A DNA stretch of 64,000 bases, taken from Pirellulales bacterium (GTDB lineage: Bacteria; Planctomycetota; Planctomycetia; Pirellulales; JACPPG01). Under the pieces are notes generated by a model. It saw only the letters and a program-made list of their open reading frames with translations, searched no databases and was not told where the DNA came from. The stretch spans positions 1 through 64,000 of the forward strand of contig DASZWQ010000069.1 in assembly GCA_035546535.1 (NCBI GenBank), read 5' to 3'. The position numbers and the translations under genes were made by a program. This document shows positions 1 to 64,000 of this stretch, one piece after another. Numbering within the stretch: the first letter of the stretch is position 1; each line of letters starts with the position of its first letter.

Positions 1-861
1 TCCGACTTGGCCGGCGCGGGCACGAATCCCGTCTTGTCCGTACACAACCTGACGTTCGCCGGTAATGGCATCGTGCCGATTAACGGCGTCAATAACACCT
101 CGAACCAGGTCGACGTCCAAAACATACAGACGAAATTCATCGATAACGTCGCGAGTAATAACGGTGTTCCGGCATTGCCAAGCGATCTGTCGAGCCCCCA
201 GCAACAGGCCCTCTACGCCGACAGTTGGTGGTACAACAGCCCGACGGGCGTCCTGCAGGGCGTGAACGACGGCGCTGCCGACGTAGGAAACCTGACCGAT
301 CCGGCCTGGCAGCTTGGACCCATTGCGTGGGTTGGCACCAACGCATACACATGGACCCCCAATGGGCTCGCCGGCGTGCAAGCGGGTGCTACGGGGCTTG
401 ATGCCTTGGGATCGACAAGCGGAACGAATGCCAGAACGGGTCAGTACATGATCTATTCGGGCACGTATGGGCCCAGTGGCGTGAATGCGTTAGACGCCAG
501 TCAATTCGTCAACGGGATGCTGACGGTGCCGATTGCCCAGATCGCGACCACAGGCAATATCTGGCTTCCCGGGACCGATTCGAATGCCGCCGGCGTGCTG
601 CCAGGCGCGCCCGGTTCGGGCACCTACATCGAACTCGCTGGCGACGGAGTATCGAATGGCCCGACCGGCAACGGCACGTATAACGTGCTTGGTGGTTTCC
701 CTTTTTACAGTCCGTACTCGTTTTACAATTTCAGTAATCCACAGAACCTTGTGATCCCCGAGCCTGGTTCGATGGTTTTGGCGGGATTGGGGGTGATCGG
801 GTTCTTGGTGCTCGGCCGACGGCGCAGTGCGACGAAGGCCCCCGTGACGAATTACCGATAA
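1..861 (+). CDS. PEP-CTERM sorting domain protein, 5' end outside window
   Basis: The reading frame is open from the first base, so the true start lies upstream; 286 residues are visible. The visible part is rich in Gly, Asn, Ser and Thr with few charges, as expected for an exported structural or surface protein. The C-terminus has the three parts of a PEP-CTERM signal: a VIPEPGS motif, a hydrophobic run (LAGLGVIGFLVLG) and a basic RRR cluster close to the end. In the known system such tails are processed by an exosortase and the protein is sent to the envelope or outside. I do not recognise the domain before the tail. The next gene starts about 20 bases after the stop, so the two may be cotranscribed. 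Confidence 0.85.
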   Translation, partial: SDLAGAGTNPVLSVHNLTFAGNGIVPINGVNNTSNQVDVQNIQTKFIDNVASNNGVPALPSDLSSPQQQALYADSWWYNSPTGVLQGVNDGAADVGNLTDPAWQLGPIAWVGTNAYTWTPNGLAGVQAGATGLDALGSTSGTNARTGQYMIYSGTYGPSGVNALDASQFVNGMLTVPIAQIATTGNIWLPGTDSNAAGVLPGAPGSGTYIELAGDGVSNGPTGNGTYNVLGGFPFYSPYSFYNFSNPQNLVIPEPGSMVLAGLGVIGFLVLGRRRSATKAPVTNYR

Positions 862-882
862 TCCTTGAGGAGATCGAACGAC

Positions 883-2289
883 GTGGCGGTCGCTAGCGTT
901 AACAACGGTCGCTCGAACGACGATTACGATGTGATCGTCGTCGGCGCCGGCCTGGCCGGGTTGTGCGCCGCGCGAGAACTGGTGAAACGCGGTCTACGCT
1001 GTGTCGTCCTCGAAGCGCGCGACCGCGTCGGTGGCCGAACACTTAGCCAACAACTCGGTCGCGATACAATCGACCTCGGCGGCCAGTGGATCGGGCCCAA
1101 GCAGCATCGGCTGGCGGCGCTCGCGGCCGAGTTGGGCGTCGAGCGCTTTCCGCAATACGACACCGGCACCAAGCTTCTTTCCTGGGCCGGCAAGCTACAG
1201 CGTTACGACGGCGACCTGCCGCGACTTTCGATCCTGGCGCAGCTCGAGCTGTTATGGGCCAGCAAGCGCCTCGAGAAATTCGGGCGCGAGATTCCGGCCG
1301 AACGCCCGTGGGATGCACCGCACGCCCGCGATTGGGACAGCATCACCCTGGAAACCTGGAAGCGGCGCAACATGCGTTCCGGCGGGGCACGGCTGTTTCT
1401 CGATATTGTCACGCGCGCGGTGTTCACGTCGGAGCCGCGCGATTTGTCGTTCTTGTATTTCCTGAACTATCTGCGCTCCGGCCAAGGGTTGGAAAGCCTG
1501 ATCTCGATTCGCGGCGGCGCGCAGCAAGAACGCTTTGTCGGCGGGGCGCAGCAAATCTCGCAGAAGCTGGCCAAGGGCCTTGGCCAGCACGTGGTTCTGA
1601 GCGCGCCGGTCCGAGCGATCGAACAGAATGCCGGTGGCGTGGTGGTGCGCAGCGACGTCGGAAGCTTTACCGCGCAGCGGGTCATCGTGGCGGTGCCGCC
1701 GCTCTTGGCCGGGCGGATTCACTACGAGTCGCCGCTGCCGGCTGCGCGCGACCAGATCGCGGCCCGCATGCCGATGGGCTCGGTCATTAAGTACATCGCG
1801 ACCTATGATCGTGCCTTCTGGCGCGAAGCGGGACTCTCGGGCGAGGCCTTTAGCGATACGGGCCCCACGGTCACCACGTTCGACGACTCGTCGCACGACG
1901 GCGCGCAGCCGGCACTCGTTACCTTCAGCGATGGCGAAGTGGCGCGCGTGTGGGGTGAGCGATCGCCCGACGAGCGGCGCACGGCGGTACTCGCCGAGCT
2001 AGCTCGTTTTTTTGGCCCGCAGGCGCTCCAGCCGTCCGGCTTCGCCGAGAAGAATTGGAACGACGATCCCTGGAGCCGCGGCTGCTACGTGGGCGTGACG
2101 GCGCCGGGAGCACTGACGAGCTTCGGCTATGCGCTGCGGCAGCCGTGCGGGCGGATTCACTGGTCAGGAACCGAAACCGCCGACGAGTGGCTGGGCTATC
2201 TCGACGGAGCGATTCAATCCGGCGAACGCGCTGCGGCGGAAGTTGCGCCGCTCGTGGCTTCTGGTCTGGCGTCGGCAGCCAGACGCTAG
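883..2289 (+). CDS. Flavin-dependent monoamine oxidase family protein
   Basis: A 468-residue FAD-dependent amine oxidase of the MAO/polyamine oxidase type, which oxidises amines to imines/aldehydes with release of H2O2. The N-terminus has the dinucleotide-binding VGAGLAG motif, then VLEARDRVGGRT, the conserved FAD-ribose region, followed by GGQWIGP. The C-terminus has the second FAD motif IHWSGTETADEWLGYLDGAI, typical of the family. I chose GTG at 883 because AGGAGA at 868-873 gives a well spaced Shine-Dalgarno site; a TTG at 865 would put that site inside the gene. Length is normal for the family (450-500). No signal peptide is evident. The substrate cannot be told from sequence. Confidence 0.9.
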   Translation: MAVASVNNGRSNDDYDVIVVGAGLAGLCAARELVKRGLRCVVLEARDRVGGRTLSQQLGRDTIDLGGQWIGPKQHRLAALAAELGVERFPQYDTGTKLLSWAGKLQRYDGDLPRLSILAQLELLWASKRLEKFGREIPAERPWDAPHARDWDSITLETWKRRNMRSGGARLFLDIVTRAVFTSEPRDLSFLYFLNYLRSGQGLESLISIRGGAQQERFVGGAQQISQKLAKGLGQHVVLSAPVRAIEQNAGGVVVRSDVGSFTAQRVIVAVPPLLAGRIHYESPLPAARDQIAARMPMGSVIKYIATYDRAFWREAGLSGEAFSDTGPTVTTFDDSSHDGAQPALVTFSDGEVARVWGERSPDERRTAVLAELARFFGPQALQPSGFAEKNWNDDPWSRGCYVGVTAPGALTSFGYALRQPCGRIHWSGTETADEWLGYLDGAIQSGERAAAEVAPLVASGLASAARR

Positions 2290-2320
2290 CGCGTCGGTGC
2301 ATCTCGAGACGCGTTTGCGG

Positions 2321-2590
2321 TTAGGCAGCAGCGCGGCAACTCGCCATTTGTCCGTCCAGGCGCACGGCGCGGAGTAGCGGGCCGCGGTCACGGTAGAACT
2401 TCAGTTCGTTGGCGTCGGCGAACCACACCGCGCGAATATCGCCGCACCGGAAGGCGCGTCCGCAGTAGTGCCCTTCGCGCACCAGCACGCTCTTGGTGAT
2501 CTGGGACTCATCGGTAATCGACTCGCCCAGCTCTCCCATGATCCGCACGACGAGGTGGTGGATCGGATCGAATGGAATGACGCCGTTCAT
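2321..2590 (-). CDS. Conserved hypothetical small protein (89 aa)
   Basis: A short minus-strand gene convergent with the amine oxidase. ATG at 2590 is preceded by GAGGAG about ten bases upstream, which supports this start over a longer in-frame open stretch to 2683. The product has a compact beta-rich look with FYDR-like phrases (KFYRDRGPLLRAVRL) and a pair of cysteines (HYCGRAFRCGD). I do not recognise the family and see no signal peptide or membrane segment. The frame, ribosome site and balanced composition argue that it is real; function is unknown. Confidence 0.6.
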   Translation of the reverse strand: MNGVIPFDPIHHLVVRIMGELGESITDESQITKSVLVREGHYCGRAFRCGDIRAVWFADANELKFYRDRGPLLRAVRLDGQMASCRAAA

Positions 2591-2801
2591 CCGCAGTGGG
2601 CTCCTCAGGCAGAATCGCTCAGACCGCAAGACTTGCATCGGCGCACAAGCCGCCCCCTGGTTCGCGCAAGCTTGGCGTGCCAATCCTTTTCCCCATTTTC
2701 CCGATCTTGCCTACATGGATGGCGGGCGGGGACCTCGACGGGGCCTTGCTCGGCGGCATGTCGTCGGAAATCACGAGCGCTTACGGCCGGTCGGCTGAAA
2801 G

Positions 2802-2829
2802 TTGACATGTGTACACTAATCGGTAAAAT
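2802..2829 (+). promoter_or_regulatory. Sigma70-type promoter upstream of 66-aa gene
   Basis: A perfect -35 box TTGACA (2802-2807) and a 5/6 -10 box TAAAAT (2824-2829) are separated by 16 bases. The predicted start of transcription, near 2836, lies about 30 bases before the small gene at 2865, which has its own strong ribosome site. The spacer contains CTAATCGG, and the wider string ctaatcggtaa recurs at about 3235-3245 ahead of the next small gene. Confidence 0.6.
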
Positions 2830-2864
2830 CGCTTTTGAGGTTCAGGTCCGTTAGGAGGAAAGAC

Positions 2865-3065
2865 ATGGCTAGCGTCGATCGACGGTCTGAAGAATGCGAT
2901 TACGTCGCCCGCGTCGACGGGATCGATCGCCTGCACCGACTTGGCGATGTGCTGCCTGAGGTGCTGGCCCAGTATGGCTTGTCCGTATCCACGGCGGGTC
3001 AGCGCGCTGCCGGCATCGTCATTGCCGAGAGTCCTGTGTACTGGGAATTAGAGGTCGCCTGTTGA
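2865..3065 (+). CDS. Hypothetical small protein (66 aa)
   Basis: ATG at 2865 follows a near-perfect AGGAGG site (2853-2858) and a good promoter at 2802-2829, which is the main evidence that this short frame is a gene. The product is acidic, soluble, without cysteine clusters apart from Cys11 and the C-terminal Cys, and has no membrane segment. The middle (HRLGDVLPEVLAQYGL) could form an amphipathic helix. I do not recognise the family. It is followed by about 280 bases without an obvious gene and then another small gene on the same strand. Confidence 0.65.
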   Translation: MASVDRRSEECDYVARVDGIDRLHRLGDVLPEVLAQYGLSVSTAGQRAAGIVIAESPVYWELEVAC

Positions 3066-3348
3066 GCGGTGGCTGCGCGGACGATGGTGGCTGCCGGATG
3101 ATGACGTCACAGGTTAGTTATCGTAGCGCAGTAGGTCCGTTGCCGGTGGTAACGCGCGAGCGATCGCGACAGCGGTGCGGCCATGTATAGCGCAACAAAG
3201 CCGGCACTGGTAGCGATGCGCTGTCGGGATTTACCTAATCGGTAATGACTCCCAGACTTCGGACGAATGGCTCAATTCGCAGGCCGCACGATTCCGATTC
3301 CTCAATGTAAGCTCGCAATTCCCCCTGGAGCCAAGGAAGGACCCAGCT

Positions 3349-3534
3349 ATGAGCCGTTTCATCCGCGTTCAGGATTTGACCCCCGCCGAAATCGAAGCTG
3401 CCATCAACGCCGCGGACTTCGACTTGGGTGTCGACGAAATGTTGGCCGTGCGCGAGTTCGTCGACGAGATCGGCGGCATTGCTAACGCCCGGCTCGCCAT
3501 CGAGATGCTCACCAAGCTGGAAGACGCCGCCTAA
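3349..3534 (+). CDS. Hypothetical small helical protein (61 aa)
   Basis: ATG at 3349 follows AAGGAAGG at good spacing. The product is almost entirely alpha-helical by composition (alternating Ala, Glu, Ile, Leu), acidic, and has no signal peptide: it begins MSRFIRVQDLTPAEIEAAI and ends with LTKLEDAA. The sequence reads like a small conserved planctomycete protein, but I cannot assign it to a named family. It ends shortly before the convergent J-domain gene, whose stop is at 3568. Confidence 0.6.
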   Translation: MSRFIRVQDLTPAEIEAAINAADFDLGVDEMLAVREFVDEIGGIANARLAIEMLTKLEDAA

Positions 3535-3567
3535 CAAACGCTGTGCGCTAAGGCACCGCGCATCCGA

Positions 3568-4266
3568 TCAACCGATTTGCAGCTCCGGCCGGCGACGCCG
3601 CAAGCGAAACCGCCCGAACCATCCAAGACCGCTGCCGGTGAGTCCGATCCACTCCAACTTAGGCAGCGACTCGACGAGCGTGAGCACGGCGGTTCCGACG
3701 CGCGTGCCGCGCAGATCGATTTTTCTCAGGTTCGCAAAGGCCGCGAGCTTGAGCACGCCCTGGTTCGTGATTTTCGATCGCGACAGGTCCAGCCAGTGCA
3801 GCGTTTCCAGCATCGACCGCTGCGTCAGCAGGTAGTCGATGTCGGCGTCGTTGACTGTTGGTCCCGAAAGACGGATGCCAGCAATCGTATCCAGCACCTG
3901 GGCAAAGTCTTCGCCCACCTCGCGCTTCAGCCATTCGATGTGTTCGAGGGTGACCCGGGCGCCGTGCTCTTCGAGCTCGGCCACCACCTGCTGTTGCTGG
4001 ATATAGCGCTCGATGCTGTCGGCCAGCCAGCGGCTGCGTCCGGAATGAAACTTGCTGTATTCCAGCGCGCGCTCGAAGTCGGTTTGTAGCGCGACGAAGT
4101 CCTCTTGATTACCCCCGGCGTCAGGGTGGGCATGCTTGACTTTGGCCAGGTACGCCTCTTTGACGTCCTGCTCCGAGCAAGGCAGCATGATCCCCAAGCG
4201 GATCAGAAAATCGGGCCGGTAGTCGCTGGCGACTTCCACGCCATGGCTCGAATCGCGGTGATGCAT
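3568..4266 (-). CDS. J-domain protein with C-terminal leucine-rich repeats
   Basis: A 232-residue protein. Residues ~18-75 look like a J-domain: a helix, the HPDAGG loop (the HPD tripeptide that contacts Hsp70/DnaK) and a helix with FVALQTDFERAL. Residues ~75-125 are a polar, Gln-rich helical linker. Residues ~125-220 hold leucine-rich repeat-like units (LHWLDLSRSKITNQGVLKLA, then LRKIDLRGTRVG). The extreme C-terminus is very basic (RLRRRRPE). J-domain proteins recruit DnaK to a client, and LRRs bind protein, so a client-specific co-chaperone is a reasonable inference. No clear ribosome site precedes ATG 4266, so the start is uncertain. Confidence 0.7.
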   Translation of the reverse strand: MHHRDSSHGVEVASDYRPDFLIRLGIMLPCSEQDVKEAYLAKVKHAHPDAGGNQEDFVALQTDFERALEYSKFHSGRSRWLADSIERYIQQQQVVAELEEHGARVTLEHIEWLKREVGEDFAQVLDTIAGIRLSGPTVNDADIDYLLTQRSMLETLHWLDLSRSKITNQGVLKLAAFANLRKIDLRGTRVGTAVLTLVESLPKLEWIGLTGSGLGWFGRFRLRRRRPELQIG

Positions 4267-4508
4267 ATGACTATTGTGAAGGCGTGGAGGGCGACGGTCA
4301 AACCGAGATCGGCATAATTGTTCCAGAGTGAGGCCCGAAAAGGCGGTGTATTCGCGCTAACAGTTCAATGACCAGCCCTCGGAACCGCATCCGTCTTGCT
4401 CGTTCGCCTCACGGCACCTGGACAGTCTGCTCTTGTATGCCAAGAGGCATATAATAGTGCGACACTGCCGCTGCGGGCGATTCACCCTACTTATGAGGAG
4501 TCGAAGCC

Positions 4509-5126
4509 ATGAGCGAAACCACGCGTCCGCCTACGGTTTCTGCCGCCGATTGGGATGAACGATACCGCTCGGGCGAACTCCCGTGGGACACGCAGCGCCC
4601 CTCGCCCGAATTAATGCGCGTATTGGACGAGGGCTTCGTGGCGCCGGGGCGCGCTCTTGAGCTAGGATGCGGAACCGGTACGAACGCGATTTACCTGGCC
4701 GAACGCCGATTCCAGGTAACCGCGCTTGACTTGTCCGCCATTGCCATCGATCGGGCTCGTCAGCGCGCACAGGCTGCGGCCGTGCGCGTCGACTTTTTCG
4801 TAGACGACGTTGCCGCGGCGCCCATGGTTCCTCCCTTCGATTTCGTTTTTGACCGCGGTTGTTACCATTGCGTGCGCCGCGTGAATCTCGCCGGCTATAT
4901 GGCCAGCGTCGAACGGCTGACACGGCCGGGCACGAAGTATCTGCTCCTGGCCGGCAATGCCAATGAGGACGGCGAAGGGCCGCCGCGCGTCCACGACCAT
5001 GAAATTCGTGCCGAGCTTGGCATGCTCTTCGACATTCAATGGATTCGATCGTTCCGGTTCGAGGATCCCGAAGGCGCCGAACGGTATCTGGGCTGGAGCG
5101 TGGGGATGGTCCGCCGCGAAGCATAG
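4509..5126 (+). CDS. Class I SAM-dependent methyltransferase (thiopurine/TehB-like)
   Basis: A 205-residue methyltransferase. Motif I is ALELGCGTGTN (residues ~49-59), followed by the acidic end of strand 2 (VTALDLSAIAI) and motif II/III around FVDDV and FDFVFDRGCYHCV. The N-terminal WDERYRSGELPWD segment is typical of the thiopurine methyltransferase/TehB-like group. It should transfer a methyl group from S-adenosylmethionine to a small molecule; the substrate is unknown. GAGGAG at 4495-4500 supports the ATG at 4509, and a TATAAT sequence at 4450-4455 may be the -10 box. It converges on the ABC permease gene. Confidence 0.85.
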   Translation: MSETTRPPTVSAADWDERYRSGELPWDTQRPSPELMRVLDEGFVAPGRALELGCGTGTNAIYLAERRFQVTALDLSAIAIDRARQRAQAAAVRVDFFVDDVAAAPMVPPFDFVFDRGCYHCVRRVNLAGYMASVERLTRPGTKYLLLAGNANEDGEGPPRVHDHEIRAELGMLFDIQWIRSFRFEDPEGAERYLGWSVGMVRREA

Positions 5127-5146
5127 GCGAGTTGTCGCGCTCGGAC

Positions 5147-6703
5147 TCACGCAGGCGCCGCCGTTTCGCCGGCCAGCATGCGATGGATCGTGGCATCCAC
5201 CGTACGAATGCTCAATCGCAGCCGACGGTTCAAGGCCCAGCGCGAGGCCAGTAACAAGGCTCCGTAGCTGGCGAAGAAGGGCCAGGTCGGCAAGAGCGGT
5301 GGATCGTGCGCGATCCAATGCGTGAATTGCGCCGACGGGCTGACCGCCGTCAGCTCAGGCCATTGCAAATTCACTCCGGCTAGATGGGGCCCGACAACGA
5401 TCGTCAGGATCGTTAGCACGAAAAACATCGCCATCGCCGGTCCGAGTGACACGAGCCATTGGTAGAACACTCCCAGGCTCACCATCAGGAGGCACATGGC
5501 CGCGAGCTTGTCGGCTTGCGAGCTAACCAGCGTGGCAAGGCTTTCTGTAAGACCTAAACGCTGAGCGCCGGGCAGGATCACGAGAAACATAGCCGCGGCC
5601 AGTCCGAGCGCGCAGAACGCCGCGAGCGCAGCGACGTTTTCCGATCGCTCGCCCAATAGTAGATCGCGCGGAAGTGACTGCCTCCCCCGAAACCGCCAGA
5701 CCCAGCTTCTGAGACATTCGCGGCCCGGCGTAATGGCCAGCATCATGAGCAGGGAGGCCGACACGTGAATCAAGCAGAAAACTGCCACGGTCGAGTCGAG
5801 CGTGTGCAGCATCGCGCGAGGATCACCGACGACACCCGCCGCCGCTACGTCGATCACCGCGAGAATTGCGTACGTCAGTGGTTTGCTGAGCGCCACATTC
5901 ACCGGGCTGATCATCCGCCGAGCCAAGGAATGCAGCACAATGGCGCCGATCGCGATTTGCGTAATCGGCGTCAGGTACAGATACGGAATCTGATAGTCGA
6001 ACAGGGGCAACCCATCGGCCGTCGGCGCGCCGCGCGCCAATCCCGCGATCCCGAATATCGGCGTCAACGCGCCCAGCGGGATTTGCGTGAGCGGATTGGT
6101 GGTTAAGAACGGGGCCGCGATCGTGATCTGCAGTCCGTAGATCGTGAACATGCCGATCGCGGCGTTGCGGATCATCCGGCCGGCTTGCTTCGTTTTGTCG
6201 GCCGAAGTGTCGTAGTTGTGAATCAATCCGATCGAGCCCATCAGGAAGGCGGTCGTGGCGAGCTGCACGATCAGAGGGACGAGAACGCCTGTCGTGACGG
6301 CTCCCATGCCCCAGCACCAGACGAGCAGAGGCAATCCGGCCAAGACCATCAGGTAAGCCTGGGCAGGTTCGCCGACGAGCTTGCCCAGCAGAATATCGCG
6401 CGGCGGCACGGCAGCGATGCGTTGAAAATCAAGCGTGCGATTGGTCACTTCAGCGTTCATCGAGTGATGCGTCGCCATCATCGCCCCCAGGCCCATTAAC
6501 ACCGTTTCGATCGAGAACAGGGCGACACAATAGATGCTGATCCAGGAATAATTCTGCTGATCGGCCAGGAAGTGGTGCAGAATTCCGCCCAAGGCCACCA
6601 GCCCCATGAAGTACGTGGCGGCAAGGAACGTGGGAGCGCCGCCGCGAAAACGAACGCGAAACGCGCTTACGACCAATGGGTCGTTCCAATAATCACAGCG
6701 CAT
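5147..6703 (-). CDS. ABC transporter permease (ABC-2-like)
   Basis: A 518-residue integral membrane protein with roughly a dozen hydrophobic segments. It starts 12 bases after the stop of the ATPase gene upstream on the same strand, with GAGG ahead of ATG 6703, so the two form an operon and probably one exporter. The N-terminal half is the most family-like: a cytoplasmic NDPLVVSAFRVRFRGG segment before the first membrane span, then an amphipathic region (EVTNRTLDFQRIAAVPPRDILLGK) of the type seen in ABC-2 permeases for multidrug, lipid or Cu/NosY-like export. Cargo cannot be inferred. Confidence 0.8.
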   Translation of the reverse strand: MRCDYWNDPLVVSAFRVRFRGGAPTFLAATYFMGLVALGGILHHFLADQQNYSWISIYCVALFSIETVLMGLGAMMATHHSMNAEVTNRTLDFQRIAAVPPRDILLGKLVGEPAQAYLMVLAGLPLLVWCWGMGAVTTGVLVPLIVQLATTAFLMGSIGLIHNYDTSADKTKQAGRMIRNAAIGMFTIYGLQITIAAPFLTTNPLTQIPLGALTPIFGIAGLARGAPTADGLPLFDYQIPYLYLTPITQIAIGAIVLHSLARRMISPVNVALSKPLTYAILAVIDVAAAGVVGDPRAMLHTLDSTVAVFCLIHVSASLLMMLAITPGRECLRSWVWRFRGRQSLPRDLLLGERSENVAALAAFCALGLAAAMFLVILPGAQRLGLTESLATLVSSQADKLAAMCLLMVSLGVFYQWLVSLGPAMAMFFVLTILTIVVGPHLAGVNLQWPELTAVSPSAQFTHWIAHDPPLLPTWPFFASYGALLLASRWALNRRLRLSIRTVDATIHRMLAGETAAPA

Positions 6704-6715
6704 GGGAGCTATACC

Positions 6716-7645
6716 TCAACTCGTCTTGTGCCGAGAGATACGCATGTAGATGTCTTCCAGATCGTCGCGTTCGATCCGAAAGGAGACGATAGGAATTCCT
6801 TGCTCGACAACCCGCCGGTGCAGCCCGGGCAATTCATCGCGCGTTGCGCCCCACCCACAGATCACCTGCCCGTCCGCTGCTTCGATTCCCTCGACGGCCG
6901 GCTCGTTTTCGAGCAGCGTCGCCAGTCGTACGGCCTGTCCGTCGGCGACTTCGATCACCAGGCGCATCCGCGACTCGAGCTGTCGCAGTATGTCGTCGAC
7001 CCGGCCGCTGGCCAGCAACTGGCCTTGTTCGAAGATGCCGATCGACGTGCAGAAATCGGCCATCTCGGTCAGGATGTGACTCGAGATCAGCACCGTGCGC
7101 CCCATCTCGTGCAGCTTCTTGAGGATCTCGCGAAACTCGATGCGACCGGCGGGATCGAGGCCCGAGGCCGGCTCGTCCAACAGCAGCACCTGCGGCTGGT
7201 GCAAAAGCGTCTTTGCGAAACAGAGGCGCTGCCGCATGCCGCGCGACAAGGCCTTGATCTTGTCGTCGCGCCGCACCTCCAGGCTTACCAGTTCCAGCAC
7301 GTCGGCGATGAGTTGTTTGCGCCGCGCGCGCTCGATGCGGTAGCAGCCCGCGAAATGATCGAGATACTCCCACACGAGCATGTCGTCGTACAGGCTGAAG
7401 AAGTCCGACATGTAGCCGATCAGCGGATGCACATCGAGCGGTCGCTCGAGCACGTCGATGCCGGCGATCGTTACCTGGCCATACGTCGGCTCGAGCAGCG
7501 TCGCCAGGATGCGAATCAGAGTCGTCTTGCCGGCACCGTTGGGGCCGATCAGCCCGTACACTTCGCCCGCGGGGATCGACAAGTTCAGGTTGGCAATGGC
7601 CACCTTGTTGTCGTACTGCTTGCGCAGATGACGGACTTCGATCAT
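6716..7645 (-). CDS. ABC transporter ATP-binding protein
   Basis: A 309-residue ATPase of the CcmA/DrrA/NatA exporter class. Walker A is GPNGAGKTT, the signature is LSRGMRQR, Walker B is VLLLDEPASG, followed by the H-loop ISSHIL. The C-terminal ~80 residues after the ATPase core (from about GIFEQGQLL onward) resemble the accessory domain of exporter ATPases. It is first in a two-gene operon with the permease and is divergent from the large cytochrome gene at 7816. The ATG at 7645 lacks a clear ribosome site. Confidence 0.92.
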   Translation of the reverse strand: MIEVRHLRKQYDNKVAIANLNLSIPAGEVYGLIGPNGAGKTTLIRILATLLEPTYGQVTIAGIDVLERPLDVHPLIGYMSDFFSLYDDMLVWEYLDHFAGCYRIERARRKQLIADVLELVSLEVRRDDKIKALSRGMRQRLCFAKTLLHQPQVLLLDEPASGLDPAGRIEFREILKKLHEMGRTVLISSHILTEMADFCTSIGIFEQGQLLASGRVDDILRQLESRMRLVIEVADGQAVRLATLLENEPAVEGIEAADGQVICGWGATRDELPGLHRRVVEQGIPIVSFRIERDDLEDIYMRISRHKTS

Positions 7646-7815
7646 GAGTGGTCGCCCGCGGGAGTGCGTCTCGGATCGCCAGCTTTGACTGTAAGGGGCC
7701 GGCGGTCGCGGTGCAAAGCCGGAATGGCGTGAGACTTTCGACGCATGGTTCGCCGGCTTATCATGTGAAAACGAAGAATCAGCAGGGCGAGGATTCCATT
7801 TCGAGCGAGGATTTC

Positions 7816-10800
7816 ATGAGCGCGTCGGCCCGCGTGATCGTCGTTGGTTTGCTTGCCGCTCTGGCGCTGGTAGCGGGTCGCGCAGGACGAGCGCCACACC
7901 ACACCCATCCGCGCGCGGCGCGCCCTCACGATGGGAAATCGGCCGTCGCCCTGCCGGCGACGAGTGTCCTGCCGCAACTTGAGCTGGACGAGCTGCTAAA
8001 ACCTGTTCCCCCGAAGGAGCCGGCCGAGGCGCTCAAGTCATTCGAGACTCTCCCGGGATTCCACATGGAGCTGGCCGCGCACGAGCCCGCGGTGGTCGAC
8101 CCCGTGGCCGCGGCGTTCGACGAGCAAGGGCGCCTGTTCGTGGCCGAGATGCGCGACTATCCGTTCCGGCCCAAGGAAGGTGACAAGCCCACGGGCAAAG
8201 TGCGCTTGCTCACAGACACTGATGGCGACGGCGTGTACGACAAGAGCACGGTGTACGCCGATGAATTGCTATGGCCCACGGGCGTGGCCTGCTCGAACGG
8301 AGGCGTGTACGTCGCCGCGGCGCCGAATGTCTATTACTTCAAGGATACCGACGGCGACGGTGTGGCCGACGAGCGGCGCATCGTGTTTTCCGGCTTCGGC
8401 ACGCAAAACGAACAAGGCTCGGTGAACTGCCTCACCTGGGCGCTCGACGGAAAGATTTACGCCAGCACGTCCAAAAACGGCGGCCAGATTCGCTCGGGCG
8501 GGGACGCGGAGTCCGATCCGGTGGGCATTAGTGGACGCGATTTCTGCTTCGATCCGCGCAACGAGAAGCTCGAACTGGTCAGCGGTGGCGGACAATTCGG
8601 CAATGCCTTCGACGATTGGGGCAATCGCTTTTTGTGCGATCAGGCCAATCCGTCGATGGAAGTGATGCTCCCCTATCGTTACCTGGCCCGCAATCCCTTG
8701 TTGGCTGTGCCCGATGCCGTAAATGACCTGACACCGGGCGCGGTGCGTATTTTCCGCATTAGTCCCTTGGAAGGATGGCGCATTGTCCGGTCAACGCGGC
8801 GGCTGGCGTTGGGCGAGCGTGGCGAAGACTCGACCGGCTTGAATCATCATGTGCTCGACGGCGTAGCAGGCCTGATGATTTATCGCGGCGATGCCTATCC
8901 GCCGGAGTTTCGCGGTAACTTAATCGTGGGCGATGGACAAACGAACCTTGTGCATCGCCGTCTGCTCGAACCGGACGGCGTGACATTCCGTTCGGTGCGC
9001 GCCGACAAGGATACCGAGTTTGTTCGCTCACGCGACATCTGGTTCCGGCCCGTCAATTCGTTGAACGGGCCTGACGGCTGTGCGTGGTTTACGGACATGG
9101 CGCGCGAGGTAATCGAATCGGTACACGTGCCGTGGGACGTCGTGAACCGGATCAATTTGCGCAGCCAGGGGCGAGGCCGTATTTATCGCGTGGTGCCGGA
9201 TGGTTTTCAACGTCCGGCGCCGCCTCGATTGCACGAGGCAGGCAGCGCCGAGCTGGTGGCCACTCTTGAGCATCGCAACGGCTGGTGGCGCGACACGGCC
9301 CAGCGTCTGCTACGGGAGCGCGCCGATCCGACGGCGGTTGAGCCGCTGCACAAGCTACTGAGCGAGTCATCGTTCGATCTGGCTCGATTGCACGCGCTTT
9401 ACACGCTCGACCAATTGAAGTCGCTAGCTGACGCAGATCTGCTGCACGCTCTGGCCGATGAATCGTCTGGCGTGCGGGAGCACGCCGTGCGACTCGCCGA
9501 ACGGCGCTTGTCGACCTCGCCGGAGCTGCTTTCGCGCGTGGCGCAGTTGGCGGCCGACGAATCGCCGCGCGTCCGCTTTCAGGTTGCATTCTCCCTCGGA
9601 GAGGTGAGTGGAAACGAGGATGGGCGGCGGCAAGCGATCAGTGGTCTGGCGACGATCTCCCGGCGCGACGGTGCCGATCGCTGGGTGCGCACGGCAATTC
9701 TCAGCTCCAGCCGTACCTGGGCCGAGCAACTGCTCGGCGAGTTGACCCAGTCGAGCGGTGAAGTTGCGGATGCGACGTTGCTGCGGCAGTTGGCGTTTTT
9801 CGTTGGACGGGATGACGATCACGATGCGGCGACTCGCCATTTGCTGGATGCGGTGGCCGCTTCCGCTGCGGCCGCGAATCTGGCCACGGTGCGGCCGATT
9901 CTATTGGGGCTGGGCGATGGGCTTCGCGGCGCCAAGACGTCGCTACAGCAACTGCGCCCGTCCCTCTCGCCGCCGGCGTCGGCGCTCATCGACCGTGTGA
10001 TTGCCGATGCAACGCGCACCGCCAGCGATGAACAAGCCCCGCCGGCGGTGCGCGTGCAGGCGATTCAGGCGTTGGCGTGTGGCCCGTGGGACCAGACGCT
10101 GCCGGCGCTCGCGCCGCTTTTGGTCCGGCATCAGGCCGACGGCGTCGAACGGGCCGCGGTGCAGACGCTCGGGACGTTCGACAGCCCTGAGGTCGCCACC
10201 GCTCTCATCGCGCCGTGGCGGCAGTACACGCCACCGGTGCGCAGCGTGGTCGTGCAAGCGATCTTCGCGCATCCGAGTTGGATGGGCGAGCTATTGACGG
10301 CGATCGAAAAAGGCGATGTCGCCGCCAATCAGCTGACGCGGGTGGAGCGCAACATGCTGTTGGCGCTGCGCGACAAGGAATTACAGAAACGCGCCGAGAA
10401 ACTTTTCGAGTCGGACAATAGTCCTCGCCAGGAAGTCTACGATCGCTACCGGCCCACCTTGCAAATGGCTGGCACCGTGGCGGCAGGCGAGAAGGTTTAT
10501 CAGCGTGAGTGCATGGCCTGCCACCAGGTGGGCAAACAAGGGCAAGCCGTCGGGCCTAATCTGGCCATGACCAAGCATCGCACGCCCGAGGAGCTGTTGA
10601 TGCACATTCTCGATCCGAATCGCGAGGTGCAGCCGGCGTACATCCAATATTCGATTATCGATCGCGATGGCGGCATCTATTCCGGATTGATCGCGGCCGA
10701 GACGGCCAGCAGCATTACGCTGCGACGTGATAAGAATGTTGAAAAGACGATCCTCAAAAACGAGATCGAAGAAATCTCGAGCAGCGAGAAATCGCTCATG

Positions 10801-10917
10801 CCCGAGGGTTTTGAGAAGACGATCGCTCTGCAAGAGATGGCCGACCTGCTGACCTTCTTGAAAGAGATGCATTACGACATCGGCACGCAACCCGGCCGGC
10901 GCGAAGGAGGCGAGTAG
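7816..10917 (+). CDS. PVC-type membrane-bound dehydrogenase with HEAT repeats and cytochrome c domain
   Basis: A 1033-residue exported protein of the large family typical of Planctomycetes/Verrucomicrobia. A signal peptide (MSASARVIVVGLLAALALVAG) is followed by a seven-bladed propeller dehydrogenase-like region (FEVEAEMRDYP-type phrases such as LFVAEMRDYPF and repeated DTDGDGVYD/DTDGDGVAD calcium-like loops), a helical HEAT-like repeat region (~500-850), and a C-terminal cytochrome c domain with CMACH at about residue 899 and a distal Met candidate. Upstream in-frame sequence to 7648 is non-coding in character; ATG 7816 is followed directly by the signal peptide and has GAGCGAGG before it. 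The substrate (often proposed as sugars or alcohols) is unknown. Confidence 0.9.
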   Translation: MSASARVIVVGLLAALALVAGRAGRAPHHTHPRAARPHDGKSAVALPATSVLPQLELDELLKPVPPKEPAEALKSFETLPGFHMELAAHEPAVVDPVAAAFDEQGRLFVAEMRDYPFRPKEGDKPTGKVRLLTDTDGDGVYDKSTVYADELLWPTGVACSNGGVYVAAAPNVYYFKDTDGDGVADERRIVFSGFGTQNEQGSVNCLTWALDGKIYASTSKNGGQIRSGGDAESDPVGISGRDFCFDPRNEKLELVSGGGQFGNAFDDWGNRFLCDQANPSMEVMLPYRYLARNPLLAVPDAVNDLTPGAVRIFRISPLEGWRIVRSTRRLALGERGEDSTGLNHHVLDGVAGLMIYRGDAYPPEFRGNLIVGDGQTNLVHRRLLEPDGVTFRSVRADKDTEFVRSRDIWFRPVNSLNGPDGCAWFTDMAREVIESVHVPWDVVNRINLRSQGRGRIYRVVPDGFQRPAPPRLHEAGSAELVATLEHRNGWWRDTAQRLLRERADPTAVEPLHKLLSESSFDLARLHALYTLDQLKSLADADLLHALADESSGVREHAVRLAERRLSTSPELLSRVAQLAADESPRVRFQVAFSLGEVSGNEDGRRQAISGLATISRRDGADRWVRTAILSSSRTWAEQLLGELTQSSGEVADATLLRQLAFFVGRDDDHDAATRHLLDAVAASAAAANLATVRPILLGLGDGLRGAKTSLQQLRPSLSPPASALIDRVIADATRTASDEQAPPAVRVQAIQALACGPWDQTLPALAPLLVRHQADGVERAAVQTLGTFDSPEVATALIAPWRQYTPPVRSVVVQAIFAHPSWMGELLTAIEKGDVAANQLTRVERNMLLALRDKELQKRAEKLFESDNSPRQEVYDRYRPTLQMAGTVAAGEKVYQRECMACHQVGKQGQAVGPNLAMTKHRTPEELLMHILDPNREVQPAYIQYSIIDRDGGIYSGLIAAETASSITLRRDKNVEKTILKNEIEEISSSEKSLMPEGFEKTIALQEMADLLTFLKEMHYDIGTQPGRREGGE

Positions 10918-10966
10918 TCGCGCCTGCGGCCACTGGTGCATTTGCCTTGTCGCAGGCGTTGTGAAA

Positions 10967-11002
10967 CTCCTCTCCCTCGCAGGGAGAGGGCAGGGTGAGG
11001 GT
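10967..11002. repeat. Short palindrome-rich repeat, copy 1 (CTCTCCC..GGGAGAGGG)
   Basis: The sequence contains the inverted arms CTCTCCC and GGGAGAG followed by GGCAGGGTGAGG. A second copy in the opposite orientation lies inside dnaE2 at 11845-11880. This kind of dispersed element is common in many bacterial genomes. This copy lies between the cytochrome gene and the end of dnaE2, which are convergent, so it could also slow transcription from either side. Confidence 0.75.
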
Positions 11003-11075
11003 AGCAGTTCAGAATAATGGGGCGTAGGTGCATCCGGACATGCCATGCTTTTCGCCGCAGGCGATAAGCATGGCT

Positions 11076-14000
11076 TCAGCGAAAATCGCGCGACCGCGAG
11101 CTCATCTGCCCTGAGATCTCGCGCACGTCGAGCAGGCGATTCACCAGGATGTGGATCACTTCGCCTTGCCGCTCCAGCTTTCCTTGTGCAAGCAGCGCCA
11201 CGGCGTTTTTTGCCGCTGGGCGAAAACGTTGCCAGACGTCGGGGCGAATCACCAGGTTGGCAACGCCCGTTTCGTCTTCCAGGGTGACGAACGTGATGCC
11301 GCTGGCCGTGCCGGGCCGTTGCCGAACGAGGACCAGCCCGGCCACGCGTACTTGCCGCCCCGGCCGCGCAGTGGGCAGTTCGTTGGCGCGCAATACGCCG
11401 AGCGTCGCCAGCTTGTCGCGAAAGAACGACATCGGATGCGCTCGCAGCGACAAGCCCGCAGTCTGATAGTCGGCCAGTACTTCTTCGTACGTCGTGAGTG
11501 CCGGCAGTGGAACGGCCGGTTCTTGCGAGGCGGGATCGGGCAAAGGATCGAAGAGCGGCATCTCGCGCGCCTGCTCGCCGGCCGCCAGCGCCTGCCATAA
11601 TCCTGCGCGCCGATCTAACTCCAGCGATCGCACTGCGTCGGCTTTGACCAAGCGCACCAGGAGGGGACGCCCCAAGCGCGCCCGTCGCGCCAGGTCGTCG
11701 AGCGAACGAAACGGTCCGTCGCGCCGCGCCGTGGCGATCCTTTCCACAACTCCCTCGGGCATACCGGACAGTAGGCGCAGGCCGAGACGCAAGGCGAAGT
11801 TGCCTTTTCCGGCGGTGCCATCGCTTATTGCGCCGGCACGCTCGCCCCTCACCCTGCCCTCTCCCCGCAGGGGAGAGGGGTTTCGTGGAACGCCGCTAGA
11901 GTGATTTTCTGCCCGCACCACCTCGCGCTCTGGGCATTCCTCCAGCGTGCAATTCCATTCGCTCAGATTCACGTCCGCCGGCAGAACGGTTACACCATGC
12001 TCGCGCGCGTCGCGTACGAGCTGAGCCGGCGCGTAAAAACCCATGGGCTGGCTATTGACCAGCGCCGCGGCGAACGCGGCTGGGTAGTAGTACTTCAACC
12101 ATGACGAGACGTACACCAGCAGCGCGAAGCTGGCCGAATGCGATTCGGGAAAACCGTATTCGCCGAATCCGCTGATCTGGTGGAATACGCTTTCGGCAAA
12201 TTCCAGCGACAGTCCGCGCGAGAGCATGCCCGAGATTAACCGTTGACGGAATTTCTCGATGACGCCGGTCTTGCGCCAGGCTCCCATGGCGCGGCGCAGC
12301 TGATCGGCCTCGCCTGGCGTGAAGCCGGCCGCAACCACGGCCAGCCGCATCGCCTGCTCTTGAAAGATCGGCACGCCCATCGTTTTGGCGAGCACCTGGC
12401 GAATTTCTTCGTTGGGGAAATCAACGGGCTCCAGGCCCGCACGGCGCCGCAAGTAAGGATGCACCATGTTGCCCTGGATCGGACCGGGGCGCACGATCGC
12501 TACTTCGATCACCAGATCGTAGAACTCGCGTGGGCGCAGCCGTGGCAGCATGCTCATCTGCGCGCGGCTTTCGATCTGAAACACGCCCATCGTGTCGGCG
12601 CGGCAGATCATCTCATACACAGCCTCGTCAGCCTGGGGGATGTTGGCCAGTGTCAGTTGCGGGCCGTAATGCTGCTCGACCAGGTCGAAACATTTGTGAA
12701 TGGCCGTCAGCATGCCCAGCGCCAGGCAGTCGACTTTCAAGATGCCCAGCTCGTCCAGGTCGTCCTTGTCCCATTGAATGACGGTGCGTCCGGGCATGGC
12801 GGCGTTTTCGATCGGCACCATTTCGCACAAAGGCCCGCGCGTCATCACCATGCCGCCGACGTGTTGGGACAAGTGGCGAGGAAAGCCGACCAGTTCTTCA
12901 ACCAGCGTGGCCAGTTGCTGTCCGAGCGCGCTCGCCGGATCGATGCCTGCTTCCGGCAATCCGGTGCGCCAGCGATCTTCGTACCCACGGCCATCAATAG
13001 TTTTGGCTAGCGCATCGACCCGGTCGAGCGACAGCCCGAGCGCCTTTCCCACGTCGCGCACGGCCGAGCGCAGCCGATAGGTGATCACCTCAGCGGTCAT
13101 ACCGGCCCGATCGCGACCGTATTTGTCGTACACGTATTGCAGGACTTCTTCGCGCCGCTCGTGCTCGAAATCGATATCGATGTCCGGCGCTTCGTTGCGC
13201 TCGGCGCTGACGAAGCGTTCGAATAGCACGTCGATTTGCTCGGGATCGACCGAGGTCACACCCAGGCAATAGCAAACGGCGGAATTAGCCGCCGAGCCGC
13301 GTCCCTGGCAGAGGATGTTGCGGCTGCGCGCGTAACGGACCAGGTCCCACACGGTGAGAAAATAGGCCTCGTAGTGCAATTGCTCGATTAAATGCAGCTC
13401 GTGTTCGACCAGCTCGCGCACTTTCGGCGGAATCCCCTGCGGATAGCGCTCGCGGACTCCGCGCCAGGTCAATTGCGTTAGATGCGCCTGCGCCGTGACA
13501 CCCGGCGGGCAAAGCTCTTCGGGATATTCGTAACGCAATTCTTCCAGCGAAAACGTGCAGCGATCGGCGATTTCGGCCGCGCGCGCGATCGCCTGGGGAT
13601 AATCGACGAATAACTCCGCCATTTCCGCCGGCGATTTCAAGTGCCGCTCGGCGTTGGCAAAGCCGCGCGGGCCGGCCTCGGCCACGGTCACTCCTTGCCG
13701 CGTTGCTGCCAGAACATCGGCCAAAACGCGCCGCTCGGGCACGTGGTAATGCACGTCGTTGGCTGCCACCAGCGGTAACCTCGCCCGAGCGGCGAGCGCT
13801 ACTATTTCAGCCAGCGATTGAGAATCGTCCGGTCCGCGATGCAACTCAGCCAACGCGTAAGCCCGATCGCCGAAGACTTCGCGATAGCGGGTCAGGGAAT
13901 CAGCGACCGGTATCTCCGCGTTTTTCTCTCTCAGAGAAGTGTGAAGAGAAGGCGAAGTGGCCATCTCAGCCCGCATCGGCAGCACTGCGTTATGCTCGCC

Positions 14001-14483
14001 GACCGGTTTCTTGCTGGAAAACGCAGTCGCGGGAGATGGTCGCAAGCAAACAAGCGCAAGCAGGCCGTCGGCATGCTCGGCCAGATCCGTTAGGCGTAGT
14101 TCGCACTCTCCTTTCGGCGCGCGCCGCCGGCCCAGGGTGAGCATGCGCGATAGGTTCGCATAGCCCAAACGATCGATGGCCAGGAGCACCACCGGGAGCG
14201 CGTCGAGAGGATGAATTTCGGCGCCGATGAGCAGCTTCAGGTCCACGGCCTTGGCCGCGGCATGAGCCCGCACCACGCCGGCCAGGCTTTCGCGATCGGT
14301 AACGGCCAGCGCCGCATACCCCAGCTCGGCGGCCCGGGCTACGAGTTCGTCAGGGTGGGACGCGCCGGTGAGAAATGAAAAGTTTGTCTTCGCATGCAGC
14401 TCGGCATAACGCACCGCCGGCGGCGCGCCATTCGCGTGCGCGACAAGTCGGATTTCACGTTTTGCCGGAGGAGGATCGGGCAT
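11076..14483 (-). CDS. dnaE2: Error-prone DNA polymerase III alpha subunit DnaE2
   Basis: An 1135-residue C-family polymerase used in damage-induced mutagenesis with ImuA and ImuB. The N-terminal PHP domain begins YAELHAKTNFSFLTGASHP, characteristic of DnaE2. The palm has the PDIDIDFEHERR motif with catalytic aspartates, and the C-terminus has the OB-fold region (VRVAGLVLVRQRPGTASG). Two stretches look foreign to the family: about residues 165-205, and about 860-890, where the repeat 11845-11880 is translated as NPSPLRGEGRVRGE. Both keep the frame. It is separated from imuB by the GxxExxY unit. ATG 14483 has no Shine-Dalgarno site; the insertion upstream may have displaced it, or the true start is slightly downstream. 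Confidence 0.93.
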   Translation of the reverse strand: MPDPPPAKREIRLVAHANGAPPAVRYAELHAKTNFSFLTGASHPDELVARAAELGYAALAVTDRESLAGVVRAHAAAKAVDLKLLIGAEIHPLDALPVVLLAIDRLGYANLSRMLTLGRRRAPKGECELRLTDLAEHADGLLALVCLRPSPATAFSSKKPVGEHNAVLPMRAEMATSPSLHTSLREKNAEIPVADSLTRYREVFGDRAYALAELHRGPDDSQSLAEIVALAARARLPLVAANDVHYHVPERRVLADVLAATRQGVTVAEAGPRGFANAERHLKSPAEMAELFVDYPQAIARAAEIADRCTFSLEELRYEYPEELCPPGVTAQAHLTQLTWRGVRERYPQGIPPKVRELVEHELHLIEQLHYEAYFLTVWDLVRYARSRNILCQGRGSAANSAVCYCLGVTSVDPEQIDVLFERFVSAERNEAPDIDIDFEHERREEVLQYVYDKYGRDRAGMTAEVITYRLRSAVRDVGKALGLSLDRVDALAKTIDGRGYEDRWRTGLPEAGIDPASALGQQLATLVEELVGFPRHLSQHVGGMVMTRGPLCEMVPIENAAMPGRTVIQWDKDDLDELGILKVDCLALGMLTAIHKCFDLVEQHYGPQLTLANIPQADEAVYEMICRADTMGVFQIESRAQMSMLPRLRPREFYDLVIEVAIVRPGPIQGNMVHPYLRRRAGLEPVDFPNEEIRQVLAKTMGVPIFQEQAMRLAVVAAGFTPGEADQLRRAMGAWRKTGVIEKFRQRLISGMLSRGLSLEFAESVFHQISGFGEYGFPESHSASFALLVYVSSWLKYYYPAAFAAALVNSQPMGFYAPAQLVRDAREHGVTVLPADVNLSEWNCTLEECPEREVVRAENHSSGVPRNPSPLRGEGRVRGERAGAISDGTAGKGNFALRLGLRLLSGMPEGVVERIATARRDGPFRSLDDLARRARLGRPLLVRLVKADAVRSLELDRRAGLWQALAAGEQAREMPLFDPLPDPASQEPAVPLPALTTYEEVLADYQTAGLSLRAHPMSFFRDKLATLGVLRANELPTARPGRQVRVAGLVLVRQRPGTASGITFVTLEDETGVANLVIRPDVWQRFRPAAKNAVALLAQGKLERQGEVIHILVNRLLDVREISGQMSSRSRDFR
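11845..11880. repeat. Short palindrome-rich repeat, copy 2, inside dnaE2
   Basis: This copy is inverted relative to 10967-11002 and has arms CTCTCCCC and GGGGAGAG. It falls within the coding sequence of dnaE2 and is read in frame, adding a PSPLRGEGRVRGE-like peptide between the fingers/duplex-binding part and the C-terminal region. Similar in-frame repeat peptides occur in proteins of many bacteria. Confidence 0.7.
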
Positions 14484-14503
14484 GCTGCACGTTTCATGAA
14501 AAA

Positions 14504-14647
14504 TATTTCACCACGGAGACACGGAGACACAGAGAAGAAATGGAAAGTCGGAATGCAGAGTGAGGAATGGAAAAATTGTGCGTCTTCCTATTCATTATTT
14601 GCATTTATCGTTTCCCCTTTTCTGTGTCTCTCTGTCTCTGTGGTGAA
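14504..14647. repeat. 'cacggag' hairpin repeat, copy A (within the GxxExxY unit)
   Basis: A ~144-base hairpin-forming repeat. Left arm 14507-14540 reads TTCACCACGGAGACACGG and onward to agagaag; right arm 14614-14647 reads inversely and ends CTGTGGTGAA. The interior also has imperfect dyad symmetry, with GAATGCAGAGTGAGGAA on one side and TTCATTATTTGCATTTA on the other. Related copies are at 25284-25456, 26392-26531 and (truncated) 62491-62596. Confidence 0.7.
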
Positions 14648-14652
14648 TGTTC

Positions 14653-15027
14653 CTATAGGACACGTCGCCGGATGCCGTCTTTGAGAACAGGCACGTTGAA
14701 ATTGATCAGCAAACCAACCGGCTTGGTGCTGAGCTTTAGGTATGTCAGCAGTTGCGCTTCGTGGATGGGTAGTAAGGCTTCGACACATTTCAACTCGAGA
14801 ACGACCGCATCGGCGACGACGATGTCTAACCGATAGCCGCAGTCGAGTGCCGCATCCTTGTACTGTACGAGTAGAGGAACCTGTCGTTTTAGAGCGATGT
14901 GGCGCAGCGACAGCTCGTGGCATAGGCATTCTTCATAAGCCGATTCCAACAAACCTGGCCCTAGGATCTTATGCACTTCAATAGCAGCCCCAATGATTTC
15001 GGTAGTGATCTGTTCGTGTTTCAACAT
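14653..15027 (-). CDS. GxxExxY protein (PD-(D/E)XK nuclease-like)
   Basis: A 124-residue protein of the GxxExxY family, recognised from [13 protein letters not shown], the motif that names it. The core has a restriction-endonuclease-like pattern: an Asp in YRLDIVVAD, then a strand ending in ELK, matching the D...(D/E)xK signature; whether it cuts DNA is unproven for the family. ATG 15027 follows GAGGG and gives the usual family length. The frame continues upstream to 15129 through the terminal repeat, where it would encode [10 protein letters not shown], a peptide often annotated at the N-terminus of such proteins but most likely just translated repeat. It lies between imuB and dnaE2 on the same strand. 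Confidence 0.85.
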
Positions 15028-15101
15028 GACAACCCTCACACTCTTCGGTCTTTTGTCTTCTCCGTGCCTCCGTGTCTCCGTGGTGAAATACGTTTTTCTC
15101 G

Positions 15102-16814
15102 TTAGTCGAAGTCTCCGTGCCAGAACCATTGGCCGTCGCTGCGACGGCGGAAGAGCCAGTGGCGGTGGCCGTCGGTGGTTTCTACACGGTAGTAATCACG
15201 CCGCACGCCGCGGCCGCGCCACCAGCCGGTTTCGATCCGTTCCGGTCCCCAACTGCGCGCCACGTGGCGGCGCTCATGCCCCAGCGTGAACCAGAGGAGT
15301 GGCCCATCCGGCACCACGGCGACCACGGTGAGCGGAATCGGAGCGGGGGCCAAACGCAGCGGCCGCTGCGACCATTTGAAGTGCCGCTCTTCGTGCACCT
15401 GCTCTTTGTTCTTGCCACGCGGCGAACGCCGGTCCGTATGTCGCCCGGCTCCGCGCCGCCCGGGCATGCGACGATCGAATCGTCGCGAGGGTTCATTTCC
15501 CACGAGCGGCTGGTAGCGGCAGGCCTCTTCCGGCTGCGGATCGCTCGACAATTGCGCATGCAAGACGCATTGCCGCCCCAAGCGGCTGCTCAGCCGATCG
15601 ACGAGCATGGCCAGCGCGCGCGGATCATCGCGGCCGGCTGAGATCTCGAATAATTCTCCCTGATGGCATTCCAGTAGTTCGGTCTTCGTCACAGCGATGC
15701 GGATTCCCGCCACTGGCTCGGTCAAGCGCAGCCGATCGAGCTGCATGCGCAGCAACTCGAACAAATAGCGCGGCGCGGCGCTAGGGCGCATTAATCCCAC
15801 CGAGATCGGCACGCGCATGCGCGTGTCTGCCCCTGCAACATTCTTCTGCCCTCTGCCCACTGCCTGCTGCCGACTACTTGCCAACAGCTCGCATTCCAGC
15901 CGTAAGACGCCGCGCTCCTCGCGTAAAAGCATGCCGGTCAATCGTTCCAATAATCGTTCGATGACCGCTTCGATCGCGCCGGCCTGCGCCACCGGCTGCT
16001 CAAACGGCCAGGTGGCTTCGAGCGCCGCGGAAATCGTTTCGGCGCGGATCACTTCCTCGGCTGCGCCGGTCAGTTGATCCCAGCGCCGCAAAAGTTCTGG
16101 ACCGAAACGGGTCGCCAGCGAAGGACGCGGCAGCTTGTCTAATTGCCCGATTTGCACGAGTCCCAGGTCGGCAAGCAAGCGAACTTCTTCCGCCGACAAG
16201 CGCAGGGCCGCAGTCGGCAAGTCGGCCACGGCCGACAGAGACTCTCCCGGTGCGATGATCATGCCGGCGCGAGTCCCCGCCGCCTCGGCGTAATGGGCCG
16301 CAGCCCAGGCGGCGCCGAGAGTATCGGCCAGTGCCAGGCGGATTTGCCAGCCTTGCGCGCGCAGCTCGCGCGCCACGCGCTCGACAAGCGCCGGCTCGCC
16401 GCCAAACGATGGCCCCAGCCCGGTCACGTCCAAAAACAAACTTTCCGGATGTGCCGTCTCTTCCAGTCCCACGACGGGGCTGAAACGTTCGCACCAGGTG
16501 GCCAGGGCCACGAGCGCATTGCGCGAGGACAGAGAATCGTAACGCTGGTAACAGCAGGCAGCTGGCCGCGCCCGATCCGCGGCCACCGCCGTAGCTTCGG
16601 CCAGCGGCATGCCGGGCCGGATCGAGCGCGCTTGCGCAGCCGGCGAGCAATAAGCAATGGCAAGCGCGCCGCGCGACGTCCTGTCGTAAAGCGCCACAGT
16701 CGCGCCACCGGCATCGCGCAAGACGTCACCAGGACGATTCTTACCCTCGGGCTGCGTGGCGCACCACTGCTGTAGCGGCCACTGCGGGAGCCAGACGCAC
16801 AATACCCGTTTCAT
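15102..16814 (-). CDS. imuB: ImuB, Y-family polymerase-like mutagenesis protein
   Basis: A 570-residue Y-family polymerase homologue. It begins [15 protein letters not shown], lacking the catalytic acidic residues of an active Y-family polymerase, as is known for ImuB, which serves as an adaptor linking DnaE2 to the sliding clamp. Later parts carry the helix-hairpin-helix-like [13 protein letters not shown] and little-finger regions; the C-terminus is very basic and Arg-rich. Residues ~309-327 (15835-15890) read [16 protein letters not shown], encoded by a low-complexity CTGCC-rich repeat, probably a later in-frame insertion. I chose ATG 16814 (a second ATG is at 16817); it overlaps the end of imuA by 74 bases, which implies coupling. 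Confidence 0.9.
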
Positions 16815-17463
16815 CATCGAGTTCCAGATCCCAAGTCCGTCCCCCTGCATTACCACGCAAGCGCAATAGCTCTACGCGCAATCGCCGTCCTGCCGTCGCA
16901 ACCAAAGGCGTGACCAGAAAACGCGCCTCGGCCCAGGAAGGATCACCGCGGGCGGCGGCCGGTCGAATCAATAAGCCCAGGTTTCCTCCCGCCTCGGCCG
17001 CCAGCTGCAGACGACGTCCCAGTCGTGGCGGACACTTTTCTAAACGGCACCACACGGCGGCCACGCCCGGCGATCGCAACGATTGATCCAAAGCCCATTG
17101 CTCGTCGGCCGCGTTCTCGGGCCGGACCACGATCAGCCGTGCCAGATCGAGCCCGGCGCGCGCGGCGGCCGGAGGGTAAAAGCTTTTTGTGCGATCGATG
17201 ACCACGACCGGCCCGCCATCGCGACACGCCTCGCGCGCCGCCGACAGCGCCAGGCTGCCGGCGCCGCTACCGACCCCCGGCGACAACCACTCGACGAGTG
17301 CCCCCCGACTCAATCCACCCCGCGGCAGCGAGCGGTCCATCTCGGCACAGCCGGTCGAAACCGATGCCCCCGTCCCGCGCCGGGCCCGAGAGAACCGCTC
17401 CAGGCTCTCCTGCAACTGGGCCACAATCTGTCGGCGGGGGGGCGATAAGTTCTTGTCTTTCAT
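16741..17463 (-). CDS. imuA: ImuA-like RecA-related protein
   Basis: A 240-residue RecA/SulA-like protein, first gene of the mutagenesis operon imuA-imuB-dnaE2. It has the family opening QIVAQLQ, the TGCAEMDRSLPRGGL segment and the strand VVVIDRTKSFYPPAA. The place of the Walker A loop (SPGVGSGAGSLAL) lacks the lysine, so ATP hydrolysis is doubtful, as in other ImuA proteins. In well-studied bacteria the cassette is controlled by LexA and acts in translesion synthesis and induced mutagenesis. ATG 17463 is preferred because an earlier in-frame ATG (17493) would lie inside the predicted promoter/operator. Confidence 0.82.
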   Translation of the reverse strand: MKDKNLSPPRRQIVAQLQESLERFSRARRGTGASVSTGCAEMDRSLPRGGLSRGALVEWLSPGVGSGAGSLALSAAREACRDGGPVVVIDRTKSFYPPAAARAGLDLARLIVVRPENAADEQWALDQSLRSPGVAAVWCRLEKCPPRLGRRLQLAAEAGGNLGLLIRPAAARGDPSWAEARFLVTPLVATAGRRLRVELLRLRGNAGGRTWDLELDDETGIVRLAPAVAATAVVRHAARG

Positions 17464-17480
17464 CGCATTACTCGTGCTAG

Positions 17481-17512
17481 CGATACTGTACATTTGTATC
17501 GTATTTTGTCAA
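17481..17512 (-). promoter_or_regulatory. imuA promoter with embedded palindromic operator
   Basis: Reading the minus strand, TTGACA (17507-17512) and TACAGT (17485-17490) form -35 and -10 boxes with a 16-base spacer, about 20-25 bases before the imuA start. A perfect inverted repeat CGATAC-N9-GTATCG (17481-17501) overlaps the -10 box and most of the spacer, the position expected for a repressor site. Because imuA-imuB-dnaE2 cassettes are usually SOS genes, a LexA-type operator is the natural guess, but the motif matches neither the enterobacterial nor the Gram-positive LexA box. Confidence 0.5.
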
Positions 17513-17663
17513 GGTGAATTTCTCCTGAGGAGGCCCAAAAAGAAGCGCGCCGAAAGGGGATCGCGGCCAGCAAATCCGCCGGCAGAAAGCCGTTAGAATC
17601 GCCGAGCGGGCGCGCGGAAAAACGCTGCCTACAGGAGCGCAATCATGCCCTAAAGGCTCTGCA

Positions 17664-20600
17664 TCACTCGGGCAGCGCGAGTGGCGTCCATTCGATATCG
17701 CAGCGCGTGTGCAGCCGCGAAGCAAGCGCCGCGCAGTGCGGCTGCCCATCGACGAGCGAAGCCGCGACCTCCCACAGAGGCAAGCCGGCCACTTCGTAGC
17801 ACAAGGCCGGGTCATTGGCACTGTCGACGACCACCGACGGGGCATGGCCGGCAATCCTCGTTACCCCTTCGGCGAGTGCCGCGACATCTTCCGGCCGATT
17901 GGTCAGCACGAGAAGCCGGCGATTGCCGCCGCACATGGCCAGCTCTGGCATGGCCTCGGCCAGGCAGGATCGCAAGAGCTCGTCCTCCGAACCCGGCGAT
18001 TCATTCTCCTCAAGCGCTCCACGTGCCACGGTGGCTGAACGTACGGCCGACAACACCGCCGCGCGGGAACGTGTTCGTAACGCGGCTATGAGCTGCTCGC
18101 GAAAATCCTTGCCGCCGGCGAGCGCGGCGGACAATCCGCCCCGTGGAGCGATCAGTTCGCGCTCGAATTCCTCGTCCAACTGGGCGACGATTTCTGGCAG
18201 GCGCTGCTGGGCAATCTCTCGCAACGCCGCATCAACCGCCGCCGCCCCGGACGCGTGTGCCTCGCGACGCCTCGCATCATCATGCGCAAACAGTGTGGCC
18301 AGCCGCGACAATTCGCGGCGCGTCTCGGACAATTGCTCGGCGATCGTCGACAATTCCCAAGTCAACATCTGCGCGTATTTGACCGCCGAGGCGAATACCG
18401 TATCCATGAATTTCAGACTGGCGTAATGCAGCAGGCGCGACTGTTGCTCGGCCGGCGAGGCTTGGGCGCTGCCCCGCGCGGGCCACAGCCGCGATCGCGA
18501 CTTGCCACCGATCACCGCCCCGGCTGCCGAGCGCAACTCGTCGCCTGTCTTGGCGCGTACTTTTTGCGCCGTGTCTCGAAGCTCGCGCACGTGCCGCGAG
18601 ATTTCTTCCATCGCGCGGGCAGCTCCGGCCAGCCGCACGCGATGATTGTTCGTCAACTCGACGACCCACGCTCGCAGCGCCGCCCCGTGCTGCCGGCTTG
18701 TTTCGCGCATGTGCGTTTCGAGCGCGGTAACCAGTACGGTTGGGTCGGCTCCTGAAGCGGGAAGGCCCAGAACACGGTCGAGCGCCGCCAGTTGCGGATG
18801 CATTTCGTCATCGAAGCCGCCCGTCGCCGGCGATTTCAACGGGACTGCAGCTGCTTGAGTTGTTAATTCCTGCAGGAACGCGTCGACGTCGCCGCCAAGG
18901 CCTGAGGCGGCTGCTTGTTCGAGCTGTTCGGTGACATGATCGAGCGACAAGCCCAAAAGCGCGATGCGCTCACTTGTCAGCCGGTCGGTTTCGGCACTGG
19001 ATGAGGTACCGATCGCCGGGTGTGCGGAATGCCCGGACGCCGCAGCCTGCCTGTCACGGCCGTCCGGTGCAGTGCCGCACCACAGAGCAAGGAGCGCACC
19101 GCATGCGTCGTCGGCGGCTGTGGCCACGACTTCATCTCCCGCCCCCAGGCGGCAGACTCCAAAAGTGCGGAGCGCCGGTTCTGCCGCTCGCCCGTCGGCC
19201 GCAGGATCCGACGACTCGCGGCGCGCGGCGTCCAGCCATGAACCTGCCACGGCCGTGGAGCTGAGAAACAGATAATCGGCCACCGAGCGAGCAACGCCTG
19301 GCAGGTCGTGCTCTCCCAACTCGTCGCCGAGATTGACCAAGTACATGCCCGGCAGGCGCGCGTCGCTAGGGCTGCTCGGCGGCAGCCCTAGCGATGGTTC
19401 GCCAGGGTAGCCGTGCTCGCAAAAGTGCGCGAGCTCGCTAAGCACGCCAAAGGTGTTAGCCACGGCCAGCTCGTGGGCCGACGCATTGCGTCTCGACCAG
19501 TGCAATAGCAGCACGCTCAGGCAATCGTCCGGCAGGCCACGATCGCGCAGCAGTCGGCGGAGCAGGTAAGCGACGTCGAGCGCCATGCCACCGCCGGTGC
19601 CGCCGCAGATCGACGCGACGAGCATGAGGCGCGGAGCGTTGTTGCCGGCAGGCAAGCCAGTCTGCCCGGCGCTAGCCTCGATCGCTGCCGCCGCAGTGAT
19701 GGCGTCGAGTGCCGCAGTCAACTGCTCGACCAGTGGCTCGGCATGGTCCACCATGGCGAGCCGGCCCAGCGGCCGTAACCCTTCGGTCTCGAGCGAACGG
19801 GGAATGTTGTACAGCCAGCGGCGGCTCATCCACGCTAAAAACTTGGTCGAGCCGTGCCGATAATCTTCCGGCTTGCGCAGCGGCATCGCCAGAAACTCGC
19901 CGACACTTCGTGTCCGCTCGGGCGCGGCATCGGCGGCGACGTCGCTCGGATCGGTATCGAAGGCCAGCATTTTCAATGCCGGCAGCTTTTGCAAATCACC
20001 GAAGCGATCCGCCAACCGGCGTTCGAGTTGATTCACGACGAGCCGCGCGGTCCCTCCCACTCCCACCATCAAGAGCGGCCGAAAGGCAGCCTCGAGCGAC
20101 GCATTAAGCGGAGGCAAGTCGTGGACGACCGGCTTGGCCCGTGGACGGCGATGCGGCGCGGCGACGCCGGACTCTTTGGCGGGAGCCGGCGCCAGCGGCT
20201 TTTCCAACGACTTCGCGGCGTGGCCATTCAAGGCCGTGGCGGCCCCGGAGTCGATCAATTCTTCCGGGACGCCTTTGTCCGAGGCGCTGACGCAGGTCGC
20301 CGAAGTTACCTCCTCGGAGGAAGGTATTTCTTGGCGCGCCGTTCCACCGTCGAGCATTTGCGTCGAGGTCTCGGGCAACGGGCCCACTGGGGCGGCCGGG
20401 CGCGCTTGATGGGTGTCGCCGATGGCCAGCGGCGTCGTCTCGCCGCCGACGGTTCCGGCCGGCTTGGCTTCGGCAGGAGATCGGCCCGCCGTTGTCAATG
20501 CGTCGACCATGGCCCGGGCCGTGCCGAAGCGCGCGGCCGGGTCTTTGGAAAGGGCGCGATCGATAATGGGCTTGTCGTCGGGCGGCAGCGCGGTCAGACG

Positions 20601-21287
20601 CGGTCGGCTTTGCAGATGCTGCGCTGCCAGTTGGGCCGTGGTCTTGCCCGGGAACGGCAGCGTGTCGGTGAGCATCTCCTGGTAGACGATCGCCAGGCTG
20701 TATTGATCGCTGCACTGGCTGGGGCGATCGTCGAACACCTCAGGCGAAGCGTAAATCGGCGTCAGGCCACCCATCATCGAAGCCCGGGTATCGTCGATGT
20801 CTTTGACGAGCCCGAAATCCGCGACCTTGACGTGACCCGCAACCAGCAGCAGATTCTCGGGCTTAACGTCGAGATGCTGCAGCGAATACTTGTCGCGCAT
20901 GTAGTCGAGCGCATCGGCGGCGTCGCGCAAATAGCCCAGTAACTCGTCGCGGGGAATGCCGACCATGCCGGCGGCCTTGCACTGGTCGTGCCGGTCCTTG
21001 AGGCTCATGTCGGCCAGCTCGGTAACGATGACCAACTGGCCGTCGACGACTTCGATGCGTTCGAGCGAGAGCAGGAAGGGATGCCGCACGAGCTTGACGC
21101 GCGACAGGGCTTTCAGCTCGCGCCGCGCGCGTTCGTCGTCGAGATATCCATAGACGAACTTGATGGCCTTGGTGAGGCCGCCGGGCGCCGTGGCCTTCCA
21201 CACTTCGCCGTAGCCGCCGGCGCCGATACGTTCGGTTACTTCGTAGCCGAGTATCGGTTCGCGGGTGCGAGTCGCTGACGTTGCCAC
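17664..21287 (-). CDS. Ser/Thr protein kinase fused to tubulin-like (FtsZ-superfamily) domain
   Basis: A 1207-residue fusion. Residues ~14-265 are a eukaryotic-type kinase: GAGGYGEVW P-loop, AIKFVYGY with the ATP-binding Lys, LQHLDVKPENLLL catalytic loop (HLD in place of HRD), ADFGLVK and YASPE. A ~130-residue low-complexity linker follows. From ~405 the protein is tubulin-like: VGVGGTARLVV opens a Rossmann-type fold and ICGGTGGGMALD (~563) matches the GGGTGTG signature of FtsZ/tubulin; the remainder is long and helical. GTG 21287 starts 3 bases after the FHA-EAL gene's stop, with AGGTGA overlapping that stop, so the two are cotranscribed. I infer GTP-dependent assembly regulated by phosphorylation; no membrane segment is seen. 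Confidence 0.85.
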   Translation of the reverse strand: MATSATRTREPILGYEVTERIGAGGYGEVWKATAPGGLTKAIKFVYGYLDDERARRELKALSRVKLVRHPFLLSLERIEVVDGQLVIVTELADMSLKDRHDQCKAAGMVGIPRDELLGYLRDAADALDYMRDKYSLQHLDVKPENLLLVAGHVKVADFGLVKDIDDTRASMMGGLTPIYASPEVFDDRPSQCSDQYSLAIVYQEMLTDTLPFPGKTTAQLAAQHLQSRPRLTALPPDDKPIIDRALSKDPAARFGTARAMVDALTTAGRSPAEAKPAGTVGGETTPLAIGDTHQARPAAPVGPLPETSTQMLDGGTARQEIPSSEEVTSATCVSASDKGVPEELIDSGAATALNGHAAKSLEKPLAPAPAKESGVAAPHRRPRAKPVVHDLPPLNASLEAAFRPLLMVGVGGTARLVVNQLERRLADRFGDLQKLPALKMLAFDTDPSDVAADAAPERTRSVGEFLAMPLRKPEDYRHGSTKFLAWMSRRWLYNIPRSLETEGLRPLGRLAMVDHAEPLVEQLTAALDAITAAAAIEASAGQTGLPAGNNAPRLMLVASICGGTGGGMALDVAYLLRRLLRDRGLPDDCLSVLLLHWSRRNASAHELAVANTFGVLSELAHFCEHGYPGEPSLGLPPSSPSDARLPGMYLVNLGDELGEHDLPGVARSVADYLFLSSTAVAGSWLDAARRESSDPAADGRAAEPALRTFGVCRLGAGDEVVATAADDACGALLALWCGTAPDGRDRQAAASGHSAHPAIGTSSSAETDRLTSERIALLGLSLDHVTEQLEQAAASGLGGDVDAFLQELTTQAAAVPLKSPATGGFDDEMHPQLAALDRVLGLPASGADPTVLVTALETHMRETSRQHGAALRAWVVELTNNHRVRLAGAARAMEEISRHVRELRDTAQKVRAKTGDELRSAAGAVIGGKSRSRLWPARGSAQASPAEQQSRLLHYASLKFMDTVFASAVKYAQMLTWELSTIAEQLSETRRELSRLATLFAHDDARRREAHASGAAAVDAALREIAQQRLPEIVAQLDEEFERELIAPRGGLSAALAGGKDFREQLIAALRTRSRAAVLSAVRSATVARGALEENESPGSEDELLRSCLAEAMPELAMCGGNRRLLVLTNRPEDVAALAEGVTRIAGHAPSVVVDSANDPALCYEVAGLPLWEVAASLVDGQPHCAALASRLHTRCDIEWTPLALPE

Positions 21288-21290
21288 GGT

Positions 21291-22454
21291 TCACCTGCGT
21301 AACGACGCTTCCAAGGTGTGCTCGACAGAACGATCTGCCACGCTCGCGGCCTGGCCGGGTTTGCCGAACAGGTTACCTTCGCCGTACGCGATGCCCAGAT
21401 CGTGGCAGGTGCGCGATTCTTCCTCGGTCTGCAAGCCGGTGGCGATGGCCATGCTGCCCAGGTCGTGGCACGCACGTACGATCGATTGAATTTGCCGCTG
21501 CCGTTCGGGTTGGCGATGAATGCCGGTTGTCAACGACGAAGCGAGCACGAGGAAATCGGGGGGCACGCTTTTCTTTTCCGAGACTTGCGCGTGCGTCCCT
21601 GCGAAGCCCTGGTACGCCGTGCGGATGCCTAGTTCGCGCAGCCCCAGCCGTAACGTCTGAAAATAAGGGATGTCGCAGACCACGGTCTCGGGGATCGAAA
21701 TGACCAGACGGTGACCTGCGGGCAGGAGCCTGGTGAGCAAGGTTAACGAGTCGAATAAGGCATCGCTGCCAATTTCGGCCGCTTCTACCGGCAAGAACAG
21801 GTTGTCGCCCAGGCCGTGCCGGGTCGATTCTTCGACGGCGATCAGCCGCGCCAGTTGGTACAAATGTCCGGCCACGCGCGGCGCCGAGGCCAGCACCAAT
21901 TGTTCACAGGGGATCGCCGGCTGCTCGGTGGAAGAACGGAGCGCCTCATGGCCGAAGATGCGATGCGATCCCAGATCAATCACTGGCCGGAAATGAACAT
22001 CGACGCTTCGTTGCGTCAGTGACTGCTGCAAGCGGCGGATCGCGCGAACCAGGTCGCGGCCTTGGGCCGCGTCGCTGGTCGTGTTACCAACCTCGGCCAC
22101 TTCCGTGGCCATGGAATACGACCGGCCGGAGCGCTCGGCGTAAAAGGTGAATTCGACGCCGGCGATGACCAGGATGTCTCCGTCGGCGAGTTCGGCGTCT
22201 TGAATCCTTTGGCCGTTCAGCAGCGTGCCATTGGTGCTGTGCAGGTCGCGAACGCGATACGTTTTTCCTTCGCGCAGGATGACGGCGTGCTCGCGCGAAA
22301 CGCGGCTGTCGTCAATTTGCAAATCGGCTGATTCGACACGCCCGATCGAGAAGGGGAAGGAGTGCAGGGGATGCTGCAGCGCATCGGCCCCCTCGCGTAG
22401 CCGTTCCAGCCAGGGGACTCCGACGACGCGCTTTTCCATTAATTGCGTTTGCAT
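21291..22454 (-). CDS. FHA domain protein with degenerate EAL domain
   Basis: A 387-residue protein. Residues ~20-105 are an FHA domain (FSIGRVESADLQIDDSRVSREHA, then DLHSTNGTLLNGQRI), which binds phosphothreonine. Residues ~130-375 are an EAL-type phosphodiesterase fold with GHEALRS at the start and YGEGNLFGKP at the end. Nearly all catalytic positions are changed: NVS is PVE, EITE is SIPE, DDFG is QGFA, the KxD is VLA, and AEGVET is ATGLQT. It is therefore very unlikely to hydrolyse c-di-GMP. It is directly upstream of, and coupled to, the kinase-tubulin gene, so its FHA may bind a target of that kinase. ATG 22454 has no clear ribosome site; a second ATG lies at 22439. Confidence 0.85.
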   Translation of the reverse strand: MQTQLMEKRVVGVPWLERLREGADALQHPLHSFPFSIGRVESADLQIDDSRVSREHAVILREGKTYRVRDLHSTNGTLLNGQRIQDAELADGDILVIAGVEFTFYAERSGRSYSMATEVAEVGNTTSDAAQGRDLVRAIRRLQQSLTQRSVDVHFRPVIDLGSHRIFGHEALRSSTEQPAIPCEQLVLASAPRVAGHLYQLARLIAVEESTRHGLGDNLFLPVEAAEIGSDALFDSLTLLTRLLPAGHRLVISIPETVVCDIPYFQTLRLGLRELGIRTAYQGFAGTHAQVSEKKSVPPDFLVLASSLTTGIHRQPERQRQIQSIVRACHDLGSMAIATGLQTEEESRTCHDLGIAYGEGNLFGKPGQAASVADRSVEHTLEASLRR

Positions 22455-22961
22455 GTTCGGTGCGTCCGAATGCCGAGTTCGCTCTGTCGTGTCTTGGTTT
22501 GAAGTGCTTAATGAAATCCGCTGGCGCGCGCCACGCAGGCTGCGCGAAGCGTCATGGTCGGGAAGCTCTATGCTGAAAAGCCGCGATATGTCGAAAGGGA
22601 ACCCGCAGACTTGCCTTTCAACTCTAGCATTAAGGGCTCGTGCAAGCGTCCGCGCGGCGACGCACTTTTTGCAGATTCCGGACGTTTCACCAGACTGCCC
22701 GTCTGTCGGGTGAAGGCGGGTAGAACGACGCGTATGCCTACGTGGCGCTATCATGCTGAAGCAATTGTGCGTTTCGCGCGTGGCCCAGGCCGCTACGGCC
22801 GCTGCCATCGTTGCGGCCGTACCCAAGTCGCGCCGCGCGCCAAATCGATCAGGGGCCGCGATCCGCCTTTACCGGCCGGCACGAGATAGAGTTGCGATAC
22901 CCGAGACTCTTTCTAGGAATTGCTAGCCGTCACTGCCGGTGCACGGCCAGCACCCACATCC
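22455..22961. other. Divergent intergenic region of the signalling locus
   Basis: About 500 bases separate the FHA-EAL gene from the divergent receiver-GGDEF-CBS gene. Open frames here are short, cysteine/arginine-rich and lack ribosome sites, so I see no gene. The two promoters should lie here, but I could not identify boxes with confidence. Confidence 0.5.
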
Positions 22962-24386
22962 ATGACATGGCCAGCCATGACACCGAAACCACTGAAGGTC
23001 CTGCTCGTCGCACCCGACAAATCGTTGCTCGGATCGCTGTCAAAACTATTCGATTTGTTGGGGCTTTCGGCGCTCCAGGTGACCGACCCCCGCCAGGCCG
23101 CGGCGGCCGCGGCGAGTGAACGACCAGATATTCTGATTCTTGATGCCGATCTATTGGATCAAGGTGGTCGCGAGCTTTGTCGTGCCGTGTGCGGCGGTGG
23201 GCTGCGCAGCCACGTGTTTACGCTGCTCTTGGTGCCCGACGGCGCGCCTTTGGAAGATATGATCGAGGCGCTAAAGCTCGGCGTTGACGATTTTCTGGCC
23301 AAGCCGGTGGTCTTCGGCGAATTGTTGTCACGGCTGCGGGCTGCCGCGCGGGGGTTGGAGTACGAGCGCCGTGTGCAGGTTTATTTCGGCACCGACGCGC
23401 TCTTGGGGCTGCCGAACGAAAACGCTTTCCGTCACGCGCTGTCGGCCGCGCTCGCCAGGCCCGATCGGGGCGGGCCGGTCGCGTGCGTGGCCTTCGACTT
23501 GGATTTTTTCAATCGCCTGAATTACACGTACGGGCATCCGCAGGCTGACGAGGCGTTGCGTGGCGTCGCGCGGCTGCTGACGAAAACGTGCCGGCCAAAC
23601 GAACTGGCTGCCGCGCGCGGCGATGATCAGTTTTGCGTGCTGCTGCCGAATCGGAATGAAGCGGACGCCGGACATTGGGCGGAGCAGTTTCGCGCGGCGC
23701 TCGAAGAAACGCAATTTTCGCTCGGCACGGCCGTGGAAACGATCACGGCCAGCTTCGGCGTTGCAACGGGCGAACCGGGCGACTGCCAGGCGGATACTCT
23801 ACTGGCCAGCGCGACCGAGGCGCTTGGTGCCGCCAAGCGCGCCGGGCGGAACTGCGTCGTACTGCGCAGCTCCCTGGATGATGAGGCGAACGCCTGGACC
23901 AACCTCGGGGCACCGGGCAAGTTGTTCGATCGCACCGTGGCGCGCGACGTCATGGTTCCCCTGTCGATCACGCTGAAGCCACACGATTCGCTCGAGCACG
24001 CGGCAGCAATCTTCGAGCGGACGGCACAACCGGCGCTGCCGGTCGTCGACGACGAGGGAAACCTGGCCGGCCTGCTGTTTGTCGAGGAACTGCAGTCGCG
24101 AAACAGCGACGGTCACCACACGAAGCAACTCGTACGAAACGTAATGGATGCCGATCCCGTCCGTTTCGCCGAGCAGACCACCTTTGCCGAGCTGGTCAGC
24201 TTCTTCAGCCAGGACGCCCGCGGGCTGGCGCTTATTACGGACGGAACCCGGCCGATCGGAGTCGTTACGCGCAACGAACTGGCGTCACTCTCCGAACCAT
24301 TGACGGTCGCGAGTTTTGCCACGAGTGACGACAATGCGTCGACGAGCGATTACTTGATCGTGCCGTCGACGTCGGATGGCTCGTAA
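22962..24386 (+). CDS. Receiver-like + degenerate GGDEF + CBS pair protein
   Basis: A 474-residue three-domain protein. Residues ~6-120 resemble a response-regulator receiver (LKVLLVAPDKSLL, ILILDADLLDQGG with the phospho-acceptor Asp, and FLAKPVVFGEL with the conserved Lys). Residues ~125-290 are a GGDEF domain (DALLGLPNENAFR, FDLDFFNRLNYTYGH), but the signature is GDDQF instead of GG(D/E)EF at ~residue 220, so cyclase activity is doubtful. Residues ~305-455 hold two CBS motifs (ARDVMVPLSITLKPHDSLEHA and NVMDADPVRF) that commonly bind adenosyl nucleotides. It is divergent from the FHA-EAL/kinase pair. The start could be 22962 or 22977; neither has a clear ribosome site. Confidence 0.82.
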   Translation: MTWPAMTPKPLKVLLVAPDKSLLGSLSKLFDLLGLSALQVTDPRQAAAAAASERPDILILDADLLDQGGRELCRAVCGGGLRSHVFTLLLVPDGAPLEDMIEALKLGVDDFLAKPVVFGELLSRLRAAARGLEYERRVQVYFGTDALLGLPNENAFRHALSAALARPDRGGPVACVAFDLDFFNRLNYTYGHPQADEALRGVARLLTKTCRPNELAAARGDDQFCVLLPNRNEADAGHWAEQFRAALEETQFSLGTAVETITASFGVATGEPGDCQADTLLASATEALGAAKRAGRNCVVLRSSLDDEANAWTNLGAPGKLFDRTVARDVMVPLSITLKPHDSLEHAAAIFERTAQPALPVVDDEGNLAGLLFVEELQSRNSDGHHTKQLVRNVMDADPVRFAEQTTFAELVSFFSQDARGLALITDGTRPIGVVTRNELASLSEPLTVASFATSDDNASTSDYLIVPSTSDGS

Positions 24387-24397
24387 TCACCAGGTAG

Positions 24398-24446
24398 AAA
24401 AAACGCGGCCGCCGGCTGCCACGCGTCGTGGTCGGCCGGCGGCCAT
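24398..24446 (-). terminator. Intrinsic terminator of the Nif11 peptide gene
   Basis: Perfect 10-base arms GGCCGCCGGC (24407-24416) and GCCGGCGGCC (24435-24444) form a hairpin. Read on the minus strand it is followed by six T (24398-24403). It lies ~35 bases past the Nif11 stop. Confidence 0.75.
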
Positions 24447-24480
24447 CGCGCTTCTGGGTCGCGTTGATCGATCGAAGCGA

Positions 24481-24744
24481 CTAGCAGCTGCCGCAGGCGA
24501 CCTGGATCAGCTCGAGGTCCGAAATCTGGCTGTTGCCCTTGCGCGAGCAGACCATCGTGGCGTACTCTTCGTACTGCTTGGCGTTGAACTTGAAGTTGAG
24601 CTTGTTGGCAATGCGCACGATCTCTTGAAGCGCTTGCTTCTTGTCCTGGTTCTTGAGCATCTCGATCTGGCTGCGGATCTGACCGTCCTCACGAACCTTC
24701 TTCAGGAACGCCTCGACCGGATTCATCTTGGTGACGGTGGTCAT
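24481..24744 (-). CDS. Nif11-like leader peptide (orphan RiPP-precursor type)
   Basis: An 87-residue peptide. Residues 7-65 match the Nif11 leader domain: MNPVEAFLKKVREDGQIR, then a short helix and ANKLNFKFNAKQYEEY. Nif11 domains are leader peptides of ribosomal natural products and usually end in a Gly-Gly-like cleavage motif. Here the end is SDLELIQVACGSC, in which the usual ELxxVAGG has become VACGSC, leaving no core beyond a few residues but with two Cys. AAGGAGA precedes the ATG. An inverted repeat GTGGAT-N6-ATCCAC (24808-24825) lies upstream and a good terminator downstream, so it is a stand-alone transcription unit. No modifying enzyme, peptidase transporter or radical SAM protein is nearby. 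Confidence 0.85.
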   Translation of the reverse strand: MTTVTKMNPVEAFLKKVREDGQIRSQIEMLKNQDKKQALQEIVRIANKLNFKFNAKQYEEYATMVCSRKGNSQISDLELIQVACGSC

Positions 24745-25283
24745 CGATCAGTCTCCTTGCGAATGAGGAGCGCGTGGTGGGATATCGTTTGCGCTCCGGA
24801 TGGCTTCGTGGATAAACGCATCCACGTCACCAAAACGCTAGGTCGCCGTCAAACCGGAGCGCGGGTAGGAATGTGCCGAAGATGACGCGCACAACCGGCC
24901 ACGGCGGCCCGCGCCGTAAGGGACTTAGCGAACGTTGCGCCCGCTGCCGTTCAAGAACGCAATCCCCCTGCGGCCGGGCATGACGGATCGACGCGAAAAA
25001 GGGACCCTGCCGACGAAGCGGCTACCCTCGTCCCCGCCTGGCAGCACAGCGAATTCCAGCCTGCGGAGGGGCAGTTTTCAATCAAGTCATTGCAGAACGC
25101 AAGTTCCGCACGTCGGGTCGAATCGCGCGCCGGCCCGCTGCCGCTTAACGTCCGCGACGCCTCGCGCCCCGTCGAACGGAATGATTCGCGTCGTCGGCAC
25201 GGGCACCACGACCGACGGCACGATGAGCCGTGTTAACGCGCAGAACTGCCAGGATTTTACCGCGTGCGGTCTGGACAGGAAGG
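24745..25283. other. Intergenic region upstream of the Nif11 gene
   Basis: About 540 bases with no convincing gene. It should contain the Nif11 promoter; the inverted repeat GTGGAT/ATCCAC at 24808-24825 is a possible operator. A minus-strand open frame (25087-25365) ends in TCGTCVLQ-like residues but begins inside the neighbouring hairpin repeat and lacks a ribosome site. Confidence 0.4.
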
Positions 25284-25456
25284 TATTGCACCACAGGAGA
25301 CACGGAGGCACGGAGAAGAGGACGAGAATGATGAATGCAAAACGATGAAAGATGAATAGGCTCAAGCCCGCGATTCAAAACCTTGACATGCATCATCATT
25401 CTGCATTCTTACTTTTGCATTTTCTTCTCCGTGCCTCCGTGTCTCCGTGGTGGCAT
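25284..25456. repeat. 'cacggag' hairpin repeat, copy B
   Basis: A 173-base inverted-repeat element. Left arm (25284-25320) contains CACCACAGGAGACACGGAGG; right arm (25421-25456) is its inverse, ending TCTCCGTGGTGGCAT. The interior carries GAATGATGAATGCAAAA and its approximate inverse around CATCATTCTGCATTC. The element ends 5 bases before the stop of the NlpC/P60 gene. Confidence 0.75.
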
Positions 25457-25460
25457 TTTT

Positions 25461-26378
25461 TCACGCTTGCCTGTCATGGAACACGCGGTGCACGTGGCTG
25501 GCGCAGCGGTTGTACCAGGAGTTTTCGCGGAAGGGGCGCAGGTGTACGCCGCAGGGAATTGGGCGCCCTCGATCGTCGTTCACGCCCGAGCCGTGACTGT
25601 CCACGAGCAAGGGCAAACCGCTCGCGGCGCGGCCGATCGGGCCGACCCACAGCACGACGTGCGTGATGGGCCCGTCCTCGCGGCCCCGGATGTAGAGCAA
25701 GTCGCCGGTGCGCAGCAGGTTCACGCGTTTGTCGTAGGCGGCAGGCAATTCGACGTGTTCGATGCGCACGGGGTGCCCTTTGACAAACCCATGATCCGCG
25801 CGCGACTGCTCGCCGACCGCGGAGGAAATCTTGATCCCAAAGCCTTGATTGAAGACAAAGCTCGTGAAATTGCTACAGTCGAAGCCTGGCCCATTGTGGC
25901 CGACACAGGTTTGTTTCCAGGGCCAATGGGCCGGCGGATTCCAATCGGGTATGTGATGGTGTTGATAGCCGTAACCGATGAATCGCTCGGCCGTGGCGAT
26001 CACGCGCTCGCGCTTCCACTCGAGCGGCCGCGCGGACAGGCCTTCGAGCGGCGTATAGAGCCGCGGCTTCGGCCCCCACGCCCCCATGCGGCGGCGCACG
26101 TGCTCGGAATACCATTCGTCGTGCGGAGTTGCCGACTCGCGCTTGGGATCGCCGCGCTCCGAGTGCAGTAAATCGCCGATCAGTTCCTCAACTGGGCCGC
26201 TGTAGGCGATCGAGTAGTCCGCGAGCGACGCAGGCCGCGGCGATTCATCGTGTATTGGTTCATCAGCAAGCGCGCGCGAGGCGATGAGTTGGCTCGGCAC
26301 CAGGCTGCCGAGCGCCATCAAACGCACAGCCTTTCGTCGGTTTAGCTGTATTGTCATCGTGGATGGCTTTTCGGTCAT
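25461..26378 (-). CDS. Secreted NlpC/P60-like cysteine peptidase
   Basis: A 305-residue protein. The N-terminus (LNRRKAVRLMALGSLVPSQL) looks like a Tat or Sec signal with adjacent arginines. The C-terminal ~150 residues are NlpC/P60-like: nucleophile Cys in GFDCSNFTSFVFN, His in ITHVVLWVG and a polar third residue near VDSHGSG. Such enzymes cut peptidoglycan stem peptides or other gamma-D-glutamyl links. The start could be ATG 26378 or 26357; the in-frame stretch before that crosses hairpin repeat copy C and is probably not translated. The gene is bracketed by hairpin copies B and C, and lies downstream of the PQQ-like gene on the same strand. Confidence 0.82.
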   Translation of the reverse strand: MTEKPSTMTIQLNRRKAVRLMALGSLVPSQLIASRALADEPIHDESPRPASLADYSIAYSGPVEELIGDLLHSERGDPKRESATPHDEWYSEHVRRRMGAWGPKPRLYTPLEGLSARPLEWKRERVIATAERFIGYGYQHHHIPDWNPPAHWPWKQTCVGHNGPGFDCSNFTSFVFNQGFGIKISSAVGEQSRADHGFVKGHPVRIEHVELPAAYDKRVNLLRTGDLLYIRGREDGPITHVVLWVGPIGRAASGLPLLVDSHGSGVNDDRGRPIPCGVHLRPFRENSWYNRCASHVHRVFHDRQA

Positions 26379-26391
26379 GTCTTTGAAGAGG

Positions 26392-26531
26392 GACTCACCA
26401 CGGAGGCACTGAGACACGGAGAAGAAATGATGAATGCTGAATGATGGACTGTCGACGTCCAATGTTCCTCGTGCATCATGCTGCATTCTTACTTCTGCTT
26501 CTCTGTGTCTCCGTCCCTCCGTGGTGAAGTC
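26392..26531. repeat. 'cacggag' hairpin repeat, copy C
   Basis: A 140-base element. The left arm begins GACTCACCACGGAGGCACTG; the right arm (from ~26500) ends TCCCTCCGTGGTGAAGTC, giving inverted ends GACT(T)CACCACGGAG. The interior has GATGAATGCTGAATGATGG and GCATCATGCTGCATTC in opposite orientation. It fills most of the gap between the PQQ-like gene stop (26547) and the NlpC gene start (26378). Confidence 0.75.
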
Positions 26532-26546
26532 TTGTTCACAAAAACG

Positions 26547-27857
26547 CTACTTCCGCACGTCGTAGCACAATAGCGCGTCCTGCTCGCGCAGGTAGAGCCG
26601 GCCACCGGTGACGACTGGATGCGGCCAACTCGGCTTTTCCACGTTCGGAATCTCGAACGTGCCGCGCAGGTGATACGCGTCGGGCGTGGCGTCGATCAGC
26701 GCCATGGTTCCGTTCTCGTAGCGAAAATATAGCTCGCCGTCGGCGTACACGACGGCCGCCGATCCACTGCCTGGCCCGCGCCCTCCGTTCCACACCACCT
26801 TGCCGGTGAGGAAGTCGACGCACACCGGAAAGCCGGCCTTGTGGCCGTGCCCGCCGTACAGGTAATCGCCGACGAGCACGAGGCCGCCATGATGGTTTTG
26901 GAGGGTCTTGGAATCGAGAAAATACACTTCCTGGGCGTCGACACCCTGTGCGGTGCGCACGAGCTTCAAGAGCACGCTGCCGGTCTGATAGCCGGTCGAG
27001 GCAAAGACGTAATCTCCTTTGACGATCGGTGTAGGAATATTGGCCGTCTTGTTGGCCACGCGTTCATAGGACCACAGAAACGCGCCGTCGGCGGCGCGCA
27101 CGCTTACCAGTCCACGCCCCATCAATTGCACGTACTGCCGGACACCCGCCGCTTCAGAGACAACAATCGACGAATACCCAGCCCCCTCGCGCTTGCTGCC
27201 TTCGCTGGCCGGCAATTGCGAGCGCCAGATTTCCTGGCCCGTGAGCTTGTCGAGGGCCACGATCGCCGCGTCTTTGCCCCCCGGCGTGCAGATCAGCCGT
27301 TTCCCGTCCACCAGCGGCGACTCGCTGAAACCCCAATGCGACATCATCAACCCGCCGAAGTCGGTCTTGAAGTTTCTCTGCCATTGCGGCTGGCCCGTCT
27401 TGGCGTCGAGGCACAAGAGGTCACCGTGAGGGCCGATGGCGTACAGCAGACGGCCGTCGACGGTGGGCGTCGAGCGCGGCCCGGCATAACCGCCGCCTTG
27501 CCATGATTTGCCGATGCGCGTGCGCCACAGCTCGTGACCATCTTTTTCCGCGAGCGCGATCACATACTGATCGTCCTCGCGATCGCCCATCGTGTAGATG
27601 ATGCTGCCGGCGATCGACACGCTGGAGTATCCTTCGCCCAGCCCGGTCGTTTTCCAGACGAGCGGCGGAGCTTTCCGTGACCAATCGTGCGAGAGGCCTG
27701 TTTCCAGGGACACACCATCGCGGTGCGGCCCACGCCATTGCGGCCAGTCGGCCTGAGCGCGTTTGGAGGTTACGTCGGCGGCCTGTGCGACAGGTCCGGC
27801 CGGAGCACTCGCGAATAACACCAGACAGCAACCAATACCGTGTAGCCGGGCTAGCAT
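26547..27857 (-). CDS. PQQ-binding-like beta-propeller repeat protein
   Basis: A 436-residue exported propeller. A signal peptide (LARLHGIGCCLVLFASAP) ends near AQAAD. The body has repeated blades of the outer-membrane/alcohol-dehydrogenase propeller type: WPQWRGPHRDGVS, GHELWRTRIG, LLCLDAKTGQPQWQR, VALDKLTGQEIWRS, CVDFLTGKVVW. WPQWRGP openings are typical of a planctomycete-rich family. There is no catalytic cofactor site I can point to, so a scaffold or binding role is as likely as PQQ chemistry. GGGAGA precedes ATG 27857. It may be cotranscribed with the NlpC gene, though repeat copy C now lies between them. Confidence 0.88.
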   Translation of the reverse strand: MLARLHGIGCCLVLFASAPAGPVAQAADVTSKRAQADWPQWRGPHRDGVSLETGLSHDWSRKAPPLVWKTTGLGEGYSSVSIAGSIIYTMGDREDDQYVIALAEKDGHELWRTRIGKSWQGGGYAGPRSTPTVDGRLLYAIGPHGDLLCLDAKTGQPQWQRNFKTDFGGLMMSHWGFSESPLVDGKRLICTPGGKDAAIVALDKLTGQEIWRSQLPASEGSKREGAGYSSIVVSEAAGVRQYVQLMGRGLVSVRAADGAFLWSYERVANKTANIPTPIVKGDYVFASTGYQTGSVLLKLVRTAQGVDAQEVYFLDSKTLQNHHGGLVLVGDYLYGGHGHKAGFPVCVDFLTGKVVWNGGRGPGSGSAAVVYADGELYFRYENGTMALIDATPDAYHLRGTFEIPNVEKPSWPHPVVTGGRLYLREQDALLCYDVRK

Positions 27858-28020
27858 GTAGAATTCTCCCTAGACGGAATAGCACGCTGAGGAGGTAATA
27901 GTCACTGGTAGTGTCGGCGCGCCTTATTGGCCGGTCAAGCGCGCGATGTTTGCTGTCATGCGGTGTGTGTCGAGACATTTCGCCGCCCGGATCATTTGCC
28001 ATTCTCTGGTGAGAGTGCCC

Positions 28021-28152
28021 ATGATCATCCTGCTGGGTATCACTCAGCCTGGTGCCAGGCGCCGCTGGTGGCAGTTCGGCCTGGCGAGTCTCTTGCTCGC
28101 CGTGACATTGGCGGCCGTGGCAATCGCGATCGTGCGCAACGCGGCTATGTAG
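28021..28152 (+). CDS. Small single-span membrane protein (43 aa)
   Basis: ATG 28021 follows GTGAGAG. The product begins MIILLGITQPGARRRWWQFG, then one hydrophobic helix (LASLLLAVTLAAVAIAIV). The RRRWWQF segment ahead of a membrane helix is a pattern I associate with many small planctomycete proteins, whose job is unknown. The in-frame sequence back to 27946 is less likely to be translated. It precedes another small membrane protein gene on the same strand. Confidence 0.55.
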   Translation: MIILLGITQPGARRRWWQFGLASLLLAVTLAAVAIAIVRNAAM

Positions 28153-28182
28153 AAAGCGAAAGTTGTCTGGTCACCTATCGTC

Positions 28183-28545
28183 GTGAAAATCGACCATCAA
28201 ATAACCCGCAATCGTCTGTTACGGGCTGCGATTACAGCAGCGCTACTTGTGGTGGCGATCTGTTTTTTCGGGCGCATTGCTGTGAACGGACGACCCGCCT
28301 TGATCGAGGGCGAGTTGATCGGAAAAGCGGAATCCGCCGTCGTCGCAGATTTTGGCAAGGCTGACGAGGATGTGGCCGGGTACGAGCCGTTGGGAGCCGA
28401 GCTCAGGCCGATGTCGGTGGGCCCGCACCGGACGTTGATTTATCGCCGCCTGAACGGCGGCACGCTTTACGTCTGGTTCGCCAAACGTAACGGCGACTGG
28501 CAATGCATTGACTCATGCTGGTTTGCGGACGGCGTGCGATTTTGA
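28183..28545 (+). CDS. Hypothetical membrane-anchored protein (120 aa)
   Basis: A GTG-start frame; the N-terminus has one hydrophobic segment (AAITAALLVVAICFFGRIAV) acting as a signal or anchor. The rest is a small domain: EGELIGKAESAVVADFGKADED, then an aromatic strand region (TLYVWFAKRNGDWQCIDSCWF) with two cysteines. The layout is reminiscent of SmpA/OmlA-type folds but I cannot confirm it. No clear ribosome site precedes the start, so it may depend on translation of the upstream 43-residue gene. Confidence 0.5.
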   Translation: MKIDHQITRNRLLRAAITAALLVVAICFFGRIAVNGRPALIEGELIGKAESAVVADFGKADEDVAGYEPLGAELRPMSVGPHRTLIYRRLNGGTLYVWFAKRNGDWQCIDSCWFADGVRF

Positions 28546-28647
28546 GCGGTAAGTTGCGGGAACTGCTCCAGCAAAGGGCTTAAAATCCCGCCTGGGCACC
28601 TTTGAATCCGCCCTGCGCAGAGATTGCATTCGCCAATCAGATTCGCT

Positions 28648-28653
28648 TATACT
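28648..28653 (+). promoter_or_regulatory. Possible -10 box of the first redoxin gene
   Basis: TATACT at 28648-28653, with a weak TTGCAT 18 bases upstream (28624-28629), lies about 60 bases before the start codon at 28714. The -35 match is poor, so this is tentative. Confidence 0.3.
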
Positions 28654-28713
28654 TAGCGTGCTATTCTTCGGGCCGTCCTTTGGCCTTCGGGGTCAATTCT
28701 TAAGGAGAGCGAG

Positions 28714-30573
28714 ATGTTGCGCACGCCGTGCTGGGTGTTGGCGTTGTTTGCCCTCGGTGCATCGACCGCTTGGGGCGCGGAAGCTACGAAAGATTCGGCC
28801 GCCGCTGATAAAAGTGCCTCTCTGGCGATCGGCGCGCAGGCGCCCGACTTCACCTTCAAGGATCTGCGCTACGCTTCGCACTCGCTGAAGGATCTGGGCG
28901 AGAAGAAGGCCTACGTCGTCGTGTTCAGCTCGTTGGATTGCCCGGTGGCCAAGCGCTACATGCCGCGCATCGTCGAACTCGAAAAAGAGTATCGCAACAA
29001 GGACGTGCAGTTCGTCGTGATCAACGTCGCGCCGAACGACACGATGGTGGAAGTTGCCTATCAAGGCCTGCAGCTCGATGCGTCGTTCCCCTTCTGCAAG
29101 GATTTTGACGGCGTGGTCGCGCCGGCTCTGGGCGTCACGCGTACTCCGCAAGTGGTGGTGCTCGACGGTGAGCGCAAGTTGCGCTATCGCGGCCGTGTCG
29201 ACAGCCAGTTCAGCGTCGCCGGGTTGAAGCCGAACACCGGTCGCGAAGATCTGAAGATGGCGATCGAGGACGTGCTGGCCGGTCGGCCGGTGGAAGTCGC
29301 CGAGACGACGGTCGAAGGTTGCCCAATTCCGGCGGCCAAGATTCCGATGCCGGACAAACCCGTACTCTATGGCGAACAAGTGGCGGCGCTATTGCAGAAG
29401 CATTGCGAAGAATGCCACCGCCCCGGCGCCGAGGGCCCGTTCTCCCTGGTGACTTATGAAGACGCGGTGAATCACGCCGACGTGATCGCCGAAGTCGTCA
29501 AGGAACGGCGCATGCCGCCCGAATACGCCAGCCATCAGCACGGCGATTTCGTGAACTTGCGAGGCATCCCGGCCGACGAGCGCTTGCTGATCGCCCAATG
29601 GGTGGCCGGTGGCTGCCAGCAGGGCGATTTGTCGAAGGCTCCGGCGCCCAAGAAGTGGCCCGACGGCAAATGGCAGATCGACGGACCGGACCTGGTGATC
29701 AAGATGCCGCAACGCGTCGAGATTCCCGCGACCGGATATATTCCCTACAAGTACGTGATCCTGAACCATCTCTTCAAGGAGGACACCTGGATCACGGGCT
29801 GCCAGATTCTGCCCGAGAACAAGGCCGCGCTGCACCATTGCAACATGGCCTACATTGACCCGATCAAGGGTAAGTACAGCGACGCACAGTTCATCACCGG
29901 CCAGGTGCCTGGCGGCATTCCGATGGTGCTGGACGAAGGCGTAGGCTTCAAGATTCCCAAGGGCTCGGTGCTGGTCTTGCAGATTCACTACGTGACGACG
30001 GGCGAAAAGACGACCGACCAATCAAGCGTCGGCTTCACGTTTGCCAAGGGAAAGATCAACAAGCAGTTGAAGCACTTCCGGGCGCACAACGGCACGTTCG
30101 CGATCCCTCCGGGTGACCCGGCCCACCTGGTCGAAGCGAAGCGCACCTTCGCCGAGGATTCGACGTTGGTCGGCTTCTTCAGCCACATGCACCTGCGCGG
30201 CAAGGACATGCTCTTTGATGCCAAGTATCCGGACGGCAGCAACGAGCGGTTGCTGGCCATCCCGAACTACGACTTCAATTGGCAGGTCTCGTACGTCTGG
30301 CGGCCGCACGCCAAGAAGTTCCCGAAGGGGACCGAGATCGACGTCACGGCGCATTTCGACAATTCGTCGTTCAATCCCTATAACCCTGACCCGACCACCA
30401 CGGTGAAGGAAGGGGACCAGACGTACGAGGAAATGATGTACGGCTTTGTCTTCTACACCGAGGACAATGAGAACCTGGACCTGAACATCGACCCGAAGAC
30501 GGGGCACGTGGTCAAGGAAGCCAAAGAGGCATCGAACAAGGCGGCCGCGGGTGGGCAAGCCGGCGGCCAGTAG
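28714..30573 (+). CDS. Redoxin + cytochrome c + copper monooxygenase-like protein (paralogue 1)
   Basis: A 619-residue exported protein. After a signal peptide (LRTPCWVLALFALGASTAWG) comes a thioredoxin-fold redoxin domain (~35-190; VFSSLDCPVAKRY with a single Cys rather than CxxC). A c-type heme site CEECH is at ~231. From ~310 the C-terminal half resembles ascorbate-dependent type II copper monooxygenases (PHM/DBM): ALHHCNMAYID and, at ~491, SHMHLRGKDM, candidate copper-binding His/Met sites. AAGGAG precedes the ATG. A closely similar gene of the same design is at 50444-52225. Function is unknown; electron transfer from heme to copper is an inference. Confidence 0.85.
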   Translation: MLRTPCWVLALFALGASTAWGAEATKDSAAADKSASLAIGAQAPDFTFKDLRYASHSLKDLGEKKAYVVVFSSLDCPVAKRYMPRIVELEKEYRNKDVQFVVINVAPNDTMVEVAYQGLQLDASFPFCKDFDGVVAPALGVTRTPQVVVLDGERKLRYRGRVDSQFSVAGLKPNTGREDLKMAIEDVLAGRPVEVAETTVEGCPIPAAKIPMPDKPVLYGEQVAALLQKHCEECHRPGAEGPFSLVTYEDAVNHADVIAEVVKERRMPPEYASHQHGDFVNLRGIPADERLLIAQWVAGGCQQGDLSKAPAPKKWPDGKWQIDGPDLVIKMPQRVEIPATGYIPYKYVILNHLFKEDTWITGCQILPENKAALHHCNMAYIDPIKGKYSDAQFITGQVPGGIPMVLDEGVGFKIPKGSVLVLQIHYVTTGEKTTDQSSVGFTFAKGKINKQLKHFRAHNGTFAIPPGDPAHLVEAKRTFAEDSTLVGFFSHMHLRGKDMLFDAKYPDGSNERLLAIPNYDFNWQVSYVWRPHAKKFPKGTEIDVTAHFDNSSFNPYNPDPTTTVKEGDQTYEEMMYGFVFYTEDNENLDLNIDPKTGHVVKEAKEASNKAAAGGQAGGQ

Positions 30574-30596
30574 CTGATTCGATTCCGTATCGCACG

Positions 30597-30638
30597 ACGG
30601 CGGCGCTGGATGCGGGCCTCCAGCGTCGCCGTTTTTTT
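30597..30638 (+). terminator. Rho-independent terminator after paralogue 1
   Basis: Arms ACGGCGGCGCTGGA and TCCAGCGTCGCCGT (one mismatch) flank an eight-base loop and run into seven T (30632-30638). It starts 24 bases after the stop codon. Confidence 0.9.
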
Positions 30639-30679
30639 GCGCGCGATGGCCCGAAGATTTAGACCGTCCCGCCGTCTGC

Positions 30680-30770
30680 GGGTGTGCCACGGGCAGCCTG
30701 GTCTACCAGTGCTTGTGCGACGTTCGACAGTGGTGGACGAGCCACCAGTGGTACCCACGTTGCAACCCGC
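30680..30770. repeat. Palindromic 'ccaccagtgg' repeat region
   Basis: The segment contains GTGGTGG-ACGAG-CCACCA and, upstream, accagtgcttgtgcg and tgccacgggcagcctgg. It reads like a dispersed planctomycete repeat and not like a gene. The related perfect palindrome CACTGGTGGC-TT-GCCACCAGTG is at 41046-41067. Confidence 0.4.
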
Positions 30771-30790
30771 GCCTGAGATCCTGAGCGTCC

Positions 30791-31417
30791 TTACAGCGGC
30801 CCACCGACCGACACGCCCCAGCCGACGACGGGCCGCGGCCGGTAGTACCAGTAGGGTGGCGGCGGCGCCCAATACGGCCCGTAATAGGGATACGGATAAT
30901 AGGCCGGCCCGACGTACGGCGGTGGCAGGGGGCCAACCGGCGCCGGGGCACCGGGCTGCGGCGCGGTCTGCAGCGCGCTGATCACGCGCGTCGAGACGCC
31001 GTTCTGCTGTAGCGTGATCAGGTCGCCCGACTGTAGCGGATGCGCGAGGCCGTTACTGCGAATGTGATTCACGATCAATTCGTCGTTGACTCCCGCCTTG
31101 GTCATGGCGATCACGTCGGGCAACGAGACATTGCCCGGCGGAACCTGGCGGCCGAGTGTGGCCGCGATCTGGGCGCGATTGCGGGCTTCGATGTCGTCGA
31201 GTCCGCTGCCGACGGCGGCTCCGGTCAAGGTGCCCACACCGGCGCCGACGAGCGCCCCGACGCCCGGGTGTCCGACAGCCGCACCGGTCAAAGCTCCTAC
31301 GCCGGTTCCCACGCCGGCGCCGACCAAGGCGCCGCGATCGGTGTAGAAAGGAGAGTTGCAGCCGGCGGCAATTGCGGCGGCGGCACAGAAAGTGACAGGC
31401 CAGAGCGAGCGCGTCAT
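30791..31417 (-). CDS. Glycine-zipper lipoprotein
   Basis: A 208-residue lipoprotein. ATG 31417 follows GAGGGA and opens a lipoprotein signal ending in AAGC (Cys20). Residues ~30-75 are a glycine zipper with repeated GALVGAGVGT and GALTGAAVG units, which in related envelope lipoproteins form membrane-inserted hairpin helices. A middle helical domain (ARNRAQIAATL..VIAMTKAGVNDELIVNHI) is followed by a tail rich in Pro, Tyr and Trp. An upstream in-frame ATG at 31456 would give an implausibly long leader. It probably sits in the outer membrane; partners are unknown. Confidence 0.8.
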   Translation of the reverse strand: MTRSLWPVTFCAAAAIAAGCNSPFYTDRGALVGAGVGTGVGALTGAAVGHPGVGALVGAGVGTLTGAAVGSGLDDIEARNRAQIAATLGRQVPPGNVSLPDVIAMTKAGVNDELIVNHIRSNGLAHPLQSGDLITLQQNGVSTRVISALQTAPQPGAPAPVGPLPPPYVGPAYYPYPYYGPYWAPPPPYWYYRPRPVVGWGVSVGGPL

Positions 31418-32237
31418 GCAAAGGTCCCTCACGAATGCGTGGCGCAAGCCGGTCACAAGCGGCCGGTGGCCACGGCGGGAGGGGGATTATGAGAGCGTGC
31501 CCTGGCGCGGTCAAGGCGAGCGGCTGCTAGCGATGCTGCTGCCGGGTTTGTGGGGGTTCTTCTCGCCAGCGTGGCATGATGGGACGGCTATTGCAGCCAA
31601 AATCGACCACCACCTGCCCAAAAACAAACCCGCCGCGCCTGGTGAGGGGCGCGGCGGGTTGGCCGATTCGTTCGGCGGTGAAAGGACAAGAGGCTCGTTC
31701 AATTCTTCGCGCACTGTGCTCAGCAGGCCCGAAGGCGTGCATCCCGGCCGATAGCCGTGCGCTCCGCAGGAGGAGCGAGAGGATTCGGCGGTCAGAGAAC
31801 AGAGAACGCGAGTAACAGTGCGAACGGTGGGACCAGCCCAGTGAGAAGCGAGAGACGCTAATCTCGCGCGACTCAGGCCAAGTGGCCCGGTGGATCTTGC
31901 ATACTTGCCCTCCTATGGTGTGCTTCGGATTCGCCACACGCACGCCGTCGGCCGACGTCTTCTGTTTAGCAAATCGCGCTTCGCGGATTCAATGTTTCTT
32001 GGCGCGAGCGCAATAGAATTTCGCGCGATTTTTCGTCACGACGTTCGCATCGTACGAGTCGTCGCGATTGTGCGGTCCGAAAACGATGCGGCTTGGGCTT
32101 TCGTGCGATCGCGGCGCAAAAACATGCGGCAATCGCAGCGGGCGAGGCGCTGCAGGAAGCGGGGCGAGCCCGCCGGCTAAATGGGATATAGAGCGTTTCG
32201 TGGCGCGTTCGCCGCATGTTTTCCAACGGATGCGGCT
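31418..32237. other. Long intergenic region
   Basis: About 820 bases between the glycine-zipper lipoprotein and the YhcH-like gene's 3' end. Open frames here are basic and of unnatural composition and have no ribosome sites. The one clear signal is a strong terminator-like hairpin on the minus strand at 31615-31660, without an obvious gene before it; an untranslated small RNA is possible. Confidence 0.5.
31615..31660 (-). terminator. Strong terminator hairpin with no assigned gene
   Basis: Perfect 11-base arms CCCGCCGCGCC (31629-31639) and GGCGCGGCGGG (31648-31658), extended by AA/TT. On the minus strand the hairpin is followed by TTTGTTTTTGGG. The closest minus-strand coding sequence upstream ends at 32238, nearly 600 bases away. 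Confidence 0.7.
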
Positions 32238-32687
32238 TCACACCGCGACTTTGATCACGACCTTGCGCACGGTCGTCGCCTCGCCGGGACTGAGACAGGG
32301 CATGTGGCCATCTTGCGGCTGGAAGATCGTGAACATGCCGGCTCCGACGACGAAGAAATCGCCCTGGCCGTCGTAGATGGCGACATCCTTGTCGGCATCG
32401 TACTCTTGGCGCACCTTCAACCGATCGATGTTGGCGTAGCCCATTCGTTCGGCGCCGCTGGCGACGTGTTGCACGTCGATATATTGCCGGTGCGATTCCC
32501 AGAAGCCTTCGTTATCGGGGCGCGTGCGATATTCTTGCACCAGCGCAAAGATCTGGTCGCCGTCGATGTCGTGCCGGCCGAGCGCCAACTGCCCCAAGTC
32601 GGCCGTGTGCAAGTATTCAAAGGCCTTGGCGAGCCGCGGGTGAATCGCCGCGTACTGGGCCGAGTTTTCCAGCTTGTCGAACACCAT
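32238..32687 (-). CDS. YhcH/YjgK/YiaL family protein
   Basis: A 149-residue member of the YhcH/YiaL (EbgC-like) family, a cupin-like beta barrel. Diagnostic parts are LGRHDIDGDQIFALVQEY, the WESHRQYIDVQHV segment and FFVVGAGMFTIFQPQDGHMPCL; the histidines and acidic residues in these segments would bind a metal. Family members occur in sialic acid, galactoside and pectin-derived sugar utilisation, and are thought to act on sugar anomers or related intermediates. GGGAGG lies nine bases before ATG 32687. No sugar pathway genes are adjacent, so the substrate remains open. Confidence 0.9.
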   Translation of the reverse strand: MVFDKLENSAQYAAIHPRLAKAFEYLHTADLGQLALGRHDIDGDQIFALVQEYRTRPDNEGFWESHRQYIDVQHVASGAERMGYANIDRLKVRQEYDADKDVAIYDGQGDFFVVGAGMFTIFQPQDGHMPCLSPGEATTVRKVVIKVAV

Positions 32688-32767
32688 CGGGCAAAGCCTC
32701 CCTGCTTGTCATTACCTCAAGAATCGCCAATACAACGCTCCGCTCGACCCGGGGGGCAGACAGCCGG

Positions 32768-33031
32768 CTAGTTCCAGCCATCGTTCTTGCGACCGCTGCG
32801 GCGTTTTTCCTGCGCGCTCAATCGGTCGGTGAGTTTGCTCACCCGTTCCTTGATGGCGATCCGCGTCAAAAGCGCAACCTTGTTCGTGCCGAGCTTACTC
32901 ATGGCCTTGGCTTTGTGATTATCCACGGTGCTGGGCGCGAGCTTGAGCACTTTAGCCGCCTCGCGCACGGTGCATCCTAAACTGAGCAAACGGACCACTT
33001 GACGCTCTCGCGGAGTGAGTTGAATCGGCAT
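32768..33031 (-). CDS. Small LuxR/GerE-type DNA-binding protein
   Basis: An 87-residue single-domain regulator. LTPRERQVVRLLSLGCTVREAAKVL followed by APSTVDNHKAKAMSKLGTNK is the four-helix LuxR/GerE HTH domain nearly complete; there is no receiver or sensory part. It ends with a basic tail (QEKRRSGRKNDG). Stand-alone GerE proteins can be partners of a separate receiver or act constitutively. ATG 33031 fits the domain boundary, though no Shine-Dalgarno site is visible. Target genes are unknown. Confidence 0.85.
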   Translation of the reverse strand: MPIQLTPRERQVVRLLSLGCTVREAAKVLKLAPSTVDNHKAKAMSKLGTNKVALLTRIAIKERVSKLTDRLSAQEKRRSGRKNDGWN

Positions 33032-33263
33032 CGTTGTGCATCCAAGGAGATTCTGACGAGCGCTCGCTGGCCTGGTCGCCGGCCGGTGATCGCTACGTCC
33101 GGCGCCTCGCGGCAAGACGGCGGACAATGCTAACTACGTTCCGCAATTCCAGGTGACCCGCGCCGATAAACGGTCTCCGCGTCTCCGTGGCCCGAACGGG
33201 AGATCGCGAGCGAGCACGATGATGGGACGGGCACAATAGACTAGCCCTTTTGCCCCGGAATTT

Positions 33264-34520
33264 CTACCCACCGGGAAAACTCTCGGCGTACGAGTGCGTT
33301 GCGGCGTTGGGAAGTACGACATTTGGCCCGTCCAGTTGCAATCCGGCCCAGCGATTTCGCTTCGCCCAGTAGCGCCGCACGAAAAGGGGGCGTGTATCGC
33401 GCGAGGTGTGTGCTTTTATCCGCTCGACCGAGCGCGTCAGGAATTCGTCGGCCGCGGCAAAGGCTGCGACAGGCGCCGGGGGTGACGCCAGCCAGGCCGA
33501 TTCCAACTCGTCTCGCTCGGGCACAAAGAAAGGAGGCAGTCGTCCCGGGTCGCGGATTGCGCGGCGGTGCCATTGCTCGTGCCGCCACCAGAGTGAATCG
33601 GGATCGGCCAGATCGGTCGGCCGCGGCCCGAGGTCGAGCGGGTCGTCAACCTGCACGGGCTTGAAAATCCCCAGGCAAGGGGCCGCCGTGCCGGTGACCC
33701 AGTGTGATTGCCCTGCGGGAGACAATTCGCAGACCCAACTGGCCGTGGTTTGCGATGCGGCCGTGACACCCCCGGCGTGCATGCAGGGCGCGGCCATGGC
33801 CCCGTTGAGCCAAGAGTACGAGGGCTTTTCACGGCCGTCGCCATGGTCCCGCAAGATACCCATCAAATCGGCGAGCGAGCCTGCGCGCCCGGCACGCTCC
33901 TGCGTGAGTTTCTGCCGTTGCCGGCACGCCGAGACGCGGGTCTTGATCGAATCGCCATGCGCACGGGCGAAGCCGGGAATCGTCAGACCGTTCGAAATGC
34001 TGCGGGCGCCGACGATCTCTTCCACGGCGTGCAAACGTCCGGCCGTTTCCAGGACGAAGGCCCGACGCGTGTCGGCCACGATGTAGCTATTGTGATAGGT
34101 AAATCGCCGGTTTTCATGTCCACATCCGCCGCCCTGACCGTATTCGTCCAATAGCGCCACGATCGTGGCCACGGCATCGGCGGCGCTCGCCGCGCGCTCG
34201 AGCGCCAGCCGCAGCAGATCCATGCCGGTTAGGCCGGCCTTTGCATACGCTTCGCGCGTGAACACCGCTTCATTGCCGATCACGACGCCGTGTTCGTTCG
34301 CGCCGATTTCGGCGCCCCACATCCAGTAGGGACGACTGATAAGGATGGCGTGCGTCTGGCGCGCTTGAGCAATTTCGAGATGCGTGCAGCGCAATCGTGC
34401 GTCCGGCTCATGAGCGCGGCGCGGATGCCATTCGAGCAATTGCGCTTCGTTCGGATCGCGATCCGAATTCTTGGCAAACAGCACGCGTCCACTTTCGACG
34501 ATGGCCAGCGTGTCGCACAT
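33264..34520 (-). CDS. Secernin-like Ntn-hydrolase (C69 family)
   Basis: A 418-residue protein that starts MCDT, placing Cys2 as the N-terminal nucleophile after removal of Met. It continues with VLFAKNSDRDPNEAQ, then WMWGAEIGANEHGVVIGNEAVFT, hallmarks of secernin/dipeptidase family C69. These enzymes cleave dipeptides or related amides. The C-terminal third has an HEQWHRRAIRD helix common in secernins. There is no signal peptide, so it is probably cytoplasmic. No ribosome site is evident, but the conserved MC start leaves little doubt. Confidence 0.9.
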   Translation of the reverse strand: MCDTLAIVESGRVLFAKNSDRDPNEAQLLEWHPRRAHEPDARLRCTHLEIAQARQTHAILISRPYWMWGAEIGANEHGVVIGNEAVFTREAYAKAGLTGMDLLRLALERAASAADAVATIVALLDEYGQGGGCGHENRRFTYHNSYIVADTRRAFVLETAGRLHAVEEIVGARSISNGLTIPGFARAHGDSIKTRVSACRQRQKLTQERAGRAGSLADLMGILRDHGDGREKPSYSWLNGAMAAPCMHAGGVTAASQTTASWVCELSPAGQSHWVTGTAAPCLGIFKPVQVDDPLDLGPRPTDLADPDSLWWRHEQWHRRAIRDPGRLPPFFVPERDELESAWLASPPAPVAAFAAADEFLTRSVERIKAHTSRDTRPLFVRRYWAKRNRWAGLQLDGPNVVLPNAATHSYAESFPGG

Positions 34521-35189
34521 TTCGAGGAGGTTTCGAGAATCTCGCGAGGTTAAGAAGCAAAATCGGCGTGGAAAAAAATTCCTGGTCGCCCGCCCGCGTT
34601 ACGCAACGAGGCCTTTGCTAGCGTCCGGAATTCTCACGGTCGCCGACTAACGATTTCGTAGCGCACGGAAGTCTAATGGCATTGGGAACATACGGCATCC
34701 GACGGCGCGAGAATCTAGCGATAGTTCTCACGGTCGACACGACCCGCGCGCATGCTATCGCCATCGTGCTTGCACTGGATATTGTGCCAGCACCTGGGCC
34801 AGGCGTCAAAATCATGGAATTGCTTGCCACTTCTTCAGACACGCCTATAACGTGCCTAAGCAGTTCACTCACCACCTGAAGGACGTGTTGAGGGAACAGC
34901 GAACGATTCGAGGCCATACGATACGGACATCGCTCTAGCAACGACCCAGGATGGGCCGAGAGCGACCCAGGAGCCAATCGCGTGGTATCAAGGATGATGG
35001 TCGAATCCCGCATCGCCCGTCGCCGGCTTTTGCCGGTCAGCGCGGCTGACCGCGATCGCCGATGCCCGCAATTTGCTGTCTCGGGTTGTATCTCTTTCCC
35101 TTCCACGCTTGCCGGGGGCGCCTCGCACGAGTCGTTCGCCGACTATTGTTCACGGCGAGGGCATTATGCCCTCCAGGAAGGAGCCTGAT
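34521..35189. other. Intergenic region without recognisable gene
   Basis: About 670 bases between the divergent secernin-like and C26-like genes. A 162-codon minus-strand frame (34618-35106) has no ribosome site and an unconvincing composition, so I did not call it. No hairpin of note was seen. Confidence 0.5.
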
Positions 35190-35936
35190 ATGACACGGAA
35201 GCCACTGATCGGATTGAACGCTGAATACCGCGCCGCGAAGAAGGATGCTCCGGCGTTTAGCTATGTTTCGGCCGGGTATTACGATTCGATTGTTGCCTCG
35301 GGCGGCGTGCCCGTCGTGATCCCGCCGCTGGCGGATGACGACGATGTCGAGCGAATTCTCGACATGCTGGACGGTATCGTGCTCGTCGGCGGGGCGGACC
35401 TCGACCCGCGGCGCGACGGTTTCATGCTGCACCCGGCCGTGCGGACGCTCGATTCCCGTCGCGAGGATTTCGATCGCCGCTTGATGAATAGGATCGCGGC
35501 TCGCCGCATGCCGGTCTTCGGCATCGGCGTAGGCGTGCAACTGTTGAACGTCTCGCAAGGAGGCAACTTGTTTCTGCACGTGCCCGAGGACATGCCGCGT
35601 GCCCTGCCGCACAAGGACCCGCTCGATCCGGCACACCGTCATGCATTGGAAGTCGTGCCCGGCAGCTTGATGGAGCGGGTCTACGGCGAGGGCGAGATTC
35701 GCGTCAACAGTTTCCACCATATGGCCATCGACGAAGTAGCCACCGGTTTCCAGGTCACGGCCCGTTGTCCGGATGGCGTGATCGAAGCCATCGAGAGCAC
35801 GCAGCCTGATTGGTTTGCATTTGGCACACAGTTCCATCCAGAGAGTGACTCCGCCTCGGCGCTAGATTTGCGCATCTTCGAAGAGTTCATCACGGGCGTC
35901 GGTGGCGAAGTACCTGCGGTGCGCATGGCAGCGTAA
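35190..35936 (+). CDS. Peptidase C26 / class I glutamine amidotransferase-like, nucleophile replaced
   Basis: A 248-residue protein of the gamma-glutamyl-gamma-aminobutyrate hydrolase (PuuD-like) family: KPLIGLNAEYR at the N-terminus, GIVLVGGADLDPR, LLNVSQGGNLF and the HHMAID / QFHPESD segments. The nucleophile elbow, normally GICRGMQ, is GIGVGVQ here (residues 111-117), so the catalytic Cys is Gly at ~113. The histidine of QFHPE is kept. Hydrolysis by the usual thioester route is therefore not possible; it may bind rather than cut its ligand. AAGGAG precedes ATG 35190. A strong terminator follows. Confidence 0.88.
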   Translation: MTRKPLIGLNAEYRAAKKDAPAFSYVSAGYYDSIVASGGVPVVIPPLADDDDVERILDMLDGIVLVGGADLDPRRDGFMLHPAVRTLDSRREDFDRRLMNRIAARRMPVFGIGVGVQLLNVSQGGNLFLHVPEDMPRALPHKDPLDPAHRHALEVVPGSLMERVYGEGEIRVNSFHHMAIDEVATGFQVTARCPDGVIEAIESTQPDWFAFGTQFHPESDSASALDLRIFEEFITGVGGEVPAVRMAA

Positions 35937-36009
35937 CCCTATGGGGGGTGACGAATCGACGAGCGCGGCACGGAGGCCCGCTCGTGCGAGTGACTGGGCG
36001 TCGCCTTCG

Positions 36010-36066
36010 GCCCGCGGGCCGCGATTCTGTTCGGCAGCTTCAGAATCGCGGCACCGCGGGCTTTTT
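36010..36066 (+). terminator. Long terminator hairpin after the C26-like gene
   Basis: Inner arms CCGCGATTCTG and CAGAATCGCGG are perfect; outer arms GCCCGCGG and CCGCGGGC extend the stem with a small internal loop, followed by TTTTT (36062-36066). Confidence 0.8.
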
Positions 36067-36240
36067 CCTGCGCGGAAAGTAGGGTGCCGTCCGGGCGCCG
36101 GACTCGTGATCACCCGATAGAGATTTCGGGGCCCGCTTGCGAACCAGGTTGCGCTATGCCATCTCTTGCACTTTGCAGGTCGTGCCGATCGAATGGCGAC
36201 AAACACTTTGGTCCGTTTTTGGGCCGCAGGGGCGATTGAC

Positions 36241-36591
36241 ATGGATATCTACCACGTCTGGTGCAATCTGAAGCCGGGGACGGGCGACGTCGCGTTTTGC
36301 GAGCGCGTGGATGCCTATCTGGGACAGCTTCGCGAGGAAAAACTCATCCTCGGCTTTCGCATCACGCGACGTAAACTGGGCTTTGGCCCGCCGCAGTTGG
36401 GCGAATTTCACATCACGATCGAGGTCACCGATCTCGCCCAGCTCGAAGCGGCCTTTCAGCACGTCGCCCGCCGCGCCGGCCCCATCGAAGGGCTGCATCA
36501 CGCCGTGAATTCGCTGGTGACCGACCTGTCGTTCGCGCTGTATCGCGATTTTCCCGATGCGGTGCGCGAGCGGGGAGAAGAGAGATTCTGA
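36241..36591 (+). CDS. Hypothetical protein with ferredoxin-like pattern (116 aa)
   Basis: ATG 36241 starts MDIYHVWCNLKPGTGDVAF. Hydrophobic strands alternate with helices (FCERVDAYLGQLREE, ILGFRITRRKLG, EFHITIEVTDLAQLEAAF), which suits a small alpha+beta barrel or ferredoxin-like fold of the Dabb type. No motif for metal or nucleotide is evident. The in-frame stretch back to 36166 has no start context and was left out. It is convergent with the diguanylate cyclase gene. Confidence 0.65.
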   Translation: MDIYHVWCNLKPGTGDVAFCERVDAYLGQLREEKLILGFRITRRKLGFGPPQLGEFHITIEVTDLAQLEAAFQHVARRAGPIEGLHHAVNSLVTDLSFALYRDFPDAVRERGEERF

Positions 36592-36663
36592 GCGAGCAGC
36601 GGGTAATGAAGCCGCCCGCGAACAGCCGTGGCGGGGCGAATCGAAGGTCCCCTCGGCAGGTGT

Positions 36664-37587
<924 letters not shown>

Positions 37588-38087
37588 CGATTCCAAGACT
37601 GCACCGTGCCGACGCTTCGGTATTTGCCGGCTCTCGCCCCAGTTGAATTCCCAGGCGGTCAGTGGAAATATAGGTTCCGATTCCGACGCGCGCGGGCATA
37701 TTCGCGGCCTGGCGCAGTGCCGTCGGGCCACTCGACGAGACAGATTCGCACGCCTTGCGCATGGCGCGGATTTGGCCGATTGTTCGGGGGGCTCGAACCG
37801 CGGAAGCGCCGTCGACGTGACACCGGTCCGAGGCATCAAAAGACGCGAGGGGAAAGCCTGCGAAAGCCACTTCGGCTATCCTCGCGAGCGGGATTCGTGG
37901 TAGCTTCTTGGACAAGGCGGCCTGGAATTCAGGGCCTCGCCGCTGGGCGCTGCCACTCATACGCGTGGCGGCCCGGCGAACCAAACGAGACGGACCATCG
38001 TTACAAAGAGTGTGATGCCGCGCCCGGGCCCTCGCGAGAGCCCGTTCTCGGCGCACGTCATCATCTTGCACCTTTAGGAGTCGATTC
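37588..38087. other. Intergenic region between divergent genes
   Basis: About 500 bases upstream of both the diguanylate cyclase and the M16 peptidase. Long overlapping open frames exist, but they are Arg-rich antisense or out-of-phase extensions. No clear promoter boxes or hairpins were found. Confidence 0.45.
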
Positions 38088-41006
38088 GTGCAACTCTTCA
38101 GATTTCTGCGGACTATTTGTTGCCCGGCCCTCCTCGCCGGAACGGTTGCGTTTGGAGTGGTCGGAACTCTGGCCGCTGCCGCCGAGCAGCCCGTTTTTCC
38201 GTTTCCGATCGAGAAGACGGTACTCGATAACGGGCTGACGATCATCACCGTTCCGGCCGACACGCCGGGGGTGATCTCATATTACACGATCGTCCGCACC
38301 GGATCGCGCAACGAGATCGAGCCAGGGCTCTCGGGCTTTGCTCATTTCTTCGAACACATGATGTTCCGCGGTACGCCGCGCAACAGCAACGAGCAATACA
38401 ACGCCAAGATGAAGGCGATGGGCGCCGATTCGAACGCCTTTACGACCGACGATTGGACCGCCTATCACACCACGGCCTCGGCTGATGCACTGTCGACGAT
38501 CATCGAGCTCGAAGCGGATCGTTTCCAGAACCTGAGCTACGACCTGCCCGCGTTTCAAAAAGAAGCCCGGGCCGTACTCGGGGAATACAACAAGATCGCT
38601 TCGTCACCGCTCTTGCTGCTGGACGAGACGATGCAGGATGTGGCCTACGAGAAGCACACCTACAAACACACGACGATCGGCTTCTTGAAAGACATCGTCG
38701 ACATGCCCAACCAGTACGAGTACAGCCGGAAGTTTTTCGAGCGCTGGTACCGTCCGGACAATTGCATCGTGCTGGTGGTGGGTGATGCCCGGCACAAGGA
38801 AGTGGTTGAGCTGGCGCGCCGGCAATACAGCGGTTGGAGGGCGGGAGTGGCGAAAATCGAAATTCCCGCCGAGCCTGCACAAACGGCCGAGCGGCGCCGC
38901 GACCTCGAATGGAAAGGCGTGACGCAGCCGTACTTGTACATCGGCTACCACGTCCCGGGGTTCGATCCGAAGAGCCGGGACATCGCAGCGCTCGATGTCT
39001 TGAGCGAGGCGATTTTCTCGCAGGTCAGCCCGCTCTATCGCAAGCTGGTGCTGGACGAAGCCCGGGTCGAAACGATCACGGCTGGCGCTCAATTCCATCG
39101 CGATCCGACGCTGTTCACGATCATGGCCCGTCTGCACGACGCGGCCGACATGGCGGCGATCGAAAAGGAGATCTACCAGGCTCTCGCCGCCGCGGCCGAG
39201 AAGCCAATCGACGCGCAGCAATTGGCCGACATTAAATCGCACATGCGCTATGGCTTTGCCACGAGCCTTGATTCGACGAATGCCATTGCCCGAGGGCTGG
39301 GATCGTTCTTGGAACTGACGGGCGATCCCGATTCGCTGAATCAGATTTACGCCACCTATGAACAGGTCACACCCGAAGATGTGCAACGGGTGGCGAAAGA
39401 GTATTTCGCGCCCGAGAACCGCACGGTTGTCACGCTGCTGAGCGAAAAGGATGCAGCCGCGAAGAACCAAACAGCCAAGGCCGACAGTGCCCCCGCGGCG
39501 ACAAAAGCAAGGCCGGAGACCGCGCCTGCTGCGAAGGCGAAAACTGCCAAGGCCGCGCCGCAGAAAGCCAACGATTCGGTCGAGGCCGGCACGAAAAACG
39601 GGTCGCCGCTGGTGACCTTGCGCATCGCCTTCCGTGCCGGATCGCAGAACGACCCGCCGGGCAAGGAAGGTTTGGCCGCACTCACGGCGCGCATGATTTC
39701 CGAAGGGGGTTCGGATGAGGTCTCTTATTCCGAACTGCTCGAGTTGCTCTATCCGCTTGCTGGCCGCATGGACGGTCAATGCGATAAAGAAGTGACGATC
39801 TTCACGGGCGAAGTCCATCGCGACAAGCTCGCCGAGTTCTATCCACTGTTCATCGACACGCTCTTGCGTCCGCGCTTCGACCAGGCTGACTTCGAACGCC
39901 TTCGTCAGGAGCACCTTAGCTACCTCTCGGCCCGCTTGCGCGGCAACGACGACGAGAACCTGGGCAAGTGGACGCTGCAACTGTCGCTCTACCCACCGAC
40001 GCATCCCTACGGGCATGTCGACCAAGGGACGATCGCGGGCCTGCAGGCGATCACGCTCGACGACGTCCGCAACTTCTACAAGACGCACTACACGCAGGCC
40101 GCGATGACAGCCGTGGCCGCGGGTGGGATTAGCGATGCCTTCCGCGGGCGGCTGTCCAAGGACCTCGCCGCCGGATTGCCAGCGGGCAAGGCGAACGTTT
40201 CCGATTTGCCGGCGCCGCACAAGCCTGATGGGCTGGAACTAACGATCGTCGAAAAGCCGACCATCGCCACGGCCATTTCGCTCGGCTTTCCGATCGACAT
40301 AACGCGGGCTGACGACGATTACTATGCGCTGGCTGTTGCCAGTTCGGCCTTCGGCGAGCATCGCACGTTCAACGGCCGGCTGATGAAGAACATGCGTGGC
40401 AAACGCGGCCTCAATTACGGCGATTACGCGTATATCGAAAACTTCATTCAGGATGGGCCGGGCACGTTTGTTCTGCCCGGAGTCCCGCGGCGGCAGCAGT
40501 ATTTTTCGATCTGGATTCGTCCGGTGCCGCACGACAAGGGCGTGTTCGCGCTGCGACAAGCGTTGCGAGAACTCGATCAGCTGGTCAAAGACGGACTGAC
40601 CCAGGAAGAATTCGAAGCAACCCGCAATTTCCTGTTCCACTACAGCAAGTTGTGGGCGCAGTCGCAGTCACGCCGCGTCGGCTACGATTTGGACGGCCAG
40701 TTCTACGGTCGCGCGAGTCAAATCGAGGAACTCGCCCGTCGGTTGCCCAGCATGACGCGCGAGCAGGTGAACGCGGCGATTCGCAAGCATCTGCAAGCGA
40801 AGAATGTCTCGATCGCGGTGGTAACGGACGATGGTGCCCGCTTCCGCGACCAGGTCCGCTCGGGCAAGCCGACGCCGCTGGTCTACGACACGGCCGGCAC
40901 GCCGCCCGAGATCCTGGAAGAGGACAAGGAGATCGAATCGTGGCCTTTGCCCATCGCGGCCGACCATATTCGTGTCGTCCCGGCGAAAGAGCTGTTCGAG
41001 CGGTAG
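38088..41006 (+). CDS. M16 (insulinase-like) zinc peptidase, two-domain, exported
   Basis: A 972-residue exported peptidase. The GTG start at 38088 follows TAGGAG. A signal peptide (to about LAAAAEQ) precedes the first M16 unit, which carries the inverted zinc motif HFFEHMMFRG (His86-Phe-Phe-Glu-His90) and a downstream Glu in IIELEADRF. A Lys/Ala/Pro-rich linker (~465-505) separates the second, non-catalytic M16 unit (VTLRIAFRAGSQNDPPG, GKWTLQLSLYP), which closes the chamber. Such clamshell enzymes degrade unfolded peptides in the periplasm. The two halves are fused here; in many bacteria they are separate genes. A palindrome follows at 41046. Confidence 0.92.
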   Translation: MQLFRFLRTICCPALLAGTVAFGVVGTLAAAAEQPVFPFPIEKTVLDNGLTIITVPADTPGVISYYTIVRTGSRNEIEPGLSGFAHFFEHMMFRGTPRNSNEQYNAKMKAMGADSNAFTTDDWTAYHTTASADALSTIIELEADRFQNLSYDLPAFQKEARAVLGEYNKIASSPLLLLDETMQDVAYEKHTYKHTTIGFLKDIVDMPNQYEYSRKFFERWYRPDNCIVLVVGDARHKEVVELARRQYSGWRAGVAKIEIPAEPAQTAERRRDLEWKGVTQPYLYIGYHVPGFDPKSRDIAALDVLSEAIFSQVSPLYRKLVLDEARVETITAGAQFHRDPTLFTIMARLHDAADMAAIEKEIYQALAAAAEKPIDAQQLADIKSHMRYGFATSLDSTNAIARGLGSFLELTGDPDSLNQIYATYEQVTPEDVQRVAKEYFAPENRTVVTLLSEKDAAAKNQTAKADSAPAATKARPETAPAAKAKTAKAAPQKANDSVEAGTKNGSPLVTLRIAFRAGSQNDPPGKEGLAALTARMISEGGSDEVSYSELLELLYPLAGRMDGQCDKEVTIFTGEVHRDKLAEFYPLFIDTLLRPRFDQADFERLRQEHLSYLSARLRGNDDENLGKWTLQLSLYPPTHPYGHVDQGTIAGLQAITLDDVRNFYKTHYTQAAMTAVAAGGISDAFRGRLSKDLAAGLPAGKANVSDLPAPHKPDGLELTIVEKPTIATAISLGFPIDITRADDDYYALAVASSAFGEHRTFNGRLMKNMRGKRGLNYGDYAYIENFIQDGPGTFVLPGVPRRQQYFSIWIRPVPHDKGVFALRQALRELDQLVKDGLTQEEFEATRNFLFHYSKLWAQSQSRRVGYDLDGQFYGRASQIEELARRLPSMTREQVNAAIRKHLQAKNVSIAVVTDDGARFRDQVRSGKPTPLVYDTAGTPPEILEEDKEIESWPLPIAADHIRVVPAKELFER

Positions 41007-41045
41007 ACGGAAGGCAATACCGAATGTCGCTGACTCGCCCTGCGC

Positions 41046-41067
41046 CACTGGTGGCTTGCCACCAGTG
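41046..41067. repeat. Perfect palindrome after the M16 gene
   Basis: CACTGGTGGC-TT-GCCACCAGTG, 40 bases past the stop and followed by TTTT at 41072-41075. It may serve as a weak terminator for the plus strand; a similar motif is at 30729-30751. Confidence 0.5.
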
Positions 41068-41150
41068 AGCGTTTTGGGCGCGTACCCGTGTCGCCGAAAA
41101 GTCTGTGAGTGCTTGCCGCTGTGGTTCTGGTTTGATGATCCGTTTTGAAG

Positions 41151-41948
41151 TTACTTCGTATTCTCATCCTTCCGCCACCACTGTCCCCGTTCCCCTCTTA
41201 AGTGAATTGCTTGCTGGGCCACTCCTTCATCCTGTGCGGAAACGAGCTTTTTGACGATCGGAAGTAGGTCACGCTCATAACTCTCCGAATTGAGCCCTTT
41301 GCACTTGGTTTCACCGTGACGGAGCCAGCCGAGCGCCTCCATCTCGCGCTTTGCGTCGCCGCTGATCAGCGCGTCTTTGAGTGCGGCGTACCTCGACCAA
41401 TCTTTTCCCGCCGCTGACCACCATGCCTTGGCTCGATTTCGCGCCTTATTGATGCGGTCTGCTCGGGACGCTTCGTCACGTTTTGCGGGCACCACATCCT
41501 TCAACGGCACGTCGGTTTTACCTTTGATAGCAGCCTGGAGTAGATCCTCCTCACGAATCGCGCCTTCGCTGAAGCCAAAGTTCTGAAACGCGGCTTCTTC
41601 CAGAACCCAGCCCGCACGTACGGCAATCCGGTCCAAATCGTAGTCCACAATGCGCCCGTGCCCATAGAACGTCATCGCGCCGGGATAAATCAGGTCAGAT
41701 GTGTTCGTGAGAGGAACGAAATCATCGCGGTCCAGCAGGACAATGACCGCCGCAATGCCGTCGGCTTCTTGCGATTCGAACTTGGGCTTCGCAAGCCGAA
41801 CCTTTTGCCAATTGTTCGAGACCAGGTCGGAAATCAACGACGTCTCGGGTGTTTGAGCATGCACTTTGGAGGGAACAAACGGTGTACTGTGGCACATTGC
41901 TAAAAAGCTCATGATGAGCAATGCCGCCAGTCGTTCCGGCTTTTTCAT
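41151..41948 (-). CDS. Hypothetical exported protein (265 aa)
   Basis: ATG 41948 follows AGGAGG closely. The N-terminus is a signal peptide (MKKPERLAALLIMSFLAMC, cleaved near HAQ). The mature protein has a beta-rich first part (IAAVIVLLDRDDFVPLTN, FYGHGRIVDYDLDRI, RAGWVLEEAAFQNFGFSEG) and a helical, Lys-rich second part. I do not recognise the family. Slightly lower GC and different codon choice than the neighbours hint at later acquisition, but this is only an impression. Confidence 0.75.
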   Translation of the reverse strand: MKKPERLAALLIMSFLAMCHSTPFVPSKVHAQTPETSLISDLVSNNWQKVRLAKPKFESQEADGIAAVIVLLDRDDFVPLTNTSDLIYPGAMTFYGHGRIVDYDLDRIAVRAGWVLEEAAFQNFGFSEGAIREEDLLQAAIKGKTDVPLKDVVPAKRDEASRADRINKARNRAKAWWSAAGKDWSRYAALKDALISGDAKREMEALGWLRHGETKCKGLNSESYERDLLPIVKKLVSAQDEGVAQQAIHLRGERGQWWRKDENTK

Positions 41949-41978
41949 TTTTGCCTCCTAGAAGGCGTGTGGGTGCAG

Positions 41979-42560
41979 CTACAGTACGTACCGCAAACGG
42001 GCTTCGAGCTTCGCTTTTGCCGCGGGCCATTCCTGGTCGGTGATGCTGTACATCACTGTATCTCGGATATAACCGTCCGGCATGATCATGTGTCGGCGCA
42101 GGATGCCCTCGCGCACGGCGCCTAGCTTCTCGATCGCCCGCTGGCTCTGTTTATTGCGGCTATCGGTCTTCAACTGAACGCGGATCGCATTCTGTTGCTC
42201 GAATGCGTGCCGCAACAACAAGTATTTGCATTCGGGATTTACGGCGCTTCCCTGCAGCGGCTTGGTGAGCCAGGTGAAGCCGATTTCGAGATTCCGATCG
42301 CGCTGGCGAATGTCGAGATAGCACGTCATACCGACGGCCTTGCCCGACTCGCGCAGCACGATCGCGAAGGGGCACCAATCGGCGAGCGAGCCGAGATAGC
42401 CGATTACCGCCTGCATGCCGGCCGGCGAATATTCCGGCGGCGGAAACGTGTTCGTGAAAATCTCGGGCGTTGCGGCCGTGGCCAAATCCGCAGCGTGCGA
42501 CATTGCCAGTGGTTCCAGCCGCGCTACGCGCCCTTCAAGAACGATCGGCTTGACCTCCAT
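41979..42560 (-). CDS. GNAT family N-acetyltransferase (RimJ/RimL type)
   Basis: A 193-residue acetyltransferase. LEGRVARLEPL opens the fold, GMTCYLDIRQRDRNLEIGFTWL gives the central strands, and the acetyl-CoA region is replaced by the RimJ/L-type VQLKTDSRNKQSQRAIEKLGAVREGILRRHM, which is diagnostic. Members acetylate amines of proteins, amino acids or drugs. GGAGG lies just before ATG 42560, which I prefer to the in-frame ATG at 42575. It follows the exported hypothetical gene in transcription order, 30 bases apart. Confidence 0.9.
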   Translation of the reverse strand: MEVKPIVLEGRVARLEPLAMSHAADLATAATPEIFTNTFPPPEYSPAGMQAVIGYLGSLADWCPFAIVLRESGKAVGMTCYLDIRQRDRNLEIGFTWLTKPLQGSAVNPECKYLLLRHAFEQQNAIRVQLKTDSRNKQSQRAIEKLGAVREGILRRHMIMPDGYIRDTVMYSITDQEWPAAKAKLEARLRYVL

Positions 42561-42650
42561 GGGAATCCTCCGCATTGAAATCGTTCCGCGAGAAATGTTC
42601 GCGGCAGTTTAATGGCAGTGCGATCGCCCGGCAAACGAGCGCGAGAGACT

Positions 42651-42673
42651 CGCCGGGCAAGCCCGGCGGCTAA
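42651..42673. repeat. Palindromic repeat CGCCGGGC-AA-GCCCGGCG
   Basis: Followed by GCTAAT. It belongs with the similar copies at 44131-44156 and 52296-52320, which share the layout CGCCGRGC-AA-GCYCGGCG then T(T)AA. Confidence 0.6.
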
Positions 42674-42773
42674 TATCTATGCAACTGCCGGCTGCTTGCT
42701 GCCGTCCGCCGACTAATTCGTGGCCTAAACTTTCTCGCCACGAATTCACGTCCTTGTCGAGGGAGGGGCCGCG

Positions 42774-44099
42774 ATGTCTGCTACGGAAACCACGGGCCGC
42801 GACAGCGTATTAGCCGCGGTGCTGTCCGACGAAGGATTCTTTCCGGCCGAGCCACACTCGATTGAAGAAACGGGCCTGGCCGTTTCGCTGATCGAGTCGT
42901 TGATTGCCAAGCAGCTATCGACGATCGGCACCTCCAGCGGCCGGGCTTTGGCCGATGCCCTGTGCCTGCCCTTCGGCGTGCTCGATCCCTTGTATCAAAG
43001 CCTGCGCACGCGGCAGATTCTGGTACACACCGGCTCGGCGCCGTTGAACGACTACTACTACACACTCACCGAACAGGGGCGCGAGCGGGCCGCGGCATTT
43101 CGCGACGCCTGTGCTTATACCGGTGCGGCGCCGGTGCCCATGTCTGACTATCTGCTGTCGGTCGAAGCGCAATCGATCCGGGCCGAAGCGCCCAAGCGTT
43201 CGAAACTAGAGAAGGCGTTCGCCGACATCTCGATCAATCCCGCGCTGTTCGACAGCCTGGGCCCGGCCGTGAACTCGGGCGCGGGCTTGTTCTTGTATGG
43301 CTCGCCTGGCAATGGCAAATCGACGCTGGCCCGGCGGATCACGGTTTGTTTTGGCCAGCACATCTGGATGCCGCAGACGTTGATCGAGGATGGGCAGATC
43401 ATCAAGCTCTTTGATAGCGTCTATCACGAAGCGGTCGAGAACAAGCAATCAACGCTGATGAAGGCGGCCTCGCACGATCGGCGGTGGGTCAAAGTGCGCC
43501 GTCCGACGGTCATCGTTGGTGGCGAGCTGACGATGGACGGCCTGGAAATTCGCCACGACCCGGTCAGCAATACCAGCGAAGCGCCGCTACAATTGAAGAG
43601 CAATTGCGGCTGTCTGTTGATCGACGACTTCGGCCGCCAGCGGATCGAGCCGCGGGAGCTTCTGAATCGCTGGATCATTCCGCTGGAAAACCGAATGGAT
43701 TTTCTCACCCTGTCGACGGGCAAGAAGATCCGCGTGCCGTTCGAGCAGTTGATCATCTTCTCGACGAACCTCGAACCCTCGGATCTGGTCGACGAAGCCT
43801 TCTTGCGGCGGATTCCCTACAAGATCCAGATCAACGACCCGGACGAATCCGAGTTTCACCATCTCTTCGAGCTGTACGCCGTGGGTTTTGGCTGCGACTA
43901 CCGCGCGGACGTGGTGGATCATCTGTTGCGGACGCACTACCGGGCCCACAATCTGCCGATGCGCCGCTGCCATCCGCGCGATCTGTTGGGCCAGGTGCGC
44001 AATTACTGCGTATACAACGGCCTGCCGATGGAAATGCGGCCCGAGTATTTCGACCGCGTGGTGAAGAGTTACTTCACGGTTCTGGCTACGGCGAAGTAA
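42774..44099 (+). CDS. AAA family ATPase with N-terminal winged-helix-like region
   Basis: A 441-residue protein. Residues ~25-120 form a winged-helix-like segment (GLAVSLIESLIAKQLSTIG, then LPFGVLDPLYQSLRTRQIL, then the wing YYYTLTEQGRERA). The ATPase core has Walker A GSPGNGKST (~176), Walker B CLLIDDFGRQRI and an arginine-finger candidate in EAFLRRIPYKI. The C-terminal lid ends with CHPRDLLGQVRNYCVYNGLP. Close relatives occur in bacteria with pilus or secretion loci; no such locus is visible here. GGAGG precedes the ATG. Its exact role is unknown. Confidence 0.85.
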   Translation: MSATETTGRDSVLAAVLSDEGFFPAEPHSIEETGLAVSLIESLIAKQLSTIGTSSGRALADALCLPFGVLDPLYQSLRTRQILVHTGSAPLNDYYYTLTEQGRERAAAFRDACAYTGAAPVPMSDYLLSVEAQSIRAEAPKRSKLEKAFADISINPALFDSLGPAVNSGAGLFLYGSPGNGKSTLARRITVCFGQHIWMPQTLIEDGQIIKLFDSVYHEAVENKQSTLMKAASHDRRWVKVRRPTVIVGGELTMDGLEIRHDPVSNTSEAPLQLKSNCGCLLIDDFGRQRIEPRELLNRWIIPLENRMDFLTLSTGKKIRVPFEQLIIFSTNLEPSDLVDEAFLRRIPYKIQINDPDESEFHHLFELYAVGFGCDYRADVVDHLLRTHYRAHNLPMRRCHPRDLLGQVRNYCVYNGLPMEMRPEYFDRVVKSYFTVLATAK

Positions 44100-44130
44100 A
44101 GATGGACCGGGCATCTTTCGCGTCGAAGAA

Positions 44131-44156
44131 GCGCCGAGCAAGCTCGGCGGTTAAAT
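44131..44156. repeat. Palindromic repeat GCCGAGC-AA-GCTCGGC
   Basis: Followed by GGTTAAAT. It lies between the convergent AAA ATPase and mgtE stops and could act as a transcription barrier in both directions. Confidence 0.65.
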
Positions 44157-44167
44157 AGCCGACGCCG

Positions 44168-45550
44168 TCACATCAAAAAGGCTTCCGCAATCGCGAAATA
44201 GACCAGGATGCCGGTGACGTCGACCAGGCTGGCGACCACTGGGTTCGACATGAGCGCCGGGTCGAGCCCGACGCGCTTAAGGACCAGGGGCAATGTCGCG
44301 CCGACCAGGTTTCCACAGACCACGACGGTCGCCACGCCCATCGCCACGACCATGGCCATGTGCGCGACGGTCACCTCTCCGACCGACTCGTCATGGCCTC
44401 CCAGTACGTGCAGGAAGCCAATCGCGCCGAACAGGCCGAGCGCGCCGAGCGTCAAGCCCAACGACGCGCCCATCATGATCTCGTGCCAGACGATGCGGAA
44501 CCAATCGGCGGGCCGTACCTCTCCCAGCGCCAGTGCGCGGGTGATGATCGTGGCCGATTGCGAGCCGCAGTTACCGCCGGCCGAGATGATCAGCGGGATG
44601 AACAGGACCAGGCCCGGCACGGCGTCGAAGGTTTCCTTGTAGCGCAAGAGGACCATCATGGTCATGAACTCGGCGCAAAACAAAATCGCCAGCCAGAAGC
44701 TGCGTTTGCCCCACATAGTGACGAGCGGCGTTCGCAGGTAGCTGTCCTCGAGCGGCCCGACGGCGCCCAAGCGATAGACGTCTTCCGTGGCCTCTTCGAC
44801 GATGACGTCGGCCACGTCGTCGTGCGTGACGATGCCGACGAGCCGGTTTTCGTGGTCCAGGATCGGCAGCGCGAGCAAGTCGTATTCCATCAGCTTGCCG
44901 GCGGTGACTTCCTGATCTTCATCGACGACCGAGGAAATCACTTCGCGCTGCATGATGTCGGCCACGCGGCGATGCTGCGGCGCAAGAATCAGGTTCTTCA
45001 GCGACACGAATCCCACGAGCCGACGTTCGCTGTCGAGCACATAGCAGTAATAAATCGTTTCACGATCGGGCGCCTCGTGCCGCAGGCGATCGATGGCCTC
45101 GGCGGCGGTCAGTTCGGCGGGCACCGTGGCGTAGTCGCTCGTCATCACGGCGCCGGCGGTGTCTTCCTTGTAGGCCGTCAGGCGGCGGATATCCTCGCGC
45201 TCGGCCTGAGCCAAGAGCGGCAGAATCTGCTCGGTGCGCTCCTCGGGCAGCCGCGTGATCAAATCGGCCCGCTCGTCGTGCGACATGGCGCTGACGAGCG
45301 TGGCCAGCGCCCCGCGATCCATCAATTGCGCGATGCCATCCTGGAGCTCGGCTTCCAGATACGAGAAGACCTCGGCCCGCACGCGTCCGGCCAAAAGGGT
45401 CAGCACGTACAGTGCTTCCTCGGGCGCAAGATCATCGAGCATTTCGGCCGTGGCCGCGGGATGGTGCGGCACGAAGAAATCCCGCAGCACCTTCTCCTCG
45501 CGCTCGAGCACGAGCTCACGCAGATCAGGCGCTAGCAGGGGATGACGCAT
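44168..45550 (-). CDS. mgtE: Magnesium transporter MgtE
   Basis: A 460-residue Mg2+ channel/transporter. An N-terminal helical superhelix domain (residues ~1-130; LDDLAPEEALYVLTLL, MSHDERADLITRLPEE) is followed by two CBS domains (~135-265; TAGAVMTSDYATVP, ADIMQREVISSV) that sense intracellular Mg2+, and five membrane helices (~285-455) with the family motifs PLIISAGGNCGSQSATIITRA in the pore region. Length and order match the family. It runs convergent with the AAA ATPase gene. AGGA lies upstream of ATG 45550. Confidence 0.95.
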   Translation of the reverse strand: MRHPLLAPDLRELVLEREEKVLRDFFVPHHPAATAEMLDDLAPEEALYVLTLLAGRVRAEVFSYLEAELQDGIAQLMDRGALATLVSAMSHDERADLITRLPEERTEQILPLLAQAEREDIRRLTAYKEDTAGAVMTSDYATVPAELTAAEAIDRLRHEAPDRETIYYCYVLDSERRLVGFVSLKNLILAPQHRRVADIMQREVISSVVDEDQEVTAGKLMEYDLLALPILDHENRLVGIVTHDDVADVIVEEATEDVYRLGAVGPLEDSYLRTPLVTMWGKRSFWLAILFCAEFMTMMVLLRYKETFDAVPGLVLFIPLIISAGGNCGSQSATIITRALALGEVRPADWFRIVWHEIMMGASLGLTLGALGLFGAIGFLHVLGGHDESVGEVTVAHMAMVVAMGVATVVVCGNLVGATLPLVLKRVGLDPALMSNPVVASLVDVTGILVYFAIAEAFLM

Positions 45551-45654
45551 GAAATGGTCCTATTCAGAACGGACGAGCCCGCATGGCCCGCCTCCACTCT
45601 ATCCTAACACTCGCATTCGATGGCGAGCTTACCTACACCCAAGTGTCCGAATTT

Positions 45655-46464
45655 TCAAATCGCCAACCACCGCACGACGTAATCCTGGTCCACCGCCAAG
45701 ATGTGGCCATCCGGCACTTCGGACCACGGCTCGTCACCGATCGCCTCCGAGGCGACCATCACGCCGGGCGTTGCTCCCGCGTTCGAACTTGTCGCCAGCG
45801 GGCCGGCGTGATTTGTCCAATACAAGGTGTGCTTCCAGCGCGAGGCAACAAAGACATGGCCGTCCGAAAGCACGAGATTCAAACGTGTCGGCTCGGCCGG
45901 CTTTGTCGCGGCGCTGCGCTCGGCCAAAATGCGAATCGCCGCGGCCATTTCGCGCATGACAAGCGTCACGTCCTGGCACGGCGCCTCGGCCGCCCGGCCG
46001 GCCTTTCGTAAGCGGCTCAAGAGCCAGAAGAACACCTGCTCGCTATCGGTGGTGCCGGCCACCTGGTGGCGCAGACCGGGATCGGTCTCTTCGACCAGCT
46101 GGGAACGCAGCTTGTCGAACCCGGTAACCGTGCCATTGTGCATGAAAATCCAGGGACCGAACGCGAACGGGTGCGCGTTGGCCACGCACAGGTCGCCGAC
46201 CGACGCCTGCCGCACGTGCGCAAGCGCTACGTTCGACGAGATCGCGCGGGCCGATGCCGAAAACTCTTTATCCTCGGGCGCCGCCGTCGGCCGGCGAATC
46301 ACCTGCGGCTTGCCGTCCTGGTAGTAGCCGATGCCCCATCCATCGCGATGCTTTTCGCCCCGCCAGTCACCGCAACTCTGAGTCAAAAGTGAATGCGGCG
46401 CATCGAGCAGCACACCGGCCAGCGGCAGCGGACGCGCGGCAATGTGGCCGTACAATCGGCACAT
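45655..46464 (-). CDS. Class II glutamine amidotransferase (YafJ/EgtC-like)
   Basis: A 269-residue Ntn-type amidotransferase. It starts MCRLYGH, so Cys2 is the nucleophile. Further markers are HRDGWGIGYYQDGKP, LAHVRQASVG and AHPFAFGPWIFMHNGTV, all conserved in GATase type II proteins such as YafJ and EgtC. It releases ammonia from glutamine or hydrolyses a gamma-glutamyl amide. It lies about 290 bases downstream of the GCS2 ligase gene on the same strand, next to a peptidase/RimK/GCS2 operon, so it may act on a product of those ligases. The ATG 46464 start is fixed by the MC motif; upstream in-frame sequence is not conserved-looking. Confidence 0.9.
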   Translation of the reverse strand: MCRLYGHIAARPLPLAGVLLDAPHSLLTQSCGDWRGEKHRDGWGIGYYQDGKPQVIRRPTAAPEDKEFSASARAISSNVALAHVRQASVGDLCVANAHPFAFGPWIFMHNGTVTGFDKLRSQLVEETDPGLRHQVAGTTDSEQVFFWLLSRLRKAGRAAEAPCQDVTLVMREMAAAIRILAERSAATKPAEPTRLNLVLSDGHVFVASRWKHTLYWTNHAGPLATSSNAGATPGVMVASEAIGDEPWSEVPDGHILAVDQDYVVRWLAI

Positions 46465-46693
46465 ATTCTGACCCGTGACAAAATAAAACTGGCGGCAAGA
46501 GAAAGGGCATCGCAGTCGACTTGCCACGACCGAGGGCCCGGAATCACAACGGAGGGAACGTGGACGAGCCGCGCGACGAAAAAGCTCGATTCCGCGGCAA
46601 ATGCCGCGATGTCCCACGCCCGAGAATTATACTGCGTGGAGTGGGAATGGCCTAGGTCAGAGCGCGTCGCGAGGTGAAGGTTCCGGCGTCTGA

Positions 46694-46756
46694 GTAGGGT
46701 GCCCTCTGGCGCCACGGTTTTATCGCTGGCGCGATGGTGCCCACACGGCACCCTAC
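46694..46756. repeat. Inverted repeat GTAGGGTGCC / GGCACCCTAC over the GCS2 stop
   Basis: Ten-base perfect arms at 46694-46703 and 46747-46756, 63 bases in all. The right arm supplies the TAG stop codon of the GCS2 gene (46753-46755). The string TAGGGTGCCG also occurs at about 36080-36090. Confidence 0.6.
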
Positions 46757-48000
46757 AAAAGCATCTCGCCGCGCGTTAGACAATCGCACAGTCGGGCAAA
46801 TTCACGCGCTTGGGCGTGGCGGTCGTCGGCTCGGTTTCCAAGCCTGTGCAAAAGGCGTCGCGCGAGCGGCCCTTCACGCAGGATCACCTCCAAGGCGCGA
46901 TCCGTCTCCGGCGTGCGTGCCGGCCGGTCGGCGACGCGCTCATTGATATGCCGCCACAGTTCGGCCGCCGTCGCTGACGACGCCTTCATACCGAACAGGC
47001 GCAAGTAGTCGGCGTCGCGGACCACGGCCTGTTCGCCCTCGCGAATCGCGGCCAGCAGGATTTCTGCTAATCGTTCGGCGGGCCAGGCCTGCTGCTCGTC
47101 GAGCGTACCAAAGCGCCCGTCGGCCAGTCCGCGCAACGTTCCGACGGCCAAACCGCAGATCGCCAAATCCGCCGCCGGGCATTCCTGGATATCGAGGACG
47201 CGAATTTCAATCGTGTTCCGCTCGAACCGCGCGATCGCACCCCGAGCGTTCAGCCATTCCTCCTGCAAGACGCCATCCGGATCGTGCGGTGCGATCTCGG
47301 CGTACAGCGTGTTCAAAATGACCTGCCGGTAATCCGCTTCGCTGAACACCGCTTCCGGAACCACGTGCCCGGTGACCGAAGGGATGCGTCGGCTGTTCGT
47401 GCGATAGACGTCCAGGCGCGTGTCGAGAATGCCGGTCGCCCGGCCGTCGACGATGGGGCTGCTGGCCGCCAAGGCGGGCAGAATCGGAAGGACAAGGCGA
47501 ATCGCGGCGTGCAACCGGCCGAACTCGGCGTCGTCGCCGAACGGCAGATTCAGATGCACGCTTTGCAGGTTCGACCAGCCATGCCCCTGACAGTTGAAGA
47601 TACGGTTAAAGGCCGCGTAGATCTCGTTGCAATCGTGCGGCCAAAGTTTGGTTTCGCGCGCGGGATCCATCCACGGATGCATACCGCCGGGCATGAGCTG
47701 AGCGCCATGTCTCGCGAGCAGTTCGTTGATGCGACGTACCTGCGCCTGGAAAGATCCGGCCAGCGGCGCCAAGGACGGCGCGGGATCGGTCGTTTTCAGT
47801 TCGACGACGTGGGCCACCAGTTCGTTCGACCAGGAGACGTCGCCTGCCTCGACGTCGCCGACGTATTCCTCGCCGCCGGTCGCGTCGCGCATCAGCTCGT
47901 CGGCAATAGGCCGCACGTCGAGCGACTGCGCATCGACGATCATGTATTCCAGCTCGACGCCGAAAGCCTCGAACAAACGTAGTCGCAGGGCGGTGCTCAC
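46753..48000 (-). CDS. Glutamate-cysteine ligase-like (GCS2) carboxylate-amine ligase
   Basis: A 415-residue member of the GCS2/YbdK family, which joins a carboxylate to an amine using ATP. Core motifs are GVELEYMIVD, GGMHPWMDP and GHGWSNLQSVHLNLPFGDD. The start is GTG 48000, overlapping the TGA of the RimK-like gene as GTGA, with GAGG seven bases before, so the two are translationally coupled. It need not make gamma-glutamylcysteine: no glutathione synthetase is present, and the partner is a RimK-like ligase. The stop codon lies in an inverted repeat (46694-46756). A class II amidotransferase gene follows. Confidence 0.88.
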   Translation of the reverse strand: MSTALRLRLFEAFGVELEYMIVDAQSLDVRPIADELMRDATGGEEYVGDVEAGDVSWSNELVAHVVELKTTDPAPSLAPLAGSFQAQVRRINELLARHGAQLMPGGMHPWMDPARETKLWPHDCNEIYAAFNRIFNCQGHGWSNLQSVHLNLPFGDDAEFGRLHAAIRLVLPILPALAASSPIVDGRATGILDTRLDVYRTNSRRIPSVTGHVVPEAVFSEADYRQVILNTLYAEIAPHDPDGVLQEEWLNARGAIARFERNTIEIRVLDIQECPAADLAICGLAVGTLRGLADGRFGTLDEQQAWPAERLAEILLAAIREGEQAVVRDADYLRLFGMKASSATAAELWRHINERVADRPARTPETDRALEVILREGPLARRLLHRLGNRADDRHAQAREFARLCDCLTRGEMLL

Positions 48001-49466
48001 GAGATCCTCTTGCCAGCCTTCGTGGCTTCGATGCGTTCCAGAAATACATCCATCATGCGGGTGTACAACTCGTTCTTCAGAAAGTTGTCTTCCACGCCGG
48101 CGTCGATGTTCGGGTTGTCGTTGACTTCGATGACGTAGCAGTGCCGGCCGCTCTGTTTGATGTCGACGCCATACAGGCCATCGCCGATCAAGTTCGCAGC
48201 CTTTAGCGCCGTGCTGATCACCTGGCGCGGCGCCTGCTGCACGGGAAAGGTTTCGGTGCGGCCGTAGCGGCGCTTGCCCGACGCTTCGTTCTTCACGATC
48301 TGCCAATGATCCGTCGCCATGTGATACTTGCAGGCGTACAAAGGCTGGCGGTCGAAAATGCCGACACGCCAGTCGTAAGCCGTGGGCAGAAACTCCTGGG
48401 CGATCAGCAGGTCGGATTTTTCCAGGAACTTTTCGGCACAGTCGTCGAGCATCTGCTGGCTTTCGACTTTCACCACTCCCAAGGAAAAGGCGGCATCCGG
48501 CTGCTTGAGCACGCAGGGGAAGCCGAGTTCATCCCCGATCGTGCCGATGTTGTCCTTGTTTACGATTACGGTGCGCGGGATGGCGATCTTGTGCCGGGAC
48601 AATAGCTCGGCCAGGTAGACCTTGTTCGAGCAGCGCAAGATCGATTCCGGATCGTCGACGACGACCAGCCCTTCCATCGCGGCGCGCCGCGCGAAGCGGA
48701 AGGTGTGGTGGGCCACGGCCGTGGTCTCGCGAATGAACAGCGCGTCGAACTCGGCGAGCCGGGCATAATCGTCCCGCCCGATCAGGTCGGTTTGCAGCCC
48801 AGCGGCCTCGGCGGCGCGGACGAAGCGGTCGAGTGCTTTCTCGTCCGACGGCGGCAAAGGCTCGTCGGGATTGACCAGGATCGCCAGGTCGTACTTGGCG
48901 AGGTTGCGCTTGCGCGGCGAAGCCCGGCGACCGGAAAAATGCTCGGTCGCCACGTCCAGCACGAACGGCCGATGTTGCGGCGGAATGCCGTCGACCGGCA
49001 CGGGTCCGATCTGCCGCAACTGCCACTTGCCGTTCTTGGTGAATTGCGCCCGCAAGAGCGGCGCCTGAAACAGGTTGAACAAGTGCAGGCTCAAGCGATC
49101 ATAGCGCCGCGCCAGGTTGCGGCCGAAGTAGATACTGAGCGTGAACTTGTCCGATTCGATAGGCGCCAAGCTGGATTGAATCAAATCATCCAGGTCATCC
49201 GAGACGAAGCGCACCACGGTCTGCGACTTCATGTCCTGGATGGTCATGATGTTCGGCAGCGGCTTGTGCCCCCGCGCGGTCGCCAGCAGCGTCACGTAGT
49301 AGCCCAGGCTTTGATAGCGGTAGGAACGGCACAGGTTAAAGACCTTGGCCCCGCGGACCTCGCCGTACTCGGGCTTGGTGAGGTAGCTTTTCGCATCGAT
49401 GACCGCCACCCCCGGTATTTGAAACGGCCACTCGCTGACGTTGTTAACGACGATCAATACCGGCAT
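47997..49466 (-). CDS. RimK-like ATP-grasp ligase with N-terminal RLAN-type domain
   Basis: A 489-residue ATP-grasp amidoligase. The first ~200 residues (PVLIVVNNVSEWPFQIPGV, VFNLCRSYRYQSLGYYVTLLA) match the domain found at the N-terminus of some RimK-like proteins. The ATP-grasp region (~260-480) has CSNKVYLAELLSRHKI, FPCVLKQPDAAFSLGV, LLIAQEFLP, and the metal-binding YVIEVNDNPNID. Such enzymes add amino acids to a peptide or protein. AAGGAAG precedes ATG 49466, which overlaps the upstream peptidase gene by 23 bases, and the 3' end overlaps the GCS2 start. Confidence 0.9.
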   Translation of the reverse strand: MPVLIVVNNVSEWPFQIPGVAVIDAKSYLTKPEYGEVRGAKVFNLCRSYRYQSLGYYVTLLATARGHKPLPNIMTIQDMKSQTVVRFVSDDLDDLIQSSLAPIESDKFTLSIYFGRNLARRYDRLSLHLFNLFQAPLLRAQFTKNGKWQLRQIGPVPVDGIPPQHRPFVLDVATEHFSGRRASPRKRNLAKYDLAILVNPDEPLPPSDEKALDRFVRAAEAAGLQTDLIGRDDYARLAEFDALFIRETTAVAHHTFRFARRAAMEGLVVVDDPESILRCSNKVYLAELLSRHKIAIPRTVIVNKDNIGTIGDELGFPCVLKQPDAAFSLGVVKVESQQMLDDCAEKFLEKSDLLIAQEFLPTAYDWRVGIFDRQPLYACKYHMATDHWQIVKNEASGKRRYGRTETFPVQQAPRQVISTALKAANLIGDGLYGVDIKQSGRHCYVIEVNDNPNIDAGVEDNFLKNELYTRMMDVFLERIEATKAGKRIS

Positions 49467-50187
49467 GACTTCCTTGTTTGCGCTGCTTGCGCGGTTCAAT
49501 GATCAAGAGGTTCGCATCGTAGGTGACTATGCCCAGCAGGATGGCGCAGATGACGCGATCGATGCTGACCACGTAGCGGTTGTCGCCGGCCACGGGGTTG
49601 GGGGCCAATGGATCAGCGACCAGGACTTCGCGCGTGTCACGGTTGTATCCGCACAGGACCACGAAATGCCCCGTCGGTTCGCCGCGCACGCTGTCCGGCT
49701 CGCACGTGGGGCCATATTCGCGGGCGGCCCGGTGCAGATACGTGGCGCTTAAGCCCGTCAACACCGGAATCGAACGGCTCAGATATTTGCGAATCAAATG
49801 CCCTGTCAGGTCTTCGAAGCGCAGCTGGCCGCCGCGTTCGAGAAACTCGAGATAGGCCTGGGTCGCCACCCGCAATTTCGGGGACGACTTGTACTCCCTC
49901 TGCTGGACCAGCAACTCGGCCAGGTCGGCGCGGCGCGGCCGGAACCAGGTCGGGTCGAACAACTGCAGATTATACGTGTAGATTGTTGCGGAGTAGCCGC
50001 GGCGCAGGGCGTGACAGGCCAGAAAAACGTCGAGCGTTCCTCCCCCGTCGACTCGTCCGACCTCGGAGATGACCTGTTCCAGATCGATCTGGTCGCCGTG
50101 ATAGCGATAGACGGAGTGCAAGCACGTCGGACCACAGGTGTAGTCGTCCGGCTGCGGCAACATCTCGACAATGAGGTTTGTATCCAA
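49444..50187 (-). CDS. Papain-like peptidase of the C39 family type
   Basis: A 247-residue cysteine peptidase-like protein, first gene of the amidoligase operon. The nucleophile motif is DDYTCGPTCLHSVY (Cys18), the His region GHFVVLCGYN, and the third residue lies in VLVADPLAP. In bacteriocin exporters C39 domains remove leader peptides; here there is no transporter part, so it may trim a peptide made or modified by the ligases. I chose TTG 50187 because GGGAGG lies about 11 bases upstream; ATG 50163 is an alternative. The open frame upstream to 50301 has no such support. Confidence 0.82.
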   Translation of the reverse strand: MDTNLIVEMLPQPDDYTCGPTCLHSVYRYHGDQIDLEQVISEVGRVDGGGTLDVFLACHALRRGYSATIYTYNLQLFDPTWFRPRRADLAELLVQQREYKSSPKLRVATQAYLEFLERGGQLRFEDLTGHLIRKYLSRSIPVLTGLSATYLHRAAREYGPTCEPDSVRGEPTGHFVVLCGYNRDTREVLVADPLAPNPVAGDNRYVVSIDRVICAILLGIVTYDANLLIIEPRKQRKQGSHAGIDRR

Positions 50188-50354
50188 CGTCCCCGCAACC
50201 TCCCGGCTGACCCCGCCTGGGCAGGGCTGCAACAGGCAATCGACAGAGTTCTTCGCGCCGCCGCAGATTTTACCCCGTTTGCCGATTTTGGACGAGAGCA
50301 AGAGCGGGGCGGAGGCATGCGGCGAATAGGATCGCTGGCTGGAGAGGGCGCAAG

Positions 50355-50395
50355 AAAAAGCCGGCCAGGTGACTGCCCTTTTTCACCCGGCCGGC
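50355..50395 (-). terminator. Terminator of redoxin paralogue 2
   Basis: On the minus strand, arms GCCGGCCGGGT and ACCTGGCCGGC (one mismatch) are followed by TTTTT (50355-50359). It lies about 50 bases past the stop at 50444. Confidence 0.85.
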
Positions 50396-50443
50396 GTCCA
50401 GCGGGCGGTTCGGGGGCGCCCGCTACGTGACGATCAAAGACAG

Positions 50444-52225
50444 CTACTGCCCTGCCATCGGCTGGCTGTTCGCCGGAGCCGGCGACTCGCCGGGCAAGGT
50501 GGTGAAGTAGCCGATCATCATTTCGTCCCAGGTTTGTTCGCCCCAGCCGACGTTGCGCTTCGGATCGGGGTTGCTCAGGTTGTTTTCCGAGTTGTCGAAC
50601 AGGGCCGTGCAGTGCAGTCGGGTGCCGCTGGGCAGTAGCTTCGGCACGGCGAGGTCGTAACGCATCTGCCAGTTGAAATCGTACCGCGGCACGTCCAATA
50701 GAATCTCGGTGCGGCCGTCGGGATATTCCGCTTCGTAGCGGAACGCCTTGCCGCGCATGTGCATGTGCGGCGTCATCGAGACAAGCCGTACGTCCTTGTG
50801 GAAATGGTGCCGCGACTCGACGGCAAAATTGTCGGCGCCGGCGGGAATGCGGAAATGCGTATTGGCGGCCTCGTCACCATCGACGCGCTCGCGCACTTCC
50901 TTGGGATCGGCAAAGACGATCCCCACCGAGCTGCGGTCGAGCTGCTCGGTGCCGTTGGGCGTGTAGTGAACCTGGAACGAGATCTTCGAACCCTTCGGCA
51001 CGAACATCGCCGCGCCTTCGGGATATTTGGCCGGTGGCATCCCAGGGGCATATCCGACGAGCGAGCCGCCCCCGAGCCCCAGCCGCGGATGCTCCTTGGG
51101 CTTCGAAAACCCGACGATGATGTGATGCACCACGGCGCGATTGCCCGGCCGGGCTTCGATGGCCTTGATCCATTTGTCCTCTTTGAAGAACGGATCGACC
51201 AGGAAGTACCGATACGGGAGCACGCCCTTCGCCGCCACTTTCACCGGCTTCTCTTGGATGTACACGATCTGGTCGGGCTGCGGGATTTGCCATCCCTCGG
51301 CGAACTGCGGCGGCGTGGGGAGGTCCTTGGCATTACCCTCGGGACAGCCATTGTCGACCCAATCGTAGATCAACTGTTTCTCGGCGGCGCTTAGTCGTCC
51401 GTCGTTGCTGAACTTTCCGTGTGCGGGATTGGCGTGCCAGGGGGGCATCCGCTCTTCTTCGACCACTTCGCGAATCGTCGAGGCCCAGCCGACGATCTCG
51501 TCGTAGCTGGTCATGGGAAAAGGAGCGATGTCACCGGCGTGATGGCAGTTGGCACAGCGCTCGTTCAGCAGGCGCGAAATCTGATTCGCATAGGTCACGG
51601 TGCCTTGCGGCTCGACCTTCGTCATGCGACCGATCAAGCAGCCTGGCGCTTCGGTGACCGGCTGACTCACTTCATGGCCGGCAAGTAGCTCGTCGAGCGC
51701 CGCGACCAGGTCGCGGCGTGTTGGGCTGGGGCGCTGAAAGCCGATGCCGTATTGGTCGTCGACGCGGCCCGCGTAGCGAACTGTGCGGGACGCATCGAGC
51801 ACGAACACCTGCGGTGTGCGCGACGCGGCCAGCGCGTCGGCCACGACGTTGCCCGCGTCCTTCAACAGAGGATACGTCAGCTTGTGCTGCTGGGAGAAGG
51901 CGGTCATTTCCGTGAGCGCGTCTTGCCGATTGGCATTCACGCCCAGCACCGCCACTCCGCGCGGGCCATACTCCTGCGCGATCTGCTCGAGCCGCCCGGC
52001 GTACAATTTCACCAGCGGACATTCGTTGCCCAGGAACGCCAAGACGACCAACTTGCGGTCGGCATAGTCGGCCAGGGCGTGCGGCTTGCCATACTGATCG
52101 CGGAGCGTGAAGGCCGGCGCCTGGCGGCCGATCAATTCCTTATCCTGCTTGACCTCATCGGCCACGACCGGGGAAATGCCCAGCGCTAGCAGGCCGGCCA
52201 GCAGAAGAATCCGATTCCTTGTCAT
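50444..52225 (-). CDS. Redoxin + cytochrome c + copper monooxygenase-like protein (paralogue 2)
   Basis: A 593-residue exported protein with the same three-part design as the protein at 28714. A signal peptide (RILLLAGLLALGISPVVAD) precedes a redoxin domain (FLGNECPLVKLYAGRL, one Cys), a heme site CANCH (~225) with MPPWHANP after it, and a copper monooxygenase-like C-terminal half (AVVHHIIVGF, then PHMHMRGKAF at ~484). The two paralogues differ considerably in the linker regions and are on opposite strands 20 kb apart. The histidine-methionine positions are conserved between them, which argues that the copper site is functional. A terminator follows at 50355. Confidence 0.85.
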   Translation of the reverse strand: MTRNRILLLAGLLALGISPVVADEVKQDKELIGRQAPAFTLRDQYGKPHALADYADRKLVVLAFLGNECPLVKLYAGRLEQIAQEYGPRGVAVLGVNANRQDALTEMTAFSQQHKLTYPLLKDAGNVVADALAASRTPQVFVLDASRTVRYAGRVDDQYGIGFQRPSPTRRDLVAALDELLAGHEVSQPVTEAPGCLIGRMTKVEPQGTVTYANQISRLLNERCANCHHAGDIAPFPMTSYDEIVGWASTIREVVEEERMPPWHANPAHGKFSNDGRLSAAEKQLIYDWVDNGCPEGNAKDLPTPPQFAEGWQIPQPDQIVYIQEKPVKVAAKGVLPYRYFLVDPFFKEDKWIKAIEARPGNRAVVHHIIVGFSKPKEHPRLGLGGGSLVGYAPGMPPAKYPEGAAMFVPKGSKISFQVHYTPNGTEQLDRSSVGIVFADPKEVRERVDGDEAANTHFRIPAGADNFAVESRHHFHKDVRLVSMTPHMHMRGKAFRYEAEYPDGRTEILLDVPRYDFNWQMRYDLAVPKLLPSGTRLHCTALFDNSENNLSNPDPKRNVGWGEQTWDEMMIGYFTTLPGESPAPANSQPMAGQ

Positions 52226-52295
52226 CGTTTACTTTCCTCGATTCGCTTTCCGGTGACCGTGCGGAGGCTTTGGCCCTGGTTCGTTGCTAAGGACA

Positions 52296-52320
52296 GCGCC
52301 GAGCAAGCTCGGCGTTTAAA
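52296..52320. repeat. Palindromic repeat GCCGAGC-AA-GCTCGGC
   Basis: Followed by GTTTAAA. Same family as 44131-44156 and 42651-42673. It lies in the ~290-base gap between redoxin paralogue 2 and the sugar isomerase gene. Confidence 0.65.
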
Positions 52321-52519
52321 TGTAAACAGTCGACCGTGCGGAAGTCTTTCCCCGGCTTCGCCAGTTTGGCGCGCGGGCCGACCGGCTTGCCCCCGCAGTA
52401 TTCTTCGGAATTACCCCTTCTTGGCCATGCTGGTTTCAGTCAAGGGGCGTGATTCTGTGCAAATCGGCCGCTCGAATGCGGGGCATTGTTCCTGTCCCGG
52501 CTGCCCCAAGTGCCGCCAG

Positions 52520-53446
52520 TTAGCTGGCAAAAATCCGGTCCATCCGCTGGGCGATCTCGGCCAGCCGGTCGCGCCCGCCGCCGGGAATCTCGGCCGTGGC
52601 CCAGCCCGAGTAGCCGATCTGTCGCAGGGCGGCCATCACGGCTGGCCAGTCGCAATCGCCTTCCAACAGCTCGACGTCGAACCCCTTGCCGAGCCCTTCG
52701 TCGTTTTGTTTCTTGCGGCTGAACTCTTTGATGTCGAGCTTCAGAATCCGCTTGCCCAGGGTCGTGATCCAATGCTCGGGCCAGCCGTAGCGTAGCACGT
52801 TGCCGACGTCGAAATACGCGCCCACCATCGGCGAATCGAGTTCGTCGATGTAGCGAGCTTCCTCCAGCGGGCTCAAGAGGAAATTGTTCCAGACGTTTTC
52901 CAGCGCGATCTTGATGCCCAACTCGTTGGCCAAGGGAAGGGCCTTGCGCATCTCGGCCTGCGAGCGCGTGTAGGCATCGGCGTACGAAACTTCCTTGTTC
53001 ACCACGGCCGGCACCAAGAGGACCGTCGTGCCGCCATAGTATTTCGAATCGCGCAGCGCGGTCTGCAGCCCTTCGAGCCCGCGCTGCCGGACTGCCGGGT
53101 CGGGATGCGACAGGGTATCGCGCCAATGCACCGAATCGACGACACCATGAATCGGCAGCCCGACTTCATCGCGGGCGCGCAAGACTTCGTCACGATCGAG
53201 CTTGCTGGGGCTATCCATCTCGACGCCGTCGAAGCCCAGGTCCTTGAGGAGCTGGAACTTTTCCTTCACCGTGTTGCCGGCCTGGATCATGCCGTACTTC
53301 ACGGCCTTCTTCATGCCGGTGGTTTTCGTCGGCGGTGGTGCGGCTTCGGCCGTGATGGCGAGGGAGCTAAGTTGTGCGGCGCCGGCCGCGGCGGCTCCCG
53401 CGATTTTGAGGAATTCGCGCCGGTCAGGCCGAGTGTGACCGCTCAT
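52520..53446 (-). CDS. Tat-exported sugar phosphate isomerase/epimerase-like TIM barrel
   Basis: A 308-residue protein. The N-terminus PDRREFLKIAGAAAAG is a twin-arginine signal. The body is an AP-endonuclease-2-like TIM barrel (xylose isomerase-like): GFDGVEMDS, GIKIALENVWNNF, VGAYFDVGNVL and KLDIKEFSRK carry the Glu/Asp/His metal ligands. Family members act on sugars or inositols, and secreted ones are numerous in planctomycetes. GGAG lies ahead of ATG 53446. It is divergent from the alpha/beta hydrolase gene. Confidence 0.9.
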   Translation of the reverse strand: MSGHTRPDRREFLKIAGAAAAGAAQLSSLAITAEAAPPPTKTTGMKKAVKYGMIQAGNTVKEKFQLLKDLGFDGVEMDSPSKLDRDEVLRARDEVGLPIHGVVDSVHWRDTLSHPDPAVRQRGLEGLQTALRDSKYYGGTTVLLVPAVVNKEVSYADAYTRSQAEMRKALPLANELGIKIALENVWNNFLLSPLEEARYIDELDSPMVGAYFDVGNVLRYGWPEHWITTLGKRILKLDIKEFSRKKQNDEGLGKGFDVELLEGDCDWPAVMAALRQIGYSGWATAEIPGGGRDRLAEIAQRMDRIFAS

Positions 53447-53679
53447 TGTTGCTCCTTGCGTGGAACCCAAATAAAGTAATGCCGGCAGCGGCTGGCGAGC
53501 ATGCCGACGATCGCCATGCGGGCCGCCGACCAACACAACCGAAAACGGTACGTTCGTGCCGGCCTGATCTTAGCCTGCCATAATAGGCCGCGTTCCGATG
53601 CCCGGCAACGCGGCAGAATGCGCCGCACGCACCGCGTCCAATCGCCGCAATTAGCCCACAATTTGCCGAGGTTGATTCG

Positions 53680-56025
53680 ATGCCCACCCTGCGATCGTCA
53701 ATTGTTCCATCGCTGCTTTTGACTGTGTGTGCGGTCGCCCGCGCCGCGACGGCCGGTGAACCACTTGCCGGCACGCAGCCGCTTACGGTCGAGGGGGATC
53801 TGGCCTCGGCGATGGTCGAGGGGATCGACCGCTTCCTGCTGAGGCAGATCGAGCAGGCGCCGGAACATCGCGCGGCGTTCTGGGATCGCGACACGTCTTC
53901 GCCCGAGAAATACAACGCCTCGGTCCAGCCGAACCGTGAGCGATTGGCCAAGATTATCGGGGCGGTCGATCGTCGCCTGCCGTGCGATGAGTTGGAGATC
54001 ATCGCGACCACCAGCCAGCCAGCGCTCGTGGGCGGCTCGCTCAAGTTCGAGGCTTTGGCCGTGCGCTGGCCGGTGCTCCCTGGCGTGTACGGCGAGGGGC
54101 TGCTTTTGCATCCCACGCGCGAGACGCCGATCGCCGACGTCATCGCCATTCCCGACGCTGATCAAACTCCGGAAATGATTGCGGGCCTGGTGACGGGCGA
54201 CAAGGCGTTGCCTGCCGAGCAGCAGTTCGCGCGCCGGCTGGCTGAAAGCGGCTGCCGTGTCGTGGTGCCGGTGCTGATCGACCGCGACAACAAGTATTCC
54301 GTCGGCGCGGCCGGCACGCGTCCGACGAACCAGCCGCATCGCGAGTTCATTTATCGTCAGGCTTATGAACTGGGGCGGCACATCATCGGCTACGAAGTGC
54401 AGAAGATGCTCGCCCTGGTCGACTTCTTCGCGGCCGATGCCAAACGCAACGAGCAGAAGCGCCCGATCGGCATCATGGGCTATGCCGAAGGAGGGCTGAT
54501 CGCGTTCAATACGGCAGCGCTCGACACGCGCGTTGATGTTGCGTGCGTCAGCGGATATTTCGGCCCGCGCGATCGGGTGTGGGAGGAGCCGATCTACCGC
54601 AACGTCTTTTCGCTATTGCGCGAATTCGGCGACGCCGAGATCGCATCACTCATCGCGCCGCGGGCGCTGGTGATCGAAGCGTCGCGCGTGCCGGAGATCG
54701 CCGGTCCGCCCAAGCCGGCGCAGGGTGTTGGCGGCGGCGCCGCGCCGGGCAAGCTGACGCAGATCGATCCGCTGGCATCAACGCGCGAGGCATTGCGCGT
54801 CGCAAAACTCCCCGCGGCAATGCACGGGCCACTTACGTTCATGGGAGGGCCAGGGGCCGACAATGTCCTTCCAGCGGGGAGCGAGAGCACGCTCGAGGCG
54901 TTTCTCCACTACCTGAATAAAGATGCCGAAGTGGCCGAGTTGGGCCCGGCGCCTGTCGTGCGCAGACAGCCCGATCCGCAGCGCCTCAAGCGACAATTCG
55001 ACGAACTGGTCGATTTCACGCAGGACTTGTTGGCGCAGTCCGAGGAGACGCGGCGACAGTTCTGGTCCAAGGCCAGCCGCAGGTCGATCGAAGAATGGCA
55101 AGAATCGACCGCCTGGTATCGCAAGTATTTCTATGACCAGGTCATCGGCCGCTTCGTTGTGCCCAAAGAGCCGGCGAACCCGCGCACGCGCAAGATTTTC
55201 GACCAGCCCGAATTCACCGGCTACGAAGTGATGCTCGACGTGTTTCCCGATGTGTTCGCGTACGGCATTTTGCTCGTGCCCAAGGACCTGAAGCCGGGCG
55301 AGCGGCGGCCGGTCGTCGTTTGTCAGCATGGACTGGAAGGGCGTCCGCAGGCGGTCGCCGATCCGTCGGTGAATGACCACCATTACAACCAGTACGCGAT
55401 CCAACTGGTGAAGCGCGGCTACGTCACTTACGCGCCGCAGAACCCGTACATTTTTCAGGATCGCTTTCGCGTCTTGCAGCGTATGGCCAACCCGTTGGGC
55501 CGCACGCTGTTCTCGATCATCGTGCCGCAGCACGAGCAGACGGTCGACTGGCTGGCCTCGCTCGATTTCGTCGATCCGAAGCGCATTGCCTTCTATGGGC
55601 TCTCGTACGGCGGCAAGACGGCGATGCGCGTGCCCTCGATCGTGGAGAAGTATTGCCTGTCGATCTGCTCGGCCGATTTCAACGAGTGGATCTGGAAGAA
55701 TACCTCGGCCCGCAGCCCGTACAGTTACCTGCACACGGGCGAGTACGAGATGTTCGAGTTCGACCTGGGCAATACGTTCAACTACTCCGACATGGCCGGG
55801 CTGATCGCGCCGCGGCCGTTCATGGTCGAACGCGGCCATCGCGACGGCGTGGCCCCCGACGACACGGTGGCGTATGAGTACGCCAAGGTGCGGCTGCTGT
55901 ACGCCGACCTGAAAATTCCCGAGCGCACGACGATCGAATTCTTCGACGGCCCACACACGATCCACGGCGTAGGGACGTTTGAGTTTTTGGATGAGCAGTT
56001 GGGCTGGACACCGACGAGCAAATGA
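53680..56025 (+). CDS. Exported tandem alpha/beta hydrolase (acetyl xylan esterase-like)
   Basis: A 781-residue exported protein with two hydrolase-fold halves. A signal peptide (TLRSSIVPSLLLTVCAVARA) comes first. The N-terminal half (~90-430) has the nucleophile elbow as GIMGYAEGG (~267-272), with Ala where Ser is needed, so it is probably inactive. The C-terminal half (~440-781) has GLSYGG (~641) with Ser, VVCQHGLEGRPQ for the oxyanion region and GPHTIHGVG with a catalytic His. It likely removes acyl groups from polysaccharides. No ribosome site is obvious before ATG 53680. It is divergent from the sugar isomerase. Confidence 0.88.
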   Translation: MPTLRSSIVPSLLLTVCAVARAATAGEPLAGTQPLTVEGDLASAMVEGIDRFLLRQIEQAPEHRAAFWDRDTSSPEKYNASVQPNRERLAKIIGAVDRRLPCDELEIIATTSQPALVGGSLKFEALAVRWPVLPGVYGEGLLLHPTRETPIADVIAIPDADQTPEMIAGLVTGDKALPAEQQFARRLAESGCRVVVPVLIDRDNKYSVGAAGTRPTNQPHREFIYRQAYELGRHIIGYEVQKMLALVDFFAADAKRNEQKRPIGIMGYAEGGLIAFNTAALDTRVDVACVSGYFGPRDRVWEEPIYRNVFSLLREFGDAEIASLIAPRALVIEASRVPEIAGPPKPAQGVGGGAAPGKLTQIDPLASTREALRVAKLPAAMHGPLTFMGGPGADNVLPAGSESTLEAFLHYLNKDAEVAELGPAPVVRRQPDPQRLKRQFDELVDFTQDLLAQSEETRRQFWSKASRRSIEEWQESTAWYRKYFYDQVIGRFVVPKEPANPRTRKIFDQPEFTGYEVMLDVFPDVFAYGILLVPKDLKPGERRPVVVCQHGLEGRPQAVADPSVNDHHYNQYAIQLVKRGYVTYAPQNPYIFQDRFRVLQRMANPLGRTLFSIIVPQHEQTVDWLASLDFVDPKRIAFYGLSYGGKTAMRVPSIVEKYCLSICSADFNEWIWKNTSARSPYSYLHTGEYEMFEFDLGNTFNYSDMAGLIAPRPFMVERGHRDGVAPDDTVAYEYAKVRLLYADLKIPERTTIEFFDGPHTIHGVGTFEFLDEQLGWTPTSK

Positions 56026-56091
56026 CGGATTTCGTGGTACATCGTCACAAATTCTGCTTAGAGCAACGATCGAGATAAGTTGGAGAGACGA

Positions 56092-57669
56092 ATGTCACGC
56101 TATCGACGAGCATTTATCGTTGCCGCGCTTGTCTGCTCTGTTTCGAAATGTTCCGCAGGATTGGCAGGTGCCAATCTGAGCGAAAGATACGATCGCATGA
56201 ACTGTTTCGAGCTACTCAAGGCGGCCGCCGCGGCGCGGTCCACCGAAGAGGCGGGGTTTCTCTTTTTCGCCGCGCAGGTTCGCTTCGAGATCGATAAACA
56301 AGTCTTTCCACCGCTTAAGACAGGCGGAGACAGCCCCGGGACGCTGCAATCCGCGCTTTCGATGAGCGTGGGAACGCGCGTCGCCCCGGCGCTAAAAAAC
56401 GACGCGCGTGCCCAGGCCAAGGCCGCTCAGCTACTCGACAAATGGAAACCGTACCTTGGCGAAGACTACGAGCCCGGGTGGGAGCATAAGCCGCGAATGG
56501 GCCAGCCGGCGGCAACCGCTCTGGTGACGCGCGTCCATCAGAAGGCGATAAAGGTGCTGACTCCCAATACCAAGCTATTAGAAAATGCCGAGTATGTTCG
56601 ATTGACCAAAGAGCGCAAGAATGCAGACTTGGTCATTCAGCGGATCGATTCGCAGACTCTTCCTGGCGCTCCGCGTACGCCTGAAGTCGCTATGGAATAC
56701 GAAGATGCGGGCAATAAGCGTCTGGCTGCCGCTCTACGGATGCGACAGATTGAAGACGAACTTGCGCCCGAGATGCGCTGGCACGCCCAGGCCGGATGGA
56801 AAGCCGAAGATTATTTCCAGGATCCGGCCGTTATCGCACTCTGCCACGCCATTGAAGACAATAACATCAAGGAAATCGAGCGTGTGATTGCCGACGGCGC
56901 CGACGTTAGCGCCGTGGGAAAAGACGGCATGACACCGCTACTGTGGGCCTTTCCGGACCGCAAGCTAGACCGTTTCGCTTGCCTGCTCCGGCACGGCGCG
57001 AATCCCAACGTCTACATCGAGTCCGATTTTGGGCTGGGACAGCGAGCGTTCCATCCCCATCCAATCGGTGGCTCAACGCTTCTAGACCGGGGCTGCCACG
57101 GCGGGCAATCCGTCACGCACCTGGCCAGCCGCTCGCCGGTGATTGAATACTTGAAGTTGGTTCTCGCACATGGCGGTGACGCGGATCTGATCGACAAGAA
57201 GACCGGCGAGGCGCCGCTCGACATTGTTACGCAGCACGGTTTTCTCGACATGAAGGACCGCGTTGCGTTGTTGCTAACGAAAAAGCCAGAATTGAACCGC
57301 TTTTGCGAATATCATTTGACGTATCCTGCCATGGCGGCGGTCAAGAGTCAGCAGTTCGGCGCGGCACTCGTTCTACTCAAGGCCGGTGCCGATCCGCATT
57401 TGTACGAGCCAAATGGGGAACGAAAGCTGGTTCATTGGGTGCTCTTCGAAAAGAAACGCGTTCTCCAGTACCTTCCGCCCGACGGGGCTGCCGAATTTGA
57501 TGCGCTTGTTGCTTGGCTTGCCCAGCAAGGCGAAACGCTCGATCAAGCGCAAGCGGACGAGGATCAGTGGGAAGTGATCTACAAAAAGGAAGGTCGCATG
57601 CGCGGCAGACAAAAAATCGTTACTGACCGCAAAGCGAAAGAAGCGGCGACTGGAAAGGACAGGCCGTAG
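56092..57669 (+). CDS. Ankyrin-repeat exported protein
   Basis: A 525-residue protein. ATG 56092 follows GGAGAG. A signal-like N-terminus (RRAFIVAALVCSVSKCSAG) leads to a helical region (residues ~30-240) that I cannot assign. Residues ~255-430 contain ankyrin units: NIKEIERVIADGADVSAVGKDGMTPLLWAF, LLRHGANPN, LVLAHGGDADLIDKKTGEAPLDIV and LKAGADPHLYEPNGERKLVHW. These are protein-binding repeats. The C-terminus is Lys-rich. No catalytic motif was seen. It is convergent with the Hint-domain gene. Confidence 0.8.
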   Translation: MSRYRRAFIVAALVCSVSKCSAGLAGANLSERYDRMNCFELLKAAAAARSTEEAGFLFFAAQVRFEIDKQVFPPLKTGGDSPGTLQSALSMSVGTRVAPALKNDARAQAKAAQLLDKWKPYLGEDYEPGWEHKPRMGQPAATALVTRVHQKAIKVLTPNTKLLENAEYVRLTKERKNADLVIQRIDSQTLPGAPRTPEVAMEYEDAGNKRLAAALRMRQIEDELAPEMRWHAQAGWKAEDYFQDPAVIALCHAIEDNNIKEIERVIADGADVSAVGKDGMTPLLWAFPDRKLDRFACLLRHGANPNVYIESDFGLGQRAFHPHPIGGSTLLDRGCHGGQSVTHLASRSPVIEYLKLVLAHGGDADLIDKKTGEAPLDIVTQHGFLDMKDRVALLLTKKPELNRFCEYHLTYPAMAAVKSQQFGAALVLLKAGADPHLYEPNGERKLVHWVLFEKKRVLQYLPPDGAAEFDALVAWLAQQGETLDQAQADEDQWEVIYKKEGRMRGRQKIVTDRKAKEAATGKDRP

Positions 57670-57689
57670 AGAACCTTATCTCACCGGTG

Positions 57690-57800
57690 GCTACGTCCAC
57701 AGCGCTCGCACGTCGCTCCCCCGGTGAAGGACGTGCGCAACCTCTCGACAGTCGTCCGACTCTGCCCCTCGCTGGCGCTTCGGGCTTGTACCGCATGGCG
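57690..57800. repeat. Possible dispersed repeat (KPEAPAR-encoding type)
   Basis: The segment includes tcgctggcgcttcgggcttg, whose reverse strand reads as a YKPEAPARG-like peptide that I recall as recurring in planctomycete genomes. It sits in the gap between two convergent genes. Only one copy is in the window, so this is weak. Confidence 0.3.
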
Positions 57801-57866
57801 ACGCAGGCGCCGGAGCATATCGTACGCAAACGAAGCGTGACGTATAAAACCGGCGCAACCCCTGCC

Positions 57867-59696
57867 CTAAGGCTGCGCCGGCGCCTCACGATATTCCTCT
57901 TCATCGACCAGGCCTGGCACCGTAGCGGTCGTCGGCCCACGCACGTTGATGTCGTGTACCAGGAACGCCTGGTCGGTGACGAAGTAGGTATTGAAGTCGG
58001 CCACGATCAGGTTGTGGCACACGGCCTTTCCGTGCATCTCGATGCTGTCGATCGGCAGCGGTCCGCTCGTGGTATGCAGCAAGTCGCCGGGTTTGAGCTC
58101 TTTAGCCATTTTCCAACCAACGCCCGAGACCCAGAACAAATGGCCGTAGGTGCAGCGAATCAACTCGCCATCGACAGCGATCTCGACGAGCTTGCGGACT
58201 TGGGGCCCCACGGTGGTGGCGGTTACTGGCTTATACGCCAACTCGCCGGAGTCGACATCTTGGGAAAGGACAAATTCGCCGACCTTGATATCCTCGATCG
58301 GTAGAGGTCCGCTCATGGTCCACACCTCGGTGCCGGGCACGAAGCACGAGTGGTAGCGGATCTGGTACTGGACGGGCGCCGTCCCGGAGGTGCGCGTCAT
58401 GTAGCTGACCGGCTTGTTCGTCGGCGAGTACATCTCGTTGTATTGTGCCCACCACTCCCACCACAGACGCGGTTGCGGGGGCAGTGATTCTTCGGTGAGC
58501 GATTGCAGCGCGGCGCCAGCCCTTTTGTTCACTTGTTCCTGTAGCAGGTTGAACTGGGCCGTGTTTTGCGCCAGTTGCCGGTCGGCATTAAGGCTTTCGT
58601 CAACTGCGCCGAGGGGGCGCGGCAATAGGCCGTTTTCGCGAACGCTGATGCGCTGCACCAGCGCGCCTTCGGACACGAATGACAAGCTTTGAGACTGTCC
58701 TTCTTGGAAAAGCGACAGCCGATGCGCCGGGCGACCGTCGTCCAGGAAGAACGTGTCGAAGCGCGTTTCGATCGGCAATTGCATGTACGACAGAAGCATC
58801 GGCGCGTAAGCATAGACGGATCGCGACTTGAGCGCGTTTAATGCCTCGCTGCGGGTTTGGGGATCTTGGGCCAGTACGGCATGGCGAACGAGCGAGACGG
58901 TTGCCGGCTGCGCCCGTATCTCGGCCAGGCTTGCGACCACGGCACGACCTACCGCGGCCGAACTCAGGCCCGTCGCCGCCTCGAGCGCAGGAATCGCGCC
59001 GGGGTCGCGGATCGCCTTTAATTCTTTGAGCGCCTTCTCGCAGGCGGTCACACTGCCGTTCATGATGTCGTTCCGCATAGCGACCAGCCGCGGCACCCAA
59101 ATCGCTGTTGCGGATCGAGCTTGGGCGGCTTTCGCGGCCAGCGCGGAGCTTTCGGCGACCGTGACGAAGCGCTCCCCATAGGGCACCAATTGCAGCGGGG
59201 CGCTAACTCGGGATTTGTCTGGCGACAGGCGATAAACGTTTTCGACGTGCAGACGCTCCTGCTCGGGCAGGTTGGCCTGCGCCGCGAATTCTGCGAGCCG
59301 TCTTTGATCTTGGGGAGATTCCTTCGAGCGGTCGCGCAGCCTGCGATATTCGCTCATCTTCGCTACCTGCTGCTCGTCGCGAGCAAGCTGGATCGGCTCG
59401 ACCCATTGGTCGCCACGGCGGATTTCGCCCAACTGCCAATGGGCGGGGGCGTAATCGGGATCGGCCGCCAGGGCCCGGGCCAGATAGCGCGATCGCCCTA
59501 CGAGATCGCCCGCCGCTTCAGCTTCGAGGGCCAGGCGCACGAGTTTCGCAGGCGTGATATCGGATTTGGTCGCTTCGCCAGCATCGCAGGGAGATACGCT
59601 GCATCCGAAGCCGGCCGAGGCAAGAAAGCAAATAGCGGTCGCGATCATTGGCCGCGACTTGCCCGTACCACACGCCGATCCCTGCGCTGGCCGCAT
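57867..59696 (-). CDS. Exported HEAT-like protein with C-terminal Hint domain
   Basis: A 609-residue protein. ATG 59696 follows GGGGAGG closely; a signal region (MIATAICFLASAGFGC) lies at ~17-33. Residues ~40-110 are TPR-like, and ~180-300 hold HEAT-like repeats (AIPALEAATGLSSAAVGRAVV). Residues ~451-582 are a Hint (hedgehog/intein) module: SCFVPGTEVWTM with the catalytic Cys, the CTYGHLFWV block with the B-block His, and the FNTYFVTDQAFLVHD end. Classic self-cleaving modules end in HN; here it is HD, and only ~27 residues follow, with no toxin domain. Self-cleavage or ester formation at Cys451 is possible but unproven. Confidence 0.85.
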   Translation of the reverse strand: MRPAQGSACGTGKSRPMIATAICFLASAGFGCSVSPCDAGEATKSDITPAKLVRLALEAEAAGDLVGRSRYLARALAADPDYAPAHWQLGEIRRGDQWVEPIQLARDEQQVAKMSEYRRLRDRSKESPQDQRRLAEFAAQANLPEQERLHVENVYRLSPDKSRVSAPLQLVPYGERFVTVAESSALAAKAAQARSATAIWVPRLVAMRNDIMNGSVTACEKALKELKAIRDPGAIPALEAATGLSSAAVGRAVVASLAEIRAQPATVSLVRHAVLAQDPQTRSEALNALKSRSVYAYAPMLLSYMQLPIETRFDTFFLDDGRPAHRLSLFQEGQSQSLSFVSEGALVQRISVRENGLLPRPLGAVDESLNADRQLAQNTAQFNLLQEQVNKRAGAALQSLTEESLPPQPRLWWEWWAQYNEMYSPTNKPVSYMTRTSGTAPVQYQIRYHSCFVPGTEVWTMSGPLPIEDIKVGEFVLSQDVDSGELAYKPVTATTVGPQVRKLVEIAVDGELIRCTYGHLFWVSGVGWKMAKELKPGDLLHTTSGPLPIDSIEMHGKAVCHNLIVADFNTYFVTDQAFLVHDINVRGPTTATVPGLVDEEEYREAPAQP

Positions 59697-60210
59697 CACT
59701 GCCTCCCCAGCCCCCGGGGCTGGCTAAGATCTTCGTTGCGACACCGCTGCTCCTCGTCTTGCTATCGCCGGTTCATCTTCGCCAGGCCGCACAAGCACGC
59801 GGTCACTTCGATGCGACGGCGACGCTTCGCTGGCGTTAATACGTACCACGCAAAGGTCGTAGTTCATAATTACAAATTCGTGAATCGCATGAGGTTACGG
59901 CGTCGTTAGCTTTGTCGCGCAGCACGGGCGTAATGGATTCGACCCTGCCGCCGTCGGTGCTGCTCGTTCCGGCTCTTCAATCCGCTAGCACAATTGCTCT
60001 TTCCGCGCTCTGCCGCTTTTGGTACTACACCGCCGTCGAATCTCCTTTCCCAATTCTCGTGTGCTCATTTTTGCGCTTGCGCCGTTTACGGCTGCGCGAG
60101 TTTGTGCGCCCGAGGTAGCTCGCACGTGCGGCCTGTCATCACTTCTTGACCGCACGACGTGGGAAAGACGAGCGTTCGGCTCACTTCTCGAATTTCGTTG
60201 GAGACGAGCC
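59697..60210. other. Divergent intergenic region of Hint and DUF11 genes
   Basis: About 510 bases. Near the Hint gene, CCAGCCCC-C-GGGGCTGG (59707-59723) would form a hairpin in the mRNA directly before its ribosome site. No clear promoter was identified and no gene is supported. Confidence 0.5.
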
Positions 60211-62490
60211 ATGAAGCGGATGCTTCTCCGTTTGTCGGCATTGACCGCGGTCATGTCGCTGGGCACTTATGCCGTAGTCGAAGCGCAGCGCAGTCATCGC
60301 ACCGCGCAAGCCGACGCCGCGGCAACGGCGGATAGTGATGCCACGACGGGCGAGCCCGCTCCTTTCATCGTCGATGAGCGCACGGTCAAGCCGATGCCGC
60401 AGCCGACGGTGCTCGAGACGGCCGCGGAGGAGTCGCCAACGCCGGCCGGCGGAGCCGCGCAAACTGGTGGTGCCGCACCGCCGGCCGGCGATCCGTTCAC
60501 CGGTTCTCGCTGGAATTCGCACTATCCGCCCGAAGCGGCCGCGCCGGCCGACCGCGGCGCCCAATGGACGCCCGAGCCCGAAGATCCGCAAGCCATTCCG
60601 CCGGCTCCCGAAGCCATGCGCCGCTACGACGCGCAGCAGGCCGCGGGTCGGACCGGCCGCGGTGGCCGCGGCGACATTCGCCCGTTGACCTATGACGAAG
60701 GTGCGACAGCCGCGCAATCGCCAGATGACGTTGGCGAAGCGCGTGGCTCCGCGGCTGACGAACCACAGCCGACGCTGGCTCCGCCGCGCCCCGGCAATCC
60801 GTTTGCCGCAGTACCCGAGGCGCCAGCCAACGCGCCGCCGGAGGCTTCGTTCGATAATGCGTTGCCCGAAGAACCGGCTGCGTTGCCCGGCCAGCCCGAA
60901 GCAGAACCTGCGCCAGCCGCTGCGGCGTCGCGTTATAGCCGCGCCGCGCAACAGTCCCTCGAACCAGCCCTCTTGCCCGAGGGTTCGGACAACGACCGGC
61001 AGGCTTTTGCGCCAGCCACGGATGCGGGCAACTTTGCCCCGCCGGCCAACAGTCCGCGATCCGCCGGCAGCGCAAGCGCCGGCGAAGGTCAAGGCCGCCC
61101 AGGTGGACGCCATCTCGAAGGACCACAGGTGCCGCACCTGACGATCGAGAAAGTTGCCCCGACCGATGTGCAAGTCGGCAAGCCGGCCGTGTTCACGATT
61201 AAAGTGCGCAATACCGGCGCCGTCCCGGCGACGCGCGTCGAAATCCACGACACGATTCCCAAGGGAACGCAACTTCTGAGCACCACGCCGCACGCTGCCG
61301 AAGCGGCGGACGGCGAAGTGGTGTGGACGCTCGGCTCGCTCAAGCCGGCCGAGGAAACCACGGTACAACTGGAACTGATGCCCGTCACCGAAGGCGAGAT
61401 CGGCAGCGTGGCGACTGTGCATTTCGCGGCTGAATCGTCGGTGCGCACGCTAGTCACGAAACCGGTCCTGACGATGGACGTGAAGAATGCGCGCGAAGTC
61501 CTCGTGGGCGAGGAAATCATCTTGTCGATCGCGCTCAAAAATACAGGTAGTGGCGCAGCCACGGGCGTCGTCGTGCGCGAGGTCGTGCCCGACACGCTTC
61601 AGCATCCGGCCGGCCCTGAATTGGAATACGAAGTCGGCACGCTCAAGCCGGGTGAGAGCCGGCAACTGGACCTGAAGATGCGCGCCGTCAAGGCGGGCCG
61701 GGTGCAGAACACGTTGTCGGCCATCGGCGAAGGGAGCTTGCGTGTCGACCAGGTTGCCGAGTTCGAAGCCGTGGCGCCGTCGCTGGCCGTGAAGATGGAA
61801 GGTCCGACGCGTCGCTATCTCGATCGCCAGGCTACGTATACAGTGACGATGTCAAACCCGGGTACGGCCACCGCCAAAGACGTTTCGCTGGTCACCTATT
61901 TGCCGACCGGCTTGAAATTCGTCGAGGCCAACAACGCGGGCCAATACGATCCGCGCACGCGCAGCGTGCAATGGTCGCTCGAAGAGCTGCCAGCCAACGA
62001 GACGGGAACCGTCACGCTGACGACCGTTCCGGTCGAGGTCGGCGAGCAGGTGGTGCGCATCGAAAGCTCGGCCGAGCGCGGTCTGGCGGCTCAGGACGAA
62101 AAGACGATCCTGGTCGAAGGCGTGGCCGCGATCAACTTCGAAGTCGTCGATCTGGCCGATCCGGTCGAAGTGGGCGGCGAGACCGGCTATGAAATCCGTG
62201 TCGTCAATCAAGGCACAAAGACCGCCTCGAACGTACAGGTCGTCGCGCTTCTGCCCGAGGAGTTGAAACCGACGTCGGCCGAAGGGCCGGCGCGCTTCAC
62301 GATCGACGGCCAGCGGGTGCTGTTCGAGCCGCTGGCGCAACTCGCTCCGAAGGCTGACACGACCTATCGCGTGAAGGCCGAAGGACGCGGTCCCGGCGAC
62401 GTGCGGGTGCGGGTGCAAATCATCACCGACGAAATCCGCACGCCGGTCACGAAGGAAGAAAGCACGCGCGTCTACACGGACGAGCAGTGA
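60211..62490 (+). CDS. DUF11/CARDB-type repeat surface protein
   Basis: A 759-residue exported protein. ATG 60211 follows GGAGA. A signal peptide (KRMLLRLSALTAVMSLGTYA) leads to ~290 residues rich in Pro, Ala and Glu, probably an extended stalk. Four immunoglobulin-like repeats of the DUF11 type follow, starting near residues 309, 420, 525 and 641; each has the phrase FTIKVRNTGAVPA..V, LSIALKNTGSGAA, TVTMSNPGTATA or YEIRVVNQGTKTA, then a DTIPKGTQLL-type turn. Such proteins occur on planctomycete cell surfaces. The in-frame sequence back to 60019 is not supported by a ribosome site. Confidence 0.88.
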   Translation: MKRMLLRLSALTAVMSLGTYAVVEAQRSHRTAQADAAATADSDATTGEPAPFIVDERTVKPMPQPTVLETAAEESPTPAGGAAQTGGAAPPAGDPFTGSRWNSHYPPEAAAPADRGAQWTPEPEDPQAIPPAPEAMRRYDAQQAAGRTGRGGRGDIRPLTYDEGATAAQSPDDVGEARGSAADEPQPTLAPPRPGNPFAAVPEAPANAPPEASFDNALPEEPAALPGQPEAEPAPAAAASRYSRAAQQSLEPALLPEGSDNDRQAFAPATDAGNFAPPANSPRSAGSASAGEGQGRPGGRHLEGPQVPHLTIEKVAPTDVQVGKPAVFTIKVRNTGAVPATRVEIHDTIPKGTQLLSTTPHAAEAADGEVVWTLGSLKPAEETTVQLELMPVTEGEIGSVATVHFAAESSVRTLVTKPVLTMDVKNAREVLVGEEIILSIALKNTGSGAATGVVVREVVPDTLQHPAGPELEYEVGTLKPGESRQLDLKMRAVKAGRVQNTLSAIGEGSLRVDQVAEFEAVAPSLAVKMEGPTRRYLDRQATYTVTMSNPGTATAKDVSLVTYLPTGLKFVEANNAGQYDPRTRSVQWSLEELPANETGTVTLTTVPVEVGEQVVRIESSAERGLAAQDEKTILVEGVAAINFEVVDLADPVEVGGETGYEIRVVNQGTKTASNVQVVALLPEELKPTSAEGPARFTIDGQRVLFEPLAQLAPKADTTYRVKAEGRGPGDVRVRVQIITDEIRTPVTKEESTRVYTDEQ

Positions 62491-62596
62491 AGCGAGGAAA
62501 TGCAGAATGCAAATTGATGAATGATGAGTGGGCTGGAGTCTCTTCGTTCCCCACTTATCAGTTTTTCTCCGTGTCTCCGTGCCTCCGTGGTGAATC
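62491..62596. repeat. 'cacggag' hairpin repeat, copy D, left arm missing
   Basis: The right arm (62565-62596) reads TTCTCCGTGTCTCCGTGCCT and ends CCGTGGTGAATC. The interior GAAATGCAGAATGCAAA and GATGAATGATGAG is present on the left, but the expected left arm is absent; the element is fused to the end of the DUF11 gene. The right arm encodes the last residues of the ROK kinase. Confidence 0.7.
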
Positions 62597-63532
62597 TGCT
62601 TCCGCAGCAAGTGCCAGCGCTCCGTATACGACCATCTCTTCGCCCAATTGTGCGGGCAGAATCTGGTACGTGCCGCGAAATGGTGGAAAGACGTAGCGCT
62701 CGACCTCGGCACGCAGCGGCGCGAAGAATAGCTTCTCGCCCAACAATGATACGCCGCCGCCGATCACCACTGCGGGGGGCGATAGTAGCGTGATCACTTG
62801 TGCGATGGCCCAGGCCAGCGCGCGGCGCGATTCGCCGAGGCCGTCCAGGGCCAACTGGTTACCGGCCGCCGCAGCTTCGCCGATCGTCTTTGCCGTCAGT
62901 AGTTCCAGATCGTCGTCCGTGCGCGCGCTCAGGTCGGCGACGTCGGACGTTGCGGCCGTGGGAATGAGCCGTCGCACGGTGGCCACGATGCCCGGCCCCG
63001 CGGCGCGCGATTCGAGCGTTGCCTGCGAGTCGACGGCGTCTAGTCCTGGTCGCAAATGACCGATTTCGGCCGCGCCGTGCCCGCTGCCGCGATAGATGCG
63101 CCGGTCGACAATGAATCCGCCACCGATGCCGGTGCCGACCGTGATGTAAAAGATAGGATCATGACCGCGACCGGCGCCAAAGTGAGCTTCGGCCAGGCCC
63201 GCCAGATCGGCGTCGTTCCCCAGTACGGTCGGCGCGCCTAATTCCTTTTCGCACCAGTCGGCGAGGGGGAAATTGTCCCAGCCGGCTACCTGGTGACTCT
63301 TCACCGTGCGGCGTCCGTCGGCCGCCAATGGCCCGCCAAAGCCGACGCCGATTCGTTCGACATCGTGCGCCGCCACAAGCGGGCGAGCCGCGGCGCGGAT
63401 TTGTTTGAGAATGCCCTGGGCGCCGTCTTCGATACGTACGTCGTGCCGAACAAGCTTCACGAGCGGCGGCCCGCTTCGCTTCCCCACGCCCAGTTGCAGC
63501 TTCGTACCGCCAATTTCAATGCCGAGGAACAT
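62558..63532 (-). CDS. ROK family sugar kinase
   Basis: A 324-residue ROK kinase, probably for glucose or a related hexose. MFLGIEIGGTKLQLGVG holds the ATP-binding DxGxT-like motif (here EIGGTK), GVGFGGPLAADGR the second, VLGNDADLAGLAE the catalytic Asp region, and ITVGTGIGGGFIVD the second phosphate-binding loop. The zinc motif CxCGxxGC of many ROK proteins is absent: HLRPGLDAVDSQATLES is in its place. The last ~12 residues (ADSPRRHGDTEKN) come from the arm of hairpin repeat copy D, so the native C-terminus was replaced. ATG 63532 fits the family start; no clear ribosome site. Confidence 0.9.
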   Translation of the reverse strand: MFLGIEIGGTKLQLGVGKRSGPPLVKLVRHDVRIEDGAQGILKQIRAAARPLVAAHDVERIGVGFGGPLAADGRRTVKSHQVAGWDNFPLADWCEKELGAPTVLGNDADLAGLAEAHFGAGRGHDPIFYITVGTGIGGGFIVDRRIYRGSGHGAAEIGHLRPGLDAVDSQATLESRAAGPGIVATVRRLIPTAATSDVADLSARTDDDLELLTAKTIGEAAAAGNQLALDGLGESRRALAWAIAQVITLLSPPAVVIGGGVSLLGEKLFFAPLRAEVERYVFPPFRGTYQILPAQLGEEMVVYGALALAAEADSPRRHGDTEKN

Positions 63533-63666
63533 GGTGGCTTCGGGAGATAAATGGAATCCTACGATTGCGCTCGCGAAATCTACCTCGCAGATACGGAGCA
63601 AGTTACCTTAGTTGGTCCCGGCGCGCAAGGCCGTCGCAGAAGGGGGCACACTTCGTGCCGGTTGCG

Positions 63667-64000
63667 TTACTTCGCGTCGCATCGCCAGATGAGCACGCTG
63701 GTATCGGCCGTAGCGATGGCCAGGAGCTTACCAGAATGCGAGAACACCAGCGATTTTGGCTCGGCATCCAAGTCCGGCAGTTCCGCGACTGTTTGTAGCC
63801 CTGGCAATGATAATATCCGCACGCCCGGATTATCGCCGCCGTAACCCGCGGCGCCGAAACGCCCATCGGGCGAGATCGCGACCGGTCCGGCGTGGCGACC
63901 CGGCAAAGCGGCCTGCCTTATCCGATTTCGATCCTGTGTGTCTAACAGCACAACCGGATGCTCATTCGTCCCCTGTTGGCCATACGATTGCGATAATTCC
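63667..64000 (-). CDS. WD40-like repeat protein, 5' end outside window
   Basis: The frame is open to the last base of the window, so the gene starts beyond it; 110 residues are visible. They have WD40/propeller phrasing: GPVAISPDGRFGAAGYGG, VRILSLPGLQTVAELPDLD and SLVFSHSGKLLAIATADTSVLIWRC, ending in DAK. Members are scaffolds, often fused to kinases in planctomycetes, but what precedes this part is unknown. It is upstream of the ROK gene on the same strand, 134 bases apart. Confidence 0.75.
   Translation of the reverse strand, partial: ELSQSYGQQGTNEHPVVLLDTQDRNRIRQAALPGRHAGPVAISPDGRFGAAGYGGDNPGVRILSLPGLQTVAELPDLDAEPKSLVFSHSGKLLAIATADTSVLIWRCDAK

Follow-up and report, generated by a model that had tools for sequence, protein, structure and literature searches.

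Why does a single GxxExxY gene, enclosed by inverted repeats, stand between imuB and dnaE2 in a Pirellulales bacterium, and what does its protein have to do with those repeats? We investigated this question in a window of 64,000 nucleotides within contig C69 of the source genome (6.36 Mb in 210 contigs), in the remainder of that genome, and at related loci in other genomes.

A GxxExxY gene between inverted arms

The unit opens with a left arm at 14504–14534 (plus strand), which reads TATTTCAC and then three heptamers, CACGGAG (14512–14518), CACGGAG (14520–14526) and CACAGAG (14528–14534). It closes with a right arm at 15060–15090, which on the minus strand reads TATTTCAC followed by CACGGAG three times; spacers in both arms are 1 nt long. 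Inverted complementarity of the arms reaches 14499–14538 and 15056–15095 (40 nt, 90%). The string TATTTCACCACGGAG occurs exactly at 14504–14518 (plus) and 15076–15090 (minus), and 100 shuffles of the window gave a mean of 0.02 matches with up to two mismatches. Terminal inverted repeats, as in DDE-type insertion sequences and MITEs, are present. An rRNA intervening sequence was rejected as an identity, as the unit lies outside 16S and 23S rRNA, between imuB and dnaE2.

The single gene inside is a GxxExxY (PDDEXK_3) gene of the PD-(D/E)XK nuclease family at 14653–15027 (minus strand), which encodes 124 amino acids including T8, D68, E78, K80 and Q92xxxY96. Its start is most likely the ATG at 15027, because the family models start five residues downstream. 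The 10-residue peptide in the longer reading frame is the arm translated in frame. On the left-arm side lies dnaE2, for an error-prone polymerase (11076–14483, minus), and on the right-arm side imuB, with an IMS domain (15102–16856, minus). An imuA-like gene is found at 16741–17493 (minus), scoring 111.6 bits with the ImuA model, below its 150-bit cut-off. The first-pass annotation had described inverted ends of about 31 bases around one GxxExxY gene, fitted tightly between its neighbours with about 12 and 20 bases to spare. The arms bear this out, and the gaps measure 11 bp from the right arm to the end of imuB and 20 bp from the start of dnaE2 to the left arm.

A third, degenerate arm of the right type lies inside the unit at 14617–14650 (minus) and is 87% complementary to the left arm over 31 nt. 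Its stretch 14617–14647 pairs with 14507–14537 of the left arm to form an inner hairpin, 14504–14650, that resembles gene-less hairpins elsewhere in the same genome. Because the third arm pairs with the left arm, we read the left part of the unit as a hairpin joined to the gene.

Other repeats were also observed in the window. Inverted CTCTCCC/GGGAGAGGG copies lie in and beside the dnaE2 3′ region at 10963–11001 and 11846–11884, and a similar repeat is present in the imuB-dnaE2 junction of genome G033. A palindromic family, GCCGAGCAAGCTCGGCG, occurs at 42649, 44130 and 52295.

The GxxExxY protein

The window protein is a full member of TIGR04256 (149.9 bits; cut-off 35) and of PF13366, PDDEXK_3 (145.3 bits; cut-off 22). 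Domain models run on it returned PDDEXK_3 only and no HUH domain, and a sequence search of the PDB with this single protein as query gave no match. We aligned 95 sequences, namely the window protein, 77 of 80 relatives (three with stops were left out) and 17 of 29 loci from the phylum. The D…ELK pattern that had been likened to a nuclease corresponds to the PD-(D/E)XK residues D68, E78 and K80, which are invariant in this alignment, as are G23, G25, E28, Y31, N109 and F110; Q92 and Y96 are nearly so. A QxxxY motif after a D…ExK core marks the RecB/Cas4/lambda-exonuclease branch.

An AlphaFold model of the protein reached a pLDDT of 96.5. No Foldseek match reached E 0.001; the best were SSO0001 (E 0.005), which we take to be a Cas4 protein, lambda exonuclease, and an Argonaute-associated Cas4-family protein. 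VIA-align placed SSO0001 at Z 9.5 over 100 residues with an R.M.S.D. of 4.4; the remaining matches were assorted folds with Z of at most 7.7. As modelled, the protein appears Cas4/lambda-exonuclease-like in fold. The proteins of the source genome and of a second species of its genus (G004) are 79% identical with a dN of 0.15, and the sequences suggest purifying selection.

Inverted arms accompany most GxxExxY genes

We assembled two sets of loci and called arms present at a best arm-arm score of at least 14. A similarity-ranked set, from a protein search of genome contigs, held the nearest 80 of at least 558 relatives (60–74% identical). The other held 54 loci, found by profile in the phylum of the source genome and supplemented by additional copies from six genomes that were multicopy or rich in arms; one element (L040, identical to L133) is common to both. 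Arms were present in 64 of 80 loci in the similarity-ranked set and in 0 of 62 displaced controls. Swapping arms between loci gave 142 of 500, a rate inflated by words that many loci have in common. In the phylum set, 51 of 54 loci had matching inverted arms, with 0 of 50 for displaced controls and 37 of 500 for swapped arms; the exceptions are L139, L146 and L281. The recurrent tie between GxxExxY genes and inverted ends that the first-pass annotation had proposed is therefore upheld by 51 of 54 against 0 of 50. Its idea of conserved ends stands only insofar as inverted ends recur, since their sequence is specific to each element and not one repeat. Genes lacking such ends, which it had named as evidence to the contrary, number 3 of 54 and 16 of 80, a minority in each set; all score below 14.

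The gene was found in 8 plasmid records and in none of the phages searched. In the protein tree, 70 rows carry one of 20 phylum names. Loci L078 (labelled Methanothrix) and L083 (Paceibacterota) have an identical protein and the same arms and come from one sampling site; a binning error for one of them is likely.

The arms are built of matched heptamers

Reading inward, an arm starts with TT-Y-AC (also given as TT[C/A]AC) and continues with heptamers, as a rule three, most of which fit C-R-Y-N-R-A-(A/G/T) and which are separated by spacers of 1–4 nt. The commonest pairs of spacer lengths are (1,1), (1,2), (2,2), (3,3) and (2,3). Heptamer word and spacer lengths vary between elements and agree between the two arms of an element in gapless arm alignments. 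A single conserved end sequence was rejected, as the words span CACGGAG, CGCAGAT, CACGAAT, CATGAAG, ACAGGAT and more.

Heptamer units were defined on one arm only before the arms were compared. Between arms, heptamer columns were identical at 992 of 1078 positions (51 elements) and 1295 of 1379 (67 elements), or 92–94%, and spacer columns at 119 of 196 and 115 of 199, or 58–61%. Heptamers were the better matched in 39 and 43 elements and spacers in 7 and 15, with 5 and 9 ties. This contrast disfavours the possibility that the arms are alike merely through copying from one template, because copying should match spacers as well as heptamers. Heptamers look selected for their sequence, as putative protein sites. 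Inverted symmetry drops to background about 6–9 bp outside the first heptamer (113 elements), so the element ends there; 12 units from the source genome had no symmetry beyond shared composition outside the first heptamer.

Ends and protein co-vary

We built a tree of 131 proteins without stops, 109 of which had a readable word. Heptamer positions 2, 4, 5 and 7 and the spacers each required fewer changes on the tree than any of 300 shuffles. In the phylum subset alone, positions 5 and 7 and the spacers were still below all shuffles, with weak results for position 2 (48 of 300 shuffles) and position 4 (16 of 300). The nearest protein in another genome had the same word in 42 of 109 cases, with a mean difference of 0.88 bases against 1.64 for random pairs. 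Copies within the same genome had a common word in only 3 of 40 pairs, on which ground we rejected the idea that the host genome determines the arms. Both word and spacing go with the protein tree, and not with the genome in which the element resides.

A mutual-information scan paired residue 8 with heptamer base 5 (z 25.7); the next column for this base was residue 9, which adjoins residue 8 (z 12.7). G at base 5 goes with Thr, and A with Ala, Ser or Val. In the first set, the counts were 75 for G with Thr, 8 for G with another residue, 1 for A with Thr and 23 for A with another residue, so that 98 of 107 agree. The prediction was fixed before we turned to 93 further loci, which are partly other copies from genomes already used. 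Among these, 90 had the gene; after 13 duplicates and one edge case were dropped, 76 were tested, with 49 giving readable heptamer arms, 11 scoring below 13 and 16 whose arms, or chance matches, did not fit the heptamer pattern. An alignable residue 8 was present in 39, and in the same order the counts were 18, 2, 0 and 19 (Fisher 3e-9). Once rows with 80% or more likeness, among themselves or with the first set, were removed, 17, 2, 0 and 16 remained.

The pooled set contained 16 phylogenetically independent pairs, of which 10.8 on average changed the same way and 0 the opposite way (p 0.001). Residue 8 was the best of 113 columns, the next having p 0.016. These pairs were drawn from a whole tree built without the tested columns, with branch support ignored, and the sign test is not significant once corrected for all columns; the weight of the association therefore rests on its replication in the further loci. 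By eye only, three of four plasmid copies (Bacteroides, Sphingomonas, Bernardetia and Gemmatirosa) fit the rule; the Gemmatirosa copy, whose frame is broken, has Ser with G, against it.

Other pairings did not hold up. Base 7 with residue 116 gave 86/10/0/12 in the first set, was weaker in the further loci (25/7/4/11), and received no support from independent pairs. Spacer length with residue 95 or 116 appeared in the raw tables, unsupported by independent pairs.

Gene-less copies

Dispersed hairpins with the same arms and no gene are present in the source genome, in support of the gene-less derivatives that had been proposed. The three further hairpins claimed for the window resolve into two hairpins, at approximately 25285–25456 and 26392–26532, and a lone arm at 62560–62594 (minus strand) with no partner seen nearby. 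Over the whole genome, a loose arm pattern with up to two mismatches had 35 matches against 5 in a reversed control. Nine inverted arm pairs have starts 71–171 bp apart and four have starts 404–691 bp apart. One of these four holds the GxxExxY gene and three hold other sequence. Two of the three (L005, C57:23044–23752; L002, C14:33171–33667) enclose ORFs of 169 and 90 codons, which are reading frames and no proof of genes; the last (L015, C79:453–874) has short ORFs only. The source genome has one GxxExxY gene copy, which counts against the explanation we favor below. A permissive Rfam search of window positions 14300–26700 gave eight matches, none at the family gathering score, and six of them were miRNA models on the hairpins.

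GxxExxY genes were found in 96 of 199 sampled genomes of the phylum. At least five matches to CRCRGAG words, a count that includes the gene's own two arms, were found in 37 of the 199, and 34 of these 37 have GxxExxY (Fisher 2e-9). Genes for four-helix-bundle proteins are present in 33 of the 37. Both gene families occur in 74 genomes, only one of them in 22 and 26, and neither in 77. Correlation at the level of genomes is not enough by itself to point to GxxExxY, because the four-helix-bundle genes correlate nearly as well and co-occur with it. We then subtracted own arms, noting that only part of the element copies were sampled. At least four extra copies were found in 12 of 14 genomes with a word-bearing sampled element versus 5 of 16 others (p 0.004); at a threshold of ten the link fades (8 of 14 versus 4 of 16, p 0.13). 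Three arm-rich genomes without a GxxExxY match (G107 with 98 matches, G095 with 40 and G147 with 11) count against our favored explanation, as does G196, which has 33 arm matches and elements of other words only.

G100 has 473 arm matches, and its high-copy hairpins lie inside a 310-bp repeat (L293, 5393–5705; L300–L328). Many copies of it have CTAG ends, and at least 40 more matches, each about 200 bp or longer, are 85–96% identical. Two other arm pairs in G100 read without the 310-bp coat. The CTAG-ended repeat looks like the work of another transposase, which counts against our favored explanation, and its arrangement makes clear that a different agent can carry heptamer hairpins. By eye, some of its copies lie at a TAG stop codon.

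Insertion sites and spread

In the same genus, G004 has the gene with two arms at the same imuB-dnaE2 junction. G001 has gene and arms on two contigs, with the break inside the gene, and G003 has one arm and a remnant with the gene absent. We then inspected junctions in other genera where imuB and dnaE2 share a contig, and 0 of 15 had room for the gene. These gaps, measured between tblastn ends, are below about 250 bp; we read the sequence of 12, and in several of the 12 the two genes abut. This supports the insertion into the imu operon that the first-pass annotation had proposed, and the gene at this place without repeats, which it had considered contrary evidence, was not found at the 15 junctions. 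Of the empty sites it had suggested looking for, these 15 junctions give only the lack of room for the gene; no exact empty site at the nucleotide level was obtained among same-genus species, whose flanks are too diverged, and this counts against the explanation we favor. By eye, the junctions L188 (G020), L189 (G036) and L201 (G033) contain other short inverted or tandem repeats.

In Sphingomonas parapaucimobilis (NZ_CP155749.1, 482837–483265), the gene lies between fabD and fabG, 33 and 2 bp away, with an upstream arm only. The Bacteroides copy starts 59 bp after radA and ends 44 bp before the next gene. The protein tree requires 36 changes of phylum, against 44 on average in shuffles and a least possible 19. 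This mixing of phyla speaks for transfer between phyla, with some host signal.

No regular target-site duplication was obtained (n = 113), a further point against our favored explanation. Flanks shared 4-mers in 73 cases versus 62.8 (sd 5.3) in swapped pairs, 6-mers in 10 versus 5.8 (sd 2.2), and 8-mers in 4 versus 0.4 (sd 0.7). The four cases sharing 8-mers or longer are L145 and L088, within further arm copies, and L141 and L085, which are purine-rich.

How the unit may persist and spread

We consider it probable that the unit is a minimal two-ended element, a small Cas4/RecB-like PD-(D/E)XK nuclease gene between inverted ends built of heptamers, and that heptamer reading by the nuclease at both ends contributes to the unit's persistence and spread. 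That the GxxExxY protein would recognise its own ends is well supported, because ends and protein co-vary, and we infer that it also cuts, because the active site is kept. The protein would bind the heptamers of both ends and nick or cut there. Its likely substrates would be extruded or single-stranded hairpins, because breaking both strands at tens of copies in the chromosome would do damage. Host repair or replication would then copy the unit, or a gene-less derivative, elsewhere. Such a scheme would be like that thought for RAYT proteins acting on REPINs, with an unrelated enzyme. Only tentatively do we go further, to the possibility, close to what the first-pass annotation had suggested, that a stand-alone nuclease and host repair alone move the unit and its gene-less derivatives, with no known transposase; in that same, tentative reading natural variation would reveal a code by which the protein recognises DNA.

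A homing or retention nuclease is an unlikely alternative here. Other machinery would have made the hairpins, and GxxExxY would recognise and cut the heptamer arms of gene-less hairpins and then be copied in when repair uses a gene-bearing copy; in a variant, it would protect the element from loss, a role also proposed for TnpB in IS200/605. The arms common to gene-less and gene-bearing units, the retained nuclease residues and the third arm, which makes the window unit look like a hairpin fused to a gene, all suit this account. The fused form is not general, however, because G004, and G001 as far as its two contigs show, have two arms and no extra hairpin, and gene-bearing units within one genome carry different words. 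We think it still less probable that some other transposase mobilises the repeats in trans and that GxxExxY is a passenger or defence-type cargo. The CTAG-ended 310-bp family in G100, the three arm pairs of the source genome that enclose other sequence (two with ORFs) and the shared type of architecture in four-helix-bundle genes are what one would expect of it, but a passenger should not co-vary with its ends, whereas here the words go with the protein tree, and base 5 with residue 8, in the further loci too.

Inverted arms flanking one ORF between genes could also pair in a transcript, with GxxExxY processing the hairpin much as RNase III excises intervening sequences from 23S rRNA, and rRNA intervening sequences of the same outline are described in PMC4990558. 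This we regard as very improbable: spacers inside the would-be stem are often mismatched, and arm mismatches on the gene strand show no excess of G·U-compatible pairs (212 vs 187, p 0.23), an absence of wobble asymmetry on which we rejected an RNA hairpin under selection.

Relation to known systems

In REPIN-RAYT systems, few gene copies flanked by inverted repeats coexist with numerous short inverted pairs that hold no gene and occupy intergenic DNA. They are our best working analogy, and not the family. Like them, GxxExxY combines a gene in inverted repeats with gene-less inverted pairs; unlike them, its enzyme is a PD-(D/E)XK protein and not a HUH/Y1 transposase, and its ends are spaced heptamers of an element-specific word. 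REPIN-RAYT systems are the subject of PMC3116915 and PMC8266576. The 23S rRNA intervening sequences with an S23/four-helix-bundle ORF also place a small ORF between terminal inverted repeats, and PMC4990558 cites a 1993 proposal that this ORF served mobility. The GxxExxY unit differs in lying outside rRNA and encoding a different protein. With Cas4, RecB and lambda exonuclease the GxxExxY protein appears to share the D…ExK…QxxxY residues; at 124 amino acids, with an N-terminal GxxExxY helix and carried inside inverted ends of its own, it is unlike them.

The bins that contain near relatives belong to 20 named phyla, and no function was found in the literature searched. Our full-text search, mostly of openly readable journals, returned no paper on GxxExxY function or on such ends; mentions of GxxExxY, PF13366, TIGR04256 and the repeat words were incidental only, and an earlier description may exist. 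If the ends are the nuclease's substrate, a large uncharacterised gene family would become a family of selfish elements, and annotated starts with the 10-residue arm peptide would be read-through of element ends. Many natural nuclease/site pairs would then be available for studying how specificity is read.

The four-helix-bundle genes of the same phylum (TIGR02436; L153–L182) have inverted heptamer arms in 25 of 30 loci versus 1 of 28 displaced controls. Their heptamers are mostly in tandem without spacers, matched within an element and differing between elements. These proteins, with their period-7 arms, may form a sister system on the same plan, and the source genome has one such locus (L163, G000:C10:52232–52549).

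Follow-up and report, generated by a model that had tools for sequence, protein, structure and literature searches.

A kinase-tubulin-like fusion protein of a Pirellulales planctomycete and its recurrent FHA-EAL, GGDEF and AAA+ partner genes

The analysed window, a stretch of 64,000 nucleotides from a contig of a Pirellulales bacterium, encodes a large protein in which a Hanks-type serine/threonine kinase is followed by a linker, a tubulin-like domain of the FtsZl1 (Tubulin_2) family and a long C-terminal region. The gene lies on the minus strand (21287..17664); the first-pass annotation of this DNA had named no strand. The genes flanking the fusion, as recognised with Pfam, encode an FHA-EAL protein, a GGDEF-CBS protein and ImuA/ImuB-like proteins. 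The FHA-EAL gene is located upstream on the same strand, with its stop codon 3 nt before the start of the fusion. The features discussed below are listed in Table 1.

Table 1. Coordinates in the window of the fusion gene, its domains and its partner genes
Feature	Position	Strand	Basis and remarks
Kinase-Tubulin_2 (FtsZl1) fusion, 1207 aa	17664..21287	minus	GTG start; open reading frame, Pfam and homologues sharing the architecture
Hanks-type Ser/Thr kinase domain, residues 15-260, catalytic residues intact	20508..21245	minus	PF00069 E=3.9e-30; conservation
Ser/Thr-rich linker, residues ~265-396, low conservation; TQML motif (Thr at 309) fits T[QE]hh	20097..20493	minus	Motif count in linkers
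Tubulin_2 GTPase-like domain, residues 406-724; T1-like loop GVGGTA at 409, T4-like loop CGGTGGG at 561	19116..20072	minus	PF13809 E=8.6e-34; AlphaFold2 model and Foldseek
C-terminal region of the fusion: long helices, then a small strand-containing end with conserved tail RLHTRxDIxW	17667..19112	minus	AlphaFold2 secondary structure; conservation
FHA-EAL protein, 387 aa from ATG (MQTQLMEK...)	21291..22454	minus	Pfam; FHA motifs intact, 1 of 7 EAL catalytic residues
Response regulator-GGDEF-CBS protein, divergent from the FHA-EAL gene	22977..24386	plus	Pfam; GGDEF degraded to GDDQF
AAA+ ATPase, module-specific subfamily	42774..44099	plus	Profile match 1.3e-243; genome distribution; AAA+ fold

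The profile E-values rule out a chance open reading frame, as do the GC content of the three codon positions (71/51/75%) and homologues from the same genus, which have equal length and architecture and are 52-66% identical to the fusion. The kinase had been called complete in the first-pass annotation, and its residues bear this out. The catalytic lysine, HxD, DFG and activation loop of Hanks-type kinases are all present, the glycine loop is also retained, and K43, E57, HLD (138-140), K142, N145, D157-G159 (DFG) and the activation-loop T176 are invariant or near-invariant among relatives of the fusion, so the fused kinase is apparently active as judged from its residues. A transmembrane-like hydrophobic segment was looked for in the fusion protein and none was found; a membrane anchor was rejected on this ground.

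The divergent FtsZ/tubulin-superfamily domain proposed earlier was recovered in the profile search against tubulin-like families, with a score of 117.8 bits for PF13809 against a curated Pfam cut-off of 27. Its nucleotide-loop region comprises GVGGTA, DTD at residue 444 and CGGTGGG. The last of these (residues 561-567, inside ASICGGTGGGM from 558) contains the GGTGGG signature noted in the first reading of the sequence; the consensus of this glycine loop in relatives is SGGTGSG, and the window sequence is a close variant of the FtsZl1 signature GGGTG[ST]G. Residues G411, G412 and G562 and much of an RRWLYNIP...GLRPLGR block show no or hardly any variation, and A1189, R1191, R1195, D1197 and W1200 are conserved in the C-terminal tail.

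A sequence search against solved structures gave only kinases among the best 60 matches listed. An AlphaFold2 model of residues 396-1207, built with 38 relatives, had a mean pLDDT of 86.8 and a pTM of 0.80, and its top Foldseek matches all belonged to the tubulin superfamily; the best in the PDB were CetZ (E=1.2e-4), gamma-tubulin, phage TubZ and BtubA, each with a probability of 1.00. The TM-scores, normalised by target, were modest (0.46-0.49 at best), and the fold is therefore matched only in part. The residues beyond the matched fold form mostly long helices and a small strand-containing end; in model numbering, helices span residues 456-485, 490-531 and 550-604, among others, and the C-terminal half is helical. 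Like CetZ, TubZ, gamma-tubulin and FtsZ, the GTPase half of the fusion is thus predicted to adopt the tubulin fold, whereas it differs from them in its low identity (~9-13% in the structural matches), its large C-terminal helical region and the lack of a match to PF00091. Neither a T7 catalytic loop nor a polymer interface was identified in the tubulin-like part. The model points to a tubulin-superfamily fold with conserved nucleotide loops, and not to the lack of such a fold that had been named in advance as evidence against the first reading.

The FtsZl1 family was defined by Makarova and Koonin in 2010, who described four planctomycete members with an extra N-terminal kinase domain (PMC2875224), and an analysis of the FtsZ/tubulin family published in 2023 repeats this for planctomycete Tubulin_2 proteins (PMC9871819). 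The kinase-tubulin fusion as such is already known and is not a new idea. The window protein resembles the described FtsZl1/Tubulin_2 proteins in domain family, in the order of kinase and tubulin-like domain, in its helical or coiled-coil C-terminal half and in the tubulin-type glycine loop. The conserved partner genes, which were invisible to the first reading, are the more informative part of the locus.

Gene order was read around ~60 loci. The FHA-EAL gene is present at all 43 fused loci examined outside family f23, which come from 14 family codes. Its position relative to the fusion varies from upstream on the same strand to downstream or divergent, indicating that the linkage survives rearrangement. 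Full-length FHA-EAL proteins, defined by a profile E<1e-60, stand cleanly apart from lone FHA or EAL domains, and among the 119 genomes of the order 46 encode both PF13809 and such a protein, 4 only PF13809, 5 only FHA-EAL and 64 neither (Fisher p=1.8e-22, with the genomes not being independent). The one kinase-less Tubulin_2 gene that has the partner AAA+ gene (L036, genome G004) follows it in a genome where full-length FHA-EAL is absent throughout; this single case fits an FHA protein that serves the kinase. The association is not absolute, and the partners are not always required, since in family f23 each genome carries three fused paralogues with no FHA-EAL or AAA+ gene nearby. The phosphothreonine-binding residues of the FHA domain (G-R, S, H and N-G) are near-invariant in 39 proteins and invariant in 21.

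Two types of GGDEF partner were found. The first is a divergently transcribed response regulator-GGDEF-CBS gene, present at 23 loci including the window, and the second is co-directional, in an operon with the order diguanylate cyclase, FHA-EAL, AAA+ and fusion (L067, L102-L104). When the EAL domain was scored at seven catalytic positions, 20 loci retained all seven and 23 retained 0-4, the window protein being in the latter class. At all 23 degenerate loci the divergent GGDEF gene has lost the GG[DE]EF diguanylate cyclase motif too, as in the window. By comparison, the motif is kept in 4/4 loci that combine an intact EAL with a GGDEF gene; the other 16 intact loci have no GGDEF gene nearby. 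Mapped onto the fusion tree, the intact and degenerate labels require only ~3-4 changes, and the view that the two domains decayed together many times independently was therefore rejected. The paired decay represents few evolutionary events, yet the states of the two different proteins correspond without exception.

The FHA motif residues remain near-invariant while the EAL domain decays, which suggests that in the lineage of the window c-di-GMP turnover has probably been lost and phosphothreonine reading retained. LapD-like proteins are c-di-GMP receptors with degenerate GGDEF and EAL domains, and they likewise keep catalytically degraded domains of both kinds in conserved proteins. The window lineage differs from them in that its EAL domain is linked to an FHA domain and that EAL and GGDEF reside on two separate proteins.

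A further recurrent partner, an AAA+ ATPase not assigned to any Pfam family, lies next to the fusion at 34 loci and next to the kinase-less gene at one more; in the genome of the window the module copy is displaced ~18 kb from the fusion. Members of the subfamily scoring at least 700 bits occur in 46 of the 119 genomes of the order, every one of them PF13809-bearing as counted by eye, and paralogues at ~530-640 bits are also found in genomes without the fusion. The surroundings of the widespread paralogue gave no functional clue. The model of the module ATPase shows an AAA+ fold (pLDDT 76).

A possible connection between the kinase and the FHA protein was found in short threonine motifs. The N-terminus of FHA-EAL proteins in the degenerate class commonly reads MxT[QE]hh (MQTQLM in the window), and the stricter linker motif T[QE]hh was taken from it, being chosen after the sequences had been seen. 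It occurs in 19 of 43 kinase-tubulin linkers against 2.2 expected, with a maximum of 9 in 1000 shuffles that ignore relatedness; the reversed version was found 2 times and the serine version 0 times. Plain TQ is mildly enriched (20/44 linkers against 11.5 expected). The linker is poorly conserved and the motif is present in less than half of the sequences, so that the enrichment is suggestive of a linker phosphosite. In switches of the GarA/OdhI type, a Hanks kinase is likewise combined with an FHA protein carrying a short N-terminal threonine motif (ETTSVF, compared with MQTQ here). The output of GarA and OdhI is directed at metabolic enzymes, whereas here an EAL-type domain and a tubulin-like protein would be involved and the phosphorylation is putative.

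The gene content of these loci departs from what has been published for the family. Described FtsZl1 operons include genes for vWA, P-loop GTPase and OmpA proteins and separate kinases (PMC2875224), whereas FHA-EAL, GGDEF and the unnamed AAA+ ATPase recur here; FHA, GGDEF and EAL receive no mention in the main text of the 2010 paper (PMC2875224). A full-text search limited to papers under an open licence found none that brings together planctomycetes, an FHA domain and an EAL domain. No paper was found in this literature that assigns a function to any FtsZl1/Tubulin_2 protein, and the fusion gene is absent from the main-text discussion of papers on planctomycete division and essential genes. 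With their signalling and AAA+ setting and the paired pseudoenzyme state, these loci appear to form a separate variant among FtsZl1 systems.

The architecture, the intact kinase residues, the predicted tubulin-superfamily fold with its conserved nucleotide loops, the linkage and co-occurrence of the partners and the way in which EAL and GGDEF motifs decayed together in the window lineage lead to a reading that has about an even chance of being correct: FtsZl1 with its fused, apparently active kinase would be the core of a conserved module with FHA-EAL, GGDEF and a dedicated AAA+ protein, and would act as an accessory cytoskeletal or membrane-organising scaffold and not as a substitute for FtsZ. 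We infer the functional steps as follows. The tubulin-like domain would bind GTP and assemble, possibly via its long helices, with GTP governing the assembly of this core. The kinase may phosphorylate threonines in its own linker (the TQML/TQVF-like motif), in the N-terminus of the FHA-EAL protein (MQTQ), or in both, and the FHA domain would then bind phosphothreonine and tether the FHA-EAL protein to the tubulin-like core. Where a lineage has kept the motifs intact, c-di-GMP would be hydrolysed, and sometimes also made, at the structure, while in the window lineage the EAL and GGDEF partners may serve as non-catalytic ligand sensors or adaptors. The AAA+ ATPase would disassemble or remodel the assembly. 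Taken at its most specific, this would be a planctomycete module not described before, with a tubulin-like polymer that phosphorylates itself and, through FHA-phosphothreonine binding, recruits a pair of c-di-GMP enzymes together with a dedicated AAA+ disassembly factor, both c-di-GMP enzymes having become pseudoenzyme sensors in the window lineage; this fuller version is put forward tentatively, its odds being clearly below even.

The alternative that survives best, though rather unlikely, is that the system is mainly a signalling scaffold, in which the tubulin-like domain would sense GTP without polymerising and would gate the kinase, with FHA-EAL, GGDEF and AAA+ downstream. The C-terminal polymer elements of FtsZ and tubulin were not identified in FtsZl1 (PMC2875224), which agrees with such a role, as do the only partial fold matches and the signalling-type nature of two of the partners. 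However, the glycine loops show the conservation seen in relatives that form polymers, and the long helices and a dedicated AAA+ remodeller suit an assembling structure better.

It is improbable that the fusion replaces FtsZ in the asymmetric division (budding) of these planctomycetes. The idea draws on the presence of a tubulin-fold protein where canonical FtsZ is missing, and the earlier statement that the host lacks FtsZ holds: the genome of the window, which has one PF13809 gene, gave no match to the canonical FtsZ/tubulin family PF00091, and only 3 of the 294 genomes sampled from the phylum carry it. PF13809 was nevertheless found in just 50 of the 119 genomes of the order and 25 of the 294 of the phylum sample, and most FtsZ-less relatives are without it. 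FtsZ loss is near-universal in the phylum and the PF13809 protein is patchy, which argues against a general FtsZ substitute, and replacement of FtsZ was rejected as the main reading. In addition, Makarova and Koonin argued against a division role on the grounds that FtsZl1 elsewhere usually co-exists with FtsZ (PMC2875224). The division role suggested in the first-pass annotation is thus weakly supported.

A similarly low likelihood is given to a system for membrane remodelling or vesicles that involves vWA, GTPase and OmpA proteins, as proposed in 2010 for other proteins of the same FtsZl1 family (PMC2875224), since no vWA, GTPase or OmpA gene was recognised beside the fusion gene of the window, the genes that recur next to the fusion are others, and the fusion itself has no transmembrane-like segment. 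An anti-phage defence system, for which PADLOC matches of the kinase to the defence kinase models mad6 and PD-T4-6 and a weak IetA match of the ATPase would speak, is very improbable and was rejected, since the kinase matches span only the generic kinase fold, FHA-EAL and GGDEF have none, and the gene set, conserved in content over its 14 family codes, does not look island-borne.

The accessory scaffold remains the preferred reading. Because planctomycetes are without FtsZ, any protein of tubulin fold that has dedicated regulators becomes a candidate for a cytoskeletal element. The recurrent partners offer testable hypotheses on how FtsZl1 is controlled, through kinase autophosphorylation, FHA docking and AAA+ remodelling, and the conserved signalling and AAA+ setting, along with the paired pseudoenzyme state, opens the family to experiment. 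The joint loss of catalytic motifs from the EAL and GGDEF domains offers a useful natural experiment on how enzyme pairs turn into receptors. If the proposed mechanism is true, these planctomycetes would possess a bacterial cytoskeleton under direct control by phosphorylation and c-di-GMP.

The kinase-Tubulin_2 paralogues of family f23 (loci L106-L114) form a clade of their own. Each genome of this family carries three such paralogues, with no FHA-EAL gene nearby. In family f74, three genomes (G228, G247 and G270) contain frames of 445-460 aa with a match to PF00091 and a weak match to PF13809; these are possibly FtsZ-like genes present in few members of the phylum.

Another member of the AAA+ family, represented by G000:C54:37667-38932 (genome:contig:positions) and its equivalents, is found in most genomes of the order, and comparison of seven stretches revealed no recurrent neighbours of it common to most of them.

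Other genes of the window are listed in the table. The consecutive GCS2-type, RimK-like and C39-like genes may represent a peptide-modification cluster. The three consecutive genes located beside the fusion gene (11076-17493, minus strand) look like an ImuA-ImuB-DnaE2 mutagenesis cassette.

Further predicted genes of the window
Product	Position	Strand	Match
DNA polymerase III alpha-type	11076-14483	-	
IMS/ImuB-type, Y-family	15102-16856	-	
RecA-like/ImuA-type	16741-17493	-	
GCS2-type glutamate-cysteine ligase; RimK-like ATP-grasp with RLAN domain; C39-like peptidase	46753-50301	-	
HEAT-repeat-like protein, C-terminal Hint (PT-HINT) domain	57867-59699	-	PF07591, E=2.5e-16

Follow-up and report, generated by a model that had tools for sequence, protein, structure and literature searches.

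The 64,000-nucleotide stretch of Pirellulales DNA analysed here (the window) carries three overlapping genes for a C39-like cysteine peptidase, an RLAN domain joined to a RimK-like ATP-grasp ligase, and a GCS2 carboxylate-amine ligase, and this cluster appears built for the non-ribosomal joining of amino acids into a small peptide and its subsequent trimming. With moderate confidence, we read the trio as a probable two-ligase route in the cytosol to a short glutamyl peptide, which hydrolases would trim or recycle. The same-order operon is distributed over 15 groups of phylum rank in the RimK tree and probably makes a common, uncatalogued intracellular compound.

The features of the locus are listed in Table 1. 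All four genes named by an earlier reading made from the sequence alone are found in their places on the minus strand, and both overlaps that it reported can be read directly from the sequence. The ATG of the RimK gene (49466–49464) precedes the end of the peptidase frame at 49444, which gives the 23 shared bases, while the GTG start of the GCS2 gene (48000–47998) and the TGA stop of the RimK gene (47999–47997) lie in a common GTGA of 4 bases. The TTG start of the peptidase at 50187 is a guess, and the open frame extends upstream to 50301. The best start of the amidotransferase gene is the ATG at 46464 (MCRLYG, with Cys at position 2), which leaves 288 bases to GCS2 and thus puts this gene outside the overlapping block. 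No second copy of one part of this gap (46640–46752) was found in the own genome. A pattern search bearing on the repeat character of the gap gave 2 matches against 0.22 expected.

Table 1. Coordinates of the cluster genes and of their junctions in the window.
Feature	Position	Strand	Basis
C39-like (papain-fold) cysteine peptidase	49444..50187	-	PF13529, PF03412; TTG start uncertain
RLAN domain + RimK-like ATP-grasp ligase	47997..49466	-	PF14401, PF08443
GCS2 (glutamate-cysteine-ligase-like) carboxylate-amine ligase	46753..48000	-	PF04107
Class II glutamine amidotransferase-like (Ntn) protein, EgtC-like, occasional neighbour	45655..46464	-	PF13230
23-base overlap of peptidase and RimK reading frames	49444..49466	-	read from sequence
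GTGA overlap of RimK stop and GCS2 start	47997..48000	-	read from sequence
288-base gap from GCS2 to amidotransferase	46465..46752	-	read from sequence

The three overlapping genes, which the sequence-only reading had regarded as a unit, indeed hold together: the order peptidase-RimK-GCS2 is kept in 115 of 155 distinct RLAN-RimK loci, a count in which the trio is favoured since most loci were picked by similarity to the RimK of the window. The phylum sample contained 65 RLAN genomes (60 stretches and the window were analysed; G232, G210, G113 and G108 were left out), and from the genome-contig scan the best 80 of 584 matches, tilted to close kin, were used. The peptidase-RimK junction has a median gap of -4 in the 122 measured loci, and the two genes overlap or lie at most 30 bases apart in 108 of them. 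The RimK-GCS2 junction is exactly -4 in 61 of 122 measured cases and an overlap or at most 30 bases in 104, with 5 more loci in which both ligases are fused into one open frame of about 1000 amino acids. In both of the fusions scanned (2 of the 5) Pfam gives RLAN, RimK and GCS2, the RimK part coming first. The divergence of RimK correlates with that of GCS2 (r 0.858) and of C39 (r 0.778), values in which shared kinship is still included. No other neighbour recurs widely in the gene-neighbour clusterings of the loci. Carriage as mobile cargo was rejected: there were 0 matches in phages at 1e-10 and matches in 11 of 72,556 plasmid records, seven of them from Azospirillum.

The usual fourth gene encodes an N-formylglutamate amidohydrolase-like protein (FGase, PF05013). 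It directly follows GCS2 in 77 of the 155 distinct loci, namely in 74 of the 115 peptidase-RimK-GCS2 loci and in 3 without a detected peptidase, and it overlaps GCS2 or lies at most 30 bases from it in 54 of the 57 junctions (out of 77) in which the gap was measurable. Of the 135 GCS2-bearing loci, 53 have no FGase in this position (in 7 of the 53 less than 800 bases of sequence are left), and a PF05013 search of the own genome (97% complete), run with a positive Caulobacter control, gave 0 matches; FGase is therefore not essential.

The amidotransferase-like protein of the window matches PF13230 (GATase_4, E 8.3e-25) and gives 147.9 bits with the EgtC model TIGR03442 (147.6 in the genome search), under the cut-off of 218.65. 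In the sequence-only reading it was counted as the fourth gene of the cluster. A standing fourth place is not supported across the loci: the gene lies next to the cluster in 8 of 164, comprising the window, three loci of the same genus and four distant ones, and a four-gene operon of this kind was rejected as a general rule. A four-gene operon in which the EgtC-like amidotransferase would be the dedicated last step, taking off a gamma-glutamyl group, is in our judgement improbable. In the window and the three same-genus loci the gene does follow GCS2 and FGase was not detected next to the trio, as though its slot had passed to the other amidohydrolase, and the four distant loci also have the amidotransferase next door. 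However, same-genus synteny is weak evidence; the gene lies on the opposite strand in all four distant loci, of which L106, L109 and L111 have FGase too; in the window the 288-base gap intervenes; and the second EgtC-like gene of the own genome lies elsewhere, on contig C110 (9,492 bases).

The presence of two ligases and a papain-like peptidase, as first recognized in the sequence, is borne out by the ligase folds and by intact catalytic residues. The catalytic residues of the cluster enzymes are almost invariant in a count that does not include FGase. The peptidase matches PF13529 (Peptidase_C39_2, E 1.5e-11, 45.5 bits) and PF03412 (E 4.9e-6); among 113 distinct rows its Cys is kept in 112 (1 gap), His and Asp each in 113, and Gln in 111 (2 gaps). 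The ATP and metal residues of the RimK-like protein are kept in 128 of 128. This protein matches PF14401 (RLAN, E 1e-46, 158.7 bits, cut-off 25) and PF08443 (RimK, E 5.9e-10, 39.5 bits, cut-off 21), and its AF2 model has a mean pLDDT of 91.6. A fold search with this model, whose rows cover residues 188–486 and leave RLAN (1–187) outside, matched the ArgX, LysX and RimK folds with Z 25–26.5; GshB (1gsa) was lower, with Z 21.3. NAGGN synthetase (TIGR03103) is absent from the 19 matches of the protein at E 0.01.

Besides the GCS2 protein (PF04107, E 1.8e-34, 119.9 bits; mean pLDDT of the AF2 model 96.2), no other PF04107 protein turned up in the own genome. The modelled fold of GCS2 is that of the GCS superfamily, to which YbdK and plant GCL belong: the model aligns with YbdK over 347 residues at 2.5 Å (1tt4, Z 39.2) and over 349 at 2.5 Å (1r8g, Z 39.1), and with plant GCL (2gwc) over 366 at 3.1 Å (Z 34.6).

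In the pathway that we infer, with a presumed small substrate and a presumed order of steps, the carboxylate that GCS2 would activate and couple to an amine is most likely the gamma-carboxylate of glutamate. On the same small substrate, the RLAN-RimK ATP-grasp enzyme would attach an amino acid at a carboxylate; a glutamyl peptide or amide of short length would be the joint product of the two ligases. Trimming, transfer or recycling of this product may then fall to the C39-like cysteine enzyme, joined in many relatives by the amidohydrolase of FGase type; in the genus of the window the EgtC-like Ntn enzyme perhaps acts in the role of FGase.

A sister form of the cluster bears on the role of GCS2. 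In 14 of the 155 loci the partner of RLAN-RimK, in the absence of GCS2, is a fusion of a GNAT acetyltransferase with a C39 domain homologous to that of the trio (hhalign probability 96.3, E 1.6e-9). According to PMC10318531, DUF3335 is often joined to GNAT. The GNAT-DUF3335 (C39-like) arrangement resembles the trio in having RLAN-RimK beside a related C39 domain, and differs from it in that an acetyltransferase replaces GCS2 and FGase. This replacement suggests that the job of GCS2 is to acylate an amine. One locus (L093) has a complete trio together with a match to the GNAT-C39 profile, two genes upstream of it, and so counts against a strict swap of GCS2 and GNAT. Tentatively, both forms may serve a widespread class of capped glutamyl peptides, in which RLAN-RimK would extend the carboxyl end, the amine cap would be gamma-glutamyl (from GCS2) or acetyl (from GNAT-C39), and the FGase or EgtC-like enzyme would uncap the first form.

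It is also conceivable, albeit unlikely, that the cluster carries out a reversible protein modification, RimK and GCS2 adding amino acids to protein ends or side chains and C39 and FGase removing or exposing them, much as RimB counters RimK on RpsF. RimK itself acts on a protein, the GCS2 fold is common to the protein-tagging enzymes PafA and Dop, and in the sister form the GNAT scores above the cut-off of the model for the protein N-acetyltransferase RimI (87.4 bits against 86.4, in one protein). However, the GCS2 model is far nearer to YbdK and GCL than to PafA and Dop (Z about 20), the RimK-like protein reaches only 74 bits with TIGR00768 (RimK family alpha-L-glutamate ligase, cut-off 143.4), and the neighbourhood of the cluster shows no recurrent target gene, though linkage is not required. 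RimK/RimB, which glutamylates RpsF, and RloABC of Pseudomonas share with the trio a RimK-type ATP-grasp ligase and a protease in one operon; their proteases are retropepsin-like, unlike the C39-like enzyme here, and the passages of PMC12239564 dealing with these systems describe no GCS2. The RimK of the trio, as noted, is under the RimK cut-off.

The small-peptide pathway preferred here can further be compared with routes to low-molecular-weight thiols. A thiol pathway, in which GCS2 would make gamma-Glu-Cys, RimK would attach the third residue and a role like that of phytochelatin synthase would fall to the papain-fold enzyme, seems to us very improbable. The structural closeness of GCS2 to YbdK and plant glutamate-cysteine ligase and its position as sole PF04107 protein in a genome lacking a strong GshB match would agree with it. 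The best GshB (PF02955) match in the own genome has E 2.6e-10, while matches of 3e-37 or better, a threshold set by ourselves, occur in 23 of 246 genomes of the phylum. Against this, GCS2 is far under the cut-offs of EgtA (TIGR03444, 23.1 of 370.8 bits) and of the YbdK family (TIGR02050, 56.9 of 176.4), and a strong GshB match is present in 6 of 11 named trio isolates (7 of 12 if L139, where RimK is alone on its contig, is included), so that the trio is not a replacement thiol system there. Taken with the own genome, this means that the trio is not simply a glutathione pathway.

In glutathione synthesis GCL works together with the ATP-grasp enzyme GshB, and GshF fusions of both are known, in which the domain order is the reverse of that in the RimK-first fusions. 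The likeness lies in the pairing of a ligase of GCS fold with one of ATP-grasp type, in some cases on a single chain; the ATP-grasp part of the trio, however, fits ArgX, LysX and RimK better than GshB, and the peptidase and FGase are extra. In the ergothioneine pathway EgtA is a GCS2 ligase and EgtC a class II amidohydrolase. Here, too, a GCS2 fold and an EgtC-like protein lie near each other, but the window proteins are under the EgtA and EgtC cut-offs and the cluster is usually without an EgtC-like gene. Ergothioneine was rejected, contig C110 with the second EgtC-like gene having no match to EgtB-type PF03781.

A ribosomally made peptide with a precursor gene upstream of the peptidase received no support. 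Among 248 ATG-started open reading frames of 20–90 residues upstream of the peptidase, compared for a graspetide-type precursor, none was recurrent; the largest family covers 7 loci and seems to be the start of the peptidase gene read in another frame.

In the library searched, going by titles, abstract beginnings and term counts, we found no published account of the cluster or its product. An association of RLAN-ATP-grasp, GCS2 and papain-like peptidase genes was reportedly predicted by Iyer, Abhiman, Burroughs and Aravind in 2009, and the locus described here resembles it in the fusion of RLAN to a RimK-like ATP-grasp domain with GCS2 and a papain-fold peptidase adjoining. The hosts of the trio among the best 80 of 584 contig matches include the culturable Nitrosomonas, Thiobacillus, Pontibacter and Marivirga, and together with the fusion proteins these make the product open to direct testing.

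The trio of a C39-like peptidase, an RLAN/RimK-like ATP-grasp ligase and a GCS2 ligase is a recurrent unit. RLAN was found in 65 of the 246 sampled genomes of the phylum and in 23 of 117 from the order; it is present in the window's genome and in three others of the genus, and absent from a fifth (77% complete). RimK and GCS2 occur together in 47 of 61 loci (60 phylum stretches and the window), 30 of them also with an N-formylglutamate amidohydrolase-like gene (FGase, PF05013). Phylum, order-level, plasmid and named-genome loci (the best 80 of 584 for the latter) gave 164 loci, 155 of them distinct. Among these the order is peptidase-RimK-GCS2-FGase in 74, peptidase-RimK-GCS2 in 41, RimK-GCS2 in 10, RimK-GCS2-FGase in 3, peptidase-RimK in 7 and RimK alone in 6, some of the short loci being cut by contig ends; 14 carry a GNAT-C39 protein and lack GCS2. 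The RimK tree, built from 96 rows, covers 15 phylum-rank groups and takes 31 label changes against a minimum of 14, which is compatible with old age together with transfer and proves neither. Single loci vary: L133 has two consecutive GCS2 frames, L161 carries RLAN-RimK again in another frame farther downstream, and in four Pontibacter loci (L149, L156, L165, L166) genes that we read as arginine-biosynthesis-like lie upstream of the cluster. The lone RLAN-RimK gene on a Pseudomonas aeruginosa plasmid lies near pagP, a glutamate/aspartate ABC transporter and ggt.

The sequence-only reading had proposed a cluster of four genes; their positions and strand were confirmed, as were the overlaps (23 bases for peptidase/RimK-like, GTGA for RimK-like/GCS2). 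As a conserved unit the trio order stands (74 plus 41 of 155 loci), but the class II amidotransferase has profile matches in only 8 of 164. It lies beside the trio on the same strand in the window and three same-genus loci, and on the opposite strand in four distant ones; in the window its ATG (46464) is 288 bases beyond GCS2. FGase follows GCS2 on the same strand (E 3e-22 in locus L042), and a Legionella adelaidensis plasmid is annotated in the order RimK family protein, glutamate-cysteine ligase family protein, N-formylglutamate amidohydrolase. The window's genome has no PF05013 match. It holds a second EgtC-like class II amidotransferase, which scores 179.4 bits to TIGR03442 and lies on a contig that gave no EgtB-type match. 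In both amidotransferase-bearing gammaproteobacterial loci the cluster is followed by what we read as a small Rieske-like protein.

Coordinates of the features
Feature	Location	Coordinates	Strand	Family
C39-like peptidase	window	49444-50187	-	PF13529/PF03412
RLAN/RimK-like ligase	window	47997-49466	-	PF14401 (RLAN)
GCS2 ligase	window	46753-48000	-	PF04107
EgtC-like amidotransferase	window	45655-46464	-	
Inverted-repeat-like GGGTGCC...GGCACCC, gap after GCS2	window	46700-46753		
Protein with P-loop-like stretch	window	42774-44099	+	
Second EgtC-like amidotransferase	contig C110 (L206)	8402-9190		
Lone RLAN-RimK gene	L172	5836-7491		
Small Rieske-like protein (our reading)	L098	6044-6388		
Small Rieske-like protein (our reading)	L106	9443-9784		
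RLAN-RimK beside GNAT-C39	L173	4733-7467		

All four proteins stay below the curated NCBIfam cut-offs of named enzymes: the RimK-like protein reaches 74 of 143.4 bits for RimK, GCS2 56.9 of 176.4 for YbdK and 23.1 of 370.8 for EgtA, and the amidotransferase 147.9 of 218.65 for EgtC. RLAN (E 1e-46) forms the N-terminus of the RimK-like protein, which also has an ATP-grasp domain. The repeat after GCS2 has one weaker match at 36082, and no second copy of 46640-46752 was found in the genome. The plus-strand protein with the stretch LFLYGSPGNGKSTLARR, P-loop-like in our reading, has no Pfam match at E 0.01.

The predicted GCS2 structure (mean pLDDT 96.2) resembles YbdK (1tt4, Z 39.2, 347 aligned, 2.5 A; 1r8g, Z 39.1) and plant glutamate-cysteine ligase (2gwc, Z 34.6, 366 aligned, 3.1 A), with GshF/GshA lower (Z 23-25) and the best chains of Dop/PafA at Z about 20. 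Residues 188-486 of the RimK-like model (mean pLDDT 91.6) match ArgX, LysX and RimK (best Z 25-26.5). A common fold of such models with known enzymes is no proof of function. The presumed catalytic positions, assigned on the basis of the folds, are conserved: peptidase Cys in 112 of 113 rows (1 gap), His and Asp in 113; in the RimK-like protein two Lys, an Asp, a Glu, an Asn and an Arg in 128/128 each, one further Glu in just 103; GCS2 metal glutamates in 124/125 (1 gap each), other positions in 123-125. FGase His, Asp and Glu columns are invariant (22 rows).

With start codons chosen to come as close as possible to a 4-base overlap, which biases towards overlap, the genes overlap or lie at most 30 bases apart at 108 of 122 measured peptidase-RimK, 104 of 122 RimK-GCS2 and 54 of 57 GCS2-FGase junctions. 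In five planctomycete loci (L081, L082, L083, L085, L086) RimK and GCS2 form a single frame of about 1000 aa; both fusion loci scanned with Pfam gave RLAN, RimK and GCS2. All but L082 fall with L084 in one RimK-tree clade (midpoint root only). Pairwise distances correlate (RimK-GCS2, r 0.858; GCS2-FGase, 0.672), in part because of shared ancestry.

Iyer and colleagues reportedly predicted in 2009 that RLAN-ATP-grasp, GCS2 and papain-like peptidase are associated in making a peptide, so this cluster belongs to a known, uncharacterised kind; anything added to that is most likely to come from FGase as partner, the fusion proteins and the GNAT-C39 form. The reading that fits the gene content best is a soluble non-ribosomal peptide pathway, in which a cysteine peptidase and an amidohydrolase would accompany two tightly coupled or fused ATP-dependent ligases that differ in fold. 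In line with this, neither a recurrent precursor among the short ORFs upstream of the peptidase nor another widely recurring neighbour was found in the compared loci.

In L173 (Azospirillum), L032, L033, L034, L076, L078, L079, L080 and L147 a GNAT-C39 protein takes the place of GCS2 beside RLAN-RimK. Pfam finds GNAT and DUF3335 in L173, the one such locus scanned, its GNAT part exceeding the RimI cut-off by one bit. According to a passage in PMC10318531, DUF3335 often occurs fused to GNAT domains. The two kinds of C39 domain are homologous (probability 96.3, E 1.6e-9). The partner change takes 4 steps on the RimK tree, L147 and L157 lying within the GCS2 clade; in L157 GNAT-C39 does not directly adjoin RimK. 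Replacement of GCS2 by an acetyltransferase suggests amine capping; this step, glutamate as donor and the hydrolase roles are what we infer for the pathway. L093 has a GNAT-C39 profile match upstream of a full trio.

PF02955 (GshB) matches the window's genome at best with E 2.6e-10. At our own threshold of 3e-37 it is present in 23 of the 246 phylum genomes, which contribute 3 of the 47 RimK-GCS2 loci (genomes G118, G137, G150), and in 7 of the 12 named isolates that carry RLAN-RimK (6 of 11 with the trio seen). The cluster therefore occurs both with and without glutathione.
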